From Climacium dendroides (Eukaryota; Streptophyta; Bryopsida; Hypnales; Climaciaceae), in assembly GCA_950106755.1 (NCBI GenBank), contig OX467088.1, forward strand, positions 2,464,001-2,528,000: a stretch of 64,000 nucleotides of DNA, given 5' to 3'. Within the stretch, counting starts at the first letter, position 1, and each line of letters starts with the position of its first letter. The notes below the pieces were generated by a model. It was not told where the DNA came from and did not search any database. It saw nothing but the letters and a program-made list of their open reading frames with translations. The position numbers and the translations under genes were made by a program. This document shows, piece after piece, positions 1 to 64,000 of the stretch.

Positions 1-137
1 TTCTAGACTTTACAGTAGCCTTTTATAAGGAATCCAAAATGTTATCATGGTCAACAATTGTTGATGTTCAACTTTACATCTACATTGTATCGGATGATGT
101 AGCTCATACTCCGTAATAAGTATAATGTGCTTTACTA

Positions 138-848
138 CTATGACATACTCTTCAACTTCTCATATGCCTTCAATATTTCCGGTCCTCTACTATACCCAGT
201 ACAAATTGCGGACCGCTCTCGAATGATGTCCCACCTTTGCTTCTCCAAGGACCTTTCTTCCGTAGCATCCCGACGGCTCCCTTCTAGTTGGGACTCTCCA
301 CTAAAACTTGAGCGTTGACGTTTTGGAACATTCAAGTATCTGCGTCTATGAATTGGAGATAGTGGAACCTCCGGTGTGGTCGCCTCTGCAATATACATGG
401 AAGAGCTCCAAGATCGCTTTGTTTGGACACCTTCCGTAAGTGGAGGAAGGCGGGGAAGAGAGGAAGCAATATCTGGACGCACTTGGCAAATCTCACTTGC
501 AATGCCTAAAGTTACATTTGTTCCAATGCCTGGACAACCTTCCTCCATGTAAAGCTTTCTTTGAGTCATTCAATCAGAAGTAGACGGCAAAGCACGTTGG
601 CCAACGGATCGCAGCGGCGACGGGGAGCAAGAAAGCCGCGGACGCGTCCTACCACTCGGAGGACTGTCGACCACGTCGTCCTCAATAGGCTTCGTCGAGA
701 AATCCATGGTGGAATTTGCAGTAGCGGCCGAACATAGTAAATTTCCAGTGCTGAGAATGATGTATTGCCCATAGTCTAAGATGGAGTCAGCAGAAGCTGC
801 ACAAGCGAATCCACCTTTTGGAACATGGGCCTCCGAAGTTCTCATCAT
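138..848 (-). CDS. Hypothetical minus-strand gene fragment beside palindrome array A1
   Basis: Two open stretches on the minus strand lie end to end: 848-570 (about 92 codons, starting MMRTSEAHVPKGG) and 569-138 (about 143 codons). They are in different frames, so an intron or frameshift would be needed to join them. The predicted product is rich in Ser, Arg and Pro and has no domain, membrane segment or signal peptide that I recognise. The reason to list it is context. A family-A palindrome array starts only 160 bp upstream of its 5' end, as seen upstream of the DUF7869-type genes elsewhere in the window, so it may be the 5' part of an element gene running off the left edge. It could equally be chance open frame. 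Function unknown. Confidence 0.25.
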
Positions 849-1007
849 CTATCAAGCAAAGAAAGCCACAGATTGAAGAACATAATTCAAATTGAGAAAC
901 ACTGCCGCGCAATACACAGCCCAAACAATATAAGAACTAAAACAAAAGACAACACCCAGCAGAAAGCTCAAAAGAACTTTGACATGTATATAAGCCAAGC
1001 ATGTGCT

Positions 1008-2504
1008 GTTTAGGTCGGACCGACCTAAACTGCACAAGTTGAAACGAATGAAGTGGATCACACAACAAACTGGAACAAAGCAGTTCAAACATACCACACA
1101 CAAAACTAATATCGCTTAAACGTTCTGAATGGTTTTATTCAATCCACCAGTCTACAAGTATCAATTAAAAAATAAGTATATACAATTTAAGGCGGACCGA
1201 GCTAAAATGTGCCAGTCTTGCACTCGAACTACACTTCCCTAGGAAACCATAGACCATGACCTAACTCAAACTAGAGGAAGCGCGAACTACTTCCATTAGC
1301 ACTTCGTACTCCTTGCGGTTCCTTTCGACGCAAAACATTCATCGCCCAATTCTTCCAGGACCATTTTCCTTAAATGCCTTCAAACCTTGGTCTCAAGCTA
1401 TGTGAAAACGTTGAAACCAAGAAAGCAAAACATCGAAAAGAAAGGAGTCCCGCGGACCATTCCCTCTATAACTCCATGAATCAGGTAGTATGACATTATG
1501 AGGCCTTTCATTATATGCTTCATGTGACATCTCATACTTTTGATTTTTTTTCGTTTACCTTTTGAGTGGAGAGGAAACTAGAAACAAGTCCCCTTCTATC
1601 ATATCCTCGTCTACATTTGGACTTTCTTCTTCGACATCCTCTACTCTTTTGAAGTGCGCCTTGAGTTGATCCATGTAATCCTCCATTCTGAGCATGGACA
1701 ACTAAAATTCAGTCTATTGTTGCGGTTTAGGACGGACCGAGCTAAACTGTTGCTAGATGTAGACGCACATTTTTCTTGTTGATCTTTATTAAGTCAATTT
1801 TGATTGCGCCCTTATTTATTTTTGATTTGGTAGTCTTCTGTTTGTTGCCTACGTTTCTCTATTAGTCTGCAGATTAGGGCGGTCCGCCCTAAACTGTTGG
1901 GATTATTCTTTGGTTTGTAAGCATTTTTGTTTAATTAGTATAAGAGGCATTGAGTTTTAGAAGTATTTTATCTACCAATCATCACTGAAATTTTTTAATG
2001 TGTCTGATTTCTTTAATCATTTTATGATAATGTCTATGCTTCTGTCGTCAGTGTAGTGCTTGGGAGTGCAGTTTAGGGCGGTCCGTCCTAAATTGCGCAT
2101 AGACTATATTTTCATTTTTTATGCGTAGCATATATATAGGGTTGATCAATTCCCAATATCAACAGAAAGGCAGTTTAGGGCGGTCCGTCGTAACTTGCAC
2201 ACGGACTATATTTTTTATTTCTCAGCATAGCATATGCATAAGGTTCATGAATTCTCGTGATCTACAGAAATGTAGTTTAGAACGGTCCGCCCTAAATTGC
2301 GCATGGACTACATTTTTTATTCCTTAGTTTAGCATATATGTAGGATTGATCAATTCTCATTATGAACAATAATTCAGTTTAGGATGGTCCGTACTAAATT
2401 GCGCATGGACTATATTTGTGATTTCTCAGCGTAGCATATATATAGGATTGATCAGTTCTCATGATGTACAGAAATGTAGTTTAGGACGGTCCGCCCTAAA
2501 TTGC
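1008..2504. repeat. Palindrome family A, array 1 (about 9 copies)
   Basis: Copies of a 21-23 bp near-perfect palindrome, core TTAGGGCGGTCCGCCCTAA or TTAGGTCGGACCGACCTAA, are centred near 1019, 1196, 1736, 1883, 2082, 2184, 2286, 2388 and 2490. The copy at 1008-1030 has perfect 11-bp arms around one central base. Sequence between copies is unrelated except in the last five. Such conserved palindromes in otherwise diverged DNA are expected of binding sites for a dimeric DNA-binding protein. The same family recurs at 8.74-9.87 kb before the plus-strand DUF7869-type gene. Confidence 0.85.
2070..2504. repeat. 102-bp tandem repeat carrying one family-A palindrome per unit
   Basis: Five successive palindromes are spaced 102 bp apart. 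The spacer is also conserved: an ACTATATTT stretch, an AGCATATATATAGG stretch, a GATCAATTCTCAT stretch and a CAGAAATG stretch precede each palindrome. This part of the array therefore grew by tandem duplication, whereas the copies at 1.0-1.9 kb did not. Confidence 0.85.
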
Positions 2505-2659
2505 ATACGTTTTATTTCTGACTTTGCATTCAATACCCGCTTGATACTCGGGGATATCTAGGTGATACCCGCCTAAGATCCGGAGATATCATGGTCATAT
2601 CCGTCAAATTCTATGCGAAGGTTAACACGTTCTTCAACTATAAAGCATGATAATTAGAA

Positions 2660-2697
2660 CCCTAAACCCTAAACCCTAAACCCTTAAACCCTTAAAC
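2660..2697 (-). repeat. Interstitial telomere-like CCCTAAA repeat
   Basis: Three CCCTAAA units are followed by two CCCTTAAA variants, the complement of the plant telomere motif TTTAGGG. The tract is short and embedded in AT-rich DNA, so it is an interstitial repeat and not a chromosome end. Confidence 0.9.
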
Positions 2698-3026
2698 CTG
2701 AACCATTTATTAACATCCAATGCAGAATTCATGACCTGCCAAATAACACAATGATAGGTTTTTGATACTTGTCTCCTTCCACAAATGAAAAAATCCTCAA
2801 AGCTGCTACCACAAACGTATCCAAATCGCAGTGCTGCAAATCCAAGAGTGCAAAACAAGGAGTGAAAAAACAAGAGAAGTATAATTGCAAATAGTCAATC
2901 ACATGTAATTTAGAAGACAGGCAATTGATTCGTCCCCATGTTCAACATAATTGCAACATCTAGATGCAATTGAAACCATTGCTCCCAATTGTTTTCCACC
3001 ATTCTATAAATAGAAATGAAACCCAT

Positions 3027-4200
3027 GCAGACACACCCTGATCTCACGTTTTGTGGCAAAGAATCCTAATAACCAAATCTTACGGTTTCTCACGGTTTCT
3101 CACAGTGTCAAGTCGGTGGGCATGTACAAATTACAACACTAGTACCAGCACACAGTAAACTGACCTAACACGTCCGCCTCTTTGGCAAATTGAAATCACC
3201 ACCTAGAGCACAACCAAAGTGACAAATGCAAATTTACATGAAGTGAAAAAGATGTGAACCTCAATGGAATGATGTTGAATGACGTGAGCTTCTTCACCCT
3301 AACGTGAACGATCCTCGGCCTTTGAGTCGTTGCAGACCTGATCTGCAAATCCGCCACCAAACACCTCCTTCCTAGCAAAAACAAAAGGAGTGGCAACGAC
3401 GAGGAGTAGCGCAACGACGAGGAGCAGGAGCAATTGCTGCTGCTGCTGCTTTCCTGCTCCCGTCTCCACCACCTTAACCACCACCATCTCCTCGTGCTAC
3501 CACTTCACCGGAAGACTCATCTCATCTCTTCACACAAAATCTAAGCAATCAAATTATTAAGAAATCACAATAGCAAGCAATCACAATACTCCCTCAATTC
3601 CTCCAAACTCGCACCAAACCATCCAAAACGAACTCAAGACTTCCAATTCTCCCCCTCATAAAAACCTAACCATCACATTACACACCCAAACCGCAATCCC
3701 ATCTCCAACACCCCAATCAATCATGTTATCTTCGTTTTCTCACTCTAGATCCCTACGCTCCATACTCCACCGCCAACACTCCATCCAGTCTCCAACTACA
3801 CTCAATCTGAGTTTGCAGCGAGTGCCAGCACAAATCAAGCCACTCTCTTTCCCGAACAACAATATAATAAGAAAACTACACCAGAAAATTATAAATTTTG
3901 ACTGGAGTGGGATGAGCGGCGCAAGAGCAAATCGGTGAAAACAATGCACGCGACTGGCAATGACGAAGAGCAGCAACGACGAGGAGCAGGAGCAAACCTG
4001 AATAGAATGATGCTGAATCACGTGAGCTTCTTCACGCTAACATCAACGTCCCTCGGCCTTTGAGTCGCTGCAGACCTGATCTGCAAATCCGCCACCAAAC
4101 ACCTCCTTCCTAAATCGCATGCAGACACACCCTGATCTCACGTTCTGTGGCAAAGAATCCTAGCAGGAACAAAAGGAGTGGCAACGACGAGGAGCAGCAC
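3027..4200. repeat. Internally duplicated GC-richer block
   Basis: A segment of about 120 bp at 3255-3375 (containing GAGCTTCTTCACCCTAACGT and TGCAGACCTGATCTGCAAAT) recurs in direct orientation at 3996-4113. A second segment containing GCAGACACACCCTGATCTCA at 3027-3070 recurs at 4117-4165. The stretch ACAAAAGGAGTGGCAACGAC at about 3380 recurs at about 4170. Purine-rich CAACGACGAGGAGCAG runs sit in both. Open frames here are short and repeat-derived, and I see no gene. Confidence 0.7.
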
Positions 4201-4282
4201 AACGATGAGGAGCAGCAACAACGAGGAGTAGGAGCAACGACGAGGAGCAGAAGCAGCGGAAAACAAACCCTAGTCGGAATGT

Positions 4283-4540
4283 TCGACCTCAACCTCCCCG
4301 TCCCGTACCCGCCTCGTACCCGCCCTGCACCTGCCCCGTAATCGCACCCTACCCGCCCCGTACCCGCCGCTTATCCGCCCCGCACCCGCCTCTTATCCGC
4401 CCCGCACCTGCCCCGTAATCGCACCCTACTCACCGCATACCCGCCTCGTACCTGCCCCCCTACCTGCCTTTTAAACCGCCCCCTACCCGACTTGTAACGG
4501 CCTCATACCCACCCAATGCTCAACCATACTTAATCAGGTT
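4283..4540. repeat. Pyrimidine-rich CCCGTACCCGC minisatellite
   Basis: Imperfect 10-12 bp units of the type CCCGTACCCGC, CGCACCCGCCT and CTTATCCGCCC repeat for about 250 bp with strong strand asymmetry (C-rich on the plus strand). No coding capacity is evident. Related CCCGCCTGATACCC-like units also occur at about 2535-2580. Confidence 0.75.
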
Positions 4541-7500
4541 CCCACCTCTAGCTGATACCCACTAAATCGAAAAACTGTTTTTTCACCGTGTGAATTGTTA
4601 GATTAAAATAATGCAGAAACACTCATTGCAAGAGAAAAATACTATAGATGATCTTTTCGTTTTCACACAAATTAGAAGGATGAATAGTGGAACTTCCATC
4701 ATTTGCATGAAATTTTCTTGTCATCCATTAGACAAAAAACATCCACCTCGTCATTTAAAGGTTAATCCATAAACACTGCAGCATACGTTTGTCGTCTAAG
4801 GAGTGATGAAGGAATCTTCGGATATGGTGGTGGAACAGTTTAGTTAATTTTCTTGACAAAACCAAATCATGTATACCATAGCCATAGACAATACATTTAT
4901 ATTTAGAAGTTGGCTTAATTTTTTCGAAAGAAAGCAATTAGGATCTTGAAATGTTATTTTTTGTACCCTAAATCGTGAACTAAGTAAAATTTTCCTCTTG
5001 TATGAAGTCTTTGCACTCTTTTGTGCACAAGTGCTTTGTATTCATGCCAATTTTGTGGCATTTGGAATTACCATTTGAAATGTAAGGCTTGGAAAAATTA
5101 AAGATTTAAATTCAGTTATCTTTTATTTTTGAAACAAAAATAACTTTCACAATGCATTCACAAACAAAGCCCTTGCACTATGTAGGGCATTGAACTGTCA
5201 ATTTATACCAAAAATATCACTTCTTTACACTATATAAATTCTTTATTGAATTCCAAAGATTTATGGAGTGAGATTCTTTTTAAAAATTTTAAATTATGAT
5301 AATGGCACACATCACAATAGTGCTACTTCATGTCATCTTTGTTGAGTGATGAAGTTGATTCAATTATACAAGCGAAGAGAAGAAAGAACTATTGATAAAC
5401 CTGAAATTCAAAGAATAAAGAAGGAGCTTTCATGAAGAGGAATGAAAGCTTTCCATGCAGATGATTATACAAAATCTATGATAAAAAAGAATTCAAATAT
5501 ATATTGAATTTCTTTTTTAGGAGGATGGATTCTCCACCAAACTTTAAAAAGGAGCTTTTGTACAATAATTTTTGCGCCCATGGCGTAGTGATTGAAAAAA
5601 ATTTATATTCTCAAAAAGGTAGTGTATTTTCTATCTCTACAAGAAGTTTCAAAAAATCATAAATAGATGAATATTGAGTCCATAAGAGCCTACCTAAAAT
5701 CAGTTCAAGTTACAATGGAACTTTGAGGTTTAAGAAAATATCAAATCTAAGCACATTCATTGGTTAAGAGCATAAAAATTGTCTTTGGTTTAGAAGAAAT
5801 TACTGTGACTGTAAAATGGTAACATTTATTGTCCCTTTTTAAATCATTGACAGCCTATAATTTCCTAAGGACTTAAAAATTCAATCTCTAAAACATAAAG
5901 ATGTATTGTAAATTGCAACTTAACTTAGCAGTGACTTTTAACACTTCTAATCTATAATCTATACTCATCCTCTATATGTTTACATCTTCCATTGCATTAA
6001 CCAATATTTATTAGCGAAATAGATATAAAAATATTTTGAAATTGATGAAATATTGGGTATTAGTTATGTTTTGAATTAATTAAAAAATTTTACAAGATCA
6101 AAATGCAATATTCTAACTATTCTCATTCTCTAAAATTACTATCTTCATTGATAATCAAATTTGTTTTTCTAATAACTGTTTTATAAATTTGACGCTTAAA
6201 GATTTTGAATTCACAATTTTCTAATATTCTTTGAACTATACAAACCCTAAATACTAATATTTTATAAATGACTAAAGGTTGGCGCTTGGTGCACTACTCA
6301 TTTGCCATACTATTATATTAAAAAATTATTATTATTTTTTTAATCTAACAAAATTTTCAAATCAATTGATAATAATAAAACATTCAAGTCACAAAAGTTT
6401 AAAACTCATAAAATCACCAAATTATGAAAGTGCAATGAAGTTTGAAGCCAAAAAAGGCAATGAAATGTCAATTCTTTTATATCACTCTATTTATATTTTT
6501 TAACTTCCACCTCTCTTCAATGACCATCATACTTTTGTAATTTTGTAGAGTTTAGAGGTGTGATATTGTAAAAGCCATTGTATTTCTATAATATCATAAA
6601 TTTTGAAAAATGTGATATTACATAGGTGGCGCTTGTTTTGCTAAGCAAAAATTAAAATAGTTTATTTATTATTATACTATTATATTTAAAGGAAAAACTT
6701 GTAAATCTCAAAAACTTTATGAACAATTTAATTGTTGTGAAATCCAAAATCAATTCAATCTAATAAATTTCTCAAATCATGTGATAATAGCAATACATAA
6801 TTCAAATGAGAAGCTCAAAACTCAAAAAAGCACAACATCATAGAAATGCAAAAGAAGTATAAAACCAACAAAAGCAATGGAATTGCTACCTTTATAATAT
6901 TACCATATTGATCCTCTTTAATATCACTTCAACTGCAACGACTATATTATTTCTATAATATCACCCTCTATACAAAGTGATATTACAAAGGTGATTGTGA
7001 ACTACTACTGTATTTCAATAATATCACATTGTTTGAAAATATGATTTCTATGTATGCATGATTGGAAATATTTTAATAAAATAATTAAAATTATTATTAT
7101 TAAGACTTATCAAAATCATTATCATGCATTCTATTCAAATATATCAAATTTCTACTAATATGTGATACAATGAATACGTAGTATAGTAAGTATGAGCCTC
7201 TAATATTAATGATAGCATTTGTGATATTACAAAGGGACTTATGATTTTAGTAGTATGATGAACTTTGATTCCAAGTGAATGGGTAATTATTTGGGTAATA
7301 TTTTTGGCTTTGTCAAAGATACTAATTGATTTATTGTATGTCTTTCATAATGTTCTATTATTTTAAACAAAAAGAGTAATTCCAAGAAATCATGATTAGT
7401 CGATTTTGAAAGAATTTCGAGCTTATACCTATTTTTTCCTTTGGTATTAGGTTGAAGTCCACGACTTTTGCATGAGCGGTCCATAAAAGTACATGGACTT

Positions 7501-7680
7501 TTACACTTTTTTAACTATTCAAACCCATTTGAAGAAGTATCAATTAATTTTTTTTAAGTTCATTTGTAAGGCTTTGGTTTATACCAAAGTGTTAAAACTT
7601 TTTTTTTCCAGTTTTTTCAATGTTTATGTATGTGCTCTTTTTTCGAATGTTGAACATTTAATCCAAATTTTTTACATTGG
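4541..7680. other. AT-rich stretch without a recognisable gene
   Basis: About 3.1 kb of A+T-rich sequence with only short open frames rich in Phe, Ile, Lys and Asn, as expected from composition. The one internal structure I see is a dispersed repeat at 6277-7010, listed separately. No splice-linked exons, tRNA boxes or transposon ends were found. Confidence 0.6.
6277..7010 (+). repeat. Dispersed AT-rich repeat, two head-to-tail copies
   Basis: Two related units start with GGTTGGCGCTTGGTGCACTA (6277) and GGTGGCGCTTGTTTTGCTAA (6627). Each continues through 'ctcaaaaactt', 'catagaaatgca' and 'atttctataatatcac'-like blocks. The second unit matches 62440-62760 closely in the same order, and the GGTCGGCGCTTGCTATGCTA start recurs at 63781. 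This is a moderately diverged family, probably a non-autonomous element; no ends or TSD were resolved. Confidence 0.65.
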
Positions 7681-7768
7681 ACCCTAAACCCCAAACCCTA
7701 AACCCTAAACCCTTAAACCCTAAATCCTAAACCCTTAAACCCTAAACCCTAAACCCTAAACCCTAAAG
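7681..7768 (-). repeat. Interstitial telomere-like CCCTAAA tract
   Basis: About twelve CCCTAAA-type units with variants (CCCCAAA, CCCTTAAA, CCTAAAT) in the same orientation as the tract at 2660. It is the longest telomere-like run in the window, flanked on both sides by AT-rich DNA. Confidence 0.92.
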
Positions 7769-8739
7769 CGTTGTTTACATTTTGTACACCAAAATTCATA
7801 AACAAAGAGATTTTATTTTTGAAACGCAAAGTCAATTTCTTTACAAAAGTTCAATACATTCTTTGCACATGCATTGTTGCGTGGCAAGGAAAAAGGAGAG
7901 AATGTCTCACCTACTTCTGAAAATCATTAATGTTAGACAAAAAATCGCGCGCAAAATTTGCTTTGTCAACACTGTGATTTGTGAAAAAAAATTCCAGTAG
8001 TTGACTTTGCAAATCCGCAATCACCTGAAATAGGCTTGAATTTGAAGTAAGCACTATCAAGTGGACGACTATTTTTCTAATCAAAGACTGCACAAACTTC
8101 TTCCAAAGATCGTGTGGCCTGAAAAACTGCTACAAAGTGGAAAACGAATCTCCCGAAAAAAAAATTGAAATTTGAATTCATTTTGTTTTGGCGCGGCCCT
8201 CCTCCGGCGCCAAAACTTTGTTCCCCCCCGCGCCAAAACTTTGCTTCCCTCGGCGCGGGTGCTTTGTGTATGCGCGTTGAGATTGTTAGTGTCGTTCTCA
8301 TTCTCATTTGGCTTTTCTTATGTGATCGTGAACTTGTTCAAACTCTCCGTTATTCATTGTTGTAATTTTTTTCTGTTGTGGTTTGAAGACTTTAAATGCG
8401 ACACAGTTGGACGAGGCGTTCTGCAGTTCAAGGTGCGCTTTGCGTACAACCAACAGATGAAAGTATTTTCTTTGTCCAGACATATCTAGCACTTCAGTAC
8501 TTTGTCATGTAACGCAACAGATTTCAAGTTCGATAGAGTTCTCCTCTTCTTCTTGTACATTTCAATTTCATATTGAGGAATTTGCAATGTGCTCATACAT
8601 TTTCAAGTACAAGTTCAGTTTTAAGTCATCATACTGAATTCAATTTCTGCGGTGTGAATAGGTACCCTAGTTTGTAGCCGTAAAATCCAGGTCTATATTT
8701 AGAAACTTCTTGGACTACATGTTTTTGAAGACGTGCAAT
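7769..8739. other. Intergenic stretch, no gene seen
   Basis: Overlapping open frames on both strands around 8077-8490 contain no recognisable domain. A small GC-rich direct repeat containing GCGCCAAAACTTTG occurs at about 8208-8222 and 8231-8245. The rest is AT-rich and unremarkable. Confidence 0.5.
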
Positions 8740-9870
8740 TTAGGACAATCCGTCCTAAAACGCAAGTAGACCATGTCATGATTTGTATTTCATGTCGAGC
8801 ATATTACGTTTTTGTAAGAAGTGCAGTTTAGGTCGGTTCGACCTAAACTGCATTGCGATCGGGAATAATTTTATGAATATTACAACAAAATACACTAACA
8901 TTGAATCCAATTTCCTTGACCATATTCATGCAGTTTAGGGCGGTCCGCCCTAAATTGCAGATTGACAAACCTAAATATTTTCTGAAGACTTAAATAAGTC
9001 AGGGTTTCTAATAAATAATCACAAAATCAACAGTTTGGATATGCACTTTAGGTCGGTCCGCCCTAAAATGAAATGCATCAATGCCTTAATTTATATTCTA
9101 TATAGCGAAATTTTTACTAGTGGGACGAGCAATTTATGTTGGTCCGCCCTAAATTGCAATGCATCATTTACCCACTGAAATAAAGACAATTTATAACTAC
9201 ACTATTTATACTGTCATTGCAGTTTAGGGCGATTCGTCCTAAACTACATACTAACAAACCTAAATGTTTTAGAAGCATTAACTAGGTAAGTATTGCTATA
9301 TCTTCAATACACGGAGATTCCGGACATACACTTTAGGACGGTCCGCCCTAAATTGCATTGCAACAGTTTCATTACTTGCACAACAGTGAACAAAGCAAGT
9401 TCTTGTTCAATTTGGAAAGGACTTCGACAACCCTCACGCAGTTTTTACCAGTCATGCAGTTTAGGGAGGTCCGCCCTAAAATGCACTTCTTCCATGTTCA
9501 ATTTATAGGATTTCAGGATGTCGAGTCTGAAATATTTCACACTATGTTCATGCAGTTTAGGTAGGTCCGCCCTAAATTGAAATGCCACAATTTCAGTACT
9601 TAAGAAAGAAAATATGAAGGGATGTCTTATTTAGTTTCTAAAATCTGACAAAGTGGTCATGCTGTTCGCCTAAAACCGCCACACCATTGATATTGACAGA
9701 TTAAGAAAATGAATGAGGTCTACGCCATCTGCGTTTAGAAAACTTCACACTACTGTGAAATAGCTAAGGGTTGTCAGCCGTACAATGATCATTAATTTAT
9801 ATCAGATTGGTTTTTAGTGATCTAGAACTTTGTTTGTCTAGTTGTGCAGTTTAGGGAGGTCCGCCCTAAA
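8740..9870. promoter_or_regulatory. Palindrome family A, array 2, upstream of DUF7869-type gene 1
   Basis: Ten copies of the family-A palindrome (best form TTAGGGCGGTCCGCCCTAA, often extended by flanking TGCA to TGCAG...CTGCA) are centred near 8750, 8837, 8944, 9057, 9143, 9233, 9342, 9470, 9566 and 9860. Spacing is 85-130 bp except the last. The intervening DNA is not conserved between units. The last copy lies about 100 bp before the acceptor (TTTACAG at about 9960-9966) that precedes the transposase start codon, so the array covers the probable promoter and leader intron. A role as binding sites for an element-encoded protein is inference. Confidence 0.85.
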
Positions 9871-10889
9871 CTGCATTTACATAAATTAATAAATTACATT
9901 AAATAAAATTTGATAGGTCTTTCTTCATCTATTAATTTTCTATTCGGATTGTGGTTTATGTTTACAGATAATATGGGCTCCGTTGATGTCCCACTTGACC
10001 TCATGGACTCATCAGACGATGAGCTCTAGGTACTTCAAGAAATGAGTACTGGCATTCATGAGTGTGAAGGGCTTCCTCGACAAAAATGGAATACAAGGTT
10101 TGTTACTTTGTATAATGGAGAGGGCGTTCTTGTTGGAGAAGGTACTTGTCATAGTGTGAATTCAGATCTTGTACTTGGTGTCACTGGACCTCTTGGAGAC
10201 ACTCATGTATCAGTGCACATTTCAAAATCACATTCTGAAGTGGACATTTTTGAAGAAAATGTCTTCTCATTAGTAGCTTGGCCTATTGAACTCGTGCACT
10301 GTCGTAGTGCTAGTTTACGCGATCATGAACAAAGAAACAAATTCAACCGTCTGCAAGCAAGTCTAATGAATCCACCATCATCCAAATCTGCTAGACCCTA
10401 TGCAAGTGCCAACCGAAATCCGCCTTGTCAAACTGCTGTTAAAGTAAAAGACCTCCTTACACAAGAGTCAATCAACATGGTGTCTAGCAAGGTGTGTTCA
10501 CTACAACAATGGCAGTGTTTTATGACTGCAAAATATGACTGCCAGTTATTTTTACGCCTTGTACTTCACAAGCATATACTATATGGCCATTAGGAATACC
10601 AAAGTACTTCATAGGGAATGTAGGGAATATGTTTGGAAACGTTAGGAACATGTTTGGGAACATTGAATCATATTATCACTAATATTTTCATATAATAGTG
10701 ATTTTGTTTTGTTTTGGGCAATTCAAGAATAATTTGGGCAATTCCAAAAAAATATAGAGAAGTCATTGTTTAAAATTTTGAAATCCTAGTCACCTACTTT
10801 TTTGGATTTTGAATCCTAGTCACTATTTTTTTAGGGTTTTGATACCCTAGCCGTCATTTTTTTAGGGTTTTGAAACCCTAGCCGTCACT

Positions 10890-11400
10890 TCTTGTGGCTC
10901 TTCTTCTTTACTTTTTATTGTCTCTTAACTCTCACTTGTTGTTGCTTTTTGTTGCATCTTAAGTCTTGTTTCTTGTTGCTCTCTAGTTCATACTTCTTGT
11001 TTCTTATTATTGCATCTAAATTCTTTCTTTCTCTTGCATTTGAACTCTTTCTTCTTCCTAGTTCTTGTTTTTTTGTTTCCTCTTGTTTTGTAGTTCTTGC
11101 TTCTTATTTCTTTTTGTTGCATTTATACTCTCATTTCTTGTTGTTTCTTGTCATGTCTTAGTTGGTGCTTCTTGTTTCTTCTTGTATCTTAGTTGTTGCT
11201 TTTTATTTGTTCTTATGTCTTAATTGTTGCCTCATATTGTGTCTTAATTGTTGCTTCTTGTTTTTTATTGTGTCTTAGTTGTTGCTTAGTTGTTGCTTAG
11301 TTGTTGTTTCTTAATCCTTATTGCATTTTAACTTCTGATTCTTGTTATCTCTTAGTACTTATATTTTTTTTCTTGTTTTCTCCATCATCAATCTTATTCT
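10890..11400. repeat. T-rich CTTCTTGTTGC-type simple repeat inside the CACTA element
   Basis: Degenerate units such as TTGTTGCTTCTTGTTTC and CTTAGTTGTTGC repeat for about 500 bp. The 89-codon open frame across 10892-11161 is almost entirely Phe, Leu and Ser from this composition and is not taken as a gene. Confidence 0.7.
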
Positions 11401-11569
11401 TCCTATCCTAAACTTGAGCTACATATTTTGTGTTGATTGTAAATCTTTGAAGGTTAAGCTTTGTTGTTCAATCACTAAAAACTAACCTCTCATTTCTTTG
11501 ATTGTATATGTAGACATCAAAAGTTGAAACAAAGACATTGGAAGCTACTTGCAACTTCATGAAGCCAAA

Positions 11570-12160
11570 AATATGACTTACAAAAGTCATATTCCATAAA
11601 ATATGACTGACGAAAGTCGTATTCTACATTATTGCAAAATATGACTTACCTTAGTCATATTCCATGTCATCCAAAAATATGACTGACTGCAGTCATATTC
11701 CACGTCATTCAAAAATATGACTCACCTCAGTCATATTCCATATCATCAAAAAATATGACTCACTGCAGTCATATTTTACGTCATCCAAAAATATGACTAA
11801 CTGTAGTCATATTCCATGTCATTCAAAAATATGACTGACTGCAGTCATATTCCATGTCATAAAAAAATATGACTCACTGCAGTCATATTCCATGTCATAA
11901 AAAAATATGACTCACCGCAATCATATTCCATGTCATCGAAAAATATGACTCACCGTAGTCATATTCCATGTCATCAAAAAATATGACTCACCGTAGTCAT
12001 ATTTCACGTCATTCAAAAATATGACTGACCGTAGTCATATTCCACATCATCCAAAAATATGACTAACCGCAGTCATATTCCACGTCATCCAAAAATATGA
12101 CTGACTGTAGTCATATTCCATGTCATCCAAAATATGACTGACTATAGTCATATTCCACGT
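11570..12160. repeat. CACTA subterminal array of TATGACT...AGTCATA inverted-repeat units
   Basis: About fifteen units of roughly 38 bp each contain an inverted pair of the type ATATGACT-(6 bp)-AGTCATAT, separated by TCCATGTCATCAAAAA-like spacers. A shorter direct run, AATATGACTGCC, follows at about 12280-12350, and further TGACT/AGTCA motifs reach both TIRs. In En/Spm such subterminal motifs bind the element's TnpA protein, so a similar role is likely here. The array lies near the right end only. Confidence 0.85.
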
Positions 12161-13563
12161 AGGATTTTTTTGTTTGCCCGAGCAACTCAAGAAAAAGTCA
12201 AGACTCCCCTAGGAAAGTCAAAGTATATGCCATGTTGGCATACTATGGCTAAAAATGGGTATTTATACCCCTCGTAAAATATGACTGCCAATATGACTGC
12301 CAATATGACTGTCAATATGACTGCCAATATGACTGTCAATATGACTGATGTCTGAAGCGATTGCTTCTAAACGATTGGAGTTAGTCATATTCCGAGTCAT
12401 CTACAAAAAATTTCTGCGTGAGTCGTATTTTTTGATTTTACGACTCACTGCAGTCATATTTTGCAGTCATAAAACACTGCTTTTGTTGTAGTGGTTGCAA
12501 TAAGAATTGTGTCCAATTGTTCCCGAGGGAGAAAATTCGGGCATTTCGAGAAAGAATGTACAAAAATTCAACATTTAAACACCGTGCCTTCATGAAGACT
12601 AATGTGCACAAATAAATTCATGAAGGTGCACATTGAAGGAAGATGGTTACAATTGAAGGCATAAATGTGTGTTTGTACGCATGGATGCTTATTGCGGGAG
12701 TTGCTGAGTCTACATTCTATCGCTACTCAAAATACATGAAGCTCGATCGAGAAGCAAGGGATCACGGTAATACATGATTGTTGAAGCCTAGAGAACATAC
12801 CCTACAAGCAATAGCTTCTTTAAAGTGCATCCTTGACAGGGAAGCCGATCATATGCCGCATCGCACCCGGAGTTTGAAGGCAGGTGAGAAGGTCGTGTCA
12901 AAGATTCTTCCGGCCTCATTTCAATGGATGGACCAATTGAAGAAACTCAATGATTCCAATGCGACTTTCAGATTGAAGGAGATCTCCACTTCGAACTTGA
13001 GTAAAATAAGGTCCACAAAGTTCTCAGAGTTCGATGTGAAGAAATCAGGGGATAATTTTGCTCGGTGTGCTACTTGTGACAAGCTAAATGAGCTTGTTAA
13101 GGGTGCTATCAGTGGATCTCAAACTGCTTTGAAATGGTCAAGAAGATTGGATAGGCATCTTACCATTACTCGTGCCCATAGGGATGTATATTACATCAAT
13201 TGAGAGTTGTCATTCAAGTCTCCGCATGAATGTCTTACAATCATACACGACAAAATGGATCACTCGAAAACCGCTTGTCTTGTGTTCTCTCACAAGAGTA
13301 AAGAACTCGATGGCCTCATGAAGCTACCAGTTTCTATGACGGGCATGCTTGCACATGGTTATGCAGATGTATGCTACGCGCATTATGGCTTGGATGTCTT
13401 CTCCCATGACTCCAACTATACCGTTGGATCAATGGCAAAGTTGTTGCGAGATTTAAAGTTAGTTCCGAAGTCTTCTTCTCGAGAGTTGTTCAAAAATTCA
13501 AAGTCCACTAATTTGTTTAAGGCTATGCTAGAGGGTGCAGACATGTGCAACGTGTCACTACCG

Positions 13564-15624
13564 TTGTCGTAGCACAGAGTAAGTAAATTCCCTGTTATAC
13601 CTTCAAAAATCACCCTAGAGCATAACAAAATGACCCTAAAGATCGAACCCACGAGATCCTGTGAAGTAACTAACTCTATTAAGGAGATAAACCCAATAAA
13701 ACCCCTCACTTCTACTTTCCGGTTGTACCTTGGAAAACCGGAATGTCCAAAACCCAACCGGAAAACTAAGACCGGATTGTATCCTATTTCCGGTTTTACT
13801 AGTTCCACGGTTTCTGGCCAACTTCTCAATTCTGGACCATTCTACTTCCGGTCCTAAGTGTCTACGGAGCGGATCTGTTCCGATCCACCCTTCCTAACCC
13901 CGGTTTAATTTTACCTCTGTTTTACCATCAGAGGGTTCGCCACTTGCTTTTGAAAGTGGTAGGCCCGCCACTCCTTCCGTGACTTATAGTGGCTGAAGAC
14001 CCACTCTCCTATTCACTGATCTTCTAACTAACAAGGATCCGGTTTGGTCCTTCACAGCAATCCGGATGGCAATCCGGATCACAGGTCACACAAAGACCCC
14101 CCATACGATCCTCTCATACTACAACGACTTTGATGCTGATCTGTTCTGTACAAATTTCGGTGGCTACAAGTGCACCCATCCGTTCCATCAACTACAGAAG
14201 TTCTTCCGTTTTACCCACAACGGGGGCAAGACCTCACAGGAGTCAAGACACTCGACCGGATTTCCCACCTAGGAGTTCTAGCGCAGCTAAGGAATCCCTC
14301 CCTATCCGCCTAGCCTAATCAACGGCTTTTTTACCTGGAATACTAAACTTCTACAGATGTTGAGGCATTGGAATCCACTTCTAGCTCTTCATGACCTACT
14401 CAGATGTACTTAGAACCGGAAACATTCATCAAAGGGAGAACTCTACCCACACATCCGTGCATACCACCTTACTTCAACTCTGTACATTCTTGCCAACACT
14501 CGAGAGGAATACACAAAACAAAGTTAATGGAAAGTACACAAGGAAATGCCAAAAGAGCTCTCTTCGCCTCCAACTCAGAGACTGTTTTATATACAAAAAG
14601 CAAAAAGTGAATACATGATTTTCGCCTCTGAAGGCGCTGACAATCCGGTCCTACCTTATCCTAACCGGATTCTATTCCGGTTCCTATTTATAAGTCCTAT
14701 TTTTACAATCCTTCCTGTTCCGTTTCATACACTCGGGATCCAATGGTAGGGCTCTCATCAGGTCTCTCCAATTGCTCGAAGACCTCAGTTAGATTCCGGT
14801 TCCGTTTTCCATCCGTAGGTAGAACCGGATGTTCTTCTTTAGCTTCCGGGGAGTCCAAATCTATCGGCTGATGTCCGGTCGAGGGTGTCTCCTTCTTTGC
14901 CCTGCTTGACTGGGGCGTCTTGTCCTTTCCCGGCTCCTGAGCTACGTCTTCCGGAAACAAGTCCGGAAGTGAAATCTCAGAGAGCCGGATCGGAATCTCC
15001 GTCAATTTCTGGCTGCTCTCCACGATCCGGTCCGCCGACTCCCGTGCTTTGGACAGGAGCTTCTCTATCTGCTCCTCAAAATCAGTGAGGATGTGCACCA
15101 CCCTGGTTCCGGATATCTTCTTGTCCTTGTGCACCTCCTCTTCGAACAGGCGCGCCTTGGTGACTGTGGCTCCGGGTCCTCCAAGCACGTCCTTCACTTC
15201 CGCGGCCAACTTCTTCATTTCCTCTGCCATCTCCTTTGTCGCGGTGGCGTTCTCAAGTAACGCGAATAGTTCGGCCTTGAGGGTATCCACCTCATCGTGC
15301 TGTCGCTTGCTGTCCTCCTTCATCTTCCGGAGCTCTTCCGGATTGATAACACTCTCAGCCACCTTCCGTGGCAACTGACTGTCCGGTTCCGCTTCGATTA
15401 ATTCCGCGATCTCCCCAAGCGTCCGCTTCTTAACTTCCCAATCCGCCCGGATTCCACAAAGGATCCCAACCAACTCGTCGAACGGATTTGCGGTCCCGGA
15501 TCCGGATGCCACATCCGGTCCGGTTGGAGTCTCACTTCTGTGCGGCCGCGGATGTCTCGGGGGCGTTCCTCGATTCCGAGCCGGTGTGGTCTTCTGCCTC
15601 TTGGCGGGAACATACGGTTCCTCC

Positions 15625-15656
<32 letters not shown>

Positions 15657-16983
15657 CTCGGTTTCGTTTCCGGAATCCGCTTCTTGGTCGGACTCGGATT
15701 CTCCGTACTTCATGGTCCGCTCTTGGGCCTTCTATACCTTCAACTCCACTTCCGTCAGCAGCTCCTTTTGCTGATAGAGGTGGTAAACGTAAGGGCACAG
15801 TGGGGTAGCCCTACTTTTCCCCACTCTTGTAGTAAGCTGGGATACCCAAATCAAAGAAGATCCGACCCCAGTCTACTTTCCGGGTTCCGCTCAGCGCTCC
15901 GAAAATCGTGTTAGCCAAGGTGATAGTCACCCTGGTGGGCTTTTCCGGATGCAAAATCGGAACCAGGAACTGGAGCAAGCGCCGCTCCCGGTCATCGAGG
16001 CAGTCTTCAACCGCGTAGCCGTCCTTTGGGTTTACTACGCTTCCGAACTTGCCCTGGACGAAATCATCCTTCCGGTTGGCTAGCCCGAGTCCTCCTGGCC
16101 GGAATCCGTATACGTCCCGCCACAAAGCCTCGGTCCATTGGACCGAATTCCCTCTCAGGGTGTTATCGAACTGATTCAATACGCCACTCAGGATTTCTCT
16201 AACCATCCTCTCATCTTTGAAACCCCAAGGTTTCAAAGCTAACCCCTGGCAACCCATCAACGACAAATCCTCTCTGAGCTCTCCCTGTTCCGGTTCCTTG
16301 ATCGGCATGACCAGAACCACTTTTCTAAGCTTTACTTCACTCGGGGGCGGGGTGTTAGAACCTCTCTTCCGGTTCAGCCGCGGCATGAGGGTAGCTCTAC
16401 CCGGTTTTCACTCTTCTACAGTCCTAACAAGGGAGCGCCGACACTTAGATGTTCCGCTCCGCTTGTAAACTAACCTACTGGCATGCTCACACTCTTAGTT
16501 TCTCACGTATCCGCTCGCACTCAAGGTCTCACCCACTCATGTCCGGAGGAGATCTCTCCGTCTCACACCCCTCACTCACTTCCGGACCCTCTTGTACTTC
16601 CTCTTCCTTGTCGTGGTCAACGATAGAAACGTCAGGCGCTAAATCAGGACATGACAACACATGGAAATCCAGAGACCTGAAAATGGGCAGGGTTAGGCTT
16701 TATATAGTCCTGACGCCCTGGACTGCCTTTATGACCGGTTGGATATCCGGTCCGGTTCTTGACATCCGGTTATCTCCAATCCGGTCAGCAAGATTTCGGT
16801 CGGAAATACTTATCCGGTTGTGCATCTAATCCGTTCCGCTTCTACCTAAAACCGGATTAGTTCCGTAAGGTCTTTTTGTGACTATTTTTGGATTTTATTT
16901 TTCTCTCTAGATGAATCCGGATACCTATTTCTAATTTCCGGTTTGCTCAAAAAGGTAAACAAATAAAAATTAAAAATATGAGT
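13564..16983 (-). mobile_element. CCGGA-rich retroposon, copy 1, minus orientation
   Basis: A 3.4-kb insert in the DUF7869-type gene flanked by TGTCACTACCG (13553-13563) and TGTCACAACCG (16984-16994), an 11-bp target duplication with one mismatch. Deleting it joins the host frame as NVSQPPLL, matching the homologous copy. No terminal inverted or long terminal repeats are visible. The 3' end in element orientation (CTGTGCTACGACAA, rc of 13564 onward) is shared with copies ending near 20632 and starting near 28693. Two of the four copies lack their 5' parts. TSD length plus 5' truncation suggests target-primed reverse transcription. It carries one Gag-like open frame at 16386-14703. TCCGG/CCGGA is strongly over-represented along the whole element. 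Confidence 0.75.
14703..16386 (-). pseudogene. Retroposon structural-protein-like ORF, copy 1
   Basis: The frame opens at 16386 (MPRLNRKRGS) and runs to a stop at 15811. Homology to the 35.1-37.0 kb copy then resumes (YHLYQQKELL at about 15790-15760), hits an in-frame TAG at about 15741-15739, and continues as MKYGESESDQ from 15713 to 14703. Conserved landmarks are VLNQF/YxxTLRG, DVYxF, a NPKDG segment, and PEKPTRVTITxANTIFGA followed by WGR. The last block recalls the putative plant transposon protein family (PF20167-like), an uncertain comparison. The C-terminal half is Glu/Lys-rich, coiled-coil-like and has a 14-residue acidic Glu run near 15640. No reverse transcriptase, protease or zinc knuckle is present. 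Broken in this copy. Confidence 0.6.
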
Positions 16984-18236
16984 TGTCACAACCGCCGTTG
17001 CTAAATACTTTAACTCCAACCATGCGGTTACCACCCATTTTGAACGTGCAGATGGACAATGCCACTGGAGACAACAAGAATAGATATGTTTTCTGTTTTT
17101 GGTCTTTACTTGTTGCAAACAAAATCTTCCGGGAAGTGTATGTGAACTTCATGATTGTGGGTCACACATGATGACATAGATGCGTTGTTTGGAAGATGGA
17201 GCATGGATTTGAAGAAAGACAACTTCTCAACAGTACCAGCACTAATGAAGTCGTTCATGGATGTGGATTCCATCCCCGTTATCCCTCACCTTATTAAAGA
17301 AGTGCCCGATTTCAAGGGTTTTATAGCAGGGTCACTTGTTGATGTGATGACATCCTCGTTGGACACACAAAACCACATCAATTGAAGTTCTACCTGGACT
17401 CAACGGGGTGCCCTGTCATGAAGTACAAACTTCTTTGCACTGATGCAGAGTGGTTAGGAGAAGACGGAAGAGGCATCAAATTATGGAAAGAAGATGTTGA
17501 AGGGCGAAGTTTGTGGCCACGGGGTGAACCGCTGCCTGTTCCGTTGAAGCCTATGAAAGGCTTAGATGATATCGTCAAAGGTGTGTCGGGGTTCATGAAA
17601 TATTGGAACAATTTATGCAATGCAGACGTCACCGGGGATTACCTAAGACGTTATAAGCACATAGTGAGGTACTACCGTGGCGTCAAGGCAACGTTGATGG
17701 AACCATTACCTACCTTTGGTGTTTTGAGAGATGGTTTTTGGCCAACTTCACGAGTAGTAGCAGATCGAGCGGATGAATTGAACGAGGAAGGTGAAGAGCG
17801 TAAAGAGTTTGGGGAAGATGACCCGTACGTTGGGCTGTTGAGTGGTCGTCCAAATCCATCCTTTCGGGTAGCTCGAGATTTGTTTGAAGGCTATTTTGTT
17901 GCAGTTCGCCCCACAGATGGTGACACTCATCCGGTGTGGATTGCAAGGGCATTGTCTAATCCGAACTGCAGCCTAGAAAATCCGAATTGTGTCCTTATTC
18001 AATACCTCCGTCCAACATCAAGAAATCAAGATGTTATAGATTTCTACACCGGATGGGACAGCGAAAGAGGCTTGCGTTGGAAGGTCGATGAAACTGAACC
18101 TCCTGTTGGGCAACACACTGATGCTTTTATGACAGTGTGGAAGTTGAGGATCAAGAAAAACACTCAAGAGTGTATGATTAAGATCCCTGCTATACAAATT
18201 GAAGTCATCAACAAGAGCTTGACTTCCTATAATTGA

Positions 18237-19009
18237 GAAGCCATATGTACATAAGGGTATATGTGATATGCTTTGTTTTGTATTTCCCATCCACATATTG
18301 TGTGTAATGGATGGAATTTATATATTGCAGTAGATGGCATATACTTTAATTTTGTTGGTTTGGATTTATAGTTTGGTATTGTTTATATGCTTTGAAATGT
18401 AGCTTTTGTTTTTACAAAACAAGAGTATTCAATTTCAATTATAATAAATTGCTTCTAAGTACATTTGAGTTTTATTTTTTTTCTATGTTTTAATTTATTT
18501 TTGTTGAAGCATTTATGTTATAATATCTATGACAAATATTATTGATAATTTGAAGCAACTGGAAAAAATGAGTAGTGGTTATAATCACTATGTGTTTGAT
18601 AATTGTGTTAAGTAATTGTCACAATTCGGATAGGGGGCCGATTGATTGTTACAACTTTCCTAGCTGCATGCATAGGTCATTAGGCAGCACCAAGTCATGC
18701 CTGTCCCTCAACCGCTTATTCATATTCAATGGGAATTGAACTTGGACCGTTTGAATGACATGAACCATCCTTTACAACCAACTTCAAAGCTCATGACTTG
18801 GTGTTCAAAAAGTAAAGATTTTCTATATATTAATGTTAGCATTGGTGCTTGAAATTTGACCTAATGTTTGAATTAGAGACTTTGTATGTCACTACACTTT
18901 CATTTTAATGGAAATTACATTAAAAAATTAGTATGTCTAATATTTGTCAACCTAAATTATATACAAAACATCCATTCGTATTGGTATCAAAATCGACAAT
19001 ATTATTTTG
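18237..19009. other. 3' flank of DUF7869 copy 1; no gene
   Basis: AT-rich DNA apart from the SINE listed above. It presumably includes the 3' end of the DUF7869-type element, but I could not identify a terminal repeat or target duplication. Confidence 0.5.
18616..18811 (-). mobile_element. tRNA-derived SINE, copy 1 (antisense, downstream of DUF7869 copy 1)
   Basis: Read on the minus strand this matches the 56020-56213 element for about 195 bp. It keeps ACCAAGTCATGAGC at the start, a degenerate B-box region (AGTTCAATTCCC), ATGACTTGGTGC, and an AGTTGTAACAATCAAT tail. It lies about 380 bp after the transposase stop codon and in antisense orientation, exactly as in the other DUF7869-type copy. 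The B box here is more decayed than in the 56-kb copy. Confidence 0.7.
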
Positions 19010-20632
19010 GGAAAGTCCTAAACTCCCAAAATTTTGAATATAGCGTTATTAGAAGATAGCGTCCGGAAGTTCCAGAGCGGGTTAGTTTCTTTATCTGGGA
19101 TTTTGATCCCGGAAGAATTCGATGAGGTAGAGATATTAGAGGGGAAGTTTGAAACTCCAATATCAAAGGAAAAAGAGGCTGGAAGGACTTCTACTTTAGA
19201 AGCCCCACGGACGAGGACAGGAATAGTTTCTCCTGTAGAACCGGAGCGAATTCCGGAAGGGGGAGATAAAAGTAGAAATTTGAGTGAGTTCTCCCCCATA
19301 GCTACTCTAGATAGTGGTGGACCCCCTCAGGAGAGATAGGTAGTTAGAAATTAGAGAGTAGGAAATTTTGTTAGACCGGACCTCGTTCCGAAAAGTTAGG
19401 AAAAGTTTAGATCCGAAAATCTCGATCGGATAAGTGCCGGATTTCCGGGGAGACCTTTTTGTAAATTTTGTATATAATTCAAGTCTCAAGACTGAGACTA
19501 GGAGTTTTTCCTTCTTACATATGCTGTCTCTTGTGTATTGTCTATTGTTTTCCTTGTCTTCCCAAAGATTGTCCGAATAAGGAAGGGAGAGATTGAGTAT
19601 AGATGAGCAGAGTGTGAGAGGATCTTCTCCCCTTGTTGTCTTCTTGTGATTGCAGGTGCATGTGAATAGGTTGTAAGTGTTGGGAGTGAGTCAAGACACC
19701 TCAGTAGGTTTAAGGTTTGTAATTCCGGGTGAGATAACCAGTGCTAGGCTAGGCAGTAAGAGAAAGGATCCTCAAACTGTGCTAGAGCTACTAGATGGAA
19801 TGTCTGAATTAGCCTCTGAACACTTGAGAGGTCTCACCATCTGAAGAAGTAAACGGAAGAACGTTAGATTGTATTGGTACGGGCAGACGCACTTGTAGCC
19901 ACCTTAGTTTCACACAGATTGCAAAAGATAGATAGTAAGGTCGTTGTAGTAAATGAGGGTCGTACGGGGGATCTTTGTGTAACCTATAGGTTGAGTTTAC
20001 TTCCAGTTTTTTGTGAAAGATCAAACCGGATCTTGTTAAGATAGGAGAATAGATTGGGTTAGTGAATTTTCCATCACTATAAAAACCGGAAAGAGAGGAG
20101 TGTCTACTTCTTTGAAAATAAGTGACAGATCCCTCTGAAGTGCCGACAAAGGCTAAACAGAACCGGAATAGAAGTTGAGGACAGGAAGCCCTCGATTAAA
20201 GTAGTGCAAGATCTAGTCGGAAGTGTAAATTCCGGGTTGGTTCTTGAAGGTTGTCAATTAAGTTTGATTCGGGTCAGTGTTAGTCTAGACTGGATTAGTT
20301 TATAGGAAAATTAGGAAATCATCCGATATTTTGGGAAAAAAGGATAAGAGAGGTATAACCAAGAATAATGGAATTAGGAAACTTTCCTCAAATCACCTAG
20401 TAACACGAAACACTTCACAGAGTCTCTTGGGTTCAATCTTTAGAGTCACTTTATTATGCTTTAAAGAGGTTTTTGTGAGCATAATAGGGAATTTCACTTA
20501 CCCTGTGCTGCGACACCTAGTAACACGAAACACTTCACAGAGTCTCTTGGGTTCGATCTTTAGAGTCACTTTAATGCTTTAAAGAGGTTTTTGTAAGCAT
20601 AATAGGGAATTTCACTTACCCTGTGCTGCGAG
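19010..20632 (+). mobile_element. CCGGA-rich retroposon, copy 2, 5'-truncated
   Basis: Plus-orientation copy beginning abruptly inside the open frame: 19034-19339 encodes the C-terminal part, with a KSRNLSEF segment corresponding to GKRNRNLTEV in copy 1. It continues with the shared 3' untranslated region, including the block at about 19920-19990 (GTCGTTGTAGTAAATGAGGG type) also present in copies 1 and 3, and ends at CTGTGCTGCGA near 20632. The last 119 bp (CACCTAGTAACACGAAACAC to the end) occur twice in tandem, about 20394-20516 and 20515-20632. Confidence 0.7.
19034..19339 (+). pseudogene. C-terminal remnant of the retroposon ORF, copy 2
   Basis: About 100 codons ending PQER at 19339. It aligns with the C-terminal end of the ORF at 14703-16386 through the region SLSGILIPEEF versus RLSEISLPDLF and the shared KSRNLSEF/KRNRNLTEV block. 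The rest of the ORF is missing because the copy is truncated at its 5' side. Confidence 0.6.
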
Positions 20633-21770
20633 ACATATTCATCGTGGATAGGAACCGGCAAATGGCTGCCGAGTTCACTAAAATTTTCAACACATATCTT
20701 GAACACAATCAAGAACATGTCTTCAGCTTAACTTCTTGGGCCCCTGTGGACAACCTCTTCCAACCTGAGAAAATGGCAACGAAAGTCATTTTCGGACTGT
20801 CATTGATTGGGCTCAAAGTAGTTGGGATTTTCAGAATGCCATATTTGCCCATGTGACCACCCCCAGTAAACTATTATGGCCAAAACCATCTGCCTTTGTT
20901 GAAGATGGAACTCAGTGTATAATTTGTTTAAATAACTTTGGCCCGGAAGGTGGAATGCATTTGGACATGTGTGGGCACTTGTATCACCCAATTTGCTTGA
21001 CCAGCTTAATGGTCAACCGTAGGCGCTGTGCAGTGTGCAAAGTTCCTTTCCATGAGTGTTTATATGAGTTGTTTGGCTTGGTCGAATTCATGCCACCAAG
21101 TTGCAAATTTGATGCCAACAATGCACCTGACCATCCCAGTAAATGGGGAGAAGACCTTGTTTGGAATTGGCGGTACAAGTACCACTTGTTGGAGAAGTCC
21201 CAACTCTGTGATCAATGGGGTTGGGAAAATGATCCAGATGCAGTTGTCAAAGTGTGCCACAACTTGATTAAAGGCACATCGGAAGCAAGCCAAGGAAAGA
21301 GGAATTTCTTCTTCCAATGCTTCAACGAGCATTGAGATGAAAATGAGAAGAAATTCCGATTTGGGCCCCACCCCCGGAACTGGCTTTGGGATAAAGATGG
21401 AGTGCGTATTAACAAGCACGAGGTGGTGGACATTGAGAGCGACAACGACGACGGATATGACATGCCTGGTCCACGGGAAAGAGTCATGATGTCAAAAACC
21501 GAGTAGCGAAACCAATTCAAACTTGATGCGATAGATTTTCTGTTGGACCAACATAGTGCGCAAACGCGTCAAGCTCTTGAAAAGCTCCAACAATCCCAAG
21601 TTTTGAGGGCCATATTAGAGGAGGATGGGCCAGCTAGGCAGACTCGGTCTGCAATCCGGAGGCTTCGCTTGGGCTTTGATGAAGACTACATTCTCGAATG
21701 CGGCACACATGACGATGAAGCAGGTCTAAGTGGCACTGCTAGTAGTCCTATGGATGTGGACGAAGCCTAA
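20623..21770 (+). pseudogene. RING-finger protein gene fragment, element-associated
   Basis: Open stretches at 20623-20820, 20853-21335 and 21336-21770 make one protein if a frameshift near 20800 and stops near 21335 and 21505 are ignored. Residues around 20915-21050 form a C3HC4/RING-H2-like finger: CIIC, then MCGHLYH, PIC, and RRCAVCKVPF. Upstream is an RQMAAEFTKI helical segment; downstream are Trp-rich WGW/WNWRYKY motifs, an acidic DIESDNDD stretch and a C-terminal region ending SPMDVDEA. RING domains usually mark E3 ubiquitin ligases or SUMO/ubiquitin-binding proteins. The 5' end is cut by the abutting retroposon copy, so the original gene was longer. Which element it belonged to is unknown. 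Confidence 0.55.
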
Positions 21771-24352
21771 TTTTGAACAGTTGAGGCATAATAGAAAAAA
21801 ATAGATAAAACTACTTACAAGTGTAGAGGCTTATAGCTTTTTTAATATTTATCATGTACGCCCATGTGTACAACACAACACATTGAGACTATTATAAAAA
21901 TGGTATGTTGTGCAATTTTTCAATTTTGTTTTTTATGACATACATGAAATACATACAACTATTATCAAATATTGTGCTGTTGTACTACTTCCATTTTGTA
22001 TAAGTTCTACTTGTCAATTTCATATTTGCTTACATATTTCAATATTTGTCACTTCCTCAAAGCACAATTTCCCTTCACCCTAGCATCCTTAGCTCCATGT
22101 TCATTTGAACCCTTAAAGGACTTGATCCATTCTAAAATAGTCAAACTTATAGTCTAAGCTAAATCCATCTTTTTAAATTGAACCGTAGAAAAAAAATTAT
22201 ATTTTAAATAGTTCAAACTATGAATTCTTTATCATTTTAAGAAATTCCAATTTGTTTCATGAAAAATTGAAATTGTTATAATGTTTTATGTAAAAAATTA
22301 ACATAAATAAATAAAAATAGAAAAAACAATCTAAATATCTTGAAATTTTTTCAAGAGCTACAATGAGAAAGAGAGATTAGTATGAAAAATTTTCAATTGA
22401 ATGTCTTGTTTTTTATACCCAAAACAATAACAACAAAGATCTTGAAGTCAAATTCAATTGTTAAAGCAAATCTATCCGTTTATTGAATAAGTAGAAAGAA
22501 TTTTGATAGTTTTTGCTAGTAGATGAATGCATTTTCTATTTTTCTGGTTTTTTTCAATATTTTTGGTGGAAAAATCAAATTATAGTGAATTTTTAAAGCT
22601 AAAATTTGTAAAAAGTTTATATCAATTAAAATGTATATTAAAATAACCTATAATTTTTACCATAAATAAAAACAAGGATGAGAAACACAAATATGTAAAT
22701 TATTTATAAATTAAATTAAAATTAAAATCAAATATGAATAGAAAGCACTTTACATGGTGTTATTTGGATTTTAACACATAGAGCCTCCGTCTACTTCAAA
22801 TAATTCTCTCAATTTCTGACATATTTCAAAATTTCAAATTAGAGTACAAGTAGAACTTATGAAGCTTTATTTCTTTAGTTTAAAATAAATTCGAAAATGG
22901 ATATTCTAAAAGTTGTAATGAAGGTTGTATCCACTTTTTAGATGCGTGGACATTTAAGGATTAACTTGCACTTGGTTTTCAGTGTCTTCAACAAAATACA
23001 AGCAGTGGGCGTCCCACGCCTAAATTCCAACGTCCGCGCCCTACACTCCCAAAAACAAATTCAGTCTTCTCAACTCCACCATCTGTGCCTAGCGTCCACG
23101 CCCGGGCATCCCGAAAAGTAAAGCAGTGGCTTCTCACTTCCAACGTCCACACCCCAACGTGCGCGCCCTACAGTACACGCCTCAACATCCACGCCCTGCA
23201 CTCTCGAACAGCAAAGCAATAGGAGTCCTCCACTCCCCCATAGTACTGTGTTCTGAAGTGTGCTCCGCGTCGTGATTCCCAAAATCCATTTGACTTTAGC
23301 AATAAATTCTATGTTTGTGCTCCTACTGTTCAATGTCTTGACACTGTAAATGCACGTGATTATAGAATTAATTTCGTCACAGGTATGTAGGATTCAAAGC
23401 AATTTCTACTTGCACCACTTCTCTAATTCTGAAGGCTTGGAAGAAGCTACAAACTTCTCCCTTTCCTCCCTCCAGTAGTGTCTCCGCCCAAACGTCCTCG
23501 CCTCGTGAATGACGTCCCTGACCTTCCCTTAACATCCCCGCCCTTCAATGTCTGCGCCCTAGTGTCAATTTTTGAATATGTACTCCAAGACTGCATAAGA
23601 GAGGGAGGCAAGTCTTGAACGGCACAACCCATTAAAATAGAAAACTTCATTCTTGAACCGTAAAAATCCTAAACCCTATACCCTAAACCCTAAACTCTAA
23701 ACTCCAAACCTGAAATTGTAGAACCTTGTAAAGTATGAAGTGTACTTAGGAACATTGCTTTTTCGGAGGTACTTAAATCAGAAATCAAGTGCCTCACATA
23801 GTTATTTTTTTCCTCATTCCATTTTCAAAAATGGAAAGTTTTGAAGAGAAATTTTTATTACCTATAACACTTGGAATGAGGGTAGTGTAATGTGTATAAT
23901 GTAGTTAATATTAGTTTACATGGTAACTATGTTGTATTTTTAAAAAAAAAATGGACAAAGCATTGTGGAGTAACAAATCTTCAACTGAAGGTACTTTCAC
24001 AAAGAAGGATTTCTCGGAGTAAGTTGCAAAACATCTCCTCAATAATGCTTTATTTTCCAATTGAACAATTATGCATATCAATTACCTATGAAGAAGTTAT
24101 CATTTTGTTTGTACCAATATTTGTAAATTGTAAGAATCAATTTTCCATACTAGTAACCCATATTTAACTAATTATGGACAATTGTACAAATTATGGACAA
24201 ATTCATAGGCCCTAATCACCTAAAGAAAGAGAAGAACATGCTTAAAATGATGGGAAAGTGTCAGCATCCCACCCACACATTGTTGAATAAAAATACTTGA
24301 TTGTAACAAACTATTTTTATGGACATTTTGCTTACAAAAGAAATAAAAAGTA
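21771..24352. other. AT-rich intergenic DNA with a GC-rich simple-repeat patch
   Basis: No gene is supported. From 22975 to 23570 there are irregular repeats of AACGTCCGCGCCCTACACTCC type (units of about 20-30 bp). A short degenerate telomere-like tract is at 23666-23708. The remainder is over 75 percent A+T by eye. Confidence 0.55.
23666..23708 (-). repeat. Degenerate telomere-like CCCTAAA tract
   Basis: Six units, of which two are exact (CCCTAAA) and the others are CCCTATA, TCTAAAC and similar variants. It has the same orientation as the tracts at 2660 and 7681, and like the 2660 tract is followed by AAACCTGAA. Confidence 0.75.
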
Positions 24353-24655
24353 GTGGATTCGTTTATTTACAGACGTGACAATGAGAAACCAGAAGAGATG
24401 CCTAAAACTGTGCACCCAAAACCAAGGTGGATTCCAATACAACTCGATTCCGTCCCTTTAGATTTCGAAATCCTGAGCAGAAGACAACGTGATTCCTATG
24501 ACATGTATAGGCTGGCAGCCGATAAGAGCAGAATAACGTGTGTATTCAAAAGAAAAGAATACAACAATAGAGAACTGAGTTGGAAAATTGCCCCCACAAG
24601 AGCTTTATATAAAATAGGAATGAAAATACACGAATCCGATTCAACTCAAACCTGA
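24353..24655 (+). CDS. Hypothetical short ORF near palindrome family E
   Basis: An open frame of about 100 codons, Arg/Lys-rich (MDSFIYRRDNEKPEE onward), with a Pro/Trp segment HPKPRWIPIQLD. It overlaps a family-E palindrome at about 24509-24528, which contributes the residues RLAADK. No domain is recognised, and no homologous frame is seen beside the other DUF7869-type copies. It may be a remnant exon of the element or chance. Confidence 0.2.
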   Translation: MDSFIYRRDNEKPEEMPKTVHPKPRWIPIQLDSVPLDFEILSRRQRDSYDMYRLAADKSRITCVFKRKEYNNRELSWKIAPTRALYKIGMKIHESDSTQT

Positions 24656-27110
24656 AGAGAGCATAATTAAGACGGCCATGACTACAAATATTGTTTGAGT
24701 AGATCATCTACTTCCATACGTTACTTATGTTGGCGGGCAACCAATACACAAATTAAATGTCCAAACAATAAATTGCACACCTAAAGCTATTCCCAACTTG
24801 AACCAAAACCAGAAAAAGTAATGTCAACATTCGTTTAACCATTCCAAGAGGAGACTATCCTGTTGAACGAGCAGTGCATTCAATATGCAGTAGTCCAACG
24901 TATCGACTAGCAGCCGACACTTGCAACCAAGCACTAGATCGAACGAGTGGCGTCCTGGTGTAACAACTCCATAGGCCAAAAGTGTGTTATCGGCTGGCAG
25001 CCGATAAGCCATAAAATCCTGTTGTTGCTAATCATCTCCCTCGTCGTCCGCATCTCTATCCAAAGCAGCGCCCGTTGCCTCTAGATTGGCAATTGCAGCA
25101 GCAACTGAGGTCTCTGAGATAACATGAGATGTGGGAGGTCCCTTCTTTGCATGCGAAGGCATTCTGTGAGAATACAAGACAATGTTGACATGAACCATCT
25201 ACGGAAGACAGAGTTCCTTGTGCCATCTCCGTGTCCAGCACTCCCTCGCCACCAGAGCTTTTCCCTCCCTCTTGGCTTCCATTGGAGTCCACCACTCTAT
25301 CTTAAAATTCCCGAACGTCGGGCTAGGAGTCATGTCCACACGCTCGAGTACCTGCCCGAGCCAAACAGGCAGGTAATTGTTGTGACATGGTCGACACAAA
25401 ACAAAGTCTTCCAGCAGAACATCTCTGAATGGATTGAAAGCCAACCTTGGCCTATCCTTGGCAGGTCCGCAATATGGAGTGGGATTTGCTTCGTCCTCCG
25501 GAGTAGTGTCCATTGGATTATCTGGATCCCCGTTGTCCTTTGTAGGAACGGCTACATGATCTCTTTTCCAGTCCGAGAGCAGCCATAATCCTTCTTGAAG
25601 CAATATTAGATTTCGGGGCAGCGGCAAATTCATCTCCGACTGAATTCTTTTCCAGTAAGCCACACACCCTGCCATTTCCTGTGCATATCGCTTGTCTCTG
25701 GCCATTCCCGATTTCCAGAACTCAATATACTTTGCTATTCCATTCTTGATGAATGTTTGTTTCTCACTACATTCGGTAGCCCTTGCAACTTCCTTCTCTA
25801 CGTTTCGCCTTCTCGAATTTATGTCCACATTCCCCCAGAGTGGCTTGAAAGGCACCGGTCTTGGATCCCCCTGTGGAATTTTGGGTCTCCCATCCTTGTG
25901 CGCCATCCACATTTTGACAGGCGGCCTAGGAGGCATCCACGAGGAATCCGTCGCCCTAATCTTGTACCTTATGACCGGCCATCCTTGATCATGTCTGGCG
26001 TTGATGACATAGAATTTAAAGAGGTGCTTATCCCCGAGCCCGACTATTTCGTTGACCCCATCATGATGGAAGCCCTTGAAATATGACTTGAAGTCGGCCA
26101 CCTCCTGTATGAACTCCGGAATGAAGGCTACAGTCTTCTGTAAATCCATGAACGCCTTCATGAGATCTACAAGTACATATGTGTTTTTTCTTTTGATGAG
26201 TTTTGAGAGATAGCTGAAGTGCGCGTCAATGTCTTCGTGTATATACTCGACAATGAGAAAGCCAACAGTGACTTCTTTGAATATACGCCTGGCGGTGAGT
26301 AATGAGCCGAATGCCATGAGGAACCTATTTTTATTGTCCTTCGTTGAGTTATCGAGCTGCAAGAATAGTTTTTTTGGAAGTGGCACATGAGGTCGTCTTA
26401 ATGTTGGAGTGTTTGTGAGTATTCTCGATGCCTCCGGAATGGACGAGATGCATACTTGATTTTCCATGAAGCAGGGCCTCAAAAAAGTTGTTTTGCGGTG
26501 GAGTCGCAAAGAGAATCTTTGATTCTCGGACAGGTGGCTTTTTGAGAGCTCTGAGTACCCTACATAGCGAGGATATTGTGAAATTTGAATCCCTAGGCCA
26601 GAGTGAAGTGGAGTAATGAGCATACGTGCCGTCTCCATGTCCATGAGTGAGCATACCTGTACACGAGATTGGTATCTGCCCAAACCCGACGGTTGCCTTC
26701 GTAATGCGTTGCATCCTTGGAATAGCTGTCTTTGTAGTGTCCATTTTGTCATGAATAATGCAGAGGAACTCTGATGGATTTTGCACGGATTGCGCAATCC
26801 ATCCGCTGTAGACATTTCTACAAGCGCGTTGGTAATTGAGATGTCTCTCTCTGTCGTCGACGAGGGCCTGCCATTCATCACATCCTTAGGGATACTTTGC
26901 AATGAACTCTACCAAGAAGTTACATTCTGTGCATTTTGAGAAATTGCTCCCAATCACTTTGACCTCTACGTTTTTGAAATGAACTTTCTGAAAGCAACTG
27001 ATTGCAGACTGCGAGACCGGCTTCATATTGCATATTCCATTGACCTAATGGACAAACCTCGATGGATGAGACTCCGAGAGAGAAGAAACAATTGTATCGG
27101 ACGCCAGCCG
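24509..27110. repeat. Palindrome family E (4 copies around DUF7869-type copy 2)
   Basis: One perfect palindrome with an odd centre, TATCGGCTGGCAGCCGATA (about 24988-25006), plus three diverged copies at about 24509-24527, 24897-24915 and 27089-27109. All lie just outside the coding part of the decayed minus-strand transposase gene (three on its 3' side, one on its 5' side). Four copies are too few to be certain they form a functional set, but the core does not occur elsewhere that I can see. Confidence 0.6.
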
Positions 27111-27114
27111 ACAT
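25199..27114 (-). pseudogene. DUF7869-type transposase-like gene, copy 2 (highly diverged)
   Basis: Homology starts near 27050 and runs to 25199. Landmarks in order: GSNFSKCTECNFL (about 26965-26925, matching GDNFARCATCDKL of copy 1), an in-frame TAA near 26902, then the first acidic motif HDKMDTTKTA (about 26760), LTHGHGDGTYAHYS, a frameshift near 26440, the second motif LQLDNSTKDNKNR (about 26360), and the third motif as VEYIHEDIDAHF in place of VGHTHDDIDALF (about 26250). The remaining 300 residues follow the family to a CRPCHNNYLPVW segment and a stop at 25199. The N-terminal DUF8039-like third is missing. The core is longer open than in copies 1 and 3, but the altered third motif and the frameshift argue that it is dead. 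Confidence 0.7.
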
Positions 27115-27399
27115 AACAGCAGAATGATGAGGATCTCCAATTGTCTAGGAACTACAGAGACAGATAATTAACTTGTTTATGCATGTGATCCCAATTCATT
27201 GCTGAGGGGACAACCTTGAGATTGTCGACGCGTTTGTTCCCAACCAGTCTGAATTCATTGGGCATATGGTCTGCATTTTCGTTGATGATCATCATGAGAG
27301 TTGCTTGAGCTTGGATTGTTTGGGGACGAGGTCGCCTTGCCCCTGCATTTCCATGCGACCCGCTAATAGAACCTCCGACCCGCTAATAGAACCTCCGAC

Positions 27400-27690
27400 A
27401 GACGCAGCCTTGTAGACTAGGGTTGTCGTAGATGTGCGTCCGCGGCGAAATTGCGTCCAAAATCGGACGTCCTGACGTCCGCACGTCTGGACCCTACGGA
27501 CGCAAATGGACGGTCCTCGGTCGCCGTCCTGCGGTCGGGCGGACGGATTGGCGGACGGGCGGATGAGCGAGCGGACGGATGGGCGGATGAGCGAGCGGAC
27601 GGATGGGCGGGCGGGCGGATGAGCGAGCGGACAGATGGGCGGGCGGGCGGACGGGCGGATGGGCGAACGGTTCAAGGGGTTTAGGGAGTG
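27400..27690. repeat. GGACGGATGGGCG minisatellite
   Basis: From about 27537 to 27680, units of GCGGACGGATGGGCGGATGA type (20 bp and a shorter GGGCGGGC variant) repeat seven or eight times, preceded by a looser GGACG-rich segment. Immediately upstream, GACCCGCTAATAGAACCTCC is tandemly duplicated (about 27358-27397). Pro/Arg/Ser-rich or Gly/Arg-rich open frames here are products of the repeat. Confidence 0.8.
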
Positions 27691-28051
27691 ACCGAGTGAG
27701 TGAGTGAGGGTTTGGAACTTTGCATTTTGCAATTTTGCATGGTTTTCATTTTGTTTTAGGATTCTTTTTACATATTTGTGAGTTTTGGTGCTTTAGAAAT
27801 TTTTACGTGCTATACACTTGAAATTGAGAACAAAAAATAACACAATGAAGATTTCTTCAATATCACTTGGGACAAAATCCCCCAAAAATGATAGTTTGAT
27901 TAATTTTTTCAAGATAATTTGTCAACCTTGTACTACTAAGAAATGCTCCGAGAACTAATAAATCTTAGCTATTCATCTCTCTAAATCGTAAGCATTTGAG
28001 CACCAAGTTCTGTAAATGTTCTTGATTCAAATCCTTTCTAAATTTGAATGC

Positions 28052-28605
28052 CTAGGGGTGGTAATTACTATCTCCTTTCACCTCTGCCCCACTTCTGTAC
28101 TCTCTTGATTGGAATCCATCATCTTCATCACTCATGGTGTTGTCTTCATCGTCTGATGAAAGTGTTTGATTTCCCCCTCTTTTCTCTTGTACTGTTGAAG
28201 ATACACGAGCTTTCTTAGGCTTATCCATCATTTGCTTGTTCTTTGCTTTCATCAAGGTTTTCCCTACATGTTCACGGAGGCGATCAACCGCTTTTCTTTT
28301 TCTCAAGGGAAATTCTGGAATAGGCGGACGCTTATCAAGGGGGGGTTTCCTGCATTTACTTTTTTCGTTGGAGAGATAGCAAACGGCTTCATTACTCGTT
28401 TGTTTTTTGCTTTAGAGGGTTCTTCCATCATCATTCCCATCCCTGCTTTTTTCCCTTCTTCAGTGAATGCCTTTATAGCATTTGAAGATTCTAGTGTCAG
28501 GTTCGCTAGCCTTGTCGAAGATGTTGGTAGGTGGTTTCCTTGCTTTTTTAACATTGAGGCCAACGTCTCATCTTCCTCATCATCGGTGAATGAAGAAATC
28601 TTCAA
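28052..28605 (-). pseudogene. Lys/Asp-rich low-complexity protein fragment
   Basis: Two minus-strand open stretches, 28605-28303 (MKISSFTDDEEDETLASMLK) and 28306-28052 (from RKRKAVDRLREHVGK), read as one protein if a one-base shift in the G7 homopolymer near 28340-28346 is allowed. The product alternates basic (KRKAVDRL, KPKKARV) and acidic (SSDDEDNTMSDEDD) patches, as in many nuclear chromatin-associated or Gag-like proteins. No domain is recognised. Its 5' side is cut off by retroposon copy 3. Alternatively this may be a terminal exon of an unrelated element gene. Confidence 0.4.
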
Positions 28606-28692
28606 TCTTCAATTTAATTTCAGGACGTTCTATTTCTTTCGAAATGATGGAAACTCATGTCGGACGTTGAGAACTTCCTGAACCCACCAAAG

Positions 28693-29455
28693 TAGTGCTT
28701 ATGTCGCAGTACAAGGTAAATAAATTCCTTGTTATACTCCCGAAAACTCCTTTAAAGTATAACTAAGTGACTTTAAAGATCGAACCCACAAGATCCTTTG
28801 AAGTATTTGGCTTCATTATACGATTTAGGATGAGTTAGCTTATAAACCCAACTTCCGGTTTCAGATCAATTACCGGAAAAAACTATAATACCCGGAAAAC
28901 GGAGAATTAGCTTCCCACCACTATTTCGGTTCTACAAACTATCCGATTTGGACAACAATCACAATCCCAGGAGGCTATAATCTCCGATCCTGGTTACTCT
29001 TGTAGATCAATCCGTTCCAGTCTAACGGTACTCTTCTTGATACTACTCGGTTTAATTTATCCTCTGTTTTACCATCAGAGGGTTCGCCCCTTGGTTTTCA
29101 GAGTGGTAGGCCCACCACTCCTTCCGTAACTTATAGTGGCTGAAGACCCACTATCCTATCTTCTAATCTCCTATTTACTACAGATCCGGTTTGGTCTTTC
29201 ATAGCAATTTGGGTATTAATCCAGATTGCAGGTCACACAAAGACCCCTCGTACGATCCTCTAATACTACAACAACCTTGGGCACCCTCTCCTATCCGTGC
29301 AAAGTTAGGTGGTTACAAGTGAACCCGTCCATTCCAACACTTACTAGAGCTATTCCGTTTACCAACTATGGCAGCAAGACCTCACAGGAGATCGGACACT
29401 CAACCGGATTTCAACATGATACGGCTTGAAACTATTAGCGACTAACCTTGGCAAG
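28693..29455 (-). mobile_element. CCGGA-rich retroposon, copy 3, 3' fragment
   Basis: Read on the minus strand this is only the last 760 bp or so of the retroposon. It shares with copy 1 the blocks CTCTGTTTTACCATCAGAGG, TCCGTAACTTATAGTGGCTG and GGTCACACAAAGACCCC (plus-strand order), and the terminal GTCGCAGTACAAGG at 28693. It is 5'-truncated before the open frame. Confidence 0.7.
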
Positions 29456-30033
29456 CACTAACAGAGAATGCCGTTCAGATCGAAGACAATGTTGAGCCAC
29501 TTGATTGGGGGTGAGGGCTCTACGATATCCGTCACGTTCTCTCCGCCCCTGTGCAATTCTACCTGATGAAAGCAGAACAATAAAGAAATGGAGTTACCTG
29601 TTTGAATGCAGAATCAGGTGAGCTAGACAACGGGATGGAGCATAGAATTCCACTAATGGATTGCATGTTCCAGTCAGGAAGCGATTTCAATGCCCTCGGA
29701 TGGTGCAAGCTTTTAAGAATTATAGGCTAAGCAAACAAAACATCGACAAAGATTGAAATTAGAAGCCTGTGAGAACAGGAATTTTATTTACATTTTCTTT
29801 ACAAAGATTACATGTTACACTTCGCATGAAACTAAATGAAGCACAGATTCACGCGAACACTCTATGCTACACTATTCTACACGCAGGCCTTCGTAGAGGT
29901 CTGCATCAATGCCTAGCAATCATAAATGTGATTTCCTGCCAACGAAACTTCATTCAGTATAGGAAATCTACATCAAAAGAGAAGCCTCTTTCGCAAGCCA
30001 AACAAGACACGAATCATTACACATCGCAGACAC
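29456..30033. other. 3' flank of ParB/MTase-like gene C; no gene
   Basis: Mixed-composition DNA between retroposon copy 3 and the stop codon of gene C. I see nothing beyond a short open frame with no recognisable domain. Confidence 0.5.
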
Positions 30034-33000
30034 TCAGATAAATGCATATGGATCAGCCAAGTGTACCTCCGATGCATCGCTTTGTGACCCCTTGCCCTCA
30101 CCAACTGTGGTCGCCTTCGCCTGAACTTCCCCCTCCTCGAGAATGTTCTCGAGGATGTCTTCTTCGGCCTCCCTGTAATCAAGAAGATCCTCCTCCAGAT
30201 CATCGACACGAAGATCTTCTCCACTCGCTTCTTGGGAAGTTGTGCATAAACCAGCCTTTGTTTCGTCGACCACTTTTGGAAGCCTTGAGGGTCCTATGGA
30301 CGAAGACGCAGGAACTCCAGCAATATCCTTGACTCGAGGATGTGCTGCAGGAGTGACGCCCGCAGATTCGGGGATGAGCGCAGACTACCCGTCGTGATGT
30401 GTGAGACTAGGCGCGGGCAGTTGAGACGCCGGAGTCGCTACAATGTAGTCGTCTCCGGAGGGACAAACCTCGTCAGTCTTATCCTCGACTCGAGGATGAG
30501 AAGGATTGCAACATCGCAGGACGCGGATGCTACAAGCAATGAAGAATGGATTGGAGGTGGCACTGAAATTTGGCTCGGAAGAGTCTGCGATAGAAATCTA
30601 GCAAAAAGTTCCGCCACCATTTCCTCCAGCTTGGCGCACCTCAGACTGGTCTCTTGACTCGAGGCCACAGTTTCTCTGATCTGCTTGTCCTTGAGGTCAA
30701 GCTCGTCCTGTCGTGCCTTCTTCCTTGCCTCTCTCCTAGCCTTCCGCTCGTTTACCATGTCCCAATATTCGGGATCATCCTTCACTTTCGCGGAAGGCTT
30801 AGCCGCCGACTCAGAGACTGCCGGCGTCGACACGACAACCTCTTTTTCGGACTCACTCTCTTCATCGTCGTCGTCAGAGGAGTGAGGGAAGTCCTCTAAA
30901 TCAAAATCACTTAGATCCACAACCTCGTGAGTGATTACGAACTTCATTTTTTGGCGTTCGGCAGGAAAGACGTCTTCACCGGCTCTACCTTCAACCTCAT
31001 GCGCTTGGGAACCACCCATTGCGGCATCCGGAACCTCATCCTCAGCGCGGTTCTGTATAGCTTCTAACTGCTGAGGAGGAGGCAGCTCATGTGACCGCTG
31101 CACAGGTGATTGTTGACGAGGTGGTTGTCCCCGATCTCCCCGTTGCTCTTGCGTTCGCTTGGTCCTTAGTTCAGCTTGCCGTTGGTCCCACTCCGTATCT
31201 GTCTCAACTGCCTCGGTAATCCGCACAGGCTTCAAAATGGGCACCATACTCCCATATTCGTCAATGCAAAGCAGGTCCTCATCAGGAACTACTTCTAAGG
31301 GACACGGTGTCACCTCGCGTCTGTTTCCAGGACTAGAGTCCTCATCTGATGACTCTCGCTCTGATGTTGACCGAGGTGATTCCAGATCGTCGCCATGTGG
31401 CGGAGACACGGACAACAAAAGTGGAGACCCAATGTGCAACGGCCGCACGTACTTCGCAGAATACGGGGAATTGGAATGAAGAAAATCATTCATATCCAAT
31501 GAGTCAGCCAATGTTGCCACTACTCGATGTCTTGCCATTAGATCTTTGTCTACAATGCAGTAGAAGTATGCTCCGAACATCTAGACAAGCCAACAATGGA
31601 CCCAAATCTTAGTCACTATGATTATAGAGTTTGTATCCTCGAGTCGAGGATAATTTCCTAAACACCATAGTCACTAATATATTATGCCATTAAGAATAGA
31701 ATCGACTATATCTTTGAGTCGAGGATAGTTCAAGGATCATAAAAACATCTAAAAACAAAGCCTATGCTAGAAAATTGAACAAAAGCAATGGACTATCCTC
31801 AAGTCGAGGATAAACATACCTTTGCAGCCAGCATACACTTCGATCCTACGTAGATGCCCAAGACATTTTCGCTGGAAACCGTGAAGCTTTGGAGGATCTC
31901 GAAATAGAACTCCATTCGAAGTTCCGTTGTATACAACCTCCACTTCGCTTCATTGTTCTTGGAGGAATCCAGGTAGTACGAAATATCGGGGGTGCCGTAT
32001 TCCGTTTTCATTCTCCGCCGCACCAGAGAAGCGTGCTCGTCACCCTTCTTGAACAGAAAGAGCAACATCACTGGAGGAGCCGATGACCGGTTCGTCACAT
32101 TGTTCAACTGCTCCGCTCGGTTGGGAATGTATCTTGACTGAACATAGTCAAACTCTGTGAGTTGAGTTTTGGCAAATTATACATCACTTTGTCGTTCAGT
32201 TGGGTCTCCCAGGATCCACAACCATACACTCGCCTCCGTAGCTGTTGGTTGCAGCTTCGTGGCGAGGAACTCCAGAAATGGTTGCAGAGATGGTGTTTTA
32301 TCCGTCTCCTTGGGCTTCTAGAGTTGACGGACATCAAGAATGGCAAGGTTGAGAGGCCGCGGCTCATAATTGTAACTCCCGCTGACGACGAGAACCCTTT
32401 CATGAACGTCCAGTCCCCTCAACGCCACTCCTTCAGAAATAGAAGGCAATCTATACTTCAACTTCATGAACCTTTGGAAAAGAGTTTATTCGTCCTCGAA
32501 CTTCTCTCCAAGATCTTTTGCCCTCCGATTCTTGGCTTCATTCGTCAACCTCTTCTTAAAAAATTCTCCTTGAGGGTGTGACAGAAGGAAGTCCCATGTC
32601 GACGCAGAAAATCGATGCCTCGCTTTCCATGCCCTCTAGACGTTGTCCAAGATGTCTCCATTGTCTTGTCGTAAGTCCATCGAGGGCTTGATAGCTATGA
32701 GTTCTTCAAGGACAATCTTCTTTCGCTTCCTGTGTTCAATCCAATCTGCGCCAGCGTAGTTGTCGGGCACCAAAATCTTGGTCCTCTACACGGACACTTT
32801 CGGGTAAGACCCATTCCGGGAAGGTGTCTTGTTCAGCAAATGCAATGCATATGCAGCCAAGTCCTTGTCTGTGAAGTGGCCAAGGTGCTTGAAAAACTCT
32901 CGTTTCAAGGAAAAAGCTTTTTGATTGAAGCCCTTGAGTTCTTTAAACTTCAGCCCTGTGATTGGCTCGACTAACTCGCCCTCAAAATGCATCGTCAAAA

Positions 33001-34664
33001 ATTCATTCCAGTACTTGAAAAGACTGTCCCAAAGCGTGATAATCTTCATCGCACACTTCAAGTCAGCTACTGTCTTGATAGTCACTCCGTCCTTTTCTGG
33101 ATTGATATTTTTGAAGCGACTGACCATAAGCGTACAAAATTTTTGCAAGACACGAGTAGGTTGGGTCAATGCATAGCTACATATCTCGCACTTATCTTCG
33201 AATCAATGATAATTAATTACTACTGACATGTATTGCAAACAATGTCTACTATTGGAAATCTATCCTCGACTCAAAGATAATGAAGATCATTCAAGACTTA
33301 CCTGGTACTGGGTACTACTTAAGATGGCTCCATTTCTTCTCAAATTTGCCTCCTCTGGATCATTTGTCGGGTGGAGACAATGGATCCAAATGTTTCGACA
33401 ACTAACAATCTGGTTCCTCCAGGTTGGCTGCGTGATCGAGGTGGTTGGTGGAGTTGTAGAAGGCGGAGATGTTCGTCAACATCTCTGGGTTTAGGGTCTA
33501 GGCAACATAAGCCTCCCACGTCTGAAGTTCTCGCCTTCGCGTTTCACCACAGTCCTCAACCTGCAACTCCTGAGAGGCGGTGACACTGTGTTGGCCATTG
33601 ATTATCATGAATCCACCGTCCTTAATGTCATCCCATTTTAGGGGAGGGGACTTCAAAAGTCGTTTCTTGGCATCCACGGGAGTGATACAAATACGCTGCC
33701 TTTGCTTAATATCACCCAATTGGATGAGCTCCTTCTTCACGTCCTCAACAATGCTTCTCTCGAGCTTCCGAATAATATACTCGTCTTCCGCAAGAAAGCA
33801 TTGTTTGATCGACACTACGACAGGGTCTTGGCCCAACACAAAGCAAGCGGTGTGAGTATTCCAGAAATTCTTCTGAATTTCAGCAAACTTCTCGAAATCC
33901 TTTTTCTCCTTGTCGACTGCTTCCACAGTCGTAAGGGCTAATCCAGAACTACCAGCCACTGCTGATTTGGATGCAGTGCCTCTCCGCGGTCGCTTTGGCT
34001 TGGAACTCAATGGACCTCCGGATTGAGTCTCCGGACGACTGCGTAGCTCCGAACACACTTGTCCTTGACCAGTTGCAACACTACCCGAAGTAGTCGCTGT
34101 CTGGCTTGGGTCAGTCAATTTTCTTTTCTTTCGATTCTGAGGCCCACCAATTGCAGGGACTTGTTACACATGCTTGATTGCATATTGATCTAACACTCCC
34201 CAGATATTATTGAGTCTTCTACAAATGACAGACGCTGTACCATCAATCCAGGGCAAATATTTTGATGCCTCAAACGTCCTCACCAACTCCGTAATCTGAG
34301 ATGCCTCCAAAGTAGCGACAAGATACGCCTTGTCGAACCGTGTGTGATCACTTCTTATGTCTAGGACAAGAAAGTGGTAGTGATCACCAGCACGCCCATC
34401 TTCCCCGACGTCCCGGAGCACAATAACGACATAGTGTTGGTGGTGCTCTTCGATTACTGAAACTTTTTCGTTTTGCTTCAGTGGTAAAAAGTTTGTCTGA
34501 TCCTTGGCGCGGTAGAGAAGGTAGACATAATCCTTATACTTATTCATGCCGAATGACCACGTGGCAATGTTGTCTTTGAATCGCCAGAGCTTCCCGTAAG
34601 TCTCTAGCAATTCAGCTATGAACGGCTCATTCACAAACGGATTCTTGAACGGTGTGGGAATCCG
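30034..34664 (-). pseudogene. Gene C: ParB-like / methyltransferase-like gene, main part (decayed)
   Basis: Minus-strand exons run from 34664 to 30034, with a 5' exon displaced to 53.7-53.9 kb by later insertions. Part 1 (34664-34164, NEPFIAELLE onward) ends at an in-frame TAA and continues in the same frame from 34118 with a basic nuclear-type segment (KPKRPRRG). Near 33610 it has GGFMIINGQHSVTAS, the NGQH version of the ParB/Srx-like DGxHR motif. A helical part follows at 33169-32786. A methyltransferase-like part includes LNLAILDVRQL (about 32350), a stop, a frameshift near 32190, and motif-I-like NVLGIYVGSKCMLAAK ending at a good donor (AAG/GTATGT, 31817). The next exon starts at 31580 (MFGAYFYCIVDKD). 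The C-terminus is long, acidic and coiled-coil-like, ending PYAFI at 30034. Domain order matches gene D at 39.5-46.3 kb. Confidence 0.55.
30323..33285. repeat. Palindrome family C, array 1 (within gene C)
   Basis: Copies of TATCCTCGACTCGAGGATA and variants occur at about 30324-30342, 30480-30498 (perfect core), 31634-31652, 31709-31728, 31793-31812, 33193-33211 and 33263-33281. Three lie in the 31581-31816 intron of gene C. The 30480 copy overlaps an open frame and there reads as LILESRIR. Family C is distinct from A, B, D and E in sequence but similar in length. Confidence 0.75.
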
Positions 34665-37600
34665 GAATCCGAAAACGGGTCAATAAAACAAGAAGTAGGT
34701 GCAAAAAATAGAAAAAAAATCAAAAAAATTATAGTTAGAACGTGATTTTTGGACCAGATAGCTTGGATTAGGAAGTAAGCGTTCCGGCACAACCCGGAAT
34801 CCGGACTAATCCGGACTCACCTAGAACACAGGAACCTACCGTATAGACCACATAGCTACAGGAGTAGGATACCGTTAGTACAACGGACCTGTAGCTGTTG
34901 TCCTTAAACCCGTAAAAAGACGGTTTAGTATTTAAGTTGTTTGCCTAGGGTTTTCCTCTTCACTTTCCTGTTTTACTTTTCTGAGATTGTTCGTGTGAGT
35001 AGTTGAGAGAAAGAGTGGTGAATTAGCGACTGAAGTAGAGCTACTTTTCTCTCGTTCTGACTTAGATCTTATGGCATCCGGACCAGTACGGAAGGTAGCG
35101 GTATGTGCCTGGGTTATCTCTCCGGCCATTCCGGATAACTCGGAACTACACAAGCAGTTAGAGGAGGACTTAACTAAGTTAGGATATGTCAGTCTACTAC
35201 ACCGACCATGGAACCTCAAGAGTGAAAAGATGATTCAAGAGCTACTTCACGGTGTTCTGAATCAGTATGAGCTCACTTTGAGAGGGCGGCTAGTCGCGTG
35301 GACCGAGGACATCTGGGCGGACGTCTATCAGTTCTTGAAGAGCGGGAACGGATTAGCATCGAGGACGGACCGTTTTGTAGCTGGAAAGTTCACTGGGTCT
35401 GCAAACCCTAAGGACGGATTCGCTATCAGCGAATGCAAGGACAAGAGACATAGGCGGATACTAGAATTCCTCATTCCCATCTTGTATCCGGAAAAGCCAA
35501 CACGGGTTACCATTACGGTGGCCAATACTATTTTCGGGGCTATGGAGAACCGGGTGGTGCACTGGGGTAGAGTCATAGCTGGAATCGTGGCTAAGTTAGC
35601 GGATCACGTGACCCGAGCAAAGGCGAGTCCAATTAGCACCTACTTGTTCCATCTGTACCATCAACAGGAACTTCTGAGTGCAGCGGAAGTAATCCAGTAT
35701 GACACCGGAAAGGCGATCCTGTCATACGGACTTTCCGGGGAGGAGGCGGAAGATCCGGTCGAGTCTGATCCAAAGGAACTTCCCGAGGAACGTTTGACCG
35801 ATCCGAGGACCAAGAAGAGGAAGTCAACCGATCCGGGGTCTCGATCCAAGCCACAAACGATGGAGAGAGGGGAGTCCAGCAAGGGACCTGAAGTGGAAAC
35901 GGAATTCGCATTTTTCAATGCGAGGCTCGAGTGGATACGTGAAGCTATGGTACTCCACGACAGTCTGGCAGATTTGGTGATAGATACCACGGAAGTTTTG
36001 AAGGTGGAGTCGAATCAGATCGTGGAAGCTATCAAGTGATTGCCCAAGCTGGAAGATCTAACGAAGAGGGAGGAGCGGATCCAGGAGTTGAAGGCGGAAC
36101 GGAACCAACTCCAGGCCCGAGTGAATTGGGCGGAAGGGGAAATGGCAGCTGCAAAAGAAAAAGAGAAAGAGGCTCTCGCTCTAGTCAAGAATCTATCCGA
36201 AGCAGTCAACATCAAAGCCGACATCATCACAAAAGCTGCCTTGTTTGACTCAAAGATGATATCGGAAGGCCACATTACCAGAACCAAGGTAGTAACCATC
36301 CTCGTAGACTTCACTGCGAAGATAGAGCAAGTTTTAAAGGAGATCCAGCAGCTATTAGCGGCTATCGACCCAAACCATGCGATGGATTTCTCCACCTTTC
36401 CGGAACTTCCTTTTGTCTCAGGTACCCCAGGGAGACCAGTGGCGGATCATGCAACCCGAATGGAGGGATTGAGGGGGATACTCACACCAGCCGAGCCTTC
36501 CGCCAACAAAATGCGGATGACAGAGTTGAATTTGAGGCCAGCTTCGGAACCGGAACCTGAGTCCAGCGTGAAATCGGTTCTGGTACCACCCAAATTCTCA
36601 ACCCCGGAAGTTCCCAAGTCACAAACAATGCCAAATTTGATGACCGGATCATTCAAGGTTCCGGGACAGCAAGTCAGGGGAGACCTCATCAACCGGATCG
36701 GTGGAATGACCAATTTGGCTCGGACTAATCCGAAAGGATTTGTGCACATGCAAGAGACCACGCCGGAGAAAAGAAGCGAACCCGCAACCTTGGAGGATAC
36801 AATGCCAGAAAAGGAGAAGGAAGTTCAAATCATCGAAGATTCGGAGGAGGAGAGTGCCCATTCCACTTCCGGAACCGAAGACAACAGCGATCCGTCTCCC
36901 GCAATGCGCCATATCCAGACTCGGGCCACAGCGAAAACCACACCAGCAAAGAATACGAAGGGGACGCCTACCAGCCAAGCGGGGAACCGCTTAAAGAAAG
37001 GACAAAAGCCAAAACATTAGAATTTGTAGGAGAAGTATAGAATCCGGATCGGGTTTCCGAGCATGGACCCGGTTTCCGGAAATTTAGGCGGATAGTCAAG
37101 AAATCCGACAATCTCGGACAATAGTTAGTAATCTTTTCGGATATCCCGGGGTTTTCAGTGATTGGTTGCCTGGATTTCCGGGTTTTCTTTTTAGGCTTTT
37201 AGGAGTTGACTTTGGGTTTTTGTGTTAGTATTTTAAGGGCAGGCAAGTTAGTTGTCTACCATTCCATTCTACTCCATTCCGTTTTAGTGCTTTCACGTAT
37301 GTATTACAATTTTCTTTTCTTAATCTAAGTCAGCCAGGATACCTCTAGCTGCACTTTTGCTTAGACAGGGTCTTTTGGCTGAGTGTATGCATGTGTGTGT
37401 AACCTTGTACTAGAGAAAGAGAAGGGAGGGAGAGGGGGAATCCGGATCTTGGACTATGGATCTCTTGGTGTTGAGCTGAGTGGGAGGGATGCGAGCTGAG
37501 TAAGGGAGTGTAAGTGTGACGTGCTTTTAAATTGCCGGAACAGCAATCCGGATAAGAAAGTAGAGGGCCCTTTGAGTCCAGAACTAGGAGGGTTCTGTGC

Positions 37601-38108
37601 GGAGATAAGCAACAGCCAAAGGAAAGGAACTCCCGCTACTCCGGAAGGTCTACCAACCTCCTCTTTGGTATATTGTCTTCCCCTTGAGACTCTATTCCTT
37701 TGGGTCTATGAGTTCGGATCCGCCGTTGTAGTAAAGAGAGGTGTGAGAATTTCTTTGTGTGACCTAATTCCAAATCGGCCAATCCGGAAACTATAAAAGA
37801 ATACTCCTCCCTCCTCCTACAACTGTGTTGTCTTAGGTGTGTTGTTTAGTAGATTTAGAGTATAGAGAGGATAATTATACAAGTGGTGAGTCCTCACCCC
37901 TTTCTAGATCAAGGGCGGACCCTCTGAGGGTAAAACAGAGGCAACAAAAACCAGTAACGGAAGAGAGATGGAACTCAGTTCCGGGTGTGTCCGGATCCGG
38001 AACGGAATCCGGAATGTACTAAGTTTCCAGAATGAGGTAGGGAAGTGAAATAAGGAGGATTGAGGGTGTAGTCACGATCCGGATACTTCTAATTCAATCG
38101 ATATCATA
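34665..38108 (+). mobile_element. CCGGA-rich retroposon, copy 4 (related subfamily)
   Basis: Plus-orientation copy interrupting gene C. The left boundary is where the gene C frame ends and GGAATCCGGAATCCG begins (34665, within a few bases). The right boundary lies close to 38085-38108. It carries the most complete ORF of the family (35071-37020) and a 3' region with the shared GGACCCTCTGAGGGTAAAAC block (about 37917). The final CTGTGCTGCGAC end seen in copies 1-3 is not found, so this is a related subfamily or has a rearranged end. No target duplication was identified. Confidence 0.6.
35071..37020 (+). pseudogene. Retroposon structural-protein-like ORF, copy 4 (one internal stop)
   Basis: A frame of about 650 codons from ATG 35071 (MASGPVRKVAVCAWV) to TAG 37020, interrupted only by TGA at 36037-36039 (context ATC AAG TGA TTG). 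The N-terminal half has VLNQYELTLRG, NPKDGFAIS and PEKPTRVTITVANTIFGA with WGR, as in copy 1. It is followed by a basic linker (TKKRKSTDPGSRSK), then a coiled-coil region (LTKREERIQELKAERNQLQA) and a long acidic/basic tail ending KGQKPKH. No enzymatic domain is seen. It is comparable to a Gag/ORF1 nucleic-acid-binding protein in layout; the true family is uncertain. The stop could be a CGA-to-TGA mutation or, less likely, a readthrough site. Confidence 0.6.
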
Positions 38109-38118
38109 CTAGAGTTCC

Positions 38119-38180
38119 GGGGAATGCTGGTATGCGAGCGTAGAGCACAGAGCGTAGAATATAGAACGTGGAGCATGGAT
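38119..38180 (+). repeat. Left terminal inverted repeat of MULE D
   Basis: Begins GGGGAATGCTGGTATGCGAG and continues GCGTAGAGCACAGAGCGTAG, then GTGGAGCATGGATTT. It pairs with 53632-53693 on the opposite strand, equal in register over the first 30 bp with about 10 mismatches, mainly in the outermost 8. Confidence 0.8.
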
Positions 38181-39508
38181 TTCTAAATTTTTAAAAAGAA
38201 ATTTTGGTATAACATATGATAAAGTAGTTAAAAAGTGGATGAAAGAGTAGACCAAAAAGTGGACGAGGGTTTAGGGTGGATGAAAAAGTGGATGAAAAAG
38301 TGGAAGAAAGATGATGAATAATGTCAGAAGTTGGATGAAAATTAGGAAAGTGGATGAAAAAGTAGATGAAAAATGGATTACGCTGGTACTAGTGTGTATA
38401 GTGGATTACGGTTTAGGGTGAGCTTCTACATTTAAAGCGTAGGAAAAACTTAGAAGAACTTGAATAAAAGTTGGATTAAAGCTAGTAAAAATGGATGAAG
38501 GATGAGTTGAAAACTGTTAAATATTTAGGATAAAATAAGATGGAGTTCATAGAAGAAATAGTTGAAGGGTAGGATGGAAAAAGGTGATGAAAGGAATGGA
38601 TGGAAGAAGTAGAAGGGAACAAAGGATGAAAAAAATGGATGATACAAGTATAAAAAAGAGTTATTAAAAAAATATATTACATGAAATGGAGTAGAAAGGA
38701 TGTATTGTAGAGAAATAATCTCATTCAACCTCTAATGATGCAAGAGAGATTGAAGGTTCAGGTTTTGTGGGAATAACTTCCTCTATGACCGTGGAAGTGC
38801 AGTGGGTTCGACCACCGTGGCATTAGGGATTAGGTAAAACATTTGAGATTGGATTTTACGGACTACAACATATACGTAGACTCTTACAGAATATAACAAC
38901 GGGTCACGAGTGCTTGGAACAAGTTTAGAGTATGTAGTTTTGGGCACAAAATTTAGGGCATGATAACAGAAGAAGGTATGTTGAAGAGTTCTGTACTGTG
39001 CAATTCAATACTATGGCATTGAGCAATTGTGGAAACCCCCGCAGAAAACGGAATTCAAGTTAATATTGAAACTATATTCTTCTGTCAATTTCAACCCTGT
39101 GGTAATCTTAATTAATTAGCCACTAAGTTAGTAGCATAAAAACATGCCATTTTGTTCTGTTTGCAAACGAATTTTAATGTCATATCAAGCAATATATGGA
39201 TTGGGAATTACTAGCAACATAAACCCATAGTAATTAATTATCAAACATGAAAATTGTGGAGTGGAACTTTAGTTTAAGCACAAGTGAAAAAGACGATTTA
39301 GTAATCACAGGAGCAGACATGGTCTCCCAATATATAGCAAGTGACTTGCCCAAGCATGAAGGAAAGTATACTGTGTATAAGTGGCTTCCAACTTCACTTG
39401 TAAGAAACTGTAGGAAGGATTAACGACAAACGAAAAATGCCCAGAATTGTAAGTTTTATAACCATGTGTTGAAAACACCAAGAACCCTACATGATCAGTT
39501 GAGACATA
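38181..39508. other. Left non-coding part of MULE D
   Basis: From about 38230 to 38700 degenerate GTGGATGAAAAA units give strong purine bias on the plus strand. The rest has no open frame of note. It is the 3' flank of gene D and may contain its terminator. Confidence 0.5.
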
Positions 39509-42500
39509 CTATGCCGAAATCGAACTGCCCTCACTGTCTGATGCCTGTAAATCTGACTGTATTGCGAATTCATCTATAAAGTTAAGAGCACGTGGGTCAA
39601 CTAGGTGGGCCCTAGCACGTGGTTTAGGATTCAGGGCAACAAATTCGTGAGCCACTGCATCAACATACACGGGAAGAGTAAATGGCTTCGGTGGAAGAAA
39701 GGGACATTGGCTGCAGTTGTTACGTTGTGGGCTTGCCTGAAAAACCAAGTTATCCACATGTAAGTCGGATGGTTAGAAATTGATGTATTGATGACATGCG
39801 AAGAGGAAAACAGTCACAAGATGACTTACTTACGGAATCTAGTAGTCTTCACAATAGCTTGGATGGGAACTTCGTCTTCATCCATATCGACTGGTACATT
39901 AGCTGGTTTAGGTGGGTTAGGGCTGGGATCGACGACCGTGCGCATCATTGGAGCAATAAGTGCATCAAAAATAGCCTTATCCTCCTCGAATGCAAGAATA
40001 TGTCGCAGTGTGGCACGGCAAGCTTTGATGGTTGCACCTGAAGACATGAAATAAGTCCAAGGAAGTGGACAAAGGAAAAACCACCAAGTGCTTTAATTCA
40101 TGATCATGACAGTGACAAGTTTATACCAAAGTACCTGTAGCGGCTGTGCAATCGACCACAACGTCCCCTGGTTTGCTGCATGCTTCCACAAGCATCTGCA
40201 TGAATTCTCGAGATTTCTCTCGAGGTCCTCTCCATAGTATATCTCCATTCATGGTAACATCATTCTTGTTGCAGAAATTCTGCAGAATGTCATTCTTACC
40301 CACATTAATACCCACAGCATCGTGGGATTCCACGTATTGGAAGGGGTAGTCATCCTCGGACTTTGGTCCGTTCTCTTTTACAACGAGAGCTATGGAGAAC
40401 CGCATAGTCTGCAACAACCAAGAAGTGAGGATTAAACACTATTTTAGGAAATCATTAAAGCACCCATAGAAGACTTGGGGAAATACATTACCGTCTTAGT
40501 GTTGTCTGCTAGAGACGTTAGATGAAGGCGGTTCATGCCGAACCATGTCCGTAGTATCTTGAATTTGTATCCTTGGCAACAACCAAGGAGTTGGCTTCTG
40601 TGGGCACGAGAGAGGGCGGGATATATTATGAGAAGACCTCCATAGTCATGGAGGTATGCTTCGGCAAAGTCAAAGATTGGCACTAACCAATCATCTGCAA
40701 ACACGTTCCACTTTGGTATAGGTGCAGGAGGAGTTGAAAGTGTGGGAATATGAAGGCCTTCAAGAACATCCACGATGACCAAGTCCACTGCAGCCTCACG
40801 CTTCAAGACTCCATTGAAGAAGCGTTGTTTGTCACTCGAATGCTGTAGGAAAACATGAGGGATAAGTAGAAACACAATATAGGCACATAGAACTTCAAAA
40901 GGGAGTTGATGAAATTGCAGTAGTATGTGAATGATAAAAAGAATTTATAAATGATGGTCTTGCTTGAAACGTACCATTGAAAGGAACGCATTCACGTCAT
41001 CAAATGCTTTCTTCTGACTTGGTAAAGCGGACAACGACAGGTTCAATATGCACTCGTCTACATCATGAACAGGGTAGTGAGAGGACGGAGTGAGCCCGTG
41101 GACCAAGTGCTCTTGAGTAAGCGAAAAGCCTGATGACCCTTCTTTCACCTCAGCTGCACTTGTAGCTGGTTCTGGGTTTGCGGTTTCGGCCTTCCTCTTG
41201 GTCCCCTTCTTTTTACCCTTCTCTTGGGCCTTCTCAGATTGGGTGGCCTGTCGCTTCTTTCTAATGTCGTCGGACTTCCTCTGTGCTTCTTTAAGCTTCT
41301 CTAGCTTCTTCCTATCAGAGACCTCCCGCCTTTGGATGCATCTTGCTCGCATCTCTGGATCAAGATGAGCAAACTCGTCAAACTCAGCATCAACAGTAGC
41401 GGCATCCTTCAAGGTCTGGAATAGAGCCTCCTCATTTGGCGGAGTAGTCCCAAAGATGCACTCTATATACCAAGGACACGCTTGCAGATGTGGACTTGTC
41501 CACTTTGTCAACTGCATGGGAGAAAACATGCAGTCCGGAGAAGACCGATCTAACCAAGTAGTCAAAAACGGTGGTAAATCTGCCTTCGCAATTGCCTTCT
41601 TGTTGTATAACTCAAACTTGAAATACCTGCGTCCAATGCAGGATTAGTTAGCTACCTTTATAAGAAGAAGTGATTGTACAATAAACAAGGCCCAAGGACA
41701 ATGCATTGGACCCTCCAAATATGATTACAGCATGGTTGTACGGAAGAGCCGCAATGCCATAAGAACTCCTACACAAGGTTAGACACCTGTAAATCACATG
41801 CTTCACAACTAGCGCCAACCCTCTGAAATCCTTGAAGCTGTCTGACTTCTTGAAGGAGTCAGCACCCTTGAAAACACCGGTGAAAGCAATATCCCAAAGC
41901 TTCATCCTCCAACTCTCAATGTACTCAATCAGTGTCATTGGTTCGCTTGGAACGCTCATATTGATTGGAATATTGTCAGCTCGAATGATTGATTCAAACA
42001 TGTCGTTGGCTGATTCTTCAATCTGAAGAAGTAAATGTAAACACATTGAGGCCAAGTTGTGCAACACAGAATGTGAAATAGTAATGCATTAAATACAATA
42101 ATGAAACCATGAGATATAACCCTTACCCCAGCATACCAGCACGCCCTAGCAAGAAATTGAGTCAACCTCTCCTCATTCACAGGACGAGGTGGAAATCGGC
42201 GAGCCTCACGGGAGGGACCAGAAGCATTCATCCACTTAAGCCACCTGACTTTTAATTCTGGAGACACGTTGGCTGTTGCAATCAACTGTAACTTTTCTAG
42301 AGTCAACTCGAGAACAGCAAAAAGGCTCCAATGTCGCTCTATCTGTATCAAGAAAATGATAAGGCATCGTCAGTGAAGAAGAGACAAATGGATGAAGAGC
42401 AAAAAGCTGAACCAATGGTTTCGTGAAAATACCTCTTTCAACCAGTCAAGTCCCAATGCCGGATTTGCAACGGCTACAATCTTCGAGAGCTTCTTGTATA

Positions 42501-45500
42501 GCTTCTCCGTAGAATCCTTAATTGATGCCCTCATAGCCAGGGCAACACCCTCTCTTGTAACCTCATCTTCAGGCGTATCCTCATGATACTTTCGGACTGC
42601 CGCATCAGCAGTTGTGGCTATCTCTTGTTGTTCAAACATGGGGGAAGCCACATAAGTATTCAATAGAACAAATGATACTAACATGGAGTGCTTCATGAAA
42701 GTTCAATATGAGTTAGTGTTACTGATCACATCCATACCTTAAAAATAAACGATGTGAAGACATCCAAGGGCATAGATTACCACAACTTTCGTGTATTCTG
42801 TTGACATTTTGCCTTCTCCTCAAGACTCAGCAATTCATGAAATTTCTCAAGCTCAAGTAATCCATACTTCTGAACGCGGTAGAGTGTATGAACCAGGTTG
42901 GTTTTGACATGCGAGTTCTCGGTATGCCTGCAGTAAATAATAATTTAGGATGCACCTGAGAAGTAACTCCAGGAAATAGAGCATTGTTCAAGAAACGTAT
43001 TCTGATAGGTGACGGCAAACGATGACAATGAGGTTGGTGTAAACTCACTTGTTAATATCGTGCATTGCTTACATTGCAACTCCAATTCGATGCCTTGTGT
43101 CTAGGACTATTGAGTCTACACAAATGTGCCATTCACGATCTGCTTTGTGGAGGCGCTCAATGTGATTCATCCAGGCGATTTGTCTATGATTCCCATCGCA
43201 GACAAAAAACTTGTAGTCCACCAAATGCTTGAGGACAGTATGCTCAAGCTTCTCGTTGAATTCATCATTCACTGCATTCCATGTAGGTCCCCATTCTTTC
43301 TTCTCAGCATCGGTAAAGACTGCCATCGCACCCGCCTCATTCGATACTGAGACATAGAAGACTCTTGCGCCCTCCTCATATCCCCGACTGAATTGGTTCT
43401 CCAACAACGTCAAATCGCACGAGAATGTAGGCCGTACCATAGGCATTGGAATTAGACGATATAAAGGTATCTTCAATCTTGATTGGTCATTGGATGTCAA
43501 TCTCAAGCTATGAATGATGGACACAATGTCCATCGTCTGCGACTTCCGAATTTCGTCTTCCATGTAGTGCGGTTGAACCCCAGGAATTGAAATCTCCAAG
43601 GCTTCACCGTCGTCATCCTCCTCGACACCCCTAGGTGCAAGAGCCCTAGCAGTCATAGATAATGCTCTTGGTGGGGATTTCTGGGATGCAGGCTCCTGTG
43701 TATTCAAAAAGACAATGGAGTTGCAATTGTCATATGAATTTCACATACAGATACATTGAGAAATATATTGGAATGTTCATTTGAAAAGGACATCATGATT
43801 ATCAATCTGAATGATTTAGAATGGAATATTATAGAGAGATCAATTTATGTAGTTAACATCATCAAACACATGTCCACAAACCACACTCTCTAGTGAAAAT
43901 AATGTATCTCCCAAATCAATATTGGATGATATCCTCTGGGGTAGTAAGCCTAGATGACACATCATCTGTGAATACAAGTTCCTGGTCCCCGAATCCAACG
44001 GACGTGCAGCATGACTCTGAAGAACCCGACAACCCCAAACTCTGCAGGTCATCTACTCCCTCATTGAGTTTGCGAATCAGATTCTGAAGATCGTATGGTA
44101 CCCTTGGCTGCTTTTCTCGGAGATGAATGTCGGCATCTATATCTGGGACTTGAATCTCCACGGCCGCAAGATTAGGATCTTGCACATTCTGAACTTCAAC
44201 AACGTTCTCATGACATTCAACCTGGAGATGGAAATAATTAGAACACTTATATAAGATGAACAAAAAATATTCACAACAAATTGATTAAGAAACTAGGATT
44301 CCAGAACATTCGGTGAAAGGAGACAAATTATAACAGGCTGACAGCGCATGGGAGCCGAGTCAGCATAATTGAGCTACCAGGTCACTAGCACGGGCAAGAG
44401 TTAACCGTGACTAAAAACTCATGCTTGGCCCGAACCTTGTCGGTGGAGTCTCGATCCCGAGAGAGCGATTTGCGGTGCAATACCATGCACGATATGGTGT
44501 ACTGTATTATGCAAGCCTAAAACCCCTAATCTGTAAAAGCTAAATTCTTGAAATTCCCAACTCGGTACAAACGAAAACAAGATGCTAGAGGAGTGATGAA
44601 AGATTTTGTTTCCATTAATCATGCATGGACCCAAGCGGTCAGATTTTATCTCGGTCCCGAGAAAGTGATTCTGAATGACGAGATGTGCATGATTTCGGTG
44701 AACCCACGGAGTGTACAAGTAGGCAAGCTACAGGTATTCATGCTAAGATATCTATGCTTGGCCTGAACCTTGGAGGTGCCGTCCTGGTTCCGAGAGAGAG
44801 ATCTGGGCTGGGACGGCATGTACGATTTCTTTTATTGTAATATGCAAGCTTATACCTCGGCAGGTCAATCGTCGTCAGGGTAAGTAATCATGCATGGCAC
44901 CGACCTTCCAGGTGTTCTCTCGATCCCGAGAGAGTGTCATTGAATGACGATGCATGCATGATTTTGAATAGGATCCCATTGATGTCCTAAATGTAAAGTC
45001 TCGGGATCCCATATTTGATGAGGGATACAAACCCTATGTACTGAGGAAGGGGTGGATGGAGAACTCTTGATTCGGTGAACCCTCAGAGATTACAAGAGAT
45101 CATGCTACAGGTAAGCCTTCTCCAGGTAAGACAGCTAAGAAATCTATGCCTGGCGCAAACCCTATCGATGCCGTGTCGGTCCCGAGAGAGGGATTCGGGG
45201 AAAGATGCCGAGCACGATTTGTTGAACTGAATTATGCAACCCTATACCTCGGCAGGGCAACTAATCATGGCAGATCTCAGCAGGGCACCTTATCATGCAT
45301 GGCACCAAGCTTCCAACATTGACCCTATATTCACGAATGTACTGATGGCGTAGAAACGGAAGGAATATGTTGGAGGAGTCATTAATCATGCATGGACCCG
45401 ACCTGTCAGGGGTTCTCTCGGTCCCGAGAGAGTTCTTTTGAATGAGGAGGCATGCATGATCCCGCTGATGCCCTAAACAAAAAATTTCGGGCTCCCAAAT

Positions 45501-46334
45501 TTGATCAGGGACCCTAAACCCTATTATCAGATTCAACGCACGCGAGGGGCGGAAGGAGAACACTTGATTCGGTGAACCCTGTCGGAATACACGGAATCAT
45601 ACTGCCAGTAAGCCTTCTAGGATCCTGTAGGCTGGTAAATGTATGCTTGGCTGGAACCTTGTCGGTGCCGTCTCGGTCCCGAGAGAAGGATCCAGGGTGC
45701 GACGCCGTGCACAATTTGTTGCACTGCATTACGCAAGCCTAAACCTAGGGAGGGCATACCTCGGCAGGGCAGACCTCGGTAGAGACCCTAAATTCACGAA
45801 TGTACTGACGGCGTAGAAACGGAAGAAACATGTTGGAGGAGTCATTAATCATGCATGGCTCCGAGTTGTCAGGGGTTCTCTCGGTCCCGAGAGAGTTCTT
45901 TTGAATGAGGAGGCATGCATGATCCCGCTGATGCCCTAAACAAAAATTTCGGGCTCCCAGATTTAATCAGGGACCCTAATCCCTATTTTCTGATTCAACG
46001 CAAGTGAGGGGCGGAAGGAGAGCACTTGATTCGGTGAACGCTGTCGGTCTACACGGAAACATGCTACAGGTAAACAAGCTATGAAATTCATGCAGGAACC
46101 CCGTCCCTCGAGTGACACTGAAGCATTCTGGTGGTACCGTAGTTATGAAAGAGGTTTAGGGTTCTAGGCATGACAAACCGTGTCAATCCGGAGTTGTATG
46201 AGGCTAGTATAGTCGACATGCAAGTATGTTGTGCTTCAACGTACCTGGGCTACGGCGGTGGCGCTTTCTTGCGCAAGTGGTAGCACAGTATTGTCTCCAG
46301 CTTGATTTCTTCTCGGACGCAGAACTCGATCCAT
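39509..46334 (-). CDS. Gene D: ParB-like plus DNA-methyltransferase-like protein of MULE D (about 12 exons)
   Basis: Exons (minus strand): 46334-46245 (ATG, MDRVLRPRRNQAG), 44221-~43.95k, 43695-43073, 42927-42781, ~42.68k-42433, 42342-42127, 42022-41787, 41626-40975, 40842-40492, 40408-40135, 40037-~39.83k, 39736-39509 (stop after GSSISA). GT-AG sites are visible at nearly all junctions and phases agree at exons 1/2, 3/4, 5/6, 6/7, 7/8, 8/9, 9/10 and 10/11. Junctions 2/3, 4/5 and 11/12 are unresolved. Product about 1,200 residues. Exon 3 has KFFVCDGNHRQIAWM, a ParB/Srx-like DGxHR motif. Exon 8 is Lys-rich (KKGTKRKAE). Exon 9 has DLVIVDVLEGL where permuted N4/N6 methylases have DPPY. Exons 10-11 have PGDVVVDCTAATG then ATIKAC...ILAFEED, like motif I (DPFAGSGTT) and motif II. 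Likely a nuclear, DNA-interacting protein; enzymatic activity is doubtful. It shows no stop codons within exons. Confidence 0.75.
44440..46060. promoter_or_regulatory. Palindrome family D array in intron 1 of gene D
   Basis: Copies of CTCTCGGTCCCGAGAG and variants (CTCGATCCCGAG) are centred near 44455, 44655, 44788, 44925, 45181, 45422, 45678 and 45886. They sit in a higher-order tandem repeat of about 465 bp: 45320-45585 and 45785-46050 match closely, including CATGCATGGACCC, GGCATGCATGATCCCGCTGA and GATTCAACGCA blocks. The array lies between exon 1 (46245) and exon 2 (44221), and upstream of the divergent transposase gene. A role as target sites of an element-encoded protein is inference. 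Confidence 0.8.
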
Positions 46335-47732
46335 TACTGAAGACCTTGGAGAAACACAAAATTGCCTCCACACGTCAGGAATCCATGAATACCTCATAAC
46401 ACTCTATATCGGAATAAGTTAGTGAAGTGGACACAGAAAGTTAGGGATGTCCTACCAGATTAACCTTCGCGGACGCCGATGCGGGAATCACAACCGCAGC
46501 GTCAACTGTGTAGACAGGGCAAGTCGACGACCCGAGGACGAAATGGCTGCGGAGTTGCTCCCCAGCAAGGTATGGTATCGCGCTCCCTTTCTGGATTAGG
46601 GTTGACGGCGGGATGCTGTATTTTTCTGGGATGTACGGTCCAGACTATGTAGGGAAGTACGGTTTTGAACTATGGCCAGAACAACGGTTCGGTTGGAACT
46701 ACGTTTGGGTCTATGGTTGCATCAAAGGGTATTAGCCTACATCTTTAGTGATCCATATTCCTACCTCACCTACCTCTCTTTACACCTCGCTTCGCATTCA
46801 ATGGATTATCAATTTGTAGATTGTATGTTATGAGTTGAAATCCTAATTAATTATGTCCCTATATTGTGGATCATTTCTTCAATAGGATCGAATAGTATTC
46901 GTCGGCTGAGGGTTTTCATTATACTTTGAGCTTCACAATAGTGAGCAATTAAATTTCATTACAAGAAATATCAGTTGGTATCTATTCTAAATATGATGTT
47001 TTTAGGTATGTAGTCTCTATAAAAATTCAGTCACTTTAAATATTCTGTAGTACTTGTTCTCGGGCCAAGCTTTTCTATAGAGTAGGGAGGATAGTATATA
47101 TTTGCTTATTTCATGCACTCATTATTGGTAGTAAGTACCATTGTTTGATTACAGCACATATTATAGTTATTTGCTCACAGTCCTAGGAGGGGTACAATCT
47201 TGGAAACGAAGTGAAGTAACCTTGTATAAGTCTAATATAAGATTTATCTGCATATCTTAAAAATCCTCCATAATTGCGATATCATTTACAATATCCCTTA
47301 TTATTACTTGATGGATGACTTAGATTATGGTTAGTGTGTTCGTTTACGTATTACGGTCAAATTCTTTTTGGAAATGTTAATGATTCTGAAGAATCTAGAG
47401 ATTTGATTTCACTGTGCTAAGTGGATTGTGCTTCTTTACTACAGAAGCCTCTCATATATATCACTGTACTAAGGGAATACTTACACAGACCTATCTGACA
47501 TGTATTAACGGTATACCCAATACATTCAATGGCCTATTTAATCTTTGTTCTCCTAACAATTTGTGTGCCGCCGTTTTCATACTATATTGTACTTCTTGAG
47601 TTACTACTAGTATTCAGTATTTACATGTTGTATTTATTGCATTTCATTCCAGGCCTGATTTTGAATGTGTTATTCAGAGCCTTTCAATACTTCTACGCTA
47701 ATGTTCTGTATGAAATATAGTCTTCGGTTATA
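46335..47732. other. Divergent intergenic region of MULE D
   Basis: About 1.4 kb separates the start of gene D from the start of the transposase open frame. It must hold both promoters. No palindromes of family D were found in it and I could not call a TATA box with confidence. Confidence 0.5.
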
Positions 47733-50700
47733 GTGTTATTTCGCCCTTGGAATTTACAACCTCAAGAGTCTCAGGAAGGATGCATTGCTTTGACTGATAG
47801 CATGACAGGATCTTCAATGGCAATTGTGAGGACACATGGAGAGTGTGTTCCGATCTCATTTCCTGTGGGCGAGTTGGGATATGCTGTTGTTAGTTCGTCT
47901 CGATTGAGTGCCCGTTTCCAACTTGTGGAGAACTCATTAGATATTGACGAAGAAGTATTTGATAGTATAAGTGGTGACTTGACGCATACTATAGGGCAAG
48001 AGCCCTCTATGTGTGGCCCTGTTAGGCAATGGCATTTGCGTGAAGGTAGGTATTTAACATATGGATTACCGCAGTCCTGTCCAAGAGCCTCCAATGCAGA
48101 GGGATCCGCTAGAGTTTCTAGGACTAGTACTTTCGAGAATACTGTGAAAATTGAGTCTGGTGTGGAGGTGATTACCATTGGAAGTGATGACTCTGATGGT
48201 TCATCTCCACCCTGCAAACTTCTGAAACCGACATCCTTGTCTGCAGTTGGTAGAGCGTACTCATCCTTCTCGCCTTCTACAGATACAGTGACACCATCAT
48301 CATCATCCCGTGCGTCTTCAATTGTTTCATGTTTGCAGAAGTTGTGCCACACAAAAGGTTCCAGGAACCCGTTCAAGAGGGTCAATTGGAACTCAATTAG
48401 AATATGTAGTGTTCAATTTGTTCTACCTTCATTCAATGGCGATGTGATTTTTGAGTTACCACCCGTCAGAGATGTTTCGGGAACTCACAGTCAGGCTAAG
48501 CTTCTCATTGGAATGGAGAAACGCTATGATGGTCACGTTTGGACAAATCTTCATACAACAAATATAAAAAATATAGACGGCCTGACATTTCGGTTGGCGT
48601 CTTGCGTGGGCCACCTACAATGTGTCAACCCGAGTTGTGACTATCTAACTCGAAAGCACCGTGTAGCTCTCATCAACGAGACTGAATGGGATGGTTGTTC
48701 TCCTGTTCCATTTGAGGTTCATGATATTCCTCCAGTTGGTTCCACTATCACATGCAAAATTTGTTCAATTGCTCCATCGGGTATTGGTAGTTGTCCTACG
48801 AAAATCTATTATGTAGTTGGGTCACAGGACATGACTCGGGCTTGTGTTCATTTCGGTATTCACAACCACCCTGTGAAAGATGGAGATTGTCAGGACTCCA
48901 AGGAGAGAACTCGGTCTTTGATATCAGACCAAGTTGAGCGGAACCCGTCTGGAACAAATTCCGCTATCGTCCTAGAGGCTAGCAAGGAATTCCTTGGAGA
49001 GATGCTACTTTGACCCAAAGGAACTACACCTACCGTATTTGGTCTCCAGGAATTGATGCCGGTTCTGGAGAAATGCAAATTCATGAGTTCTCCAAGTATT
49101 CGCAATGAAGTAAGTACGTTCAAGTACTTCCGGCGCTTTGGAGTCATGGACAGCATCACAAAGCTTCGTAGTTGTAGCAATTGGGCTTTTGTGCAGGAGA
49201 ACAGATTTCCTGGTCAGGAATCCAACTCTGACAAAGTACTTGTGTTCAAAATGTCCGAGGTTGGCCCTGGAAGTGGCGTGGACTTGGTATCGCGTATGCA
49301 ACCTGGTGGTGACCTTGAGGACGTATGGATCATGTTTGATCATGTTAGGCGAGTGAAGCTCTGGACTACAATTGCGTGTCATGTTTATGACACGACATAT
49401 TGCCGTGTCATGACTATTGCAGTTAGTGATATGCAGTCAGAAGATGTAGTTGCCCAATGCGACTTCTGGAAAAACCTAAACGTTGTGATGGGTAGACATG
49501 GACATACCTTGCCCTATTTTAAGGGCTTCATGGCTGATTCGGCACAAGCAAACTGGAATGCAGTGCGCATAGTTTATGGAAGTGGTGACCCAACCGAGCC
49601 CATGCCCAATCGAAAACGTACATGTTTATTTCATTGGACTCAGTCAATGGAGAAACACACGAAAGCAGACATTCGCATTGACCTTCAAGACCAGCATCGG
49701 AAGCTATGCAAATAATATAAGGATGCAAATTCTTTAGCAGAGGCAGAGACTAGGTTTCATGCAATTCGAACGTGGTGGCATTCATCCGGAGCCACAACCG
49801 GGGAGGGGCTTCGCCGTTTGGAGCTGTGGTTAGCGTTTTGGCACTTCCGGTATAGGCAATGGGGAGCATTCATAGACACTATAAGATTCTTGATCACTGT
49901 ATCCGTCGTTTCTTTGTTTTTCAGGATATGGTTCTTGTTGCTGTCTTATCTTCTATCATTGCTAATAAATTATTTGTTTTATGCTTTTTATCTTTAGTTT
50001 CTCGAGTACTTCATATAACAACCCTAATCGTAGACCTTAAACCCAGGAAATATAGTAGTAGCTTTAATCCATGCTCTATGGAACAGGGACTCACTGAAGA
50101 TGAACTTGGATTCATTCCTACTTGCAACCTCGCGGAGACCGTCCATAACAAATGGTTGCAACAATCTGGAAAACGTGGCACTGATTTGTACGTCGCCACC
50201 GTAGATGACTATGTTCGAGCGTTCATGCAAATGGTTAGATATTACCAGTTCCTAAAAGGTGAGAAGCCGGGAACTGGTCCAGGAAAAGAAGAACTATTGC
50301 TTCGTGTAGCACAAAGATATGCCCAACGTACCGGTAATCCGAAAGGATTGAACGATGCCATGGCATCTGTACCAGGTGTCAATGAGTATTGCACTAGGAA
50401 GCCCCATTTGGAAGGCGAGGAAGTTTTTGGATCTGAGAAGCGAATGCCAAATCTTCCTTCTGGTTCTAAATATGACTCGCATCGTCCTGACAAAGTGAAT
50501 TTCTCCCGACCCCGGGTTGGAACGAGGGCCACCCCTGCACCCACACCAGTCATTTCCTTGGATCGCATTTCTGAAGAACCATGGCTTGTGACGCATGAAG
50601 ATCATCCGGATTTGTTGGAGTCACCTAAGACTAGGTCAATTCCTGCAACTGAGGTGGTCTCCCAAGTGAGGACCGTCCAAGAAACAGTTTGTGATGAGTC

Positions 50701-51553
50701 TCAATGGCATATTGCCCGCTTGCCTAAGACGTCTTCGAAGGCATGTTTTGCATTGCAGGCCATTACGCGAAAAAAGTGTGTAGCTAAAATAGTGCAAGGC
50801 AATAGGGGAACAGCTGCACCTACATACACCGGCAGCATGGACAACTACAAGAAAAATAGGATTGAGAGAATGCAATTTTTTTTCTGCAATGATGATATAT
50901 CGCAGTGCGTCAAAGGTTCTCGGCGGAAATGGGTTCTATCAAAACCGGTAGTACCAGATATTTGGCCGGTGCAACTTGGAACCAATCTTACACCCAAAGA
51001 GATACTAGATCTTCAAAATGCAGGGTTCCGTCTTCCGCAGCGTCTTGCCATTTCCCCTCGTAGGCTATTTGGAAATCATGATTTGCCCCCTGATGATTTG
51101 GGACTTCAAATTCCAGAGTCACCCGCAGAACACCCCAGCACACGGTCAAGAAAGAAGATTCGGAGGAATCCAAAAGCACCTACAACAAAGCAAGCAAACA
51201 ATTGCGCCTCCGCACTCACAATGAAAGTAGTGGTTCATGAAGTTACTATGGTACCGCATCCGGGCTTTGGATGCATCATTGCACTGAACTCAGGTACACC
51301 GCCTGCCATTCAACATTACATGATCACTGTAAGTGCATTTCCTGAATGCACTTGCCCTTATTTCAAGGACATGTCAACAAAGGCTTTAGGAAAAAGAGGG
51401 CAATGGGCTAATTGTAAGCACTTGTACTTTTTGTTCACTGGAGTTTGCCAATTGGATGCAGAAGTAGATCTTTTTATTCATGCTCCAAGCTTTAGCTTTA
51501 ACGAAGTGAAACGCATACTTCAGAGTGGTATCTTGAAGCTGAAATCCAATTAG
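47733..51553 (+). pseudogene. MULE transposase with SWIM zinc finger, element D
   Basis: One frame runs 47733-49715 with a single TGA at 49011, then TAA at 49713, and continues in frame to about 49890. After a probable intron or shift the rest is open from about 50000 to 51553. The N-terminus is Ser-rich. A Cys/His cluster (CVGHLQCVNPSCDYL, about 48604-48648) resembles MULE N-terminal zinc binding. The catalytic core has IMFDHVRRVKLWTTIACHVYD (first Asp, about 49330), FMADSAQANW (second Asp, about 49530) and RTCLFHWTQSMEKH. The C-terminus carries a SWIM finger: CTCPYF, then NCKHLYFLF (51345-51432). Order and spacing are those of MULE transposases. The two stops are compatible with CGA to TGA and CAA to TAA. 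No homologous intact copy is present in the window. Confidence 0.8.
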
Positions 51554-51915
51554 TACATAGTTATCCTTCAAAACGGTTGGCACTAGCATATTGCAATGTA
51601 CCTTTGGATGATGTGCTCCAAACTTGATTCACGTAAGAATTGTAGTGAGACTAAAAGGGCCACTACTTCATTTCAATTGTCATTTGTCCATTGCACCTTG
51701 CACTATTATGCATTCGTGCATGATTGCCCATCCACGCTCTCTAGTATGATTTGTATATATCTCTGGATATAAAATATTCATAGAGGGTTGTTTAGATTGT
51801 TATTGATAATTGCAACAAAATAAAATGGCCTTCCCTCGTCCCAATCCACTAAAAATGACCTTGCCTGAATTCCCTTTTCACAATGAATGGAGTAGGACAA
51901 CGGCAAACTTTTAAA

Positions 51916-51985
51916 TGCTTAAGGTGACCACCTCTAAGGTTCCTCTCGGTACTGAGAAGTAACCTAGAGGTGGTCACCTTAGGCA
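51916..51985. repeat. Foldback hairpin downstream of the MULE transposase
   Basis: Arms TGCTTAAGGTGACCACCTCT and its complement (AGAGGTGGTCACCTTAGGCA) form about 25 bp of stem with one or two mismatches around a 19-nt loop. The loop holds CTCTCGGTACTGAG, close to the family-D palindrome core. It is located 360 bp after the transposase stop. It could be a small inverted-repeat insertion, a transcript 3'-end structure or a small-RNA source. Confidence 0.8.
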
Positions 51986-51993
51986 TTCAAAAT

Positions 51994-53631
51994 TCTGCAA
52001 CATTTATCTGAACTTGCTATGGTTGTAAACCCATTTTTTATTAGCACTATCTCATGCTAGCATTGGTAGAAGTTAGCTTCCCTTGCAATACATATGAGTA
52101 CTAATTATTGATGACATGATTGCAAACATAATTGAAATGCATTATTATCAATAGGAAGTTTGGCAACATGCTAATGCCTTTTATATGATAAATTGGTAAA
52201 GTGGTCGCGCATGGATGAACTTAATTAATCATTTTTACCCTATCACATGGAAATGATAGCCTAATTCCAAGCCTTCTAACTACAGTTGTTCAGTAGTTTA
52301 AGTTAAATTGTTCACCTGACCATACATTTAACAATACAATAAGCAAATGTCCATCCAGCAAAAGAAAGTTATTCTAAACCCTAAATATAATCCTCCTAAA
52401 AAATTTAACAGATATTCTATAAACAGGCCATGAAGGCAATCATAAATACCCTAAACCTTGAACCCTCACCCAAGAAGTATGCCTTTCTTTCACCTTTAAA
52501 GGAGCAGTTCTACTAGTTCACAATCTGAGGTCCACAATTTGAGGTCCACAATTACATTGAGATCTTAAAACCACAGCTATAGGAGCACACCTAAACCCTA
52601 AAACCGTGGTGAAAGGTTATGTTATATGGCTTGATACCACGGTTATAGGTTCACACCCAAATAATATTTTTGGTGTAGATTTCGGGTCTCCTGTCTTGGA
52701 TCCACGGTGATAGGTCCATTTTCACGGTCATGGGGGCATGAATATAAAGTCATCATGTTCTACTTTGTAAAACTTTGAAAGGCCAATCCTTGAAGAAAAC
52801 AAACTCCTTTCTCCCTTCCATGCCGTTGATCTGGATATGGGTAGGGATACTATACACAGACAAATACGATATAATATAGACCCGATCCGGATACGAGAAT
52901 CAAGATATAGTTCAAATACAATACAAATATAGTACGGTACAGATATGAGATACGGAATATAGTTCAAATGCAATATAAATACAATACAATGTAGATACAA
53001 AATATGAGGTACGGATATGGATATATCCCATATCAAATGTTACCCCTAGCCCCACCTGAAAATTAGAGAAGGGGGGGAGAGGGGGAAACGAGAAATTTAA
53101 TATACCAAAAATTTGAGCTTATTGCCTTATTGGTGGGAGGTAGAAAAATTCAATTTCATTTTTTTTTTGGGAGTGGATAGTGAGACATTCTCACTATCCA
53201 CTCGAAAGATAGGCCACTAAGCTTTGGCACATGAACCAATAAATTGATATAGCATTAAAAGACCGATCCCCTACATATATTGGTTTGTCATAATCCCACC
53301 GTAGAGGTGTCCAATGTCATTGTTGAAGTTACTCACCAACAATAACAAATAATTCTTCTAAGTTCAATCAATATAACCCTTCCCTCCATGTGGTCAATGG
53401 TCATAAAATATTTTCACACATATTCAAATGTTAGTCCACCCTAAACTTTTGAGGTTAGACTTTTTAAATCCCCAAATTTTTAGACTGGATTTTTTATTAC
53501 CCCCAAAGTATGTTGATTTATGGAAAAAGGGCCCAAAACTTATAGTCGATTTTTGAAAGTAAACACCCAAATTTAACAAAATAAATAAATAAATAAATTT
53601 CTACCGCACCAAATTACAGAAAAAGGCCCTA
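51994..53631. other. Right non-coding part of MULE D
   Basis: No gene. It contains scattered CCCTAAA-like words (52590), degenerate ATACAATACAAATATAG units at about 52855-53035, and a perfect hairpin at 53171-53203. Confidence 0.5.
53171..53203. repeat. Perfect 15-bp-arm hairpin
   Basis: GAGTGGATAGTGAGA, a three-base CAT loop, then TCTCACTATCCACTC. It lies about 490 bp inside the right end of MULE D, next to a T10 run. No homologous partner elsewhere was noticed. Confidence 0.85.
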
Positions 53632-53693
53632 AATCCATGCTCCATGCTCCAATTCCACGCTCTACGCTCTACGCTCGTATACTAGCTTCGTTG
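53632..53693 (-). repeat. Right terminal inverted repeat of MULE D
   Basis: Reading inward on the minus strand it begins CAACGAAGCTAGTATACGAG and continues GCGTAGAGCGTAGAGCGTGG, then GGAGCATGGAGCATGGATTT. The right target duplication CTAGAGTTCC follows at 53694-53703. Confidence 0.8.
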
Positions 53694-53703
53694 CTAGAGT
53701 TCC

Positions 53704-53909
53704 CTGGAACGATAATTCGTATCATCTTGCAACCATTTGTCATTGTAAGGATACTTACGGCTAACTGCGCGTACGATAAACGGCTCCATCAGTAGTAGTA
53801 TAGTTGAGTAGTCGTAACTGCCTTCCGCCTTCATATCTACACTTGCCCACGTATTGATCAGGTTACGACTTCCACTGAGGATATCTTCGAGTCGAGGATG
53901 TGTTTCCAT
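53704..53909 (-). pseudogene. Displaced 5' exon of gene C
   Basis: An open minus-strand frame METHPRLEDILSGSRNLINT through PYNDKWLQDDTNYR. It runs into the MULE target duplication at 53703, after which the frame is lost. Its strand and the family-C palindromes upstream of it match gene C at 30.0-34.7 kb. I infer it is the 5' exon separated by retroposon copy 4 and MULE D. A family-C palindrome (about 53884-53902) overlaps its coding sequence, reading PRLEDI. No direct alignment proves the join. Confidence 0.4.
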
Positions 53910-55790
53910 TATTTCTAGGCTTGACTCCTAGAATGCTGTTACTTCTACTCATGGCGTGATGTCAATGTTGATAGCTAGATACGATGGCGACCGTGAATAT
54001 GGTCTATCCTCTCGGACAAGAGGAAACAATGTATCTTCGAATCGAAGATAAATGACCGTCATCATTGTGGACCTAGCATGAGTAATGGTTCGTTCACTTT
54101 AGTCTTCTGATGCAATTGAATTATATGTGTTTCATTGATACGGAATTCCATCATCTTCAGTGTCATTATGTTGTTCTCTTGTGTCTCTGATATACCTGAA
54201 TAGGCCTTTGGCAGGCTTTAATTTTTCTTATCTTAGCATTTTTAATTTGTATTGATAAACACAATTATCTTCGCGTCGATGATAATAGTAGCATGGACAT
54301 TCTAGGACTGCGCGTAGACATCAAAACACTCAAATTTATTGTGAATTAAAACTCATCTGATGGAATGTACGATGCTGGTCTTACGATAATTGACTTGGTT
54401 TTCCAACGCTTCAGCTATCATTTCTACAAGGACATCGGATTATTAATCATTTTGTTGTGCGCAATTTATCCTCGACTCGAGGATAAATTGCACCACGGGT
54501 ACACGAGGTTATCCTCGCCCCGAGGATAATTATCCTCGAGGCAAGAATAGATTTGGAACCCCTCGAATTTGTTATCGTCGAATCGAGGATAATTATCCTC
54601 TCTAGAATGACTAGACCCTGAAAATGAAATCGTGTTGGACTAAGGGAAAACACAATTATCTTCGGGTCGAAGATAACTGCAGCATGTTCATTCGGGGAAT
54701 GGATGTATAGGCGTAAACCCTAAAACTTATATTCAAATGGAGTTCCTTGAATTCCATGTCGTATTACTAAACCCTAAAACATTCGTCCAGATAGGAACTA
54801 TGAATGTAACAACTGAACACTAATGAACTCGAACCTTGTTACAGACAACTATGAACTAATAAAAAAGAAAAGCAATAAAGCAAACTCCAAATGCAATGCA
54901 AGAAGGTAGAAATTGAAATTCAAGAACAACAACTGAATACATACCTGACAATAACAATAGTACACAAGCGCTGAAACCCAAAAAATTTGTCGACGCTCCA
55001 CTCCAACTCCACTACATGCACCGTGGAAAAGGACGATTCTAAACGACTTGGAAATGTAAATGAAGGTGTGCGCAGAGCTTCAAACTAGCATTCACAAACC
55101 CAAACACAAAAACTTGCGCAAATAACTCTCACATAAAGATCACGTACATATAACTCAACTGAACTCATTGAACTACACGCACTCACAAGAAACAACTCAC
55201 TCAACTACACTGGCCGCAAAGAATCACGCACAATCACGCACAACAACTATACACACGCACAGACACTCACAGCTCAGAAAACAAATGCGCGTACGCGCGT
55301 TGGCGGGAGGGAGATGACCTACTAAGGCAGTGCCGAACCTAAACGACGGTAGGCTCGGCAACACAAATTAGCGGTGCCAGACCACACGGTGTAGGCTTGG
55401 CCCGCTAGGCTCGGCGGCGGCAGGTTTGGGTAGTAGGCTCGGTAGTCTAGAGAGGAGTCAGGCTTGATTTAAGGGTTTAGGATTTAGGCAATTCCTCTTT
55501 GTCCAATACAGAATGTCTTAGGGTATAGTAATTCGATTCCTCGTTTAATGTTCAGTTATAGGATTTTTGCATACACGTCCAGTCCACAAACAAATTATCA
55601 TCGATCCGAAGATAATTGCAATTACCAATAATCCAGCATGACTAAATATTTAGGCCATAGACATTCACGCGAGGATGATTATTGTCGACTCGACGATAAA
55701 AAGTTCCCAGGGTCCCTAATTTTTTCGTGCTTTGTGGATATTTATCCTTAAGTCGAGGATATTTATTCTGAAGGTGAGGATATTTAGAAC
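53884..55790. promoter_or_regulatory. Palindrome family C, array 2, upstream of gene C
   Basis: Copies of TATCCTCGACTCGAGGATA and variants (TATCTTCGAATCGAAGATA, TATCCTCGCCCCGAGGATA) occur at about 53884, 54033, 54268, 54467, 54511, 54570, 54656, 55600, 55682 and 55745, with half-copies between. The copy at 54467-54485 is perfect. From 54467 to 54600 copies are nearly back to back and share the linker AATTATCCTC. DNA between the others is unrelated. The array is upstream of the displaced 5' exon. Confidence 0.8.
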
Positions 55791-56019
55791 ACAATATTCA
55801 ATATTTTGAGAGGTTTAGGGCCTCTTATAATAATATTTTCCATTTAGGCCCTAAAAAGTGAATTGTAATGTTAACTAGTTTAGGTGGGCAAACACTAACT
55901 TTGCTAGTTGTAATACACAATTTCCATTAAAATGAGAGTCTTTTTAGTGATGGACTGTTGAAATACATGAAGTTTGCTTTAGGGTATATATTCTGATTTA
56001 TATAAGTGAAGAGAATGAC

Positions 56020-56213
56020 ATCTTTTGAACACCAAGTCATAAGCTCCGCGGTTGGTTGTAAGGGGTTCTTCATCTCATTGAAGCGGTCCGGGTTCGATTC
56101 CCATTGGGTTTGTATGAGCGCATGAGAGAAAAAACATGACTTGGTGCTACTAAGTGAGCTTTGCCGGCAGGAAAGTTGTAACAACCAACCAACCCCCTAC
56201 CCAGAATGTGACA
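56020..56213 (+). mobile_element. tRNA-derived SINE, copy 2 (antisense, downstream of DUF7869 copy 3)
   Basis: About 195 bp with a tRNA-like RNA polymerase III promoter: A-box-like AAGCTCCGCGGTTGG (56041-56055) and B box GGTTCGATTCC (56091-56101), 36 bp apart. ACCAAGTCAT (56031) and ATGACTTGGT (about 56138) form an inverted pair around the tRNA-like region. The body ends GTTGTAACAACCAACC... with no poly-A. It lies 430 bp beyond the stop of the adjacent transposase gene, in antisense orientation. Confidence 0.75.
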
Positions 56214-56644
56214 AGTGCTTTACATGTTAACCAAATAAATAGTGGATATATCCACTACATTTTTTTCTCCAATAGCAATGTAATTTCAAATAAAATATAT
56301 TTAGTGATATACAAATAAGAAAATGAATTAAAAAATAGAAAAAATATAGCTCAAGAATAAAAAATATATATATATTAAAGACTATATTTAAATTCCATTG
56401 TTTTGTAAACACAAAACATACACTTGAAAACAATCATGCAGTATCAAACACTAAAATAGAATCAATCAACGGAAACCTATATCCTCTAAAAAAAACTGAA
56501 ACGACTATCATCTATTATAATATTAAGGGTCCAACACTTATGCAATGAAAAACAACTTCATATAAGATGTAGAAATAAAACAATACCCTCCATATGAATG
56601 TCATAGTTAAAATGCATCCAATGTATGTACATGATTTCTCCATA

Positions 56645-59542
56645 TCATGTATATGAAGCCAAACTCTGGTTGATGATTTCGATTTGAACTGTAGGGATCT
56701 TGATTCTGCATTGGCGAGTACCTCTTCTGTTTTGAGACTTCCATGCTGTAATTAAAGCATTTGTTGTCTCCCACGCAGGTTCTTCGGTTTCATCAACCCT
56801 CCAAAGCAAACCTCTATCACTATCCCATCCTTCATAGAAGTCTTGAACTTCTTGATTGCGTGATGTTGGCCGAAAGTATTGAATGTGCACACAGTTTGGT
56901 TTCTCGGGGTTAGAGTTTGGATCAGACAATGCTTTGGCAATCCAAACTGGTCTGCTGTCACCGTCTGCAGGACGAACTGCAACAAAATGCCCTTCGTATA
57001 CATCTCGAGCAACCCTAAAGGATGGTTGTGGACGATCCCTCAAGGGCCCAACATAAGGCTCATCTTCTCCATGCTCTTCGAGATCTTCACCATCTTCGTC
57101 TAAATGATCAGCTTCTGTCACTTGAATACGAGTAGTTGGCTAGAAACCGTCTTTTAGAGCACTAGAAGTAGGAAGTGGCTCTTGAAGAGTTGCCTTTACA
57201 CCACGCCAATAGCGCACCACATTCTCATAGCGCCTACGATGTTCTCCACTCACGTCTGCTCTGCACAAGTCGTCCCAATAGTTTATGAATCCTGATAAAC
57301 CTTTGACAATGTCATTGACACCTTTCATTGGGTTGAGTGGTACTGGCAAGGCACACCACGTGGCCACAGACTCCGTCTTTCATCGTCTTCTTTCCACAAC
57401 TTAATGGCTTGACCGTGCCTGCCTAACCAGTTTTCATCCGTGCACTTCAACTTGTACTTCATGACTGGGCATCCAACAGAGTCTAGGTAGAACTTCACTT
57501 GTTGCGGTCTTGTGTGTCCCACAAGGATTTCATCACCATCCATCCATTTTCCTGCAATGAAACGCTTGAAATCAGGCACCTCCTCTATGAGGTGAGGGAT
57601 AGTAGGAATAGACTCAACATCCATGAATGACCTCATGAGCGCCGGGATTGTTAGAAAGTTCTCCTTCTTCAACAGCATGCTCCATCTTCCAAACAATGCG
57701 TCAATGTCGTCGTGTGTGTGACCAACAATCATGAAGTTGACATACACTTCTCTGAAGATCTTGTTAGCAACAAGTAGAGATCAGAAACAGAAAACATATC
57801 TATTCTTGTCGCCGCTGATGGCATTGTCCATTTGCACATTCAAAATAGGAGGCAAAGGCACTGCTGGAACTGCATTCATTGGAGGTGGTGGCAGTGACGC
57901 GTCGCACATTTCTTTACCCTACAGCACTGCCCTGAACAAATTTGAAGACCCTGACCCAGAAAATAATTGCCGAGAAGAAGACTTCGATGGCAATTCCAGA
58001 TCCCGCAACAACTTTGCCATAGAACCAATTGTATAGTTTGAATCGTGTTTAAAGAGATCCAAACCATAATGTGCGTAACGCACATCTCCATGACCATGAG
58101 CAATCATGCCAGTGACAGACACAGGCAATTTCACAAGGCCATCAAGCTCCTTACTCCTGTGGGAAAAGACTGGAGAAGCAGTCTTTGCATGATCCATCTT
58201 GTCGTGCATAACTGTGAGGCATTCGTGTGGAAAAGCTACTGAACGGTGACGGTTTGCATAATACAACTCCCGATGAGCTCGAGCAATCTCATTGTGCCTA
58301 TCCAACTTCCGAGAATACTTCAATTCATTGTGAGACCCACTTATAGCACCCTTCTTGAGGTCTTGCAATTTGTCACACGTGCCACATCACGCAAAATTGT
58401 CTCCAAGTTTCTTCACCTCATACTCAGGGAACTTACAGCACCTAATCTTACTTAAGTTCAAAGCTGACACCTCACTTAGTCCAAAAACAACATTGACATC
58501 ATTGAGTTCTTTCATCTTACCCTTCCACTGGAAGGTGGAAGGTAGGATCTTGGCCACAACTTTCTCTCCTGACTTCAGGGTCTTCGTACGATGAGGCATG
58601 TGATCTGCCTCTTTCTCCAGAATGCACTTCAATGTTGCTATAGCTTGTTGAGTGTGTTTCCTTGGTTTCACCGTTCCCTTATTGCCATGGTCCTTTGCCT
58701 CTCGACTACGCCTCATGTACGATTGGTAGCGATAGAATGTGGCCTCAGGGACCCCAGCTATATGCATCCACGCTCGCATACATACCGGTGTATTGTCAAT
58801 TGACACCATTCGTCTACCACGCTCGTCAACATGCACTTGCCTATGCACATCCATTTTCATGTAGGTCCTATGTTTGAACGTGGAGTTGTGATACATGCGT
58901 TCACGAAAGGCTCGAATCTTATCCCTAGGAAATGGCTGAACACAGTTGCGACTACAACATATTTTAGTAGACACTGCATGGATGGAATCTTGAGTAAGCA
59001 ACTCCTTCGATTTCAAATTTGTTTCACGGGGCGCATTTCGGACCATATTTGTGTATGGTCTCGAAGACTTTGAAGAGGGCGGATTTAAGAGAGCTTGTTG
59101 GAGACAATTGAATTTGTCCCTAGCCTCATGGTCTCTAAGGCTAGCTCCACGACAGTGGACAAGATGAATAGGCCAAGCCAACAATGAGCACACCTGTTCC
59201 TCTAGTAGGTCCTCTTCGCTATGTGTTTTGGAGATGTGGATCACCACGTGGGTGTCACCAAGAGGGCCATTGGCACCCAAAATGAGGTCAGAGTTCACAC
59301 TATGACAGACACCTTCACCCACAAGCACTCCAGCCTCATTGTACAAGGTGACAACTCGAGTATTCCAAAGCCGACGCGGTAGACCTTCGCATTCCGGGAC
59401 CCCAACATTCATTGCTTCGACATTCTGAAATTCGTCTTCTGAAGATGCCATAAAATCCTCTTCATCATGTCTGAATTCACTGGATTCAGAACCCGATGAC
59501 ATGTCCATGTCATCAGGGTCATCTATAGTATCCATGGATACC
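56645..59542 (-). pseudogene. DUF7869-type transposase-like gene, copy 3 (nearly full length)
   Basis: After an acceptor (TTTTTACAG) the exon opens at 59542, with ATG at 59535 (MDTIDDPDDMDMSSGSES). Residues from ECEGLPRRLW to HCRGASLRDH form the DUF8039-like domain. Next come ICCSRNCVQPFPRDK, a GVPEATFYRY helix and CGTCDKLQDL. The acidic triad follows: HDKMDHAK (about 58200), QMDN (about 57830) and GHTHDDIDALF (about 57720-57690). A 330-residue C-terminal part ends NQSLASYT at 56645. Four premature stops lie in otherwise continuous frame: at about 58388 (R in copy 1), about 57918 (Q likely), about 57785 (W) and about 57140 (W). There is also one small frameshift near 57350. All four stops are C-to-T or G-to-A type. 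It is the best template for the family in this window; a DDD/E nuclease is inferred. Confidence 0.8.
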
Positions 59543-59605
59543 TGTAAAAATGCAATGTGAAATAGGGTAAGTGAATTGAAGCATAGATCATGCAATTTCA
59601 TTCAT

Positions 59606-60416
59606 GTTCAGGTCGACCCGACCTGAATGACCAAATGTTATAGCTACATCTATGACAGCAACGAACCTATTTGCTGAAGCCTAGGTTTCAACTGCAATTG
59701 ACATCATTCATTATAATTTCTTATAAATTCAGATATATGTAAACACTGTTTTCAGGTCGAATCGATCTGAAGTGTCTGACCCCTGTCTTGTATAATTTTT
59801 GTCAGCCGAAAATATAAATGTAAGAAGACTGAGTACAATCCTGAACTTCAGGTCGGATCGACCTGAAGTGTCCCTTGTACTCTGAGATAATGATCCCATC
59901 TTCATCTGTTAAATTCGACAGGGAATTCCCAATTTTATTCCTTTAAAAATCTCGAACTTCTCGAACTGAAGTCTGTGATGGGAGTACCCACACTTCAGAT
60001 CAAACCAACCTAAAATGAGGACTTGCAGTGAGCCAAATCCCATTTGCACACTATTATCATTACGTACAGAATTCTTGGTGACTGAATCTGTGCATATCGG
60101 GAATTTCAGCAGGACATCTACGAGATTTTCACTTGAACGAAATTACAATTATAGATACGGTTTAGGTCGACTCGATCTGAATTGCCATGTATACCATTTC
60201 ATAAATGATATTCGATGACAGAACTATTCAATCTACCTAGGATACGTTTCAGATTACTTCAATAACTATCATATGGGTCAGTTCAGGTCGAGTCGACCTG
60301 AATTGCATGAACGAATGACTAATGTAGACAATCTCACATTCAGGTCGACTCGACCTGAATGGCATTACAATTACTCATGTACCGTTGTTCGTATTCAGGT
60401 CGACTCGACCTAAATA
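59606..60416. promoter_or_regulatory. Palindrome family B array upstream of DUF7869 copy 3
   Basis: Eight copies of TCAGGTCGACTCGACCTGA and variants are centred near 59617, 59761, 59857, 60002 (weak), 60171, 60292, 60349 and 60404. Three have nearly perfect 10-bp arms. The first lies about 65 bp upstream of the acceptor before the start codon, so the array spans the probable leader intron and promoter, as array A2 does for copy 1. Families A and B share the outer pattern TTYAGG...CCTRAA but differ in the core. Confidence 0.85.
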
Positions 60417-61350
60417 GTTCCGGATTTCTCGGACATTGTGTTGCCAGTCTCGTAGTAACTGTGATCTCGTGTTCTGGGTTTCTCGGCGAGATAATCGGGC
60501 ACTGCACTCTCAGAATTCTGCAACTCAGATGTCGAAAACTGAACATTGAATAAAGACCTTGTCACCAAAAATTGAGGAAGCCCAAAACTCATAATCGTGC
60601 AACTCGATTTTCAGTAATAAACGTTGGAAACACACGCACTCTACCAACTTCAGCAACTAGGAACTCGACAATAGATGGCAGCGCTAAAAGAAACATTATA
60701 CACACTCAGAAAACTACTATGTGCTTACAAAGTAACTATGTCCAATCCATTGAATGAAAATGTTTGAAAATGCTAAAGGCTTCTAACCTGAGGACATACG
60801 GAAGGCAACAAGCGTGTTCACCAAGATCCTCGAAGCGCAATACTCCGACACTCTAGATAGTACAAGTACAGAAGTTGATAGAGTTCAGTAATGACATGAG
60901 AGAAGTGAAATCTCGCATGAACGTCCATGCATTCGCGACGGAGAAGGAGAGTACCCTAATGCGTGCGGACGCAACAACATTCAAAACAATTTTGGCGGCA
61001 ATGTGTAGGCGCGAATGCGAAGGCGGGAGCTATAGGACGGAATTTGAAAATCCTGAACTCCTTCCTTAAATTCCTTTGATTTTTTATTCCCGCCTACACT
61101 GTTCATGACAGAAATAGGCACTGACAGCTATTAAGTACTTATGAGGTTGCTTTCTTGCACCGTTAAGTACTAATTTCTAGATTCTTTTTGTAACAGAATC
61201 TAGGCAAGAGATCTTCATTGTCTTTTTTTCTTTTGCAATTTCTGGAAGTCAATTTGATTTTGCTGAAGTTAGGGTCTGTTTGTAAATTTAGACAAGCACA
61301 ACCTTTTGCACCACCCAAGTATTTGCATGTGATTTTATCAATAAGAGTTT
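60417..61350. other. 5' flank of DUF7869 copy 3; no gene
   Basis: No recognisable coding exon. Short open frames at 60572-60757 and 60875-61069 have no domain. The element's 5' end probably lies here but no terminal repeat was found. Confidence 0.5.
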
Positions 61351-61437
61351 TACGGTTTAGGGTTTAGGGTTTAGGCTTTTCAGGGTTTAGGATCTTTAGG
61401 GTTTAGGGTCTCTAGGGTTTAGGGTCTCGGATTCAGG
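61351..61437 (+). repeat. Interstitial telomere-like TTTAGGG tract
   Basis: Eight or so GGGTTTA-type units with interruptions (TTTTCAGGG, TCTTTAGGG, TCTCTAGGG). Orientation is opposite to the tracts at 2660, 7681 and 23666. Confidence 0.85.
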
Positions 61438-61587
61438 TATTTTTGTAGATTAATAAATCATTTCATATCATGTTTTTGAAATATTGAACAAATATTTAAT
61501 TTAGAAGTGAATTCAAGGTTTTAGTACACACTAAGGAATTATACTGCATGCACTTTCAAATTCTTTTTATAATGTTCGCAATATTAA

Positions 61588-62390
61588 TTTTTCCATGAAT
61601 CCGAATTATTTCGTAGAGATTTGCAACTTGTGTGTTATTTTTTCGGACATGCTTCCACGTCAAATCGATACAAATTAATGGTTTGGTTTGTATTAATTAC
61701 AACATCAATCCTAAAGTATTTTTTTGGAAACTCATTTGAAAAAGTGTGGGAAGCAATAGGGTTGTCTTAAAATTAAGTTTTTCCATGAATTCTAATTATT
61801 TTGAAGATTTGCAACTTGTGTGTTACGTTTTTGGACATGCTTGCACGTCAAACCAATATAATTTATTGGTTTGGGTTCTATTAAATACAGCATGATTTTT
61901 AAGGTATTTGTTTTGAAATCCATTTCAAATGAAGAAGACAACGTAGGAAAGCAATAGGATTGTCTTAAAATTAAGTTTTTCCATGAATCCTAATTATTTT
62001 GAACATTTGCAACTTGTGTGTTACGTTTTTGGACATGCTTGAACCCTAAACCAATATAATTGATTGGTTTGGGTTATATTAAATACAGCATGATTTTTAG
62101 AGTATTTGTTTTGAAATCCATTTCAAATGAAGAAGACAACGTAGGAAAGCAATAGGATTGTCTTAAAATTAAGTTTTTCCATGAATCCTAATTATTTTGA
62201 ACATTTGCAACTTGTGTGTTACGTTTTTGGACATGCTTGAACCCTAAACCAATATAATTTATTGGTTTGGGTTATATTAAATACAGCATGATTTTTAGAG
62301 TATTTGTTTTGAAATCCATTTCAAATGAAGAAGACAGCGTAGGAAAGCAATAGGGTTGTCTTAAAATTAAGTTTTTCCATGAATCCTAAT
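61588..62390. repeat. 198-bp tandem repeat, four units
   Basis: Units begin TTTTTCCATGAATCC at 61588, 61778, 61976, 62174 and 62372 (partial), with periods of 190, 198, 198 and 198 bp. The units at 61976 and 62174 are nearly identical; the first is the most diverged. Each contains TTTGCAACTTGTGTGTTACG, GGACATGCTT and TTGGTTTGGGTTATATTAAA blocks. Unit length is in the range of plant satellite DNA. Confidence 0.9.
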
Positions 62391-64000
62391 TCATTCATCA
62401 TTAGAATTTTATAAGAATTGTTGTGTAAAACTTTCAAATAAATCTTCAAATAAAAATCTCAAAAACTTTCTGAAGAACTTAATTCTTTTGGAATCCAAAA
62501 TCACTTCAATTGAATGAATTTCTCAAAATTATTTAGTAGTAGCAATAGAAGATTGAAATCATAAAAACTCACAGCTCACAAAAGAACAAAATCATAGAAG
62601 TGCACAGGAGTGTAAAGCCAAGAGAAGTAATGGATTTGCTACCTCTATAATATCATTCTATGGATCGTCTTTAATATCACCTTCATTTCAACAACTATAT
62701 TATGTCTATAATATCACCCGGTGGAAAAAGTGATATTATAAAACTGATTGTTGGAGATCAACTCATGGTGTACAAGTGAAAGGTCAATATGAACGTTTAC
62801 CTTGTGGTTATGATATTTGATTCCTAATTGTATTCATCTGATTTTAATTCTTGTATGATTTGAATATTGTTTGAGGAATTCTCTTCTCCGTTTTCAAATG
62901 AAATTAAACTTCTGTAACTCTCATTTCGGTGGAATACTCTCATTTTAATGAATATTACGTTATGACTAATAGTGAGCAAAATTTGTGGTGATTGTTTTTG
63001 TGTTATTTCAAAGTAATCAATAAGAATTTGTATATAGAATTGTTTTGATGGCTAGTCACTCCAAGGTTCATCGTGAAGAGTGCTAGGATGGTGAATAATT
63101 ATAAATAAGCTAAGAATTCTACCGCCATAAAGAAATTCATATGTATAATTCAAATTATAAATAAAGTTTCCCTAAAAATTTATATTGAAATCTTTAGGAA
63201 CATTGGAGTGGTCTGAAGGTCTTTGACCAAGGGTGTCAGTTAAGTTTTTATATGGAATTCATAAGTGCTCTTTCAGTTTTTTTAGAATTACATCAATTAT
63301 GTTACACAATAAAAAGGGGTAATTACTACAGTCAGTACCAATTCATCTAAGGAAACTATTAGGCAATCGTTCTTATAGTATGCACTTAATGCCTAGAACA
63401 AAATTGCAACTAATAATGATCGAATTTTTTTTGTTAAAATGGGAGGTCTCTAGCAGTAGTCAGTATACAAATGAAAGTTCGTACACCTTACTAAAGCCAA
63501 TGATTTAGATAGTGAAAAAAAGAATGATTTCCAAATGAAGAAATCAATATTTAAAGATTAAAAGGTAAAGGATTCACTTCCAATTCCCGTTAAAAAATTT
63601 AGGAATGAAAATATGTATTCTACATAGGTTTTCATGTGAGGAAGCTTTTAGGTATCATTGGGATTGAATTTGAAGGATTGACTATCGTGGTTAAGTACAA
63701 AAAATGTTACGTTATTCAAATGAAGTTTTGTGATATTAAAGTTTGTAAACAAACTTTTTAGGGGTTTTGTTTCAACTAGAGGTCGGCGCTTGCTATGCTA
63801 CGCATTCATCATTATAATTTTATAATTTTTTTATATATTAGATAGAATGCAGAACAAAAATTTCAATAAATCTTCAAATAAAAATGACTAAAATCTTTGT
63901 ATAATTTTTTTTAAAAGTAAGCATATATTGAAATGTACAATAGAAATTTATTGAATGATGAATGAAACATATGCAATGGTAAATACTATAAAAGATACAC
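62391..64000. repeat. AT-rich DNA with dispersed-repeat copies
   Basis: 62440-62760 repeats the order of blocks at 6690-7010: ctcaaaaactt, aatccaaaatca, catagaagtgca, aatatcacc, then 'agtgatatta'. At 63781 the GGTCGGCGCTTGCTATGCTA start motif of the same family recurs, followed by a copy that runs off the window. The rest is AT-rich without a gene. Confidence 0.6.

Follow-up and report, generated by a model that had tools for sequence, protein, structure and literature searches.

The window analysed here, a stretch of 64,000 nucleotides of Climacium dendroides (C37:2464001-2528000), contains a single DNA transposon of 15.6 kb at positions 38119-53693, in which a transposase gene (T, plus strand) and an accessory gene (D, minus strand) diverge from each other. 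This is the layout that a sequence-only reading of the window had proposed, together with matching terminal repeats and a perfect target site duplication, and both were found. The 10-bp duplication CTAGAGTTCC flanks the element without mismatch on its two sides (38109-38118 and 53694-53703), and the terminal inverted repeats, of ~61 bp, align over 61 columns with a score of 68; when the first 120 bases were shuffled 300 times, no score exceeded 23. The window copy is decayed and dead, with two in-frame stops in D and two in T. Its features, in window positions, are listed below.

38109..38118, unstranded: left target site duplication, CTAGAGTTCC, same as the right copy
38119..38182, plus strand: left terminal inverted repeat, about 64 bp, the terminus matched in six of seven other copies checked
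39826..46334, minus strand: gene D, ParB-like/methylase-like, 11 exons; dynamic-programming model corrected by hand and from relatives
46334-46245, 44221-43976, 43695-43049, 42927-42738, minus strand: exons 1-4 of D, the donor of exon 2 uncertain
42621-42433, 42342-42127, 42022-41787, 41626-40975, minus strand: exons 5-8 of D
40842-40492, 40408-40135, 40037-39826, minus strand: exons 9-11 of D, the end of exon 11 uncertain
43049..43695, minus strand: exon 3 of D, predicted ParB/Srx-fold domain with a CDGNHR motif; in-frame TAA at 43069-43071
42738..42927, minus strand: exon 4 of D; in-frame TAA at 42777-42779
39826..40842, minus strand: exons 9-11 of D, beta-class N6/N4 DNA methylase-like by Pfam profile, motif IV DVLE
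44380..46075, unstranded: array of eight diverged units in intron 1 of D, seven of them with the dyad TCTCGGTCCCGAGA
44450, 44650, 44783, 44919, 45175, 45417, 45672, 45880, unstranded: positions of the array units
47721..51553, plus strand: transposase T, open blocks 47721-49010, 49014-49712, 49716-49994 and 50087-51553
51903..51998, unstranded: inverted repeat of 96 bp, near-perfect, located downstream of T and centred on CTCTCGGTACTGAGA
53631..53693, minus strand: right terminal inverted repeat, pairing with the left terminus
53694..53703, unstranded: right target site duplication, CTAGAGTTCC, same as the left copy

T is broken by an in-frame TGA (49011-49013) and an in-frame TAA (49713-49715), and its intron ends near 50086, the start of this intron being uncertain. 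Candidate D-D-E motifs (DTTY, ADSAQAN, CLFH and NLAET, read by eye) follow one another in T, and a SWIM-like C-x-C...C-x-H motif (CTCPYF...ANCKHLYF, also by eye) is located near its end. Pfam gave no family at cutoff for the T pieces (one stray Glucodextran_B, E 0.2) and, even with E allowed up to 1, nothing for a T relative that is open over 1259 codons, and the single-sequence fold of a T piece has a pLDDT of 34; the missing profile match may reflect low profile sensitivity. Target site duplications of MULEs measure 8-11, usually 9-10 bp (table in PMC6446971), a range that includes the 10 bp found in the window and in six of seven other copies. Together with the terminal inverted repeats, which many MULE groups have, and the motifs read by eye, this length points to a MULE-like identity, and the element is called MULE-like rather than MULE because no MULE transposase profile matches it.

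The divergent gene had been noticed for exons that join in phase, and after border correction all 10 junctions of D do lie in one frame, giving 1100 codons plus a stop (1101 in all). Three exon borders were corrected from relatives, namely relatives of exon 3 and the relative P0105, in which exon 3, intron and exon 4 follow in this order. The ends of exons 3 and 4 and the start of exon 5 given by the first model were dropped, as the relatives show later ends, and with them two in-frame stops, a TAA at 43071-43069 in exon 3 and another at 42779-42777 in exon 4. Uncertainty concerns the end of exon 2, with candidates at 44102, 43976 or 43961, and the last exon, which may splice on towards 39510.

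The ParB-like and methylase-like parts suspected in D were borne out by the fold and profile searches that the sequence-only reading had recommended. Exon 3 is predicted to adopt a ParB/Srx fold: its AlphaFold model has a pLDDT of 80, and the best 12 rows of a search against solved structures are all ParB, Noc, KorB or sulfiredoxin, at matches that are weak in themselves (best Foldseek E 0.057; VIA Z under 8). A BFVD search returned mostly ParB-like names, also at weak E (0.014 at best, the first row being named L-ectoine synthase). Within this domain, the CDGNHR motif keeps at least 90% of letters per column in 121 sequences. Exon 3 alone gave 136 matches with E at or below 1. A query made of most of D (residues 140-1040) found nothing with E at or below 0.01 in the 7994 candidates scored, and searches of the viral_contigs and genome_contigs sets yielded no relative. 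A second ParB-like gene, read by eye at 34679-33498 from its INGQHS motif, was rejected, with an hhalign probability of 0.2 against exon 3 of D.

The joined exons 9-11 match Pfam N6_N4_Mtase (PF01555) with 32.4 bits (E=1.2e-7, cutoff 26.7) in an alignment that covers residues 173-234 only, and five PHROG methyltransferase families match the methylase part at E below 1e-3. Motif IV of beta-class enzymes is normally DPPY, SPPY or NPPF. In D it reads DVLE in the window and DVPE in the two other copies read, A95 and B69 (described below), so that the catalytic pattern (D/N/S)PP(Y/F/W) is absent from all three. Motif I is altered too, being DCTAATGAT in the window and DCAAATGST in B69. Because of the change in motif IV, this part is named a methylase-like domain and not an active methylase, and the departure from DPPY weakens the idea of DNA modification.

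Elsewhere in the window, two elements with DUF7869 proteins lie at 57325-58386 and 25202-26908 (Pfam E 4.7e-20 and 1.9e-27), the former with diverged copies in other parts of the window. The plant telomere repeat, AAACCCT or its complement, forms short interstitial arrays at 2658, 7681, 23664 and 61349. Rfam and tRNA scans of the window found none.

Other copies were sought in the host genome (412,615,100 bases in 123 contigs), from which 29 loci were fetched besides the window's own. The ends were checked in seven close copies (L003-L009) picked from the closest D matches, a terminus being accepted at no more than five substitutions per 22 bases. Six of the seven have matching termini, each flanked by its own, different, perfect 10-bp duplication (CTCTTGCTAT, TACGTTACAA, ATTTTAAGTG, ATATTAAAGG, CATTCCTTGG and GTCTCTTAGT). 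Five of these complete copies hold a 600-bp stretch of T at 97-98% identity, and the sixth (L037, L003, L038) contains element positions 9511-14663, all of T included, at 92.9% identity. T and D therefore lie between the same ends in six of the seven copies, making seven independent insertions with that of the window, and they move together as one mobile unit. Whether the two genes belong to separate elements, a possibility raised with the sequence-only reading, was examined in these same copies, and the six hold both. In the seventh (L004, on C41), neither ends nor T were found at the expected places, and there is no complete element. Another close copy, A95 (L031 and L032), is truncated: its match to the element is confined to 2178-9677, and of T it has only the first 25 residues.

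D has further relatives in the genome. A search with exon 3 gave 963 candidate places, and all of the 150 that were scored match. The first 30 rows show 75-100% identity and nine of them have no stops, a count that includes the window's own row, the query ending just before its stop. Further groups among the 150 scored lie at 66-69% and at about 50% identity; all 10 rows at 69% are without stops, several with identical scores, as are many rows of the ~51% group (for example C40:2199175-2199750). Eight very similar exon 3 copies (L017-L024), in both orientations and with one or two TAG stops each, are found within 0.7 Mb at C38:16094767-16785332, a local amplification. Between the window and B69, a member of the 69% family, pN and pS are 0.19 and 0.76 for exon 3, 0.25 and 0.85 for exon 8, and 0.21 and 0.73 for exon 9; the coding sequence of D is thus conserved between two families (pN 0.19-0.25, pS 0.73-0.85).

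The locus of B69 (L033-L036, G000:C1:7383489-7406488) is arranged in another way. Its D, in L033 and L034, is followed 3′ and on the same strand by the T relative open over 1259 codons (L035:712-4488), 84-93% identical to T. On the right side stands a terminus that shares all 22 of 22 bases with the left terminus of the window element and that falls inside the ORF of a third T, 45-48% identical; no T was found between D and this terminus, and the left end and duplication were looked for and not found. The evidence that T and D move together thus comes from the close copies and does not extend to the 69% family, where no T was found between D and the right terminus and no left end.

Intron 1 of D (44222-46244) houses the array, which is located between the coding parts of T and D. 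The 14-bp dyad TCTCGGTCCCGAGA is present within two mismatches in seven of the eight units, the unit at 44783 being more diverged, and at this tolerance the window has the 14-mer nowhere but in these seven units and at the centre, 51944, of the hairpin downstream of T. Boxes resembling CATGCATG are centred 32 bp on either side of the dyad, ~three helical turns away by hand count, and both are exact in three of the eight units. Over the eight units, the commonest letter per column reaches 0.85-0.93 in the core and 0.89 in the left box, compared with 0.44-0.53 beyond 70 bp. Symmetric pairs are kept at offsets 1-6 in six to eight units and at offsets 28-33 in four to eight, where about two are expected, and the CpG positions common to at least four units are only the two steps of the dyad (in seven and eight units). 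Palindromes as such are not rare in the window: 27 centres have at least 25 of 45 symmetric pairs, and only one of the eight units is among them. Single units have 14-26 of 45 pairs against a random mean of 11.5 (sd 3.2), which leaves the weakest within chance.

The dyad accompanies D in other copies. It lies within 1.5 kb of exon 3 at 27 of 30 loci (26 of 29 without the window's own) and is absent from this vicinity at the other three, counts in which L017-L024 are not independent since they sit in one 0.7-Mb cluster; L002-L030 together contain 84 dyads, 45 of them exact. In B69, which is 69% identical in exon 3 and whose DNA aligns by blastn with the D half of the element only in blocks covering exons 3-11, seven dyads stand 5′ of exon 3. 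Five of them are exact, and four of these stand in a 107-bp tandem array without the outer CATGCATG boxes. This array is presumed to be intronic, and two further dyads, TCTCGGTGCCGAGA, lie beyond the 3′ end of D. Whether the array of B69 is new or has turned over, the dyad is what persists. The hairpin at 51903-51998, with a centre (TCTCGGTACTGAGA) that resembles the array dyad, is 95.5% identical in L035 and matches with one arm only in L038; a role as binding site or as small-RNA hairpin is conceivable.

Accessory genes of this class are known. In Ectocarpus, Sola1-1_Ec32 encodes, on the strand opposite to its transposase, a protein of 1104 residues with ParB-like and N4/N6 methyltransferase domains, and similar proteins are cited from green and red algal transposons, the red algal source being cited also for giant EnSpm elements without specifying which element bears the protein (PMC12477816). 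As far as the published description goes, both cases have the two domains joined in a single protein (1104 residues in Ectocarpus, 1100 codons for D), encoded antisense to the transposase of the giant DNA transposon that carries it. The Climacium element differs by its 10-bp duplications and SWIM-like transposase, and the parts of the description available make no mention of a site array or a change in motif IV; the proteins themselves are compared by description only (PMC12477816). A bacterial counterpart, Bce_0392 of Bacillus cereus, likewise has a ParB domain fused to a DNA methylase, with adenine methylase and nicking activities reported (PMC5512222), whereas D is spliced, its middle part is long and its motif IV is altered. 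DNMT retrotransposons of Symbiodinium and Klebsormidium also carry a DNA methylation gene, but as C5 cytosine methylases they represent another enzyme and another element class (PMC5890265). As to MULEs, the words ParB and methyltransferase occur zero times in the main text of a MULE-group survey (PMC6446971), and no MULE with a ParB-methylase cargo was found in the open-access papers searched, though one may still be in print. The sequence-only reading knew of no described MULE with this cargo; the cargo class as such is known from Sola1-1 and the cited algal transposons, and what look new are the MULE-like carrier, the altered methylase motif and the dyad array.

The other point of reference is the VANDAL family of MULEs, invoked in the sequence-only reading for its VANC proteins. 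These bind a short motif that has accumulated as tandem repeats in noncoding parts, introns of accessory genes included, with an effect that extends across the element (PMC5735166, PMC10398659); VANC21 motifs, for instance, are tandemly repeated in introns of two genes, VANC21 and VANB21, and also ahead of VANA21 on its upstream side (PMC5735166). A MULE-type element, an accessory gene and short motifs repeated in tandem in noncoding DNA, here in the first intron of D, are common to both, which supports the analogy at the level of layout. It ends with the molecules: D has ParB/Srx and methylase-like domains, its motif is a 14-bp palindrome and not YAGTATTAY, and anti-silencing is only proposed for it.

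Finding this VANC-like layout together with a ParB-type protein leads us to suggest that the array is read by D itself. The transposon spread as a large MULE-like element with divergent genes, the transposase T and an accessory D that is a ParB-methylase fusion; the D protein would recognise the TCTCGGTCCCGAGA repeats in its own first intron and, bound there, would act on the chromatin and transcription of the element. The most likely effect would be to relieve its own family of silencing, like VANC, the alternative being autoregulation of T and D. The methylase part would then serve as a SAM-sensing or structural module, not as a standard methylase. To this reading, in which D binds its own dyads and thereby counters silencing or regulates T and D, we give an even chance. 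We infer from the layout that D is the binder and that its binding would counter silencing; T or a host factor could bind the dyad instead. Bacterial ParB proteins load as clamps onto parS sites, which are palindromic, and then slide, and such sliding would provide a means of spreading along the element. A bolder and distinctly more tentative version is that the ParB-pseudomethylase loads on the TCTCGGTCCCGAGA dyads of the intron, spreads like a clamp and keeps the element unsilenced, as a eukaryotic ParB/parS-like system.

D might instead have methylase activity, on N4 of cytosine or N6 of adenine, and so mark the DNA of its own element; the ParB part would choose the sequence, and the mark would keep the element open or hide it from 5mC silencing. 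For such proteins, the Ectocarpus study puts forward binding to, and modification of, the transposon that encodes them (PMC12477816), the Pfam score of D is above cutoff, and the motif I stretch of B69 retains, by eye, G-x-T and later acidic residues; set against this, DVPE in A95 and B69 and DVLE in the window, with motif I altered as well, make an active enzyme rather unlikely. A role in transposition is another possibility that we rate as low: D would be a co-factor, or the dyads would be sites of T, with D or T bridging dyads and ends, or the ParB domain of D would nick DNA or bind nucleotide during transposition. Such a role would fit the joint travel of T and D in six complete copies and the nicking reported for the ParB domain of the bacterial ParB-methylase (PMC5512222), but the array is internal and not at the ends, and B69 has dyads and D with no T between D and the right terminus.

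The array could also be a host regulatory or RNA feature unrelated to D, made of RY-type CATGCATG boxes bound by B3 proteins or of pre-mRNA hairpins. The CATGCATG boxes resemble RY elements, the array is inside an intron, and the 96-bp inverted repeat downstream of T has a similar centre; since B69 keeps the core dyad and not the outer boxes, this seems improbable. Least credible of all is that D was captured, from the host or from a bacterium, and rides along without a role, as a passenger of the Pack-MULE type. MULEs do tend to acquire host gene fragments (PMC6446971) and the window copy is broken by two stops, yet there are 150 scored relatives, all 10 rows at 69% have no stops in exon 3, the coding sequence is conserved between families, and the same cargo class occurs in unrelated transposons. 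A random hitchhiker was rejected on conservation, copy number and shared insertions.

Should the clamp-like version of self-recognition by D be true, it would amount to a second, independently evolved anti-silencing mechanism of the VANC type, with a known physical route of spreading. ParB-methylase accessory genes are known from several unrelated algal transposons, for which the relevant passages name no target (PMC12477816), and in Climacium a candidate target is visible. It is the dyad array in D's own intron, with a core that outlasts its surroundings, which brings the question of what these proteins bind within direct reach of a gel shift. A logic shared with VANC, an accessory protein plus a motif amplified in tandem, but in another protein family, would suggest that sequence-specific self-recognition is a general anti-silencing route of large DNA transposons.
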